Notes: a model not told the origin generated them from the letters alone. 37,172 bases of DNA from a virus (IMGVR_UViG_3300009172_001562:1-37172), one strand, 5' to 3'. Positions 1-37,172 are shown, numbered from the stretch's first letter. Numbers and translations: made by a program.

Positions 1-19
1 ATACATATTAATTAATAAA

Positions 20-50
20 AGGCTCTCGCAATTGAGGGCCTTTTTTTTAT
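20..50 (+). terminator. Rho-independent terminator, probably serving a convergent plus-strand unit
   Basis: A 7-bp stem (21-27 with 34-40) closes a 6-nt loop and is followed by eight T residues at 41-48. Read as plus-strand RNA, the single imperfect position (24/37) is a U-G wobble. Read as minus-strand RNA it is an A-C mismatch, and only four U residues follow. The hairpin is therefore better suited to stopping plus-strand transcription arriving from the left, although it may also stop the long minus-strand operon that ends at 67. Confidence 0.7.
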
Positions 51-66
51 TTCATTAGTTTATTTT

Positions 67-825
67 TTATACTGACCTATGTTTGTTTATCCAGGGAACT
101 TGTTTTTTATCATTTGGAGCACTTACTACTTCATTAAAAAGCCTTAAAAGATTTTCATCATTGTAATGCTGATCTATATTTCTATCAGCACCGTAGCCAT
201 CTTCTTTTTTTAATTTTTTTCTTAATTCAGGAATATCTTTTTTATTAAAAATTTTTTTAGGATCTATTTTGTTTTTTATTCTAAACTCCATTAGTTCTCC
301 ATATACCTCAGGGGCATTTAACTGATAATCACTAAGTTTATAAGATTTTTTTTCTTGACCACCAAAATATTTTCCAAAAAAGTTAGGTTCGAAATCTTTT
401 ATTGGAATGCTTGTTATCTTTTTTTGAATATTACTATTTACGTCATTTTCGTTAAGAAGCCTATTATTAATTTTTTGCGGGGCATCGGTTGTTCCAATAT
501 CAAAAACGTGACCTAACTCATGATAGTTTGTGTTGTCAGAGTTAGCAAAATATACATCATCGTCTGGGCTATATTGTCCCGCGCCAGTTGGCTTTTCTTC
601 ATATATTTTCCCAAAATCAATTTCAGAAACCCTTTTTGTATTGTCAAGATTGTTGAAGCCTTTTTGTTTTTGACCATTACCTAACTGATCTTCATACATT
701 CCTGTTGCTTCTCTTTGATTGACCCAGTTTTTTATTTTCTCAACCCCCTCTTTAGCAGGGTCAGTTATTGAACGCTGCAATAAAGGAGACTTTGCATTAA
801 ATTTTTTCTTGAAAGGTGATCTCAT
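67..825 (-). CDS. Putative zinc metallopeptidase with N-terminal SPxK motifs
   Basis: 252 aa, the last gene of the minus-strand operon, 6 nt after the endolysin gene. Residues 102-106 read HELGH, the HExxH zinc-peptidase signature. A downstream glutamate in GELME (E177) is a plausible third zinc ligand, as in gluzincin-type enzymes. The N-terminus carries SPFK at 3-6 and SPLL at 13-16, matching the motif that recurs in the 31.4-34.3 kb gene group, so the protein may share their location in the virion. No signal peptide or membrane segment is visible. The C-terminal third is rich in Lys and Asp. The substrate is unknown; peptidoglycan, a scaffold or coat precursor, or host proteins are all possible. 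The motif is clear, but the family assignment is inferred. Confidence 0.75.
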   Translation of the reverse strand: MRSPFKKKFNAKSPLLQRSITDPAKEGVEKIKNWVNQREATGMYEDQLGNGQKQKGFNNLDNTKRVSEIDFGKIYEEKPTGAGQYSPDDDVYFANSDNTNYHELGHVFDIGTTDAPQKINNRLLNENDVNSNIQKKITSIPIKDFEPNFFGKYFGGQEKKSYKLSDYQLNAPEVYGELMEFRIKNKIDPKKIFNKKDIPELRKKLKKEDGYGADRNIDQHYNDENLLRLFNEVVSAPNDKKQVPWINKHRSV

Positions 826-831
826 ATTTAT

Positions 832-1224
832 TTATTTTTTAATTGTTTTACTCCAACGAGCTCGCGTTCCTCGGATATCCACATGTGTAAATGTATTGTA
901 TATTCCTATACCACCCAACTTGAATGACTCGTTCTTCATTAAATCATTTATTTTAACAGCCATCTCATTAGGGCTTAAAGTCTTTGATTTAATATCGGCA
1001 GCTTTGCCTTTTAGATGCTGAGAATTTACTGCTCCACCAACATCAGCATTATGATATTTACAACGATAAGCATTAGTTAGATCTAACCTGCCTACATCGT
1101 TTCTTAACACCTGTAGGTTTTCTGCTAATTCTTGGACATTCTTTTTTACAAACTCAGGCATAACACATCCACATTTGCATTCGAATTCATCCATGCTAAA
1201 GTTATCAGTAAGTTTGCTACTCAT
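832..1224 (-). CDS. Endolysin: M15-family D-Ala-D-Ala carboxypeptidase-like
   Basis: 130 aa, the length of a single peptidase M15 domain. The zinc-binding pattern is present: SQHLKGKAADI supplies H70 and D77, and THVDIRG supplies H114 with D116. The N-terminal DEFECKCGC segment is typical of phage members of this family. These enzymes cut peptide cross-links in peptidoglycan, which makes this the main lysis enzyme. It has no signal peptide, so it would need a holin or another route to reach the cell wall. Its start codon lies inside the end of the upstream one-TM gene (8-nt overlap, ATGAGTAG), which suggests coupled translation of a lysis pair. Confidence 0.92.
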   Translation of the reverse strand: MSSKLTDNFSMDEFECKCGCVMPEFVKKNVQELAENLQVLRNDVGRLDLTNAYRCKYHNADVGGAVNSQHLKGKAADIKSKTLSPNEMAVKINDLMKNESFKLGGIGIYNTFTHVDIRGTRARWSKTIKK

Positions 1225-1381
1225 CTTCTTTCTTTTCTTTTTCTACTTTAGTCCATTTAGCTACAGTATAACCTATAGTTACTATAAGTAATATTATTTT
1301 CAACCAATCTTCTATTTGAGAAAAAGTGGCCAATCCTACTACAGATCCGTTTATCATATATACTTTTAAGTTTTCAGTCAT
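1217..1381 (-). CDS. Small single-TM protein, candidate holin or lysis partner
   Basis: 54 aa, starting MTENLKVYM. One hydrophobic helix spans about residues 26-42 (WLKIILLIVTIGYTVAK) and is followed by a highly charged Lys/Glu tail ending KEKKEDE. The gene overlaps the first 8 nt of the endolysin gene and lies between it and a small Cys-rich gene. Size, topology and position fit a small holin or pinholin, or another lysis accessory protein, but no family is recognised. A second holin candidate lies at 36625-37077. The start was chosen because it is the only ATG upstream of the helix that leaves a compact 5-nt gap to the preceding gene. Confidence 0.75.
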   Translation of the reverse strand: MTENLKVYMINGSVVGLATFSQIEDWLKIILLIVTIGYTVAKWTKVEKEKKEDE

Positions 1382-1386
1382 GATTA

Positions 1387-1557
1387 TTATTTAGGACATT
1401 TACATTCTTCACATCCACAATCTGGTGTTGCTGGATCTTGATTATATTCAGGTACTGGAGCCCCTGTTCCATCCGGGCTTATGGATATTTCCATACCTTC
1501 AGGCGCAGTTAATCCTACTCTTGCTTCTCTAATCTTTGTTGTTATTGGTATGGACAT
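1387..1557 (-). CDS. Small protein with C-terminal cysteine cluster
   Basis: 56 aa. Its ATG shares one nucleotide with the TAA stop of the giant virion gene (TAATG), the same junction seen at four other places in this window. The C-terminus reads CGCEECKCPK, four cysteines in eight residues, suggesting a bound metal or an iron- or zinc-loaded tip. The middle is Pro/Gly-rich and probably extended. No family is recognised and no function is assigned. The tight coupling and compact fit between two genes support it being real. Confidence 0.65.
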   Translation of the reverse strand: MSIPITTKIREARVGLTAPEGMEISISPDGTGAPVPEYNQDPATPDCGCEECKCPK

Positions 1558-4500
1558 TATTTTTTATTTTTTAAGTATTCTTCTTTCCTTCTTTTCTTTA
1601 GCGCTTCATTTACAGAGTCGTTTCTTTTATTTAATTCCTCTTTCTTTTTTAGCTTCCTAGCTAAAGCCGCATCTCTTTTTTTCCTAGCCTTAGCATTCTT
1701 TTCTTTAAGTTTTTCTGCTGGAGATAAGTTGGCTACTCTTTGATTTTCCTTTTCCTTATTCTTTGCCCTTGTGTTTTTAGCTTTCTCTTTGCCTTCTACT
1801 TTTCTTTTAGCTTTGCCTTCAGCTTTTATTAAATCAAACTCCTCGTTTTTAGCTCCAACATTCCAAACTCTCCATCCAGCCCCTAACGCTATTCTTTGAA
1901 ATACACTGTTCCTAGCGTCTAACGTTTCAGCTACACCTCTAGCTTCTGTTAAAGCTCTATCTAAAGGTAAATTAAAACCAGCAGAGGCTACGTTAGCTAG
2001 TATACTGTATGTTGATGATGGGTTAAACCTACCATCTATAGTGACTGACCAAGGGTGTTTAGCTATAACATCTTTATCAAACTGCGCTGTTTGAATACCT
2101 GAGTATACTTTCCTAAGTTTAGATCCAATAGCTGGTGATAAGTTAGCAAGCTCAAGAATTGTTTTAGCCTGATCTCCTGTAAAACCTTTTTTATTTTCTC
2201 TTTCCCACGTAAGGAAAGAATTTTTTAATGTAGTAATGATTGCTCCGTATATACCGGTACCTCTTACCACCGAGTCTGACATACTGTTTAACACCTCTGC
2301 TGCTTTATTTTCTAAAGCTTTGTCTCTTTTTTCATCGTCCTCTTCTTCATCCTCGTCAAATCCAGGTATTAATGCAAATGCTGTTTTTGAAAGGGCATTA
2401 AATAAAAAGTTTTGTATAGCTCCATAATAAAGTATCTTGGATACGTGTGTCTTCGCGTCCCCACGACCATTTATAATATCCTGGCTAGACTTTTTCATCA
2501 ATCTAGTGTATTGCATTGTTGTGTTCTGAAACGATAAGATAAGACGTCCCGCAACGCTTCGCTGCTGTTGAGATACTAATGCAGGATCACCCGACTGTTG
2601 AGATTCATCTGATAGCTTAGTAAAATCTTGGAAAGCTTTTGTTTCAGCATCCTTTAAATCCATCCCCTGCTTTGTATATGTTTTAACTCTATTACGATAT
2701 AAAGAAGCACCACCTAATGAAATTGCAAAACTATCTGCAATCTGTGTCGGTGTAAAACCTATTTTTAATATATAAGCTATGATAGCCCCCGCTTTATCTT
2801 GAGTGTTCTTAGCTGCATTAGCAATCTCTGCTTCTTGAACATCTGACTTTAAACCACCTCTACGTTGTTTTAATTTGTCTGAGTTAAAGATCATTGCAAA
2901 ATCTTTCCAATACTGAGGTTGATTAGCGAATGCAAGTGCTGCTTTAGCTGGATTATTATCAGACCAGTTTATAAAGTTAGCTGATGAAAGAGTCTGCATT
3001 ATAGCTGACCTTCTATTGAAAAACATTATTGTACCAATAGAGTTGTTAACCCATTGAGTCCACTTGCTTGTTATAGCATCACTCCCTTGGTTTGCGCTAT
3101 TGCTACCAGACTTCATTGCGGAAATAGCGTTTTCAATTGCTTTCCTTGAAGCTTCTCCATACAATGCTTCAACTTTGTTTAAATTCTTTTCGCTAAATAC
3201 AATGTCAACGTTTTCAATAAACTCAGTTAAGTACTCTTTTCTATTTGTTTTTTCAGTTAAATTATTTAGATCGCTTAAAGTAGTTTGGGCTAGCCAATGT
3301 TCTCCTGGTTCTGGCCATGAGTCTTTCTTAGACACCGTTAACAATCCGTCCGCAAAAGCGCTTAGTTCAGGATCATTAGCTACAAGATCGTTTAATTTTT
3401 TGTTATCTCTTTTAGATAAACCTGGTATTTCTTTTCCAGCCTTATTCCACAAGTACACTCGAACAGCAGCATCGTAAGTATACTGTTCATTAGGTATTAG
3501 CTTGTTTAACTTTTTCTTAACAGGCTTAAACATATTAAGCAAAGCCTTCGTGTCTTCTTTAATTGATTGTCTTGCTGATTCTAATGCTGCAACACCTTGG
3601 AAGTAAGGGTCCATTAAACTCTCTTCAAAAAACTTTTGATCAGCTTCACCTTGCTTCCCTTTCCCAGCAAATTTGTATTGAGTTAATCCCCTGAAATCTT
3701 CCGCTGAAGGAGATACAAAGAACTTCCACTTACCTGCTTTTTTACCTCTTCTCTGAGCGGTTGCTTTAGAAAACTCTTTGAACGACTCAACACCTTTTTG
3801 GCGCTGTATCATATCGTTAAAGCCAGCATCTAATCCTTCACTAAATTTAATCTTAGCTTGTTGAACTTTACCTTTTACATCGAATGTGTTAAACACATCT
3901 TTAACCGCATTAACATTACCTAAATGATCATCAGCAAAATAAAAGTCGTTATAACCTTCGGCTACTTTACCAACCATCCAGTCAGCTTTTGCTTTAGGGT
4001 TTCCGTCTGCTAGTCCAGTTATATTCTCTATAGGTATGTTTAATCCCATACTCGCTAAGAATTCTTTAATAGGTCCAGCAGCGTCAGCAGGTCTTGCTGT
4101 TAAAACAAACACGTCTTTAGTTCCTCCCTTGTCTGCTATAATTTTAGCAACCTCAAGCAAGGGTCCAGCTTGCCCGTTCATTACTTTACTAAACTCAGAG
4201 AAATCCCATTGAGCGCCTTCAGCTTCCATCTTACCTGCGTCTTTAGCAAAAGTAGCAGCATCAATTTTACCTGTAGTGCCATCAGGCATTGTGTATAGCA
4301 CATTACTTTTCGTACGTGCTAATGTATCATCGAAATCAAATACTCGTATTTTTTTAGGTGATTGGGACCATTTAATGCTTCTAGCATTATTGATAGCTTT
4401 TTGTTGGGTTTCAACAGTTTTAAGCTTTTTAAAATCAACAGCTTCACTAAAGTTTATCTGGCTCTTTATAGCCTCAGATCTAGAGTCTATTAATTCTTTT

Positions 4501-7500
4501 GCAGGTCTTAAGTCGTAAGTGTAAACAAAAGACTGATCCACTTTAGATAATAAGTATATTCTTAAATCTTTGTAAGGATTAGCTTTACCAAACACATCCA
4601 CAAAATCTAACGTTTCTCTATTTTCCAACCATTGATCATGGAATTCCATAATCTCATTAACTTTAAAAGCTAACTCTTTATCTGTATTGTTTTCAAACCC
4701 AAGCTCAGCAATTTCGAACATACTAGTTCCATTGTCAGCTAAATGCTCTCCCTTCATATTGCCTTGAGGACCATTCTTAAAGGTTATATATTTTAAACCT
4801 GTTAAAGATCTAAGACCAGCAGTAGCGTTAGTTTGCGCTTGCAATATACTTATAAAAGATTGAGGCGAAATACTTCCGTCTTTAACAAGATTTACCAACG
4901 TTGTGATTATATAATTGCCAAGTATTTTGTTTTGAACATTAGCAGCTTCAATCTCTGGTATTAATTTTCTGTATTCTTCTCTTTTTTTATCCCCAGTCCA
5001 TTCCTTGTTTAAAATTCTACTTACTTTGCCCATAACTCCTGTTTTGGAATTCATAGGTGAAACTTCGTTTAGTCTTAATTCTGGCGGAAGGTTTTTGCTT
5101 TTAGGTTGATTTTCTTTTAGTTCAACCAAAAAATCATAAAAAGGCCCAGTTGCTCCTGGTATAATCTTTCCGGTTTCTTTATCTTTTTTTGTAGCCGCGG
5201 AATCTAATAGTCTATTAAAAAAACCAAGTCCATCAAAACCTATAATATTGGTTACATCTGAACCTAAAACATTAGCCACGACTTTCATATCTTTAGCTAA
5301 AGCTTTTCTGGCACTTATATCACTTTTACTGGTTATTGCTCTTTTAACTAGATCCTTAACACTTTGAGGTATAACTTTTGAGGCTTTTATAGATTGCAAA
5401 AACCTAAGATCTTTCCCGTCAAGCAACAACCCTTGATCAAAAGCGTCTCTAATAGACTTCCCAACACCTTCAAATGCTTTTCCTTTGTATATTTCGTCAT
5501 CAAGCAATATATTTCCATCAATATCTACCACTTCGTCAAAACCTATATCTAAACTTTTTCTTAATAGGTTACTTGCTGATTGCTTAAATAAAGGAGATAC
5601 AGAAGAAAACTTAACTTGCCCTCTTTCTGATTGCCTAGCTATATCTTCCACAAAAGTATCAGCTAAAACAACGCCTAAAGCTGCTTGATTGTTCTCAAAA
5701 GCTTTACTTATCTCGCTATTATCATTTTGTAATTCTTTGTTAAATACCTCTAATGATATTTCTTCGGCTACAGCTTTAGCCATAGACTCTTTCTTACCTC
5801 GTATAGGGGCTCCTGAGGTCATCCTGCCATCAGCATCTATACTTACATCCTGTAGTACTGATCCAACGAAGTCAGCGTCGCTTAAAGCCGTCGCTATATT
5901 AGGCAACCTTCTAACAATATCTCCACCAGCAGTCTTACCAGATTTGTTTGTCGATGTTTTTTCTCTATCTATAGTCTTACCTTGCCAGTCACTTGTGAAA
6001 TTAGGTGTAAATATAAAATCACCATAAGAATCTTTAACTCTTGTGCCGGCGTCGTCTACTTTATACGTACCACCAACAGACTTTTGTATGGCTTGAGGAA
6101 TTGCTCCCATCAACCAAGTAGTAGTCATGTTTTCTAATACAGCTTTCTTATTTTTTAATAACCACTTCTGTAATTTAGCATCGGCTTTCCCACCCATAGC
6201 TTCTTTAAGATCAATATCAGCTTGCTTACCCATTGCTTTCTTTATCTCAGCAATTAAAGGTGAAACCGATTTGTTTATAGAAACTTTAGTATCAAGCTTA
6301 GATTTTAATACTTTTAAAACCTTAGTTAATTTACCGCCAATCTCTTTAATAGTAAATCCTGGCAGAACCCCACTGTCAATTAATTTTCTAAACTTAGGTC
6401 TGTCTTTTTTGACAACGTCATCTTCAGCAATTTTACCTTGAGCTTCTTTAGTATCTAAGTCAGTAGTTTTCTTAGCAGCTTCGCTTTCCTTAAACAAAGC
6501 TTTCTTAGCATCTAATTTACCGAAATTAGTGTTAGCGAATATAAATTCACCAAAAGTAATAGGTTGTTTGTTACCTGCTTTCTTTCTTTCAGCCGCTGGA
6601 TCATAGTTAATTAATCTTTCCTGTATGCTAGCTATAGTCTTTTCAGCAATTTCTTTACTAGAAGACTTAGATTTTATATAGTTACTAATTACACCGTTTG
6701 GTTGTGTAGCGCTATAAATAGGATTAAAAACTTTTCTATTAAAATATTGGTCTTGAGTAGTAACCTCCGGAGGTACTAACGCATTTATAGTCTCTAATGT
6801 TGTTTGGGATGATGCTATCTTGGCTTCAGAGCTATCTGTAGTACTTACACCTTCTACAGATTCTAAAGCCTCTACGAGCTTAGATTTTTTAGCAGCCTGT
6901 ATATCTTCTGTCGAAAGTTCTCCTTTGCTTATTTTATTAGCAACACCTACAACAAAGTTAAATATGTCAGTTTCGCCTCTAAAATCAAAATCAAACTCTG
7001 ATCCGAATTGTTGCTGAGTCATAACCCCGAATAATCCAGCAATACTTTTTGCTTTTCTAACGCTTGTTATTTTACCTCCAGCAACATATTCTAAAACTTT
7101 TGAAATTACTTCAGAAGGATCTAATTCCCCATCAACATATACTGAGTCATTCAATAATTCAGCATAAACTTTAGGGTCCGTTGACTTTAAAGTTTTTAAT
7201 AACTGATTTGAAATAGACTGGAAAGCCCCTTCATTCTTTTGATTTGAAAAGATTGACCAAAATGCTTGGTGGCCTACTTCATGGGTTCTAGTGTATTTTC
7301 TTTGATTAGCTACTTGATTTTCAACAACAGCTAAAGTAACACCTTTTGGGTTTTTAGCAGTCTTCTGCACGGCTACTCCGTCATTACCATTAGCAAGCCC
7401 TTCGTTAATTTTAGCTTTTTGCTCAGGTGTTAAATCTTCTCTAGAGTCTACATATGTTGTAGCTTCTGCTACGGTTTCGAAAGACTTAAAGTTTTTACCG

Positions 7501-10232
7501 TCAAAAGCTCCTTTTTTACCCGCTTGCTTTGAGTTCTCTGTTCTCGCAAGATCCCCGTAATATAAATCATAAGCTCTATTGCTTATATCTTTTTCTGAAG
7601 AATCTTTTCCTTTTTTCTCGCCGTATAGTTCTCCTGTAGCAGCGTTTATATATTCTTTATATTTAGTTGGGTCCTGGCTTTCAAAAGCTTTCCACTCTGT
7701 TTCGTTTTTGAGCAGAGATCCTTGCTGTAAAGCGCTGCCTTTTATAGTTACAAGTTTATCAAACTTTACCTGCAATTCTTTTAATCTAGCTTTTTTAATT
7801 GGAGCAGACAAATCCGTATCTTCTTGTATGCTTTTAGCTTCTCTTTGAAGATTTGCTTGCTGGTCTATGTTGTTAATAAGAAATTGAGCACCTCTTGAAG
7901 TAAGATTATTATTTATCAAATCTTCTTGCGCACTTATTTCAGTGGCTAAATCAACGCTTTTTTCTTCTATAAGATTCTTTAATTTAGCTCTAAGATTATC
8001 TGTCGTAGCACTGGCGTAAGATTGGCCTAGTTTGTTTATCTCATTTTGCAGACCTCTTGTCTTTGATAAATTTTCGTAACTAGTAAATCGAGCGTTGTAT
8101 GCTCCTTTTAAAAATGGTATGCCTGCAAAAGCAAATCCAAATCCAAATCCAGAGAACCCGGCGTGGTCCATTCCTTCAGTAAAAGGTCTTTCTGTTATAA
8201 GATTTTGTACACCCGTTGTAGCTGTTTCACCAGCCATTTCAAGTAATCCTTCAAATACAATACCTTTTTTATCGTAAGACTTGACAAAAGCGGATACGTT
8301 ATTTCTAAGTAACTGATCTTTGCTTGTGTTTAACCAAGCTTTATTAGCTCTTTGTAAAATAGGTACAGTTGTTAAACCTGCAAAAACACCTTCCGCTGCA
8401 CCAACACCTAAAGATTTAAGCCAAACTTCTGTTTGACTATACTTAGGTTTGCCGTCAGGATCTAATTCTAAACCCATTGCTATTTCGGATTGCATGTCCA
8501 TCATCTGGCTTCCTGCACTAGTAGCACCAATAACATATGGAGCAGCTGTACCTCCTGATGCTGCCATCGCTAATAATATTGGTATTTGATTTGAAACTTC
8601 TTGGGCTATAAATTTTCCAAAGTTTCCAGCACTACTAAACCCATCGCTAAAAGAAATGTCTCTCTGGTACTGCGCTCTTATTTTTTGAGAGTATTCTGAA
8701 TAGTCTGCACCAAATTTAGTTACATCTTCGTAAGCTCCATAGTCATCAGTAGCTAACCCGTAAAGACCTGTACCAGCTGATCCTAAAAGAACCCCACCTC
8801 CCATAGCTAAATCTAAACTACCAATACCTATGTTTGTTAAGTATTTTTCATGCAGATCATAGTTTTTACCTGCGGATGTAGATACTAAAGCAGCATCATC
8901 AAACTCAGCAAGAGCATCGTCTTGTTCTTTAGTGGTATTTTTATACAGTAATTCTTGAGCTTGGACCGTAGAATTTACTTGCCCCGCAACATCTATAAAA
9001 CTAGAAGGTACTCTTTGCCCAGTGGTTAATGTAACTATTTCCGCTTCCGGATCAATAGCCATTCCATTACGTGCTCCCCAATCTAAAACAGCGTTATTGT
9101 CTTCTTCTGTAAATGTTTCTTGGTTTAAAATCTCAATAACGTTATTAAGATCTTTTTTATTATCTGCTATAATATCTAATTTTTTAGTAGCTAGATTGTA
9201 TTTTGCGCCTTGTTCTTTTTCTATAAAATAAGAAGCAGAGTACATTTGTTCTTGTGACACAACACCTTTAGCTATAGCATCTTCACTGGCTGCTAATTTA
9301 GCATTAACAACTTCAGCCTGGTACAGTTGGTTTCTAACAATTCTTTGAGTATTAGCTGTTAATTCAGTGTCAGACAGATCAGGGTACATTTTTTTCAATG
9401 CAACCGCTGCAGCTTCTAGCTCTTTTTCATGAGGCTTTATAATAACTTCATAGTCTTTTTTTACAGCTATACCTCCAGGAGAAGCGTATCCGCTAGTTCT
9501 AGTTTCTGTTCTTTCTACAAATAGAGACTGATTTTGCAAGTAATTTTCAGAAGCTTTTTCTTTTGCATCTTTTATAGATTGATTGTTGTTTTGCCAATCT
9601 TTAAGCCTCTTAATGTCATCCACATTACCTGAAGGAGCATTTAAAAAGCTTTTATATTTTTCAGAGTAATCTTTTAACCTCTTAAGGTTCATAGCGTAAA
9701 CACTGGGATTATCTGTATCTAGTTGTAATTGTATGGTTTCTTCAACGCCAGGTATGGATACTTTGGCTACATCAAACATGTTGAAAGCCAAAGGATCAAA
9801 GTCTAGCTTAGCTTTGCCGTCTTCGTCTCTATATTCTTCAGTAGACACTTTATTAAAGTTGTCTTCTTCAAATACTAGGTTAGTTCCTTCGTATAGTTTA
9901 GACAAAGCTTTAACACCCTCCTCTTCATCTTGGTTGAACAGATTAGCTTCTTGGTTTCCCTTGATGTAGGAACCTGTTTCTTTATCAAATTTTATCCCTT
10001 GTATAGGGCCTAGAAAATCCAAAGAACCATTTTCCCCATATAATTCCGTATTCACTGACTCCACATTTGGATTCGTTGTTGTAGAGTCTGTCGTCTTTCC
10101 CGGTACTAAAACACCTTTGAATTTAGTTATATATTCATCAGCGGACATGTTGTGCCCTTTAGCGATTTCTGCTATCTTTGCTTTGCTAGCCTCTATCCCG
10201 TTAATTTTGTATATTGGATCTGTTACTGCCAT
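1557..10232 (-). CDS. Giant multidomain virion (ejection/internal) protein with metallopeptidase motif and HAD phosphatase domain
   Basis: 2891 aa, the largest gene here. Visible parts, N to C: hydrophobic Gly/Ala-rich segments at about 467-495, 531-575, 605-625 and 692-711 that could insert in membranes; TRTHEVGHQAFW with zinc motif H984-E985-H988; and a HAD phosphatase core with DFDDT (D1966, D1968, T1970), motif II Thr in LTARP (T2045) and the acidic pair in FADDH (D2101-D2102). Further on come long helical regions, an acidic run DEDEEEDDE near 2622-2635 and a strongly Lys/Arg-rich tail from about 2805. The position, after two other internal-protein candidates and beyond the tail genes, fits a polyvalent protein carried in the capsid and ejected with DNA, comparable in role to the large core proteins of podoviruses. 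The enzymatic domains are read from motifs; the ejection role is inferred. No RNA polymerase motifs were found. Confidence 0.85.
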   Translation of the reverse strand: MAVTDPIYKINGIEASKAKIAEIAKGHNMSADEYITKFKGVLVPGKTTDSTTTNPNVESVNTELYGENGSLDFLGPIQGIKFDKETGSYIKGNQEANLFNQDEEEGVKALSKLYEGTNLVFEEDNFNKVSTEEYRDEDGKAKLDFDPLAFNMFDVAKVSIPGVEETIQLQLDTDNPSVYAMNLKRLKDYSEKYKSFLNAPSGNVDDIKRLKDWQNNNQSIKDAKEKASENYLQNQSLFVERTETRTSGYASPGGIAVKKDYEVIIKPHEKELEAAAVALKKMYPDLSDTELTANTQRIVRNQLYQAEVVNAKLAASEDAIAKGVVSQEQMYSASYFIEKEQGAKYNLATKKLDIIADNKKDLNNVIEILNQETFTEEDNNAVLDWGARNGMAIDPEAEIVTLTTGQRVPSSFIDVAGQVNSTVQAQELLYKNTTKEQDDALAEFDDAALVSTSAGKNYDLHEKYLTNIGIGSLDLAMGGGVLLGSAGTGLYGLATDDYGAYEDVTKFGADYSEYSQKIRAQYQRDISFSDGFSSAGNFGKFIAQEVSNQIPILLAMAASGGTAAPYVIGATSAGSQMMDMQSEIAMGLELDPDGKPKYSQTEVWLKSLGVGAAEGVFAGLTTVPILQRANKAWLNTSKDQLLRNNVSAFVKSYDKKGIVFEGLLEMAGETATTGVQNLITERPFTEGMDHAGFSGFGFGFAFAGIPFLKGAYNARFTSYENLSKTRGLQNEINKLGQSYASATTDNLRAKLKNLIEEKSVDLATEISAQEDLINNNLTSRGAQFLINNIDQQANLQREAKSIQEDTDLSAPIKKARLKELQVKFDKLVTIKGSALQQGSLLKNETEWKAFESQDPTKYKEYINAATGELYGEKKGKDSSEKDISNRAYDLYYGDLARTENSKQAGKKGAFDGKNFKSFETVAEATTYVDSREDLTPEQKAKINEGLANGNDGVAVQKTAKNPKGVTLAVVENQVANQRKYTRTHEVGHQAFWSIFSNQKNEGAFQSISNQLLKTLKSTDPKVYAELLNDSVYVDGELDPSEVISKVLEYVAGGKITSVRKAKSIAGLFGVMTQQQFGSEFDFDFRGETDIFNFVVGVANKISKGELSTEDIQAAKKSKLVEALESVEGVSTTDSSEAKIASSQTTLETINALVPPEVTTQDQYFNRKVFNPIYSATQPNGVISNYIKSKSSSKEIAEKTIASIQERLINYDPAAERKKAGNKQPITFGEFIFANTNFGKLDAKKALFKESEAAKKTTDLDTKEAQGKIAEDDVVKKDRPKFRKLIDSGVLPGFTIKEIGGKLTKVLKVLKSKLDTKVSINKSVSPLIAEIKKAMGKQADIDLKEAMGGKADAKLQKWLLKNKKAVLENMTTTWLMGAIPQAIQKSVGGTYKVDDAGTRVKDSYGDFIFTPNFTSDWQGKTIDREKTSTNKSGKTAGGDIVRRLPNIATALSDADFVGSVLQDVSIDADGRMTSGAPIRGKKESMAKAVAEEISLEVFNKELQNDNSEISKAFENNQAALGVVLADTFVEDIARQSERGQVKFSSVSPLFKQSASNLLRKSLDIGFDEVVDIDGNILLDDEIYKGKAFEGVGKSIRDAFDQGLLLDGKDLRFLQSIKASKVIPQSVKDLVKRAITSKSDISARKALAKDMKVVANVLGSDVTNIIGFDGLGFFNRLLDSAATKKDKETGKIIPGATGPFYDFLVELKENQPKSKNLPPELRLNEVSPMNSKTGVMGKVSRILNKEWTGDKKREEYRKLIPEIEAANVQNKILGNYIITTLVNLVKDGSISPQSFISILQAQTNATAGLRSLTGLKYITFKNGPQGNMKGEHLADNGTSMFEIAELGFENNTDKELAFKVNEIMEFHDQWLENRETLDFVDVFGKANPYKDLRIYLLSKVDQSFVYTYDLRPAKELIDSRSEAIKSQINFSEAVDFKKLKTVETQQKAINNARSIKWSQSPKKIRVFDFDDTLARTKSNVLYTMPDGTTGKIDAATFAKDAGKMEAEGAQWDFSEFSKVMNGQAGPLLEVAKIIADKGGTKDVFVLTARPADAAGPIKEFLASMGLNIPIENITGLADGNPKAKADWMVGKVAEGYNDFYFADDHLGNVNAVKDVFNTFDVKGKVQQAKIKFSEGLDAGFNDMIQRQKGVESFKEFSKATAQRRGKKAGKWKFFVSPSAEDFRGLTQYKFAGKGKQGEADQKFFEESLMDPYFQGVAALESARQSIKEDTKALLNMFKPVKKKLNKLIPNEQYTYDAAVRVYLWNKAGKEIPGLSKRDNKKLNDLVANDPELSAFADGLLTVSKKDSWPEPGEHWLAQTTLSDLNNLTEKTNRKEYLTEFIENVDIVFSEKNLNKVEALYGEASRKAIENAISAMKSGSNSANQGSDAITSKWTQWVNNSIGTIMFFNRRSAIMQTLSSANFINWSDNNPAKAALAFANQPQYWKDFAMIFNSDKLKQRRGGLKSDVQEAEIANAAKNTQDKAGAIIAYILKIGFTPTQIADSFAISLGGASLYRNRVKTYTKQGMDLKDAETKAFQDFTKLSDESQQSGDPALVSQQQRSVAGRLILSFQNTTMQYTRLMKKSSQDIINGRGDAKTHVSKILYYGAIQNFLFNALSKTAFALIPGFDEDEEEDDEKRDKALENKAAEVLNSMSDSVVRGTGIYGAIITTLKNSFLTWERENKKGFTGDQAKTILELANLSPAIGSKLRKVYSGIQTAQFDKDVIAKHPWSVTIDGRFNPSSTYSILANVASAGFNLPLDRALTEARGVAETLDARNSVFQRIALGAGWRVWNVGAKNEEFDLIKAEGKAKRKVEGKEKAKNTRAKNKEKENQRVANLSPAEKLKEKNAKARKKRDAALARKLKKKEELNKRNDSVNEALKKRRKEEYLKNKK

Positions 10233-10241
10233 AATTTAATT

Positions 10242-11459
10242 TTAATTTGATTTCCAGTTAAAGCCTTGCGCTCTTAAGTTTAAGTAATCTGCTACTTGTT
10301 GTTTAGAAAAATTCTGCATGATTTGGTTGCCTATCTCATCGTACACTTTATAAACTCGTTGCTTTTGACCATCTAGCTCTGACATAGCTGAACGCGTAGT
10401 GCCTATTCCCTGTATCTTTGTAAGGTTTTCCACATTGTCAATCAAAGCCGTCTTTTCTTTTACGGTTTTTAATTTTAAACGCGCAGCTCCAGTAAGTTCA
10501 GCTGGGGTGTTTTGTTTTATTTCATATTGCTTTTTACCTTCTGCAAAAACACCTTTTCTAGCATTTACTAATCTTTTAACAACTTCTGTTCTAGCGTCTT
10601 CTAAACTTAAAACGTTATCAGTAACTCTTATAGCTATGTCAGCGACATTAAGTTCACTCTCGAAATCATATAGTATTGAATTTAAAGCATCTTCATTTTG
10701 TAAATCGTTAGTCAACTTAGCTTCGTAAGACTTAAGCATTTCTGGATTTATTTCACCTCCTTGTGTTCCTTTATTGTATATACTTTCATTATCTTTCAAT
10801 ATACCAAGGGCTAGTTTGCTATCTTTAAGAAATGGTTGTTTCATTTTATTGTAAGAAACTTCTTGACCATCAAGATCAAATCCTATATTACCGCCAGATA
10901 ATATTTTAAAAGGAGCATTGACACCTATGTCCGCCACACCATCACCATCCTCATCTGCAAAGCCATATATTCTAGCCGCATTAGAATTAGCATCTCCATT
11001 CCCGTTTGAGTACATGCCATCTAATTGATTCTCAGCGTATTCTACTTTGCCTTTTTTGTAAGCTCCTAATTGGCTTGCCATATTCTTGAAGCTGTTATTA
11101 ACTCCTTGCATTATGTCAACATATTCCATGTACTCAGGGCTTGTAGTGTCATCAAACTTAGCTGCTTCTTTAGCTGCGTTAGCATACTCTGATCTTTGTG
11201 ACATTAAAAAGTTGCGCATAGTCTTTGTTTCCTCAGGGCTAAAACTAGTAAAATCCATATCTGTTTTAAGGTTACCCATATAACTGTTAACCTTACTTTG
11301 AATTGCTTTGTTCTTAGCTATTCTACTATCTACCTGTGGAGTAGGGGCACCACCGCTAGCAGAAGAACTTGTCGCAAGTCCCTGAGCAACAGCTTTACCT
11401 ACGTCTAAAAATTTCCTACCTGTTTCTTTAGCTCCTTGTATTAATGCGTTATTTGCCAT
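10242..11459 (-). CDS. Putative internal virion/structural protein with a calcium-type loop
   Basis: 405 aa and not a family I can name. It is mostly helical and hydrophilic, with a low-complexity Ser/Ala/Gly stretch at about 29-40. Residues 169-177 read DEDGDGVAD, the spacing of a DxDxDGxxD calcium-binding loop. It lies 9 nt upstream of the giant virion gene and 11 nt downstream of a Gly/Ala/Gln-rich protein, an arrangement like the internal core protein cassettes of podoviruses. It may be a structural partner of the giant protein, for example in the inner core or as an ejected protein. Its status as a real virion gene is well supported by size, frame and context; its function is inference. 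Confidence 0.7.
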   Translation of the reverse strand: MANNALIQGAKETGRKFLDVGKAVAQGLATSSSASGGAPTPQVDSRIAKNKAIQSKVNSYMGNLKTDMDFTSFSPEETKTMRNFLMSQRSEYANAAKEAAKFDDTTSPEYMEYVDIMQGVNNSFKNMASQLGAYKKGKVEYAENQLDGMYSNGNGDANSNAARIYGFADEDGDGVADIGVNAPFKILSGGNIGFDLDGQEVSYNKMKQPFLKDSKLALGILKDNESIYNKGTQGGEINPEMLKSYEAKLTNDLQNEDALNSILYDFESELNVADIAIRVTDNVLSLEDARTEVVKRLVNARKGVFAEGKKQYEIKQNTPAELTGAARLKLKTVKEKTALIDNVENLTKIQGIGTTRSAMSELDGQKQRVYKVYDEIGNQIMQNFSKQQVADYLNLRAQGFNWKSN

Positions 11460-11470
11460 ATATTTTATTT

Positions 11471-12097
11471 TTAACCGTGTCCAACCATTCCGTCAGCACC
11501 TCCAAGTACATCTAAACCGCTGCCCATTAATCCGCCAACGCCTCCAATTATAGAACCCGTAGCAGCGTCTCTAGCCGCATTTGCTGCACCCAATCTATTC
11601 TGAGACATACCTAACATTGTGTCTGTTTTATCTTTCTCAGCAGCTCTAGAAGCGTAAGCCCCCTGTAGCTCTTGGTTTTGCAGTTGCCCAGCCATTCTTC
11701 TTTCAGCCATTTGATTACCTGCTTCTTGTTGACCAATACTAGCAGACGCTGCCTGAGCATTAGCTGTTTGTTGATTACTCAATGATTGAGCTAAAGCTGC
11801 AATTCCAGATCCACCAGCTGCTCCCTGCAAGGAATCCATTGTATTAGCCATACCTTGATTTTGTTGTTGAGCTATAAAATCCGCTTGCTGCGTGTTAACA
11901 GTAAGATCTTCCATAGTGTTTTCTTGGTTCATCGCTAAATTAGAGGTATCCGCATTTTCCATACGAGCTTTATTCCTGTCAAATTCAGCCTGAGCAGCTT
12001 TTTGCTCTCGCTTTCTTGCTCCACTACCTATTATACCTCCAGCTATTCCAGCGAGGCCTGTTACCGCTCCTTTTAGAGCGCCTACTCCTAATGCCAT
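11471..12097 (-). CDS. Putative internal virion protein, Gly/Ala/Gln-rich with hydrophobic ends
   Basis: 208 aa. The first 26 residues form a Gly-spaced hydrophobic segment (VGALKGAVTGLAGIAGGIIGS) resembling a glycine zipper. A second Gly-rich hydrophobic segment lies near residues 180-200. Between them is a long Gln/Ala/Asn-rich helical region with few charges. This layout is common in small podoviral internal or ejection proteins (compare the role of T7 gp14), which insert in the outer membrane during DNA delivery. It stands directly before two larger internal-protein candidates. The role is inferred from composition and gene order; no sequence family was recognised. Confidence 0.6.
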   Translation of the reverse strand: MALGVGALKGAVTGLAGIAGGIIGSGARKREQKAAQAEFDRNKARMENADTSNLAMNQENTMEDLTVNTQQADFIAQQQNQGMANTMDSLQGAAGGSGIAALAQSLSNQQTANAQAASASIGQQEAGNQMAERRMAGQLQNQELQGAYASRAAEKDKTDTMLGMSQNRLGAANAARDAATGSIIGGVGGLMGSGLDVLGGADGMVGHG

Positions 12098-12128
12098 ATT
12101 AAATTGTTTTATAAGTTATTATCACGTA

Positions 12129-12461
12129 TTATTTGCTACTTACAAGAATATCAGACCCTACGGAAAATAATTCCGCATAATCAACGGAATCATTTTTAAA
12201 CTGCATTTCAGCATAGTAGCCTTTCAAACCATTAGTATTTACACTTGCTGTTTTACTAAACAGTATAAAGCTATTTAAAGTAGGTCTTGTTAAGCTTGGG
12301 TCTATTTCTGTTGTCACTGTATTTAAGACCCTGTCAATAGCTGTTATCACCCCCATAGCTTGTATATCTACTCCGTTTATATCATTGCTGTAATAAGTTG
12401 TGTCTCCTACTTGTATAGACGCGTTTAAGCGTTGAGGGAATGTTAGTGTTATTGAGTTCAT
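12129..12461 (-). CDS. Conserved-looking small beta-rich structural protein
   Basis: 110 aa and predicted mainly beta by eye. Features include GDTTYYSNDINGV near residues 19-31, FILFSKTASVN near 65-75 and a C-terminal AELFSVGSDILVSSK segment. I believe similar endings recur in virion genes of uncultured marine phages, but cannot verify this here. It sits between fibre-type proteins and internal-protein candidates in the same tight operon, so it is probably a virion component, possibly a tail or fibre accessory. No enzymatic motif, signal peptide or membrane segment is visible. Its function is unknown. Confidence 0.6.
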   Translation of the reverse strand: MNSITLTFPQRLNASIQVGDTTYYSNDINGVDIQAMGVITAIDRVLNTVTTEIDPSLTRPTLNSFILFSKTASVNTNGLKGYYAEMQFKNDSVDYAELFSVGSDILVSSK

Positions 12462-12478
12462 ATTTTATTTTTTTAACT

Positions 12479-13375
12479 CTAAGTACAAGGGCCAGAAGAC
12501 ACCACCACTCCATTTAAAACGCTAAAAGCAGTATTCCCTGTTGTTGCATACCATTGAACAGTGGATGTTGGGTTTAAAGGGGTAGTTCCATTCGCATCCG
12601 TAAAAACAAAGTTTCCTACAACAGGAACCGTGTTGCTAGCTTGACCAGGAAAAGTCAAATTTGCACTTGCAGTGTTCGCGTTTCGCGTGAAGTGTACAAT
12701 TTGGGTTAGATTGCTACTACACGCGCTTGTGCCTTGTGCTACTGAAGCTTGAACGGATGGTAATTCCGCGGGGCAAGTAACGTAGACTCCCCAACCGGTG
12801 GTTGCACATGGGCCTAAGGCTTGTATAGAGCAGATTCTAGGTGATGCGCTAGTTGGTTTAGGTATAACTAAAGCGCTCCAAATGGTGGCACCAATGTCAC
12901 TACCCATATAATCATTAGCATCAATTGTTATACTTCGATTTTCAACGTTACCATTCGTATCGGTAACCCGCACCCAAGCACTGTTTGCAATCCCCTTAAA
13001 ATAAGGGTATGAAATTGATGCTCCAAATTTGGGGGTCAAGCAAGAAACTTGATTTGCAGCTCCTATTACGGTAAAGCCTGAGCTTGCGGTTGGTGTATTA
13101 GTGGTCGAAAACTTCCCACTCGCAGAATTCGATAGAGTGGTATAGTAAGCTCCGTCATAAAAAACCCTAATTCCATCTGGGATTGACGAAGGGTTGAAAT
13201 ATACCATTATCGCGCCTGTGTCAGTGGCTTCGCCTCCTGTATCAAAATCTAATTCATAATACCCATCATTTCCAGTTGGAATGGTTGTTGAGACACCACA
13301 TTCTTCTGTTTCGCAGGCTGCGCAAGGCGCTTCACTGAGTAAATTTGTACTTGTTAATTCTCTATAGTTTGGCAT
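12479..13375 (-). CDS. Putative tail fibre/receptor-binding protein sharing an N-terminal CxxC module with the next gene upstream
   Basis: 298 aa. The first 21 residues (MPNYRELTSTNLLSEAPCAAC) closely match those of the adjacent 90-aa protein, suggesting a shared anchor. The rest is Thr/Ser/Asn/Gly-rich and beta-type, with segments such as GAIMVYFNPSSIPDGIRVFY near 54-73, as in adhesin or carbohydrate-binding folds. Several cysteines are spread along the chain. Hand counts of 60-base stretches give about 40-53% G+C, clearly above flanking genes (about 25-35%), which suggests recent acquisition or diversification, as expected of a host-range determinant. It follows the nozzle and other tail genes. 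The exact role is inferred. Confidence 0.65.
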   Translation of the reverse strand: MPNYRELTSTNLLSEAPCAACETEECGVSTTIPTGNDGYYELDFDTGGEATDTGAIMVYFNPSSIPDGIRVFYDGAYYTTLSNSASGKFSTTNTPTASSGFTVIGAANQVSCLTPKFGASISYPYFKGIANSAWVRVTDTNGNVENRSITIDANDYMGSDIGATIWSALVIPKPTSASPRICSIQALGPCATTGWGVYVTCPAELPSVQASVAQGTSACSSNLTQIVHFTRNANTASANLTFPGQASNTVPVVGNFVFTDANGTTPLNPTSTVQWYATTGNTAFSVLNGVVVSSGPCT

Positions 13376-13385
13376 AATTAATTAT

Positions 13386-13658
13386 TTATGGTTGTGTGGT
13401 ACATGATATTCCTGCATCATCGCTATAAAATCCAACCGCAGCAGGGGTTTGTAAAGCGTTTGTATCGTATAAAAGCCCCGTGACAGCAGCTAATGTTGTT
13501 ATCCCTGTTCCTGCAGCAAAAACTGTTTTTTGGATTGAGGTTCCGCAGCATAAATCATCTGCTGTTGCGGCGTAGCAGAGTATTAATTGTGAAAAGCATG
13601 AAGCACACGTTGCTTGAGCTAACAAGTTGCCTGATGTTTGTTGTCTGTAATTTGGCAT
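13386..13658 (-). CDS. Small tail-associated protein with MPNYR-CxxC anchor and CC-GFYSDD module
   Basis: 90 aa. Residues 1-21 share the MPNYR..TS.NLL..A.CA.C pattern of the 298-aa protein encoded next. Residues 25-90 repeat a module found in the 585-aa protein: LCYA, DLCCGTS, TVF.AG, VTGLLY and GFYSDD in order. A shorter version ends the 1511-aa nozzle protein. The gene therefore looks like a mosaic of two local modules, possibly produced by duplication within the tail region. It is probably a tail-tip or fibre accessory part. No known family is recognised. Confidence 0.65.
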   Translation of the reverse strand: MPNYRQQTSGNLLAQATCASCFSQLILCYAATADDLCCGTSIQKTVFAAGTGITTLAAVTGLLYDTNALQTPAAVGFYSDDAGISCTTQP

Positions 13659-13675
13659 AATTATTTATTTATTTA

Positions 13676-15433
13676 TTATTGATCACACTCACTACAAGTG
13701 TTTAATACAGTAAGTCCAGCAATATCAACAGAGCCTAGCGTACCATCGTCATTTGTCCATTGTTCTTCTGTCTGTGTCAAGTCACCGTACAAAGCAAAAC
13801 AGCCAAGTGCGACAGGAGGAGATGCGTCGGTATAAAGTGATACGGTAGGTACATTAGGTGGATCGTACAGGATTGTATCAGTTCTCGCAACTCTGGTTTC
13901 AGAACCATTTCCGTAGCAACTTCTAAGTAGATAGTAATAGTAAGTAGGTACCGGTATTGTGCACGTTATACTAACGTCATCACTGTAGAAACCATCTTGC
14001 GCTTCTACGTCTAAATCACTTGTTGTATATAAAAGACCAGTTACACTAGCTAAATTAGCAACATTTCCTGCTACAAATACCGTACGAGATTCAGAAGTAC
14101 CGCAACATAAATCTGCTTCAGTTCCTGCATAGCATAACGTTAACTCTGTATATGATTGAACTACGATTATATTAGTTAAATCTAATACCGTTTCCATATT
14201 AGTGCCTCCGTAAGCGTCCATATTACCGCCAACAGCAATAGTACCACCAGTAGCGGGGTCTTGTAAGCTAATTGCGGCTATAGGATAAGCAGCTGTTCCT
14301 CCGTTAAGAACAGGATTAAGATTACTCCAATCGTCAATTGTTGGTTGCCTAATTAAAATTAAGTTTGAACTTACCATTGGTGTTATACTCCATCCAAAAT
14401 TTATAACCTCTGCGGCATCTCCTACAAGGGGAGACTGAAATGGCAAATAAGATTTTACAACGCTACTTTGAGTTGCAATCCCAGCAGGGAATAAAACGCT
14501 GAAAGTTACTTCTGTATTAACTCTTTGTTGTATTGTAAAAGGATTGGGCTGCGTAAATGGGTTAACTAAATCCCCAGACAATAATATTGAATAAGTAGTG
14601 TTAGTTGTTACGGCTGGGAATACTATTAGGAATGAATATGAACCATTTACTCCCATTGTTATATTTGTTACTAGATCAACACCGTCCATAGCTATTGTAA
14701 ACACAGATCCTGAGCTACCAAATACCGTCATAGTTCTAGTTTCTCCTCCAACTCCAATCAAGCTAGTGTTTATTGAATACGCAGAAATTCCTACCGTGGG
14801 ATTATATATTTCAGAAGCATTAGCTTCAACTATTATGCTATCTCCGGTGACTGAATAATTTGGAAATGTATAGTTTACAGCAAAATTTACTTGTATAAGA
14901 TTGCCTGCTGAGTCGTTAGTAAGTGTTGGAACAATAGAGTAATCAGCTAAGGTACCTATAGCTAAAGAAGCTGTAGGTAGCACTGGGAAGTAGTAGCCAT
15001 TATCAGCCTTTACCACTAGGTTTGCTATTTCTGATGTAGAAAAAATTAAACCATTACCACTATAAGGTGCTGTTGATGTAGGAGGCGTTGGAGGTGAGGT
15101 AAAAGTAGTGTTGTAAGTAACTATCCCGGCTACGGATACCCCAATTAAAGATGCATAGCCTGTTATACACAAAGCTATTAATACATCATTATTAGGCATT
15201 TCACTAGGTTCTATATATAATATTACGCACTCTATGTTAAATCCTGACTGCGTAAAAGTAACGGATTGAACAAAAGGAGGTAACGGGTTTTTAGGTAAAA
15301 AATTAGTAGCATTTATTTCATACCCCGCATTAGGAGTTATAATCAACGTTACAGAGGGGTGAGCCTGCGTCCAGTCCACTCCTACAGCTTCATTAAAACT
15401 TACTACATTTACTGTAAAATTGCTAAATGCCAT
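13676..15433 (-). CDS. Putative tail fibre/spike protein, beta-rich, with C-terminal Cys module
   Basis: 585 aa. Most of the chain is Thr/Ser/Asn/Ile/Val-rich beta sequence with few charges, typical of fibre or adhesin repeats. From residue 434 it carries the CYAG..ADLCCGTS...GFYSDD module seen in the neighbouring 90-aa protein. This is followed by a Tyr-rich stretch (PTYYYYLLRSCYGNG) and a C-terminus ending LNTCSECDQ, with a CxxC pair. It begins 15 nt after the nozzle gene, where fibre genes are often placed. Its likely role is host recognition or fibre attachment. The function is inferred from composition and order, with no recognised family. Confidence 0.65.
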   Translation of the reverse strand: MAFSNFTVNVVSFNEAVGVDWTQAHPSVTLIITPNAGYEINATNFLPKNPLPPFVQSVTFTQSGFNIECVILYIEPSEMPNNDVLIALCITGYASLIGVSVAGIVTYNTTFTSPPTPPTSTAPYSGNGLIFSTSEIANLVVKADNGYYFPVLPTASLAIGTLADYSIVPTLTNDSAGNLIQVNFAVNYTFPNYSVTGDSIIVEANASEIYNPTVGISAYSINTSLIGVGGETRTMTVFGSSGSVFTIAMDGVDLVTNITMGVNGSYSFLIVFPAVTTNTTYSILLSGDLVNPFTQPNPFTIQQRVNTEVTFSVLFPAGIATQSSVVKSYLPFQSPLVGDAAEVINFGWSITPMVSSNLILIRQPTIDDWSNLNPVLNGGTAAYPIAAISLQDPATGGTIAVGGNMDAYGGTNMETVLDLTNIIVVQSYTELTLCYAGTEADLCCGTSESRTVFVAGNVANLASVTGLLYTTSDLDVEAQDGFYSDDVSITCTIPVPTYYYYLLRSCYGNGSETRVARTDTILYDPPNVPTVSLYTDASPPVALGCFALYGDLTQTEEQWTNDDGTLGSVDIAGLTVLNTCSECDQ

Positions 15434-15448
15434 GTTTGTGATTATATG

Positions 15449-18400
15449 TTAATTTGTTTGTTTTATATAAAATCCATCCGCCGCGGGAGATCCATCTATC
15501 AATAATACAGATGCTGCGTCGATAAATTCTTCGCCATCAAGTATGTAGTAAGTTCCTGTCTGCGGGTTGCAGCAAACTGCTGATTCTGTGCTTCCATATT
15601 GCAAGACTATAGGCACTATTGGCGTAACAGGTGTAAAACAATCAGGATCAATTATATTTGTTACTTTAAATGCGGTTATGTCTGTATCTCCAGTTATAGC
15701 ACTTGCTCTTCCAATTCCCTGTACATTAAATTCGTGGGAGTCTACATTGTTATCGCAATCATCTACAAAAAATGTAGGCAATCCTTTTATATAGTTGTAA
15801 TATTTCCCTTCTTTATTTATAAGCTCTTTAACCTCACCTTCTTGTAAATCTGTTACTATAGAGTTAGCATACCAGCCTTTAGTTGTTGAAAATTCCGTAG
15901 GTATTAATTGCTGCGCCTGTATTTGAGCTAATGAAAAGTTTTTATCGCCTGTTGCCGTAGTCTTGTATATATATTCACGAGAATCTGTTCCGCTATAACT
16001 AATGGTTCTAAAATCTTTTACAGACGTAGGGCTTTCGTTAAAAATAGCGTTAAACGAGCTTTCATAATAAGGTTCTAATCCACCTGCTTCAGAAGGTCCT
16101 TTGCCATAAAAGTTATTATACGAAGTATTAGAATTCATCTCCCAGATCTTACCTGATTTGAAAGTGTAATAAACATTATTTAAACTAATTCCGTTCTCTG
16201 GTATATATGTTTTTCTAGAAGTCCAACCATTCAGATCATCTTTAAAAGACACTGTAGTCGAATATGTAGGGTACTCATTAATAAACGCACCACATTCCGG
16301 ATCCTTATTAAGTCTATCTGTTTTACCAGCTCCTAAGGTCTGTTGCCAGTAAGGAGTAAGATTATTTAAAGTAACGTTGTAATTCCTTGTATCAGCATCC
16401 CAAGAACCGATTATCTTTTTATTAATTGATAAGTTGTCTTGAAAAAAACCATGCATCCCATAATCCGAAACAGGTGTTATACCGTCATTTGATAACCTTA
16501 CAACGGTGCCTCTATTAGAATCTACATAGTATATTCTAAACCCAAATTCAGCAAATGATTCCGGGTGAGTTCCAATACCAAATTCTCCTTTATAAGTTAT
16601 TGTTTGACCAAGAACAGCCTTATTAGATGTTACGTTTGAACTACCGTCAGCGTTAAATAAAGCATCCTTACTAGCTAATATCTTCATTGACTTGTTCTCG
16701 CACAATGTAATTAAATCAGTGTCCCTAGCGTGCAGTTTTTGAATAGAGCCGTATTCGGGATTCAGATCTTTAGTTATGCCTTCAGCTTGTATAAACTGGT
16801 TTAAGTTATTTACACCTGATATAGAATTAAATATTTGAGAAAATATTAAAGAATTTGCTTTAATTTCTTTCCTATAAGGCACGTCTAATGGAGCGGAAAC
16901 AATCGGGCCTTTGTCTATAGTGACAGCATTGTAATCATCTCTTATTCTATTTGATTCAACACCATTCCCGTAAGAAAAGCAATTAAACCAATCTAAAGTT
17001 TTATCATCCGCATACTCACTAATAGGTATAGCGTTTGAAGCTTGGTGATATATATCTATATCAATAGCTTCTTTTGGCTCCGTTTCAAATATAGCGGGAT
17101 TAGAAGATGATAGTACATCATTTGAATCTACCCCAACTTCTCGTATAATTTCAATACCCGCAGGTGTAAATCCTGATTCAAAATCTTTATTTAACACCAC
17201 TCTGACGGATTTTCTAGCGTTAAAATTAGTTGTTCTTGTATATACACCACCAGCTGTCCTCCAGCCTCTTCTTTGATAAAAAACCTCCCAGCTTTTCACC
17301 GTATATACACCGCTTTTTTTTCCGTTTTCATCAAAAAATCTTATAGTGGTATTATTAGCGCTTAAGTAATTATCTAACAATGGAATTGATGGGACAGACT
17401 GTTTTATAGGGGAGCTTTGCCCTCCACCATAAGCTGCAAAACCTACGCCAAACCAATTTGAGCCAGCGACAGGCTTCCTTATTTTTGTTTGCCAATTATT
17501 AGAAGGGCCTTGAGGATCTGTAAACCCCGGGCCCGAAAACCCTCTATTAGATGCACCTGCTCCCCTGTTAGCAATTGCATCAGGGACATCTATAGATTCT
17601 AAAATACCGTATGTTGGTTCAAACCCTGCAAAAGAGCTTATAACATAGTTGTCAAAATTTGCATCTCTATTTATTTTTGCAAAAAATCTACCTTCGTATT
17701 CAGGTTTCTTTTCTACAATTTTTTCTTTTATAATTACAGTATACTCATTCCCTGCTATTAAACTGTCTAGAAAAAGAGCGTCTTCCCCAAGAGGTTCTTC
17801 TAAGGTAATCCTATATGTTATGTTACTACTATCTGAAGATGATACTGGTCCTCCTGAAGCTATTGCATATTCGCGAGTAACGTTTGTGTCTTGAGCTATT
17901 ACAATAAAATTATCCGCTGCAAATCCTTGGTTGAACCTTGCGTTTTCTGATGTACTAGGACCTTGGAATGAAAATCTTTGAACGCCAACACCTGGATTTG
18001 TAGGAGAACCACTACTAGGTACTTTAACATCTGCTTCAGCTATGCCTGAAAGCCTAGTTGCTATAAAATCAGGAGCTTCATTTTGTATTGCTAATACTTT
18101 AAACCTAGCCTCAACAGGTACAGCTGAGTTATTATCATGTTCTTTTTTCAGCACCAAGTAGGTTTCTTCCAAAACTTTATTTCTTTCAGACGAAGGGAAT
18201 GATAACCATATGTTTCCATCCTCTGCAAAATAAAACCTATCTAAGGCTATATTGTAATACTCATTAGATATATCCTTTATAAAGTATTTAAAATGTGTTG
18301 CAAATGAAGGTATATCAGAGCCAGCTAAAGTGGCTATTGCTTTATTTACTTTTGATGAAGCTGTTACAGGTACGAAAAATGAACTATTATTAGTTGTAAA

Positions 18401-19984
18401 TACAGGGGTTTCTCTACCGTATTTGTCTAAAAAATTAGCGCCTATTTGATATGTTCTTATTGATTTTAAAGATTGCTCCGGGAATCTAACAGCTTCAGAA
18501 TGGTTGTTTTGCTGTATAGCTGTTCTTATTTTTGGCTCTACTAAATCGTATTGTTGAGTATATCCTCCATATATTAATCTATTTCCTGTTATTTCTTGAG
18601 CTTTCGCTTGCAGGGGTACATTATCGTACGGTCTAAGTAGCTGGTTAGAATTGACTATTGCTCCAATTACTTCGTTTAATATTGTAAAGCTAGTTATACT
18701 TTTATCAGATATTGAATCCACAACATATACCGCAGTGGAGTTAGATGCTTTATAAAGTATTTCAATTTCCTTTACGCTTTCATCTCCCCATTCTAAGTTG
18801 CTTAATATAATTTCTCGGGCATTGTTAACCATACCTACATTAAAGCCATCGCTTGACAAGTACTCAAATTCACCTCCAACAAATACTGTTTCAGTAAATG
18901 GAGAAAATCCAGAAACCTGATTGTCATTATACTTCCATCTGGTTGCAAATCTAGGAAAAACAAACTCAAACAAAACGCCACTTTCAACCAAAAGAACTTC
19001 CCAAACAATCTCCGGCGTTCTAGGTATATCGGCAGATATAGCCTGTATGTGACACTGCAGTGTGTTACCTTTTTGTAAATTACCTGCTGAATCCAGGGGT
19101 CCCACAATCAACAATGTTACTTCATATTTTGATAATACTCCCGCAAGTGAAGTTTCTTCCCCTTTTAGAGTTATCATATCTAATGCTTCGTAATTGTCAG
19201 GGGCAGGGGTTGTATTTATAGATACATAACCCAAAGCGTTATCTTCAGCATATGTAGGTAAAGAAATGTACACCAATGGGTCGTTAGGGTCTTCGTATGT
19301 AAAATTAGCATATGTTCCACCTCGAATAGTGCTTAACGGAGACAAACCTGTACCTGCTCCCCCTCTTCCGCTTGCGTTAGCTTCAACGGAAGGTGCTGTT
19401 AGAGGTTTTTTCCTTATAACAGTAGTATCAGCCTCTACAAAATCTCTATTATAAATCTTAGAGTGTGTAATAAAATTAGGTGTAGAATTAACCCAATCGT
19501 CTATAATTATACTTTTTGGTTCTGTTTGATTATCTGTCCAAAGCAATAAGCCTTCTAATATGTTTATACCGGTAATTAAGTTGTCAGCATTAAAATTAAA
19601 AATATCTTGCGTGTCTACTATTAACGGTAAAGTAACTTTAGTAACAGTATTATAACTAACTATTGCATCATTGGTATCTGAAGTGATAAACCAATACACA
19701 ATATCTGAATTAGGTTCCGCAATGGAGCCTATACATATAGCATTAGGTAGAAAATCTATATAAACAGCTGGATCCCACGTAGTGTATTCTTTTGTACTAG
19801 AATTATAGCTAGAATATGATTTTTCAGTACTACCTTTTAAATTCTGAAATGTTCCCACCTGAGAGGTATCAGATGAAGCAACTTCTAAATTCAAAGCATC
19901 TCGATATTCGCCATTAGGAAGTAACCTTTCGTCAAGGTCTTTATTCATTTTCCCCCCGGTAAATGTATGTATTAATTCTGGCAT
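15449..19984 (-). CDS. Large tail nozzle/tubular protein (podovirus gp12-like role)
   Basis: 1511 aa. The N-terminus includes GGKMNKDLDERLLPNGEYRD (about 10-29), a pattern I associate with nozzle or tail tubular B proteins of podoviruses whose N-terminal part builds a beta-propeller. The sequence is beta-rich throughout, with many Tyr/Asn/Thr residues and aromatic-rich strands. The last 52 residues (1460-1511) hold a short form of the Cys module (AVCCNPQTGTYYI, DGFYIKQ) found in the two genes that follow. It is larger than T7 gp12 (about 800 aa), so extra domains are likely. It is encoded directly after two adaptor candidates, matching adaptor-nozzle order. Confidence 0.75.
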   Translation of the reverse strand: MPELIHTFTGGKMNKDLDERLLPNGEYRDALNLEVASSDTSQVGTFQNLKGSTEKSYSSYNSSTKEYTTWDPAVYIDFLPNAICIGSIAEPNSDIVYWFITSDTNDAIVSYNTVTKVTLPLIVDTQDIFNFNADNLITGINILEGLLLWTDNQTEPKSIIIDDWVNSTPNFITHSKIYNRDFVEADTTVIRKKPLTAPSVEANASGRGGAGTGLSPLSTIRGGTYANFTYEDPNDPLVYISLPTYAEDNALGYVSINTTPAPDNYEALDMITLKGEETSLAGVLSKYEVTLLIVGPLDSAGNLQKGNTLQCHIQAISADIPRTPEIVWEVLLVESGVLFEFVFPRFATRWKYNDNQVSGFSPFTETVFVGGEFEYLSSDGFNVGMVNNAREIILSNLEWGDESVKEIEILYKASNSTAVYVVDSISDKSITSFTILNEVIGAIVNSNQLLRPYDNVPLQAKAQEITGNRLIYGGYTQQYDLVEPKIRTAIQQNNHSEAVRFPEQSLKSIRTYQIGANFLDKYGRETPVFTTNNSSFFVPVTASSKVNKAIATLAGSDIPSFATHFKYFIKDISNEYYNIALDRFYFAEDGNIWLSFPSSERNKVLEETYLVLKKEHDNNSAVPVEARFKVLAIQNEAPDFIATRLSGIAEADVKVPSSGSPTNPGVGVQRFSFQGPSTSENARFNQGFAADNFIVIAQDTNVTREYAIASGGPVSSSDSSNITYRITLEEPLGEDALFLDSLIAGNEYTVIIKEKIVEKKPEYEGRFFAKINRDANFDNYVISSFAGFEPTYGILESIDVPDAIANRGAGASNRGFSGPGFTDPQGPSNNWQTKIRKPVAGSNWFGVGFAAYGGGQSSPIKQSVPSIPLLDNYLSANNTTIRFFDENGKKSGVYTVKSWEVFYQRRGWRTAGGVYTRTTNFNARKSVRVVLNKDFESGFTPAGIEIIREVGVDSNDVLSSSNPAIFETEPKEAIDIDIYHQASNAIPISEYADDKTLDWFNCFSYGNGVESNRIRDDYNAVTIDKGPIVSAPLDVPYRKEIKANSLIFSQIFNSISGVNNLNQFIQAEGITKDLNPEYGSIQKLHARDTDLITLCENKSMKILASKDALFNADGSSNVTSNKAVLGQTITYKGEFGIGTHPESFAEFGFRIYYVDSNRGTVVRLSNDGITPVSDYGMHGFFQDNLSINKKIIGSWDADTRNYNVTLNNLTPYWQQTLGAGKTDRLNKDPECGAFINEYPTYSTTVSFKDDLNGWTSRKTYIPENGISLNNVYYTFKSGKIWEMNSNTSYNNFYGKGPSEAGGLEPYYESSFNAIFNESPTSVKDFRTISYSGTDSREYIYKTTATGDKNFSLAQIQAQQLIPTEFSTTKGWYANSIVTDLQEGEVKELINKEGKYYNYIKGLPTFFVDDCDNNVDSHEFNVQGIGRASAITGDTDITAFKVTNIIDPDCFTPVTPIVPIVLQYGSTESAVCCNPQTGTYYILDGEEFIDAASVLLIDGSPAADGFYIKQTN

Positions 19985-19989
19985 ATATC

Positions 19990-20907
19990 TTAGTGTTTAA
20001 TCCACTTGGATTGGTTTCTCATTACTTGTACAATCAATTCAGATTTTAACTGAGACAATCTAATTTTAGCGTTTCTTCTGGCTGCTGATAATTCTCTCTT
20101 ATACCTATTTACTAAGTACTCTTGAGTATTTGCTCTAGTTGAAAGCACTGCGTGAAGTATATATTTATATATGGCATCTACCGCAAATTTGTGCACAACC
20201 ATATCTTCGTCAGAACCTAATCCGTCGCTTATATATTTTAAAGTTATTATTTTACCCCTAAGGTCCGAACTGAATCTAACAACACCGTTTACATTATCTA
20301 TATAAAAAGTACCATTTGCTTGAGCTAATTCCGGATCTAAGCCGTATCTTCTACCGTAAGCGTAAAGGCCAAGCAGGTCTGGATTGTTGTTAAAATTAAA
20401 CGCGTTGTTATCAGCAATACTGTTTGACCCATTACTGCTCCATCTTTTTAAAGTTTCAGATTTATCAGCTTTTAATATGTTTCCATCACTGTCATACATG
20501 TACTCATAAGCGTTATCTTGTAAAGGCGCTCTTGGGTTACTGGTAATATTTGTTCTATATATAGGTCTTTCAACACCTTGATTATCTGTCCATGAAAGTT
20601 TCGTAAAGTTAACATAATCTTGTGGCAAAACAAAAAACAATCCTGGGGGTACTTCTATTTCAACAGCTTTATCCTGAGGTAATAAATCAAAGCTAAATTC
20701 TTGAATAGCCCTCATAGCGTGAAACTGTACGTCTGTTCTTTTTACTTTGGAAATATTTTTATCTTCACCAACATAGGCAACCATAAAAGTATTTATAATA
20801 TCGTTTATAGGTACAAATTGATAACCTCCATAATCTTCGTCATGACTATCCCATAATCCGTCTGGACCTAAATAGTATTCCTCTTGTGTTTTATTTATAA
20901 GTCCCAT
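19990..20907 (-). CDS. Putative head-tail adaptor/tail ring protein
   Basis: 305 aa. It has the look of ring or tail-tubular-A-type proteins: a helical N-terminal part (FHAMRAIQEFSFDLL), a central beta part starting near IEVPPGLFFVLPQDYVNF, and a C-terminal helical region (YKYILHAVLSTR, RYKRELSAARRNAKIRLSQL). Its spacing to neighbours is only a few nt, between a second adaptor candidate and the nozzle gene. The likely role is a ring between portal and nozzle. The fold is inferred from pattern and order; no catalytic motif is visible. Confidence 0.65.
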   Translation of the reverse strand: MGLINKTQEEYYLGPDGLWDSHDEDYGGYQFVPINDIINTFMVAYVGEDKNISKVKRTDVQFHAMRAIQEFSFDLLPQDKAVEIEVPPGLFFVLPQDYVNFTKLSWTDNQGVERPIYRTNITSNPRAPLQDNAYEYMYDSDGNILKADKSETLKRWSSNGSNSIADNNAFNFNNNPDLLGLYAYGRRYGLDPELAQANGTFYIDNVNGVVRFSSDLRGKIITLKYISDGLGSDEDMVVHKFAVDAIYKYILHAVLSTRANTQEYLVNRYKRELSAARRNAKIRLSQLKSELIVQVMRNQSKWIKH

Positions 20908-20910
20908 ATA

Positions 20911-21660
20911 TTATGATTTTTCTTGTTGGTTAGTCTGTGATTCCATTCCAGCTGCTACTTGATACATTCCCATATCTTCAATAGCTAAGCCTGCGAATTC
21001 TAATATTTTTATAACTAACTCTGTTTCTTCAGAAGCGTGTAATTCAAAATCAGTAGATGTTGTAGAGTCGTATAAAGCCTCTCCATAGATCATCTGGTAG
21101 CCCCAGGCAGCTTCTATTGGTTTCTTTATATAATTGCACTTAACATCTGTTATGGTCAATTCAGAAGCTCCGTACACCTTGTAGCCTGAAGTGCTAGCTA
21201 CAAATACGGGTCTTGAATTTGTTGGTTTTGTCATTCCTGATTGAGCTATAGCTAAATATTCATTGTAATTTATACGCTCTGCTTCAACCGGAACTTTTGT
21301 CGTCACAACTGTGTTTGGTGTTGGATACAACGATTTTGTAGTAATTGTGTTTTCGTAAACTATAGAGCCTATTCTATATAGGTTAGCAGGGGGATTCCAA
21401 TAGCTATTGGCCCACACCATATCTGAGGTAGTTTCGAATATGTTTATTTTTTCATTAAGGATGTTAAGCATGTCTGAGAACTCGGTATCATTACCGGAGA
21501 GTCTTCCAAACTGATTAATATCATAAAAGTATTGTTCGAATATATCTAGCTGTGCTTGATTAGCAAATAGATTAAATTCTTGAGGAGTAACATATCCTCG
21601 TTGTTCTTTATTAAGTATTGCTAATACTCTTTGATATACAGTATCTATGCTTACAGCCAT
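20911..21660 (-). CDS. Putative head-tail adaptor (tail tubular A-like)
   Basis: 249 aa. The N-terminal helical segment (DTVYQRVLAILNKEQRGYVT, then FNLFANQAQLDIFEQYF) and the following beta core (NPPANLYRIGSIVYE) resemble podoviral adaptor proteins that dock under the portal. A C-terminal helix pair (EETELVIKILEFAGLAIEDM) ends the protein. It begins just downstream of a hairpin behind the post-capsid gene and 3 nt before the 305-aa adaptor candidate. The role is assigned by architecture and gene order. Confidence 0.65.
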   Translation of the reverse strand: MAVSIDTVYQRVLAILNKEQRGYVTPQEFNLFANQAQLDIFEQYFYDINQFGRLSGNDTEFSDMLNILNEKINIFETTSDMVWANSYWNPPANLYRIGSIVYENTITTKSLYPTPNTVVTTKVPVEAERINYNEYLAIAQSGMTKPTNSRPVFVASTSGYKVYGASELTITDVKCNYIKKPIEAAWGYQMIYGEALYDSTTSTDFELHASEETELVIKILEFAGLAIEDMGMYQVAAGMESQTNQQEKS

Positions 21661-21685
21661 AATTTATTTTTTAATTATTATAATA

Positions 21686-21710
21686 ATAGGCCACCTTTAC
21701 AGTAGCCTAT
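21686..21710 (-). terminator. Hairpin terminator/attenuator behind the 259-aa gene
   Basis: On minus-strand RNA the arms AUAGGCUAC and GUGGCCUAU form nine consecutive pairs, including one U-G wobble, around a 7-nt loop. A U/A-rich tail (UAUUAUAAUAAUU) follows. On the plus strand the wobble becomes an A-C mismatch, so the minus transcript is the one selected. The U run is interrupted, so the hairpin may be a leaky terminator or mRNA-stabilising 3' end rather than a full stop. One strand also pairs alternatively with 21718-21724. Confidence 0.65.
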
Positions 21711-21725
21711 CACTATAAAAGGTGA

Positions 21726-22505
21726 CTATTTAAGTCTTTTTTCTATTGCTTTGTATATTTCCATACCTTCATCCGTCTTAAAGAATGCTGCTAATGCAGA
21801 GTAAGGATGTTCATCGAAAGGCACTGTCATTACTTTTCTACCACTTTCTCCGTAAGTAAAAGTTCTTTGATCTGGCGATAGAGTTAATATCTTAGCCTCT
21901 ACAGCCTTTGCTCCAAAACTTCTTAATTGTACGTTATCGTCTTGAGCTAAGCTCATAAACAATTGAGGTTGGTTTCTAGCAAAAACTAGCACGTCTCTTT
22001 TTAATTCTGAGGATGTCAAGGCATTAACCCCTTCTCCTATTTCAACTCTTAATATAGCTTCTCCTTCTTCAATAGAAAGTGATTTAGCTAAATTTAAAGC
22101 TGCTAATTCGTATTCAATCCAATCTGATTGATTTTGTGCTATTGCAGCAGGTTTGTATTCTTCTATTATGCCATCCGTGGTATATGGGTGATATAAAGAT
22201 AAAAGCTTTTGCAAAACAACGTCGTTTGCCTTAACTCTTAACATACCGTCTCTGAATACTATCCGTCCCATTGTAACTTGACCTTGTTGCTCATCAACAA
22301 AACAAGACTTTTGATTAGTAGCATATCTTAATTCTCTCTGATATCCAACTTCCTCGTCAAACCACAGCAATGCTTTTCTAGCACTATGTGTTGTTGGCAC
22401 TGTAAATACTAAAGGTTTTTTACCTCTAGTTAATTCGTATAATCTATCTTTGATGATCCATTCATCTTTTTTAGGCGCTTTCGCTGCCGTTGCTTTTATA
22501 GCCAT
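21726..22505 (-). CDS. Conserved post-capsid protein of unknown function
   Basis: 259 aa, located between the major capsid gene and the adaptor genes and bracketed by two RNA hairpins, so it forms its own expression segment. Notable segments are KDEWIIKDRLYELT near 13-26, ATNQKSCFVDEQQGQVTMG near 62-80 and LQKLLSLYHPY near 98-108. It is a mixed alpha/beta soluble protein without a membrane segment or nuclease motif I can name. I believe related proteins follow the coat gene in uncultured marine phages, but cannot verify this. A head-completion, decoration or assembly role is possible. The start gives an AT-rich leader (repeated ATATAAT units). Confidence 0.65.
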   Translation of the reverse strand: MAIKATAAKAPKKDEWIIKDRLYELTRGKKPLVFTVPTTHSARKALLWFDEEVGYQRELRYATNQKSCFVDEQQGQVTMGRIVFRDGMLRVKANDVVLQKLLSLYHPYTTDGIIEEYKPAAIAQNQSDWIEYELAALNLAKSLSIEEGEAILRVEIGEGVNALTSSELKRDVLVFARNQPQLFMSLAQDDNVQLRSFGAKAVEAKILTLSPDQRTFTYGESGRKVMTVPFDEHPYSALAAFFKTDEGMEIYKAIEKRLK

Positions 22506-22544
22506 AATATAATATAATATAAATGTTAATGATAAGAGTAATAA

Positions 22545-22571
22545 TTACCCCCGTAGTTTCAACGAGGGTAA
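22545..22571 (-). terminator. Hairpin terminator/attenuator behind the major capsid gene
   Basis: On minus-strand RNA UUACCCUCGU and ACGGGGGUAA form ten pairs with one U-G wobble around a 7-nt loop, starting 13 nt after the coat protein stop. Only a short U-rich stretch follows. As plus-strand RNA the wobble would be a C-A mismatch, so the structure belongs to the minus transcript. It probably trims or protects the coat mRNA and reduces read-through into the next gene. Confidence 0.7.
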
Positions 22572-22584
22572 GAATTACATTAAT

Positions 22585-24036
22585 TTACTCTGTTGTTGTA
22601 TCTTTGAATAATACAAAGTTGTTAGCAGCTTGAGTACATATTGTTCTTTCTGATAAGAAGTGAACATTCATTGCATCCTCGTCACTTGTATAGTTTCCTC
22701 CAACTGAACCAGTAACCCAAGATTTCAAACGTCTGTCATCAGCCTCTGAAGCTCTATAACGGATGTGTAAGAAAGGTCTTGAAATGTTCTGTCCTAATTG
22801 TTGGTCATAAACTGTAGAAGTTCCGGCTGGTACTAATACACCTTTAATATCGTTAATTGATCCACGAGTTGTAGAATCGTTTAGATATTTCCAGTCAGTC
22901 TTGTAAAAGTCATAAGAACCTCTTCTGAATCCTGAGAAACCTAAGTTTAAAGCCATATCTTCAGAGTTGTCAAATACACCGTAAGATGTTCCTGCAGCTC
23001 CGTAAGAATTTTGCTGAGCCAACATATTGTCAATAGACAAAGATGTGCTTCTGTCTAAGAATAACATATTCTCTTCAATTGCCCCCTGCTTGTCTAGTTC
23101 TTGTAAGATTGTATCAAACTCCCCAAGACCACTAGTTCCGTCAAAAGCTGCATCATTGTAAACTAATCCTCTAGTCTCAATAGCGTCAAATAAACCTTGA
23201 GTACCTGAGATAGTCTTCGTTCCTCCTGCATCTGTAAAAGTGCTTTGTGCGCTAGTTGCCTCAACCATACTCATTTCTAAGTAGTCTTCAAAACGAATTC
23301 TAGACTCGTGTTCAGATTTTAAATACCATAAGTATCCACTTGTTCCGATTTCAGTAGTAACTTCAACCCACCCGATTTGAGCAACGTCTGAACCATTTAC
23401 AGAGTACTTGTCTCTTAAGATGATTGGTTTGTTACTAAAAGTAGTGAAAGAAGCGTCAACTGAATTACCAGCTAAGCTAGATCCTTTTCCATATTCAGAA
23501 CCAAATACGAATAAGTTAAGAGGAGCTCCTGATGTAGCGCTTACTAATGCAGCGTCTAATGCTCCACTAGCTGTGTCGTATGCTTTAATAGCGTAATTTA
23601 CAACACTTGCGCCGGCCGTTGCTGATACAATATAAGCTTTATTAGTTACGTTACCTTTTGAAATAACAACTGTCATTCCAGCTCCTAATAATGGAACTTT
23701 TCCATCCGCTCCAGGAGAAGGTAGAGAAATAATCGTACCCGCTCCATTAGATGTTACAGTATCATAAGCGATATGTAATCTTCCTTGTTCTGACCAAACT
23801 ACTTGATCTGACGCCATAGGCATCTCTGCTCCAACCATACGTAAGAAACCTGTAATCGTTCTGTTTCCAAAACGTTCTACTTCTTTCTCATATACTTCGG
23901 GTAAAAATTGTGAAGTCTCCCAATCCATCTCCGTTAAAGACAAATAATTGTCTCCGAATAATCCTTTTATAGGTCTTGGTGTTAAATGTGCTAAGTTAGC
24001 TAAGCCAGCTGGCTCTGTTTCAAATCCTTGTGCCAT
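22585..24036 (-). CDS. Major capsid protein
   Basis: 483 aa. Identification rests on size, position directly after portal and scaffold, and composition: Gly/Ala/Thr/Ser-rich with extended beta regions and a helical segment rich in Glu and Tyr near the N-terminus (MDWETSQFLPEVYEKEVERF, about 38-57), consistent with an HK97-fold coat protein. It begins 7 nt after the scaffold gene. The leader is A-rich (AAAAAAATTATG) with no Shine-Dalgarno. A hairpin follows the stop codon, as expected for a strongly expressed gene. Its N-terminus shows no obvious long delta domain, in keeping with a separate scaffold. No cleavage site is evident. Confidence 0.85.
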   Translation of the reverse strand: MAQGFETEPAGLANLAHLTPRPIKGLFGDNYLSLTEMDWETSQFLPEVYEKEVERFGNRTITGFLRMVGAEMPMASDQVVWSEQGRLHIAYDTVTSNGAGTIISLPSPGADGKVPLLGAGMTVVISKGNVTNKAYIVSATAGASVVNYAIKAYDTASGALDAALVSATSGAPLNLFVFGSEYGKGSSLAGNSVDASFTTFSNKPIILRDKYSVNGSDVAQIGWVEVTTEIGTSGYLWYLKSEHESRIRFEDYLEMSMVEATSAQSTFTDAGGTKTISGTQGLFDAIETRGLVYNDAAFDGTSGLGEFDTILQELDKQGAIEENMLFLDRSTSLSIDNMLAQQNSYGAAGTSYGVFDNSEDMALNLGFSGFRRGSYDFYKTDWKYLNDSTTRGSINDIKGVLVPAGTSTVYDQQLGQNISRPFLHIRYRASEADDRRLKSWVTGSVGGNYTSDEDAMNVHFLSERTICTQAANNFVLFKDTTTE

Positions 24037-24043
24037 AATTTTT

Positions 24044-25285
24044 TTACTTTAAATGTTTAAATGATTTTATCCTTAATTTTGAATCGCTGCCCCCACTGTC
24101 AACTGATCTTATGCTCCACCCACCATTGTTCGGTTTAACATTTTCATGAACACCTCTCGCGCCCATTTTAATGTTTTTCGAATTAGATACGCTTTCTTTC
24201 ATGGCATCGGACTTACCCTGCTCATAGAAATGCTGTGCAACAGAATCTGCATTCATAGCTGTAAACAAACTTTTGTGATAACCTTGAGCATCTGACATTT
24301 CACCATCTTCATTCAAGAACTTCTTGATAAAATTGTTAATGTCACTCTGACTATTTTTCACAGTTTCCGCATCTTTAACTTTAAATCGGTATTTTTTATC
24401 ACCAACAGAATAATCAAAACCTTTGAAATTCTCATTGAATAATTTACCAGTTTTATCTAAAAACACATTTGTTTGCTTCTCAGCTGTTTGAGTTGCTAAT
24501 TCATTTTCTTTTGTATAGCGATTGAAAAAATCTACCGCTTTCTTTTGTTCAGGAGCTAATCTACTACCTCCTTTTATTTCCTCGTAATACGTAGACTTTA
24601 AATTGTCTAAATATGTTTTAGCTTTTGAAAGCTCTTCTTTCCTAGCTATTTTCTTTTTTATTACATCTCTGTCATCATCAATGTCTTCGTCGAATGCAAA
24701 GTTTTCATCTAATAAAAACGCTACTTCGTCACCATCTAAATGAGGTTTCGATGTTTGGTAATACTCTTTTAATAACTGATCTTCATCTAAGGAATTGTAG
24801 TCTACGTTTAATTTTACATAATCTTCTAAGCTTCCTCCGGTTTCATTTATAAAATTAACTACCTTTTGTATATTTTCAGGTAATTCAATACCTAAATCTT
24901 TTTCTACAATCGCTTGCTGAACTTGCTCTTCGAGTTCTTCTACTTGCTCTATAACTTCTTCGTCTGTTATTTCCTGTAAAAATTCACTTTCTAATTCTTC
25001 TTGAACAGGTTCGCTAGATTGAACAGGTTCTGGTTGTTGCGGCACTTCCGCTTCTACTTCTTGTACAGGTTCAACTTGTTGATCCGCAACCACCTCTGGC
25101 ACTTCTTGCGCTGCATCAGCACTTGGTTCTACGGGTTTTGATAAATCAATTTTTAGAGTTCCGTCCTCAGAGACAGACATCGGACCTGATTGTTTTACTT
25201 GTTCAACTGTAGCTGGTGCTTCGGTTGGTGTTTTTGCACGTTTTTTTATTTTAAACGTACCTTCTGTGTTTTGTGCTTCCGCCAT
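24044..25285 (-). CDS. Capsid scaffolding protein
   Basis: 413 aa between portal and coat protein, the usual place of a scaffold. The N-terminal third (about 45-150) is very acidic and Pro/Glu/Gln/Val-rich low complexity (EPVQEVEAEVPQQPEPVQ). The middle is helical and charged. The C-terminus is basic (RIKSFKHLK), resembling the coat-binding basic tail of known scaffolds. There is no serine-protease motif, so it is unlikely to be a protease-scaffold fusion. Scaffold proteins guide coat assembly and leave or are cut before DNA entry. The assignment rests on composition and synteny. Confidence 0.8.
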   Translation of the reverse strand: MAEAQNTEGTFKIKKRAKTPTEAPATVEQVKQSGPMSVSEDGTLKIDLSKPVEPSADAAQEVPEVVADQQVEPVQEVEAEVPQQPEPVQSSEPVQEELESEFLQEITDEEVIEQVEELEEQVQQAIVEKDLGIELPENIQKVVNFINETGGSLEDYVKLNVDYNSLDEDQLLKEYYQTSKPHLDGDEVAFLLDENFAFDEDIDDDRDVIKKKIARKEELSKAKTYLDNLKSTYYEEIKGGSRLAPEQKKAVDFFNRYTKENELATQTAEKQTNVFLDKTGKLFNENFKGFDYSVGDKKYRFKVKDAETVKNSQSDINNFIKKFLNEDGEMSDAQGYHKSLFTAMNADSVAQHFYEQGKSDAMKESVSNSKNIKMGARGVHENVKPNNGGWSIRSVDSGGSDSKLRIKSFKHLK

Positions 25286-25317
25286 GATAAAATATTATAT
25301 AATTGTTATTACTATTA

Positions 25318-27750
25318 TTACCTAGGTTCGAAGGAACCTAAGCCAAATCCACCGCCTATTATGTCATTACCTGACGATTCAAAGTCTTTTGGTGGTAAAT
25401 CTTGTTGTCTTTGAGCAATCATCTCGCTCTGTTGTGTACCTTGTATCTTAGTACGTTTGTCTTTTCTGTCTTCTGCAGAATTCTCTTTTGATCTCATAGC
25501 TTCAACTTCCATGTTTTTAAGTTTCATGTTGTATTGAAATTCTAATTCCATCAATTCTTTCTTTGCGCTAACCTCTACTTGTATTCTTTGCTGTTCTATC
25601 TGGCCTTTCAATTGTTCCAGCTGAGACTTAGTTGCAAATAAAGCTTGGTCTTTCTGAACTTCAGCTTGAGCTGCCACTTGTTGAGCCTGTGCGTTTGCTT
25701 GTGCTTGAGCCTGTATATTGGCTTGTTGCTCTGCTTGCAATCGTTCTTGACGTTTCTTTTGCTTAACCTTTAGCAATTGATTAGCTAATTTTAAGTTTTT
25801 AACTTCACGAATATCGATAGCATCTGATAAATCTATTAATCCTGCCTGCAAAGCTGTTTGCACATTGTTTTCTAATACCTGTTTTTGTTCGTCATCTGGT
25901 CTTAATTCTAAGAATATACCAAAGTCATGCAAATGTAATTCATTTAGTTCTTCCAAAGTAGCTACATTAAAAGCTCCTATTTTTTGTATAAAAGCCTCTT
26001 TAGCTGGATGGTATTCTAATATATCTGATATCCTAAGTGATAAACACTCCGCCGTTTCTTTTGTTAAAAACAAACCAGCATCTAATATATGTCTTGTAGC
26101 TGTATTTGAATTTGCTGCTGCCATTTTTTGAATACCAACTAAAGCTCTTGAATCCTGCGTGCTACCGTCTCTCGCTTCGTTTAGGCCGGTTACATCTCTT
26201 ATCATTTGTAGATAGTAATTGTAAGTCTGAATTAGTGTAGCCATTTTCTGTCCACCACTACCAGTTTGTATTTCCTGAATAGGAACTTTACCTGGATTCA
26301 TATCACCGTCTTGAGTAAATGATCTACCAATAACAGATCCTGTTTGAAAGAACATATTAAGCGCTTCTTGAGGATTGTAATTAGTTCCGTTACCTAAGTC
26401 AACTTCATTAATACCGTCAGCATCTAAATAAACGCCGTCAGGTATCATTCTCTGTAATACTTGCTGCAGTTTTAAATGAGTCAATTGAATCATATCAGCA
26501 AAACCAGTACATCTACTAACTATAGACTCTATCTTGCCTTGATACATTCTCGGAGCGGTAATAGAATAATTCATTTTAACTTTAGATGAATCACTCTTGG
26601 GGCGCATCATATTCGGAGCCATTTCCCATTTCAATAATAGGTTAGTACCTAATACCATTACCCCCTCGTATAACACTTCTAAAGATCTAGATAGCTTACC
26701 GTACTCTGCCTCGTAAGCTTCTATAGGTGGATCATACTGATCATCCCTTACTATTATTTTCGTTGCGCCAGTAGCTGTTTCTTTAACTTTATAAACCTCA
26801 TTCATATAAGTTTTATAATTAAAATATAAAAGCTGTATAACGTTTGAGTCTCTATTGTTGTTAGAAGAGTTTGATAAGTTCTGGTCGTAAACGCCTTTGT
26901 TTTGAGTTCCTTGCTGTTGTATTTGCTCTAGCTGATCCTGTGTTAAATCAGGAAATTGCTTCTTAAGTTCGTTGATAGGTACGAATTTTACTTCACCTAC
27001 ATAATATATATCTTGAAAATAAGGATCTTCCGTGTAGGAATAGACCATGTAAGCCGGGTCTACATATTCAACAGTAACTCCGTTAGATTCTGTAAAATTA
27101 TTTTTAACAGCTCCAATGCCTAATATAGTTAAATCTTCGTTTATTCTTTTCTTCGTAAGATCGTAATTATTGCTAGTTAGCATAGTATTTATAGCCTCTT
27201 CTTCTGCTATTTCAACGCCTTGCTTGTAGGAAAGCTGCATATGCAAATCTAACTCTTCTTCTGAGTCCGGCAATCTGTCAGGTGCATTTTCAAATAAGTT
27301 AATACCAAATTGCTCTTGAGCAAAGTTATTCAATTCCTCTGTTTGTAAATCTCTGATTATAGATTCCATATAAGCAGTTCTTTTAGAAACTCCATAAGGA
27401 TCTTGAGAGTAGGCTGTAATATCGAAACTTCTGTCAGATATACCGTTAACTACTATATCTACAAATTTAGATAAAATAGGTACAGGTTTCCAGTCTAGGT
27501 TTAAATAAGACAAATCCCCATTTATAGACATTTCGTTCTTGTACTTTTGTATAGGCTGCTCTCCTCTCGCGTACAGTCTCAAACCATGAAATGTATTCTG
27601 ATTGCTCCTAAATCTAGTTGTTCCTGAATTACCATCGAACCATTCATTAGTAATTGCTCTACCAACTTGTAGCCCATAATCTTGAGACATTTTCTCTTGA
27701 TCACTTACAACTTGACTTGGAAAAAAACTATTTGTTACACCTCTAGCCAT
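25318..27750 (-). CDS. Portal protein
   Basis: 810 aa directly downstream of the large terminase gene (4-nt gap) and upstream of the scaffold, the canonical portal place. The N-terminal and central parts are mixed alpha/beta with features of P22- or podovirus-type portals, including FHGLRLYARGEQPIQKYKNE near 53-72 and the helical stem region around GQKMATLIQTYNYYLQMIRD followed by VTGLNEARDGSTQDSRALVG. Residues from about 660 to 770 form a long Gln/Ala/Lys/Glu-rich coiled-coil, suggesting an extended C-terminal barrel that projects into the capsid. Portals form a dodecameric ring for DNA entry and exit. The call is strong on context and size. Confidence 0.88.
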   Translation of the reverse strand: MARGVTNSFFPSQVVSDQEKMSQDYGLQVGRAITNEWFDGNSGTTRFRSNQNTFHGLRLYARGEQPIQKYKNEMSINGDLSYLNLDWKPVPILSKFVDIVVNGISDRSFDITAYSQDPYGVSKRTAYMESIIRDLQTEELNNFAQEQFGINLFENAPDRLPDSEEELDLHMQLSYKQGVEIAEEEAINTMLTSNNYDLTKKRINEDLTILGIGAVKNNFTESNGVTVEYVDPAYMVYSYTEDPYFQDIYYVGEVKFVPINELKKQFPDLTQDQLEQIQQQGTQNKGVYDQNLSNSSNNNRDSNVIQLLYFNYKTYMNEVYKVKETATGATKIIVRDDQYDPPIEAYEAEYGKLSRSLEVLYEGVMVLGTNLLLKWEMAPNMMRPKSDSSKVKMNYSITAPRMYQGKIESIVSRCTGFADMIQLTHLKLQQVLQRMIPDGVYLDADGINEVDLGNGTNYNPQEALNMFFQTGSVIGRSFTQDGDMNPGKVPIQEIQTGSGGQKMATLIQTYNYYLQMIRDVTGLNEARDGSTQDSRALVGIQKMAAANSNTATRHILDAGLFLTKETAECLSLRISDILEYHPAKEAFIQKIGAFNVATLEELNELHLHDFGIFLELRPDDEQKQVLENNVQTALQAGLIDLSDAIDIREVKNLKLANQLLKVKQKKRQERLQAEQQANIQAQAQANAQAQQVAAQAEVQKDQALFATKSQLEQLKGQIEQQRIQVEVSAKKELMELEFQYNMKLKNMEVEAMRSKENSAEDRKDKRTKIQGTQQSEMIAQRQQDLPPKDFESSGNDIIGGGFGLGSFEPR

Positions 27751-27754
27751 ATTA

Positions 27755-29965
27755 TTATTTTATTATCTCGGATAAATTGCCTTCTTGCTTGTATTTTGCA
27801 AATTTAACTTTCATTGTTCTTTTTTGTATTGGAGCATTCGGTCTGTACAAATCTTTATTGCACGCCATCACTGCTAAACCTGAGCTTATTGCTGCATCAA
27901 ATTTTGTTCTATTATTTATATCAAACTTAGACCAATCATTTAGCGTTTCATTAAAATACATTGTGCCGTAATTTCCATCCGACTTTAAACCTACGTAACT
28001 ATCAATATACATTTCTATAGCTGACGCATGCGCTTGCTTTATATCTTCACTTGAATTCGGTATTCCACCTATTTCTTTTTCTGTTACTGATAACTTATTC
28101 CAAAGTTTATCTGGACGATTCATTGAATACCCACGATAACCTCTTCTTTTAAAATAGTACAAAAGTCTAGGCTTATTATTTTCACATAATAAAGGCATTC
28201 CGTAAAATACACAAGCCATTAGCACATCTTCAAAAAATATTTCAGCTGTTTGAGGTCTTGCTACATATTCCAAAAAGAAAGTACTCGGTGGAGCATCTTC
28301 CATACTAAACTTAGTTAAACCGTGTAAAGCTCCTTTGGATCCTCTACCGTCAGTTGTTCCGGATATATCATAACTATCACAACCAAAAGCACCCATGTGT
28401 TCATTACCTGGATGTCTAACTCCGTTTTTTATTACTTGACGATTTTGAATATTGTAAGAAGGAGTCCATGTTATTAAAAACCTACCTTGGGGATTTGGGC
28501 TAAACACTACTCTAGAGTCTTTTATCCCATTTTCCCATTGAAAACTTCCTCTTGTTACAACATTGCTATTAGCTAAATCTTCGTTGTAATCTATTTGTTC
28601 ATATATTTTTGCTAAGTTAAAGATACTGTTTTTAGTCTCATCTCTAAAAGCGTGTTCCTCTGTACGCGGGAATTGTCTGTAATATTCATTTAAAGCGTCC
28701 TGGTCGCCTTTTAATCCATCAGCTTCATTATTCCAATGCTCTATGACCCCAACTTCAATAGGGTCTCCGTGTGGGCCTTCACAATCTTCAGGTGGGGTAT
28801 TGAATACAGGCATCCCATAAGCATCAATGAATCCTTCGTAATTCCATTCCATAGGAATGAACAAAGAATATAATCCTGAGCGAGTCTGTCCATTGGCGTT
28901 TCTTTTTGTAACATCTGATGTTCCATATAATTTCTTAAAGTTTTCACCTCCTTTGTCAAGCGCATTTGAGGTAGACCCCATCATACACTTACCAATAACT
29001 CTTGCCCCTAATCTTAAGGTTGTTTTCGTAACCCTCCAGTTGTTAAGGATATTGTTCGGCCTTTCCCATTTCCCTGATTCGTCGTGAACGAGTAGTTTAA
29101 GTTTCTCTCCATCGTACGCATTGTCACCGGTGTTTTTCCAGTCAATCGTGGTGTCAAGACCTGATATGATTTCTTTAGCTTTATTATTGTCGAGTTTTCT
29201 CCTGGTGAGCTTCGAGGCGGGTACACGATAGGCAAGTTCTGTCTTTGGTCTATCCATTCCGTCTTGTACTGGTTTAAAGAAAAACGGGTAGTTGACTGAT
29301 ATCGGTACAACTTTATCAGTGAACATTTTCTTTGCATCGGAACCAGATTTGGACAAAATCCCGAATCGTGCATCGCTTGATATGGTTGCCATATTAACTG
29401 CCTCCCCAGACGCCATGAATGAAAATCCTGAACGTCTATTCTTGAGATAGCACATGCCATAACTCCTTTTGTCTGCTTTGCAAGCTTCCCAGAATATATA
29501 GAATAATCTATTTGATTCTCGAAATTCTGGCTTCCCAACATCAATCTTGGACCACTGCAAGTACATAAAATGAGTACCAGTAATGTAAGTATCCACATTC
29601 TTATTATTGAACCAGTGACCGTTTTCTCTTTTATTAAATTGCTCATCTATATATATCCCCCATTTGATTTTAAATTCTTCTGGATAATCCCTCCAGTCAA
29701 ATATACTAGTTATAGACTTTAGTTCCCTAGGATATGCCTCAGGCGCCCATCTGTCTGTTTTTTTGTCTATTTTAGGAGGGGCTTTTGGTAAAGCAATCCT
29801 AAGATTTTGTATTTCATATATTTCCCCAATTTGCCCAGTCTTACTTATAACAACAACATCATGCTCTTTGTTGTATCCATAATCCCACTTCTTTCCTTTA
29901 TTTAATCTAGAAATAGTAGTTAGTTTTATAGGTGTTACAACCTTATATAAGTTTTGAGTATACAT
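27755..29965 (-). CDS. terL: Terminase large subunit (TerL)
   Basis: 736 aa, longer than most TerL proteins (about 450-600 aa). The ATPase motifs are visible: a terminase-type Walker A KNRRSGFS at 175-182 (Lys/Arg before Gly, not the GKT form), Walker B LLVHDE at 291-296 and motif C GSTSN from 330. A C-terminal nuclease-like region begins at GCDSYD (D530). TerL pumps DNA into the procapsid and cuts concatemers. The start codon overlaps the stop of the small upstream gene (TAATG). The extra length lies mainly before the Walker A motif, where about 170 residues precede it. Other minus-frame open stretches inside this gene are shadows. Confidence 0.93.
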   Translation of the reverse strand: MYTQNLYKVVTPIKLTTISRLNKGKKWDYGYNKEHDVVVISKTGQIGEIYEIQNLRIALPKAPPKIDKKTDRWAPEAYPRELKSITSIFDWRDYPEEFKIKWGIYIDEQFNKRENGHWFNNKNVDTYITGTHFMYLQWSKIDVGKPEFRESNRLFYIFWEACKADKRSYGMCYLKNRRSGFSFMASGEAVNMATISSDARFGILSKSGSDAKKMFTDKVVPISVNYPFFFKPVQDGMDRPKTELAYRVPASKLTRRKLDNNKAKEIISGLDTTIDWKNTGDNAYDGEKLKLLVHDESGKWERPNNILNNWRVTKTTLRLGARVIGKCMMGSTSNALDKGGENFKKLYGTSDVTKRNANGQTRSGLYSLFIPMEWNYEGFIDAYGMPVFNTPPEDCEGPHGDPIEVGVIEHWNNEADGLKGDQDALNEYYRQFPRTEEHAFRDETKNSIFNLAKIYEQIDYNEDLANSNVVTRGSFQWENGIKDSRVVFSPNPQGRFLITWTPSYNIQNRQVIKNGVRHPGNEHMGAFGCDSYDISGTTDGRGSKGALHGLTKFSMEDAPPSTFFLEYVARPQTAEIFFEDVLMACVFYGMPLLCENNKPRLLYYFKRRGYRGYSMNRPDKLWNKLSVTEKEIGGIPNSSEDIKQAHASAIEMYIDSYVGLKSDGNYGTMYFNETLNDWSKFDINNRTKFDAAISSGLAVMACNKDLYRPNAPIQKRTMKVKFAKYKQEGNLSEIIK

Positions 29966-30240
29966 TACTTTGATTTCCTTTCAGCAAAACCTTTAAACTC
30001 GACTGCTTCAATTTCTTTTCTTGGCTTATTTTCTAGTATACGTTCCTCTTCTTCTATACGGTTTAATATTTCAAAGGCGTCGAATATAGCTAGCTTTTTA
30101 GTTGCGGCAGCATTTTTTAATTTATCAGCTGTTAGGTCGTCTTCAGAATCTATTATAGGCTCTTTAGCAACTTTTATCAGCTCTTCAACTGCCACTTGCC
30201 CAGCTTGGATTATATTCTTCTTCGTTTCCTTGATATTCAT
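29965..30240 (-). CDS. Probable small terminase analogue (helical, upstream of TerL)
   Basis: 91 aa, strongly helical and charged (KNIIQAGQVAVEELIKVAKE near 8-27, then DKLKNAAATKKLAIFDAFEI near 39-58), ending in a basic tail. It is immediately upstream of and coupled (TAATG) to terL, the usual place of the small terminase. It lacks a recognisable helix-turn-helix and is shorter than most TerS proteins, so the role is inferred from place and helical character. Its first 56 nt overlap the end of the preceding gene out of frame, and no alternative internal ATG leaves the helical N-terminus intact. Confidence 0.55.
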   Translation of the reverse strand: MNIKETKKNIIQAGQVAVEELIKVAKEPIIDSEDDLTADKLKNAAATKKLAIFDAFEILNRIEEEERILENKPRKEIEAVEFKGFAERKSK

Positions 30241-30775
30241 ATTTGATTGTGATTGAATTAACGGGTACTCGGTATAACCTCTGCCCTTCTATTACAAATT
30301 CGTATTCCGAACTCGGTTTAAAACCTACTAATGATTCTTCTTTAATTTCATCATTACCAAATTTTACAATACCTATTAATGGTTTTTCAAAATCTACAGA
30401 AAACATTTTGTCTTCTTTTATAGGTTTAACAAAACAGAATCCTTCCAGAGCTTTCCATTCACCATCTCTTTTAAACGCATATATTTGATCAGCTTGAACA
30501 GTATAAACATCTTCGCTTAAATAATTCTTACTATCTTTTTCCTTGCCTCTTACATCTCTAAATCTTCTAAATACATTATGATGCACAATTACGTCGTCAC
30601 CTTCTTTTAGCTCTTCATTGCCAACTAATGGTAGATTCAATATTGTACCCACTCTATTAGTATAGCTGTGATTTTGTAAATCTGTATTAAGTAATAATGT
30701 TTGTCCCTCTATTTCTTTAGAACCTGTGGTTCTATTCCCTTTAGGTGATACTAAATAATTAAAAACACTCTGCAT
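30185..30775 (-). CDS. Beta-rich protein with a possible GroES-like core, unknown function
   Basis: 196 aa. Residues about 42-68 (VGTILNLPLVGNEELKEGDD then VIVHHN) parallel the core of this phage's own GroES-like protein (GNIISVGDKIDFLKEGDVVR), with the same small-residue turn, hydrophobic strand and LKEGD turn. The remainder is beta-type with aromatic residues, including YTVQADQIYAF. A GroES-like or other beta-barrel fold is a hypothesis; no mobile loop is obvious. The gene overlaps the small terminase analogue by 56 nt and is 1 nt from the gene before it. It may be an assembly chaperone or virion part. Confidence 0.6.
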   Translation of the reverse strand: MQSVFNYLVSPKGNRTTGSKEIEGQTLLLNTDLQNHSYTNRVGTILNLPLVGNEELKEGDDVIVHHNVFRRFRDVRGKEKDSKNYLSEDVYTVQADQIYAFKRDGEWKALEGFCFVKPIKEDKMFSVDFEKPLIGIVKFGNDEIKEESLVGFKPSSEYEFVIEGQRLYRVPVNSITIKYEYQGNEEEYNPSWASGS

Positions 30776-30776
30776 T

Positions 30777-30995
30777 CTAGTATTTTAAATCATACTCGAT
30801 GGATACAGACATGTTTTTATTGAAGTCTTTCCAAGGCATTATAGAATCGTTCTTTGTTATATATATAGAGTACTTGTCTTCCTCTTCTAAAATATGAGCT
30901 ATAGTATGACCGCCATACACTTCCTGTCCAACAGAATAGTGCATAGCGTCATTCTTATAGTCTTTTCCTATGCTTATCTTACGAATTAGGTGCAT
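30777..30995 (-). CDS. Small protein of unknown function
   Basis: 72 aa, mixed beta character (YSVGQEVYGGHTIAHI, KYSIYITKND, SVSIEYDLKY). It overlaps the end of the preceding gene by 17 nt and ends 1 nt before the 196-aa gene starts, so it belongs to a translationally linked string leading to the terminase. No motif, membrane segment or family is recognised. Confidence 0.6.
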   Translation of the reverse strand: MHLIRKISIGKDYKNDAMHYSVGQEVYGGHTIAHILEEEDKYSIYITKNDSIMPWKDFNKNMSVSIEYDLKY

Positions 30996-31236
30996 CAGTA
31001 ATAATACCTGTATTTAAGTCAATATTAACAGCTCCGTAAATTTCTTCTAAACTTTTCTGCATATCTTTCAACGCGCCAGACTTTATGGATATTGAATGCA
31101 ATAACTCATGCTTGTGAGCTTCTACACCTCCTATCTGCAATTGCACCTCGTTGATATCATTAACGATTGTCTTTAAGTCTTTTAATTCTGTTTCAGTTAA
31201 TTTAACTTCTTGATTTAATTCTTTTACTTTACTCAT
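30979..31236 (-). CDS. Small coiled-coil protein of unknown function
   Basis: 85 aa. Residues 1-70 have heptad-like Leu/Ile/Val spacing with many Lys and Glu residues, suggesting a coiled coil, and the end (YGAVNIDLNTGIITD) forms a short beta hairpin. It has no cysteines and no membrane segment. I believe similar small proteins occur near terminase genes in uncultured marine phages, but cannot confirm this. It might be a structural or assembly cofactor. Confidence 0.6.
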   Translation of the reverse strand: MSKVKELNQEVKLTETELKDLKTIVNDINEVQLQIGGVEAHKHELLHSISIKSGALKDMQKSLEEIYGAVNIDLNTGIITDAPNS

Positions 31237-31257
31237 AATAATTTAATTTAATTGTTA

Positions 31258-31407
31258 CTATTTGGTTTTTGTATATGGAAATGCTTTATTTAGCGCTTCT
31301 TTTCTTTTGTTACATCCGCAATCTCCAGGAAGCTTATCTACTATAGCCTTGATCCCTGTTGCTTTTGTAATTTTTTCTATTGTGTCTCCTAGTCCTTTTG
31401 ATTCCAT
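31258..31407 (-). CDS. Small Cys-motif protein (CGCNKRKEALN)
   Basis: 49 aa, starting MESKGLGDTIEKITKATGIK. A short helical N-terminal part is followed by DCGCNKRKEALNKAFPY, a CxC with basic residues that could bind metal. Its ATG overlaps the stop of the 155-aa gene (TAATG). An in-frame ATG at 31419 would add four residues, but the overlap start matches other junctions here. I associate this CGC..R...LN..FP pattern with small proteins of marine phages and assign no function. Confidence 0.7.
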   Translation of the reverse strand: MESKGLGDTIEKITKATGIKAIVDKLPGDCGCNKRKEALNKAFPYTKTK

Positions 31408-31874
31408 TAGCAGTTCCATTTATCTAAAGCTAACTTTTTTCTAGTTGGCTCCCCGTTAGGTTTTTTCATAGCTCCAGGCATTCCACCCATTCTGGCGCAA
31501 AATGATTTTCTACGCTTAGCATCTTTACTACCTTTTTTAAGTTTAGAAGGCTTTGTTGTAACTGCTGTTTTTAATTTAGATCCAGGATTGTCTCTTTTAT
31601 AAGCGTCAACACCTTTTTGATTTAAACCGCCAGTTTTAGATTTACCTTCTTTACGTGTCCACGCTGCTGTTTTTTTAGCGGGTGACGCTTTATCTACAGC
31701 TTTGCTTACCAAAGAACCGATTACAGCTTTACCAGCCATAGCCAATAGAGGCGCTATTTTTGCAGGTGATTTTGCACAACTTCCTTTTTCCTCCTTCTTT
31801 TTACCAGGTACTGGAGAATACCCTTCCCAGCATCTTTTTAATACTGGGGATTTAGGTTCTTGCTGGTATGCCAT
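31407..31874 (-). CDS. Basic SPxK-motif protein with a conserved C-terminal RRKSFCARMGGM...KWNC domain
   Basis: 155 aa, very basic. The N-terminal part contains SPVLK at 9-13, SPVPGK at 20-25, SPAK at 36-39 and SPAK at 64-67, with a short hydrophobic Ala/Leu/Ile helix between (about 41-60). The C-terminal half has GGLNQKGVDAYKRDNPGSKL and RRKSFCARMGGMPG, ending KLALDKWNC. This pattern resembles a small basic family common in marine phages, possibly that catalogued as DUF6321; I could not verify the number. It lies between the 351-aa SPxK protein and the 49-aa gene, both joined by TAATG. It is probably a virion or DNA-associated protein; function unknown. Confidence 0.75.
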   Translation of the reverse strand: MAYQQEPKSPVLKRCWEGYSPVPGKKKEEKGSCAKSPAKIAPLLAMAGKAVIGSLVSKAVDKASPAKKTAAWTRKEGKSKTGGLNQKGVDAYKRDNPGSKLKTAVTTKPSKLKKGSKDAKRRKSFCARMGGMPGAMKKPNGEPTRKKLALDKWNC

Positions 31875-32929
31875 TATTTAAAGTATTTCATTTTTAAAGG
31901 CGACTTCTTTTTAAAGAAATCTGGTGTTTTCTTTGGTAACACCCCAGATAGTTTTTCAGTATCTGTAGCTTTTGTTTTGGCTATCTCTGCAAAATTTATA
32001 GCCTTTGATGAATTTACCGATCCTTCTTTAATAGCTTTATCTTGTGCAGTTTTTCCTCCTACATCACTTAACTTCATGTCTCTCTCTGCGTCCAGTACAT
32101 CTTTACCACTTTTAGTACTTATGTTTTGCTTAGACTGTCTTTTTACGCTTTCATTCTCACCTGTAGAAACAGCTAAATTGTCTTTCGCTTGTTGCCCTTG
32201 TCTTTTTAATCTTTGATCTCTTTTATTGTATTTTTTACCCGAACCCTCTATAGCATTACCATCTTTGTCTTTTTTTATAGTGGAAGGATCAATAGCTCCT
32301 GATCTACGTAGATTTCTATCAACTTTCCTTTGAGCAGCTTTCTTAGTTCTAGCTGTATGCTTTCCAGCTCTAACAGTGTTACGTCTGTCTAAAGAAGTTT
32401 GAGCATCACCTTTATCTCTAGTTTTGTTTGCCGTAAATTGATTGCTTGTTGTAGTCTCTCCTTTAACTATTTCTTTTTTCTTTGTATCTGGTTTAAATAC
32501 TCCAGTACCTATGGTGTTGTTAGCTTTACCCTCCTTAGTTGGGTTAAGCGTGCCATAAGTTTTCATATTGTAAGCATTCACTTCTTCTTGAGACACCCCT
32601 ACGTCAGCCGCCGTTTTAATTCTGGTTTTTTCTTCTCCAGGAACATTAACTTCTTTTTCAGTATCTGGAGCGGTTTCAGTTTTAAGAACATTAACACCTA
32701 CTTTTGTTGATTCTACAGGTTTATCATCATTGTTCTGCTTAAATGGAGAAGCCTTCATAGAATACCCTCTCATCTTACTTGGTGATGGAATATCTTTAGT
32801 CTGATTGTTTCCGTGAACGCCGGCAGGACCAACGTTTAATAAAGGTTCTTTCACACCTTTCTTTTGATTAAATAAGCCAGTGCTTACTCTTGCCGTGATC
32901 GGCGTGTTTTTACTACCTTTAATTCCCAT
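31874..32929 (-). CDS. Basic low-complexity SPxK-motif protein
   Basis: 351 aa, Lys/Arg/Asn/Thr-rich and probably disordered. Motifs are SPSK at 49-52, SPFK at 61-64 and SPLK at 343-346 within the C-terminal end SPLKMKYFK. It also shares PITAR (10-14) and a GP.G..GNN block (34-42) with the 203-aa protein encoded just before. The middle (about 180-250) is strongly basic, suited to binding DNA. No known domain is seen. A virion-internal or DNA-condensing role is possible but unproven. Confidence 0.7.
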   Translation of the reverse strand: MGIKGSKNTPITARVSTGLFNQKKGVKEPLLNVGPAGVHGNNQTKDIPSPSKMRGYSMKASPFKQNNDDKPVESTKVGVNVLKTETAPDTEKEVNVPGEEKTRIKTAADVGVSQEEVNAYNMKTYGTLNPTKEGKANNTIGTGVFKPDTKKKEIVKGETTTSNQFTANKTRDKGDAQTSLDRRNTVRAGKHTARTKKAAQRKVDRNLRRSGAIDPSTIKKDKDGNAIEGSGKKYNKRDQRLKRQGQQAKDNLAVSTGENESVKRQSKQNISTKSGKDVLDAERDMKLSDVGGKTAQDKAIKEGSVNSSKAINFAEIAKTKATDTEKLSGVLPKKTPDFFKKKSPLKMKYFK

Positions 32930-32948
32930 TGTGATTAGTTATTAGTTT

Positions 32949-33560
32949 TTAAAATTTCAGTGTTGGTGCTTCCATGTCGTCCATCGGATTAGTGGCTCCT
33001 AAATTTGTATCAATTTTTTTAGCTTTAGGTACATCTAATGCTTCTTGCTTTTCCTTTGTTTTTTCTGGAGCTAAGTCAGCGGTTTTACCTTTTGCACTTT
33101 TATCAGGTTGATTAAGAGCGCCTCCTACAATAGATCCAACGTCTACAAATTCCTTGTTAGTATTTGCAGCCCCGTCAACCAATGCTTGGTTCATCTTAAG
33201 TGGTGAGTTTTTAGCTCTTGCTGTAATAGGTAAACAAGTCTTTTTAGCAGGGCTTCCTAAATTACCGCTGTAACCATCCTGAAAATAAGCTTCACCTCCA
33301 TAAAAGTTTTTACTAATTTTAGCAGGAGATCCTATACTATATCCATTGTTGCCTTTAACCCCTAATCCCTGGGGGCCTATCTTTTTAGCTGGAGACGTAT
33401 TTCTTTTATTAAAAGAACTCATAGCTTGTTTCAAAGATACATCTTCTCCGCCAACACCTTGACGGTCGCCAGCTGCAGATTTGTCTTGAAATCCAGCTTG
33501 ATTCCTGCTTTTAGTTTCTTTATTTAACCCACTAGCTTGACCTCTAAATGTTATTGCCAT
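32949..33560 (-). CDS. Low-complexity SPxK-motif protein with four copies
   Basis: 203 aa with SPAK at 56-59, 78-81 and 103-106, and SPLK at 119-122 (SPLKMN). PITAR at 111-115 and GPQGLGVKGNN at 62-72 match segments of the 351-aa neighbour. The first 120 residues are basic and Gly/Asn-rich; the last 80 are more acidic, Lys/Asp/Glu-mixed and lack the motif. Serine codons in the motif are of both AGC and TCN types, so the repeat is kept at protein level and is not a recent DNA duplication. No family is recognised. Confidence 0.7.
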   Translation of the reverse strand: MAITFRGQASGLNKETKSRNQAGFQDKSAAGDRQGVGGEDVSLKQAMSSFNKRNTSPAKKIGPQGLGVKGNNGYSIGSPAKISKNFYGGEAYFQDGYSGNLGSPAKKTCLPITARAKNSPLKMNQALVDGAANTNKEFVDVGSIVGGALNQPDKSAKGKTADLAPEKTKEKQEALDVPKAKKIDTNLGATNPMDDMEAPTLKF

Positions 33561-33562
33561 AA

Positions 33563-33916
33563 TTATGATTTTTTATATGCTTCGTTTTCCCATTCAAAAT
33601 CAGGATGCCCTTCGTTCATGGTAGCTCTTTTGTAAACTCTTGCTGGTGATCTTGTATCTCTTTTCCAAGTTACAGAATCTTCAGAGTATTGTAATCTCCC
33701 TTGAGCTAGTTGATCTAAGTGAACCTTTTCGTGTTCTACAGCACCCTCAACCTCTTTATCAGAAAGTTTATTGCTTACGAAAATTGTTCCGTCTCTGTTA
33801 GCTTCAGCTTCAACTCCATCCTCTAAATCGTCTTTAACGATCACAGGTGTTCCAAATTGAGAAGTCTTTTCGTGAATACCAAACACATCACTATGAGATT
33901 TAAGCTTGAATGCCAT
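33563..33916 (-). CDS. Small putative zinc metallopeptidase (HEKVH) carrying SPAR
   Basis: 117 aa. Residues 62-66 read HEKVH, the HExxH zinc motif, in the context VEHEKVHLDQ. A C-terminal EWENEAY (108-114) could give the third ligand, as in several compact phage HExxH proteins that end with a Glu before Ala/Tyr. It also has SPAR at 90-93, between the two halves of the putative site, tying it to the SPxK proteins around it. Its start overlaps the previous stop by TAATG. Likely an enzyme acting during assembly or after ejection; substrate unknown. Confidence 0.7.
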   Translation of the reverse strand: MAFKLKSHSDVFGIHEKTSQFGTPVIVKDDLEDGVEAEANRDGTIFVSNKLSDKEVEGAVEHEKVHLDQLAQGRLQYSEDSVTWKRDTRSPARVYKRATMNEGHPDFEWENEAYKKS

Positions 33917-34311
33917 TATACTTTTCTGTCTTGACCGCCTCCTGAAGCGCGCGTTCCCGCTTTACGCATAAACTTACTGGTTTCTTTAGGTTTTACATAA
34001 CCTTCATCACCCGGTTGCTTTGGCTTGGTCACTTTAGTAGAAAGTGCTTTTCTAATTTTAGCTGGTGATGGGGCTGGTTTTGGTGTTTTTTCATCTTTCT
34101 TATTGCTCCCTTTCACTAACTTCTTTTTTTCGTACGGAGGTAAAGCAACGTTTTTTCCATCGGGTCCAAAAACAGAGTTGTCTTTCATTTTCTTCTTCTC
34201 AGAGACAGTCATGTTTTCTGCTGCAACCATTTTTTGTTTTGCTGGTGATGTTACAGATCCCCTACCTGCTCCTAAACTGTTTGGTCCAATTCCTTTTCCG
34301 TTGTTTGCCAT
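33916..34311 (-). CDS. Basic low-complexity SPxK-motif protein
   Basis: 131 aa, Lys/Pro/Gly-rich and probably unstructured. SPAK occurs at 22-25 and 82-85, each in a basic stretch. The first copy follows GIGPNSLGAGRGSV, a Gly/Pro-spaced block related to those in the 203- and 351-aa proteins. No hydrophobic core, membrane segment or catalytic motif is visible. It is the first gene of the SPxK group in transcription order, 15 nt after the winged-helix candidate. Function unknown. Confidence 0.65.
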   Translation of the reverse strand: MANNGKGIGPNSLGAGRGSVTSPAKQKMVAAENMTVSEKKKMKDNSVFGPDGKNVALPPYEKKKLVKGSNKKDEKTPKPAPSPAKIRKALSTKVTKPKQPGDEGYVKPKETSKFMRKAGTRASGGGQDRKV

Positions 34312-34326
34312 TTTATTGTTTTTAGT

Positions 34327-34767
34327 TTATCTTTCTTTATCTTTTATCATATCGTCAATAGCTTTGTTGTAAACCTTATCCGTGTATGTTTTGTTCTTGT
34401 AAAAGGTACTTCTAGCAGACGTTGGTAAATCCTCTTCTCCTAGTAGTATCCTGTAAATTCTGTTTATTAAACTTTTACATTTATAAGAGGTACTATATAT
34501 ATTAGTCTTCATAGTAGTCCTATTCCTTTTTCTCCAAACATCAATCCATCCCTCTCTTCTTAATCTCTCCCATCTTGCTTTATCCCAAGAGTATGTATAA
34601 ACACCGTCTATGAAATCATTACGTGTAAATTGCTTTTTGCAATCCAAATATATTAATAATTCAATGTCAGCGTCTTTAAGGTCATAAGTTTTACAGGCCC
34701 ATTTTCTAACAAGCCTGTAATACTTAAGTAGATTCATTTCTCTTAAATCACTTGAGTCTAGCTTCAT
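34327..34767 (-). CDS. Probable winged-helix DNA-binding protein
   Basis: 146 aa. The region of about 11-85 has the pattern of a MarR-type winged helix: LLKYYRLVRKWACKTYDL, then DADIELLIYL, TRNDFI, and WERLRREGWIDVWR followed by a basic wing (KRNRTT). It is encoded in an ATGA overlap with the GroES-like gene, so the two are translated together. It could regulate late transcription or recognise DNA for packaging as an unconventional small terminase. The C-terminal 50 residues are basic and helical. The fold assignment is tentative. Confidence 0.6.
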   Translation of the reverse strand: MKLDSSDLREMNLLKYYRLVRKWACKTYDLKDADIELLIYLDCKKQFTRNDFIDGVYTYSWDKARWERLRREGWIDVWRKRNRTTMKTNIYSTSYKCKSLINRIYRILLGEEDLPTSARSTFYKNKTYTDKVYNKAIDDMIKDKER

Positions 34768-35021
34768 TCCACTAAAACTACATCCCCTATCGTAATTACA
34801 AAATACAATTTATCATTCCACTCTATCCCGTGTCCTGCGTGTTTATCGTATCTAACAACATCGCCTTCTTTAAGAAAATCTATTTTATCGCCTACGCTAA
34901 TTATGTTACCCTTTAAGTACCTAACGTCGTGGTTTTGGCTTTGTGTTATTTCAAGTCCTCCTACTGTCTTCGGAGCTTCTTTAATTTTGTCGATTATAAT
35001 AAAGTGATTAATTGCTTTCAA
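34764..35021 (-). CDS. groES: Phage co-chaperonin GroES-like
   Basis: 85 aa, against about 95-97 for bacterial GroES. It starts MKAINHFIIIDKI, similar to the first strand of GroES, has a mobile-loop-like segment with GGLEI at 21-25 (bacterial GGIVL), and the core strand and turn GNIISVGDKIDFLKEGDVVR. The roof hairpin region is short. It would cap the GroEL ring encoded just before, whose last 14 nt overlap this gene. Bacterial operons usually run groES then groEL; here the order is reversed. The divergence is large, but partner, length and motif make the call good. Confidence 0.85.
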   Translation of the reverse strand: MKAINHFIIIDKIKEAPKTVGGLEITQSQNHDVRYLKGNIISVGDKIDFLKEGDVVRYDKHAGHGIEWNDKLYFVITIGDVVLVE

Positions 35022-36573
35022 GAGATCTTACGTTTGAGATTATACAATCTGCGGATATAATTGTCTTTACCACACTAACAGCGTTTTTAAGTGCTGATTT
35101 TGTAACCAAAACCGGATCTATAATACCAGCTTTAATCATATTAACTTCTTTACCTGTTTTAACGTCTATACCTCTATTTTTTATAACTTGCTTCTTGATT
35201 TCAACAATACCAGCATTATCTAGTATGGTGTAATAAGGAGATCGTATAGAATCTAATAACAACTTGTATCCGTCATCTTTAGGTTTGATCTTGTTGGAAG
35301 CATTTAATAATGCAATTCCGCCGCCCGCTACTATTCCTTCTATTAAAGCTGCTTTCGTAGCGTGTAGTGCATCATCAACCCTATCTTTTTTTTCTTTCAG
35401 TTCAACCGCTGAATCAGCACCTACTTTAATAACACCAACTTTACCAGTCAGCATAGACAATCTTTTTTCTAATTTTGTTTTTATGTAAGCGTTTGTTTCT
35501 TTGTCGATCTTAACTTTAACCTCTTCGATGCGCTCTGTTAAATCTAAAGTACTATCTTTGATTTGTAAAATAGTGTTTTTAGCGTCTGTAACGGACTTTA
35601 AAACTTCACCTAGTACATTAACATCTAAAAGGTCTAAGTCGTCACCAAGCTCTTCATCTACGACCGTAGCACCTGTTAAGATAGCTAAGTCTTGTAATGT
35701 ATCTGCTTTAGTTGGTCCAAACCCTGGAGGATCCACAATATTGACCTTTATATTACCTTTAACTTTGTTTGCTAATAACGTAGCGAATGGCTGCTGCTCA
35801 AGTGGAGCTACAATTAATAAGCTTCGTTTAGTTTTAACTACATGCTCTAATATGTTTTGTATTCTACGTATATTAGGTATAGGTGAACTAACTATTAAAA
35901 CCAACGGTTCTTCTAGCACAGCAACACCTTTATCTTTGTCTGTTAATAGATGTGTAGATTTTATACCTGATTCAAACTGTGTTCCTTCAACAAACTCAAC
36001 ATATGTTTCATTTGTTTCAGAGTCTTCCATTAAAACAACTCCAGTCTTACCAACTCTTTCGAACGCCTCTCCAATCTTGCTTCCAAGTTCTTCGTCGTTG
36101 TTGCAGCTAATGTAAGCAACTTGTTGTAGCATATCACCCTCAACTTCAATCCGGGTATTATCAAGGTAAACAGTAATTTCTTCAAGACATTTATCAACGC
36201 TTCTTTTAATATCTCTAATTTGTGCTTCACCTTTGTATTCGTTTATGTTCTTTAATAAAGAAGACGCAATAACGGTAGCTGTTGTAGTACCGTCACCTGC
36301 TTCCCTTACTGTATTACTAGCCGCCTCCTTTATAAGGGTTGCACCTATATTTTCGACCGGATCCATTAAGACTACGCTTTCTGCAACGGTTACTCCGTCT
36401 TTTGTTATAACCGGTCGGCCCATGGCGTCTTCGTATATCACGCATTTTCCAGAAGCCCCTAATGTGGACTTTACTGCGCTTGCTAATTTATCGACACCGG
36501 ACATTATTTTGTTTCTACCTTCGTTTCCGAAGCTTAGATCTTTTACGATCTGACTAGGTAAATTGAATTCCAT
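35008..36573 (-). CDS. groEL: Phage chaperonin GroEL (complete, ATPase residues intact)
   Basis: 521 aa against about 548 for E. coli GroEL. Conserved ATPase parts are ITKDGVTVAES (D59), EAGDGTTTATV (D94), RVDDALHATKAA (D401) and the AGGG glycines at 417-419, so the protein should hydrolyse ATP. The apical domain keeps PGFG and LQDLAILTGATV, but the stretch matching the E. coli substrate-binding GYLSPYF reads GIKSTHL, with aromatic residues lost. The Gly-Gly-Met tail is absent; the end is VRSLESN. It probably folds phage proteins, such as the coat or the very large tail and internal proteins, together with the adjacent GroES-like protein. Confidence 0.97.
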   Translation of the reverse strand: MEFNLPSQIVKDLSFGNEGRNKIMSGVDKLASAVKSTLGASGKCVIYEDAMGRPVITKDGVTVAESVVLMDPVENIGATLIKEAASNTVREAGDGTTTATVIASSLLKNINEYKGEAQIRDIKRSVDKCLEEITVYLDNTRIEVEGDMLQQVAYISCNNDEELGSKIGEAFERVGKTGVVLMEDSETNETYVEFVEGTQFESGIKSTHLLTDKDKGVAVLEEPLVLIVSSPIPNIRRIQNILEHVVKTKRSLLIVAPLEQQPFATLLANKVKGNIKVNIVDPPGFGPTKADTLQDLAILTGATVVDEELGDDLDLLDVNVLGEVLKSVTDAKNTILQIKDSTLDLTERIEEVKVKIDKETNAYIKTKLEKRLSMLTGKVGVIKVGADSAVELKEKKDRVDDALHATKAALIEGIVAGGGIALLNASNKIKPKDDGYKLLLDSIRSPYYTILDNAGIVEIKKQVIKNRGIDVKTGKEVNMIKAGIIDPVLVTKSALKNAVSVVKTIISADCIISNVRSLESN

Positions 36574-36624
36574 TTAATTTAATTGATTTAATTTGATTGT
36601 TAAGTTTATTATTACGTGATTTAT

Positions 36625-37077
36625 TTACTTTTTTACTATATGACCTACTTTTTCCGCTCCTCTTGATCCAAAGTATGCCACATATACTGTTATTGTTAAT
36701 GTTTTTAGCAATCCTATCCATTCGTCACTAACCGTGAAGTCCACATAGTTGTGACTATCTACCCATATTAAAGCCATGGTCATCACTGTTAAGAATATCA
36801 AACTTAATGGTCTAGTGTTTTTTGACAGCCAAGAATCAGATGCCATATCTGCAACCCATCGTTTTGTAACCTCCTGCATCTCAATCATATCTTGCTCTAA
36901 CAATTTAAGAGCAGTTTCTTTGTCTATAGGAGATAATTCTTTATCACCTTTTATAAGATTCTTCACCATACCTAATAAGCCCTTATCAGGCAGAACTTCA
37001 GCTATAGAATTAACTACTCCTGATTTCCCTAATAGAAACTGACCTACCTTGGTGTCTTTAAACTTTTTTCTTTTCAT
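36625..37077 (-). CDS. Holin-like membrane protein (3TM-holin-type pattern)
   Basis: 150 aa. A soluble helical N-terminal part is followed by TKRWVADMASDSWLSKNTRP (71-90), the charged lead-in typical of the phage 'holin of 3TMs' family, then hydrophobic helices at about 91-106 and 120-137 and a basic end. Only two clear membrane helices are visible by eye. Such proteins are often annotated as holins but also occur as virion proteins in marine phages, so the lysis role is uncertain. It lies 51 nt upstream of groEL, far from the endolysin (over 35 kb away), and 2 nt after the preceding gene. Confidence 0.7.
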   Translation of the reverse strand: MKRKKFKDTKVGQFLLGKSGVVNSIAEVLPDKGLLGMVKNLIKGDKELSPIDKETALKLLEQDMIEMQEVTKRWVADMASDSWLSKNTRPLSLIFLTVMTMALIWVDSHNYVDFTVSDEWIGLLKTLTITVYVAYFGSRGAEKVGHIVKK

Positions 37078-37079
37078 AT

Positions 37080-37172
37080 TTAAGATTCTACAACAGCAAC
37101 TGGTTCTCCAATTGTTAAGGTAACAGAAGTAGGTTTAATCATCTGTTCTATTTGAGAAGCTATGTTAGCCTC
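37080..37172 (-). CDS. 3' end of an unidentified gene, cut by the window edge
   Basis: The last 30 codons of an open frame that enters from the right edge, ending VAVVES before a TAA stop. The visible part is mixed (IASQIEQMIKPTSVTLTIGE) and not enough for a family call. The stop lies 2 nt before the start of the holin-like gene, in the same frame-dense style as the rest of the operon, which supports it being a real coding end. Confidence 0.6.
   Translation of the reverse strand, partial: EANIASQIEQMIKPTSVTLTIGEPVAVVES

Follow-up and report, generated by a model that had tools for sequence, protein, structure and literature searches.

A short SPxK motif shared by otherwise unrelated small proteins of one uncultured phage clade is a candidate virion-loading tag

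SPxK-bearing genes at the locus

The DNA analyzed here, referred to as the window (37,172 nucleotides of IMGVR_UViG_3300009172_001562, recorded as a linear viral contig), is a 37-kb piece of an uncultured tailed phage, whose genes for terminase, portal, and capsid have matches among PHROG head families. The nearest annotated phages are the spring-water podovirus MW202828 (62% identity in the large terminase, TerL), the Flavobacterium elemo phages, Maribacter phage Panino, and the Cellulophaga phages phi38:1 and phi46:3. The host is likely a marine member of the Bacteroidota, because most of the terminase's relatives among bacterial genome bins come from Bacteroidota MAGs (some occur elsewhere, apparently misbinned). 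A short peptide motif, SPx[KR] (SPxK in what follows), is repeated in six proteins of the window, five of them encoded in a cluster that adjoins the phage GroEL/GroES genes. The relevant features are as follows.

33916..34311, minus strand: 131-aa carrier, basic and disordered, with close copies in relatives
34237-34248 and 34057-34068, minus strand: SPAK at residues 22 and 82 of the 131-aa carrier, which has an N-terminal IGPxxLG...SPAK module
33563..33916, minus strand: 117-aa carrier, HExxH metallopeptidase-like
33638-33649, minus strand: SPAR at residue 90 of the 117-aa carrier, on a hairpin insertion
32949..33560, minus strand: 203-aa carrier with four motifs
33384-33395, 33318-33329, and 33243-33254, minus strand: SPAK at residues 56, 78, and 103 of the 203-aa carrier
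33195-33206, minus strand: SPLK at residue 119 of the 203-aa carrier
33114..33194, minus strand: module MNQALVDGAANTNKEFVDVGSIVGGAL within the 203-aa carrier, resembling the N-terminus of the 405-aa protein
31874..32929, minus strand: 351-aa carrier, with N-terminal PITAR...EPLLNVGPAGV and a variable Lys-rich middle
32774-32785, 32738-32749, and 31892-31903, minus strand: SPSK at residue 49, SPFK at residue 61, and C-terminal SPLK at residue 343 of the 351-aa carrier
31407..31874, minus strand: 155-aa carrier, consisting of a CWxGY module, SPAK, a hydrophobic Gly/Ala stretch, SPAK, and a DUF6321 domain
31758-31769 and 31674-31685, minus strand: SPAK at residues 36 and 64 of the 155-aa carrier
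27755..29965, minus strand: TerL, used to mark the clade
10242..11459, minus strand: 405-aa virion-region protein, whose N-terminus (11370-11459) has the FxDVG module also found in the 203-aa carrier
1387..1557, minus strand: 56-aa protein, PITTK...EGMEISISPDGTGAPVPE, an apparent SPAK-less relative of SPAK proteins of the second cluster (see below)
67..825, minus strand: 252-aa HExxH carrier with N-terminal tag MRSPFKKKFNAKSPLLQ
808-819, minus strand: SPFK at residue 3 of the 252-aa carrier, which also has SPLL at residue 13

The six carriers harbor 13 SPx[KR] matches against a mean of 0.93 expected from within-protein shuffles (maximum of 7 in 5000 shuffles), while the remaining ORFs harbor 2 against 2.7 expected, giving 15 across the window. 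An earlier note on this DNA had listed the motif numbers and positions in the six carriers, all of which were correct on recount; its further claim of a single match elsewhere holds for SPKK in a 2891-aa protein, but overlooked SPIK at residue 858 of a 1511-aa protein.

The carriers are small, mostly basic modules of the DUF6321, DUF5872, CYxK (CYHKAK..FPSAYASG..KCRKKKG), CWxGY (CWxGYxxVPG..GSC), and HExxH peptidase types. The 155-aa protein matches the DUF6321 profile (PF19846) with 73 bits (curated cut-off 28.5; E 3e-20); the predicted structure of DUF6321 is of medium confidence (mean pLDDT 62). In the 117-aa protein, the conserved HExxH lies in helix 53-71 of the predicted structure (pLDDT 81), and the motif is found on a six-residue insertion in a β-hairpin of the same model, an insertion missing from deeper HExxH homologues. 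Matches of this model to the PDB are weak (best E 0.08), matches to viral SprT-like proteins have E 1e-4 to 1e-3, and the Pfam score is below the cut-off; the structural resemblance of the HExxH carriers to SprT- or IrrE-like proteins is weak.

Specificity and conservation of the motif

We gathered 146 IMG/VR loci with TerL and 203-aa queries and clustered their genes into families. At least five families and many singletons, encoded near virion genes and otherwise unrelated, carry SPxK. In the seven main carrier families taken together, SPx[KR] occurs 425 times against 27 expected from shuffling and SPAK 165 times against 2.1, whereas TPx[KR] (21 versus 27) and SP[KR][KR] (3 versus 5.6) are not enriched and [^S]PAK is depleted (6 versus 27). 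The motif is thus specific, S-P-[small or hydrophobic]-K; its third residue is preferably A, F, M, or L and its fifth M, Q, I, or K, and it is neither a charge effect nor a histone motif. Enrichment over shuffled expectation is 25-fold in the 203-aa family, 24-fold in a related 121-aa family, 18-fold in the 117-aa HExxH family, 14-fold in the 351-aa family, and 7-fold in the DUF6321 family; terminase, portal, capsid, and chaperonin families are found at about 0.2-3 times expectation, and other structural families at 0-3 times. The earlier note had named the frequency in relatives beforehand as a point on which its claim could fail, and the ~16-fold excess leaves that claim intact; the shuffle tests also rule out the composition bias of Lys/Pro/Ser-rich proteins as a source of the motif. 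A CDK-like S/T-Px[KR] motif is likewise ruled out, Thr and a basic third residue being absent, and S[VI]AK, considered as a degenerate form, is not enriched in the carriers.

In the window, the serine of the motif is encoded by TCA, TCT, TCG, or AGC, and the relatives use all six codons, so that it is the peptide that is conserved, as had been claimed from the varying synonymous codons, and a DNA-level repeat is ruled out as the origin of the motif. Motif positions are also kept among homologues in the two main carrier families, so that the claim of the earlier note stands on its second stated point of failure as well. In the 351-aa family (43 deduplicated homologues), identity to the window is 92% for motif residues and 34% for all others; two of the four motifs of the 203-aa family are the kept ones, motif 78 in 27 and motif 119 in all 28 of its 28 deduplicated homologues. 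The motif place is less fixed in the DUF6321 (7/18) and HExxH (19/37) families. Overall, one to five copies occur per carrier, at N-termini, between small domains, on the exposed hairpin, and at a C-terminus.

These data bear on two of the possible explanations of the motif. Modules such as IGPxxLGxxGNNGYxIGSPAK recur across several proteins, as expected if SPxK were a functionless by-product of short linker modules shuffled or copied among fast-evolving disordered proteins. Conservation at fixed positions in two carrier families whose other residues drift, the 277 unique sequence contexts around the motif with their many different flanks, and the use of all six serine codons argue against such an origin, which we consider very improbable.

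A second possibility is that SPxK segments are Lys-rich, proline-kinked tails that bind or condense DNA and neutralize it in the capsid, making contact rather than targeting. SPAK-like repeats are found in histone H1 tails, and S/TPKK repeats of histones are likewise Ser-Pro-Lys repeats in basic disordered tails; the fully disordered carriers are 12-21% Lys, and the 155-aa model is disordered around its motif (pLDDT <50 at residues 39-67). Furthermore, T4 internal proteins contact DNA phosphates by lysines alone (PMC3012670). However, the histone motif has a basic third residue and alternates Ser with Thr, both of which are absent from SPxK: the strict S/TPKK form is not enriched, Thr and Ala do not replace Ser, and the third position prefers small or hydrophobic residues, including Phe, Met, and Leu. 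Such specificity is needless for a charge-driven element, and the motif is also found on the hairpin of a folded peptidase. The specific proposal of a histone-like SPKK minor-groove motif therefore fails on the TPx[KR] and SP[KR][KR] counts given above, and a DNA-binding role in the broader sense appears rather unlikely.

Clade distribution and gene clusters

SPxK marks one clade. Every locus whose TerL is at least about 83% identical is SPxK-rich upstream of TerL (typically 6-20 matches versus ~1 expected), while loci with TerL 72-77% identical have none or few. Most loci above this threshold were retrieved with the 203-aa query, which inflates the 37/37 occurrence of the 203-aa and 351-aa families, but loci reached by TerL alone (e.g., L009, L010, and L015) also show the motif, and of 20 checked contigs retrieved with second-cluster or N-terminal motif queries, 19 carry this terminase clade. 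The SPxK cluster is absent from the nearest isolates (Flavobacterium elemo, Maribacter Panino, and Cellulophaga phi38:1 and phi46:3). Marine virus AG-345-E15 was rejected as a clade member, since the stretch examined looks T4-type and lacks the motif cluster.

Whole contigs reveal two SPxK clusters that flank the virion module, one before TerL and the other just downstream of the gene for the ~2900-aa protein; the sixth carrier of the window (67-825) lies at this second site. Carriers and virion region are also connected by sequence. The 203-aa family (SPLKMNTALVQGAALTGKKFVDVG..) harbors a module nearly the same as the N-terminus of the 405-aa family (MANNALIQGAALTGRKFLDVG..), at 67% identity over 24 aa (E 3e-7). 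The 405-aa gene occupies the same position as phi38:1 gp100 and similar genes labeled structural, with weak sequence similarity, so this link to structural-labeled isolate proteins is mostly one of gene position and to that extent weighs against a loading role. Part of the 2891-aa protein resembles two proteins labeled structural, phi38:1 gp101 and elemoF gp88. Gene order suggests that the carriers are expressed late.

Comparison with T4-type capsid-targeting sequences

Open-access papers yielded no leads on SPxK or DUF6321, in agreement with the earlier note, which knew of no described system of this kind. The closest parallel is the N-terminal capsid-targeting sequence (CTS) of T4 internal proteins (IPI, IPII, and IPIII, which start MKTYQEFIAEA, and Alt). 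T4 internal proteins are diverse and basic, the tag is their sole common part, and its first ten residues are enough for packaging (PMC3012670, PMC9026906). Like SPxK, the CTS is one short peptide on otherwise unrelated, mostly small basic proteins, and the genes are associated with head genes; in contrast, the CTS is a single N-terminal propeptide of unrelated sequence, while SPxK is mostly found within the protein, in one to five copies. By its sharing among unrelated proteins encoded near virion genes, SPxK resembles a CTS; by position, copy number, and lack of resemblance to MKTYQEFIAEA, it falls outside the CTS family, although the analogy suggests that it may act like one. Its occurrence beyond the N-terminus, unlike known capsid-targeting sequences, counts against a loading tag, and a multicopy internal motif would suit a role in binding or condensation as well.

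The same cargo domains, DUF6321 and CWxGY, bear CTS-type N-termini in other marine phages. DUF6321 proteins, many of which stand alone, often start there with a T4-type CTS, as in MLTFQEFITEA-TPAW.., MRAHEFIDES-AAW.., and MKSFLEHLTET-AAW.., and a strict T4-type N-terminal pattern is found in 9/73 of them versus 12/947 neighbors (Fisher p 4e-6, a value that is indicative because the pattern was composed after examples were seen); that just nine of the 73 carry it also speaks against a loading tag. In T4-type cyanophages, the same modules (CYxK, CWxGY, and DUF6321) form a chain within a single protein that is encoded amid head and packaging genes and bears the annotation label "structural protein, T4-GC 119" in two records; it lacks SPxK, and its linkers often contain [ILVFM]xE[AGS].

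The most direct comparison is provided by L293 and L009, which encode the same two-module protein (CWxGY plus DUF6321; 68% identity over 114 aa). L293 has a T4-type tag in front and VSEES between the modules (MKSLKEFINEG-RCWPGY...SCEKVSEES-AAW[DUF6321]). In L009, which belongs to the window clade, the corresponding protein reads MAYKQEPKSPVLK-RCWEGY...SCAKSPAKKT-AAW[DUF6321], with KSPAKKT between the modules, so that its SP-motifs occupy both the place of the T4-type tag and that of the linker; the N-terminal SPVLK is the relaxed form SPxxK. SPxK is found at and between modules, in a placement equivalent to that of a T4-type tag, and because it lies where T4-type phages put a head-loading tag, it may be an unrecognized protein-loading signal.

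This swap can also be read in terms of cleavage, in that the SPAK of L009 takes the place of the E-containing linker of L293: SPxK would then be a maturation site that frees modules inside the capsid, analogous to the E|A or E|G sites at which T4-type proteases cut, and two of the six window carriers are HExxH peptidase-like. Cleavage by these peptidases, as the earlier note had suggested, is nonetheless disfavored because many relatives at 72-77% TerL identity keep the 117-aa HExxH gene without SPxK enrichment, because the motif lies on the peptidase's own hairpin and, in the 351-aa family, at a C-terminus that is conserved, and because motifs persist at sites whose cleavage would strip off conserved ends. 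The prohead proteases that are known belong to the serine type (PMC7411985), and none was recognized within the window. We regard a cleavage site as quite improbable.

A different partner would be cellular. SPxK may dock proteins to a host or phage component such as a chaperonin, a takeover target, or a condensate, and thus mark an interaction network; the GroEL/GroES genes next to the cluster fit this proposal, and a Ser-specific, Thr-excluding motif suits recognition by a folded partner. Chaperonin genes, however, also occur in relatives without SPxK, and the exchange between L293 and L009 points instead to capsid-targeting tags, which makes a cellular partner unlikely.

A proposed role in virion loading

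We favor, with a probability of roughly one-half (0.52), SPxK as a clade-specific tag that loads small cargo proteins into the virion. Of the three roles put forward in the earlier note, capsid loading is the best supported, because of the T4-type CTS swap, the gene position, and a module found both in the 203-aa carrier and at the N-terminus of the 405-aa virion-region protein, and it is conditional on the carriers residing in virions. In the proposed mechanism, S-P-[A/F/L/M/S/G]-K-[M/Q/I/K] would be a short linear targeting signal, present in one to five copies, that lets a set of small phage proteins, most of them basic and with nothing else in common, dock onto a virion component during assembly; a scaffold-like 413-aa protein, the portal, and the capsid are candidate receptors. 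Tagged proteins would be packaged and would probably enter the host together with the ejected DNA, and SPxK would do the job of the N-terminal CTS of T4 internal proteins. A more elaborate proposal, a non-T4 loading code in which the repeated, movable motif recruits fast-changing injected effectors through a dedicated scaffold, portal, or capsid receptor, is plausible but somewhat short of even odds. Stored and ejected cargo proteins are known from a Bacteroidota phage, phicrAss001, although its gp45 and gp46 are large and bound to portal and tail rings, with no repeated short tag described (PMC10172136).

If a loading role is correct, SPxK would constitute a protein-loading tag outside T4-type phages and a readable label for the packaged, injected proteins of an abundant uncultured marine phage group, allowing candidate effectors, including small metallopeptidases, to be listed from sequence alone. 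Packaging would then be the role that DUF6321, DUF5872, and similar modules across marine phages have in common.

Finally, the second cluster offers a parallel to the 252-aa carrier. While no direct relatives of this protein were found in IMG/VR or whole contigs, the relative G035 encodes, at the same locus downstream of the giant gene, a protein with the N-terminal tag MNSPFKQKFSDKSPLAQ, identical to MRSPFKKKFNAKSPLLQ at 12/17 positions. The search pattern comprised the first nine residues of the tag, and the KSPLxQ that follows lies outside it. The body behind this tag lacks HExxH and convincing similarity to the 252-aa body; the same N-terminal tag on a dissimilar body at one locus is in keeping with a loading tag.

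Short motifs and hydrophobic stretches in the carrier proteins

Residues 39–63 of the 155-aa protein (window 31674-31769) form a hydrophobic Gly/Ala stretch, IAPLLAMAGKAVIGSLVSKAVDKA, flanked by two SPAK motifs, and similar hydrophobic stretches are likewise found between SPAKs in unrelated carriers. The close homologue at L009, a locus of the window clade, lacks exactly this IAPLLAMAGKAVIGSLVSKAVDKA stretch and one SPAK. The stretch may be membrane-active. Besides SPxK, another short sequence keeps recurring, both in the window and in many relatives: PIT[x][RK], which is common to about 10 otherwise distinct proteins. It is for the most part N-terminal and often has EPLLNVG after it.

Window 31874-32929 (-), 351-aa carrier, PIT[x][RK]
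Window 32949-33560 (-), 203-aa carrier, PIT[x][RK]

Other features of the window and its relatives

Phage-encoded chaperonin-like genes are found at two places.

Window 34764-36573, GroEL- and GroES-like genes
Window 30185-30775, second GroES-like protein (196-aa, phrog_13932), before TerL

The 2891-aa virion-type protein (window 1557-10232) gives a weak polynucleotide kinase-like match at residues 1955-2139 (phrog_415, E 8e-5), and HExxH is present in its homologues from relatives. Tail-fibre-region proteins (window 12479-15433) have modules in common: two share an N-terminal MPNYRxxTSxNLLxxAxCAxC, and the 90-aa and 585-aa proteins both harbor a LTLCYAGTEADLCCGTS..FYSDD-like domain.

Terminases of this phage group also occur inside MAGs labelled archaea, Aliivibrio or Pelagibacter (L365, L385, L352, L359 and other loci in genome_contigs); the contigs that carry them are probably phage contigs that were misbinned. 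One such terminase is found in the 1.05-Mb Aenigmatarchaeota chromosome record CP070801. In G001, the 66-kb contig of a relative (locus L156), TerL is broken up over three frames (114-2329), reflecting either a broken gene or assembly errors.
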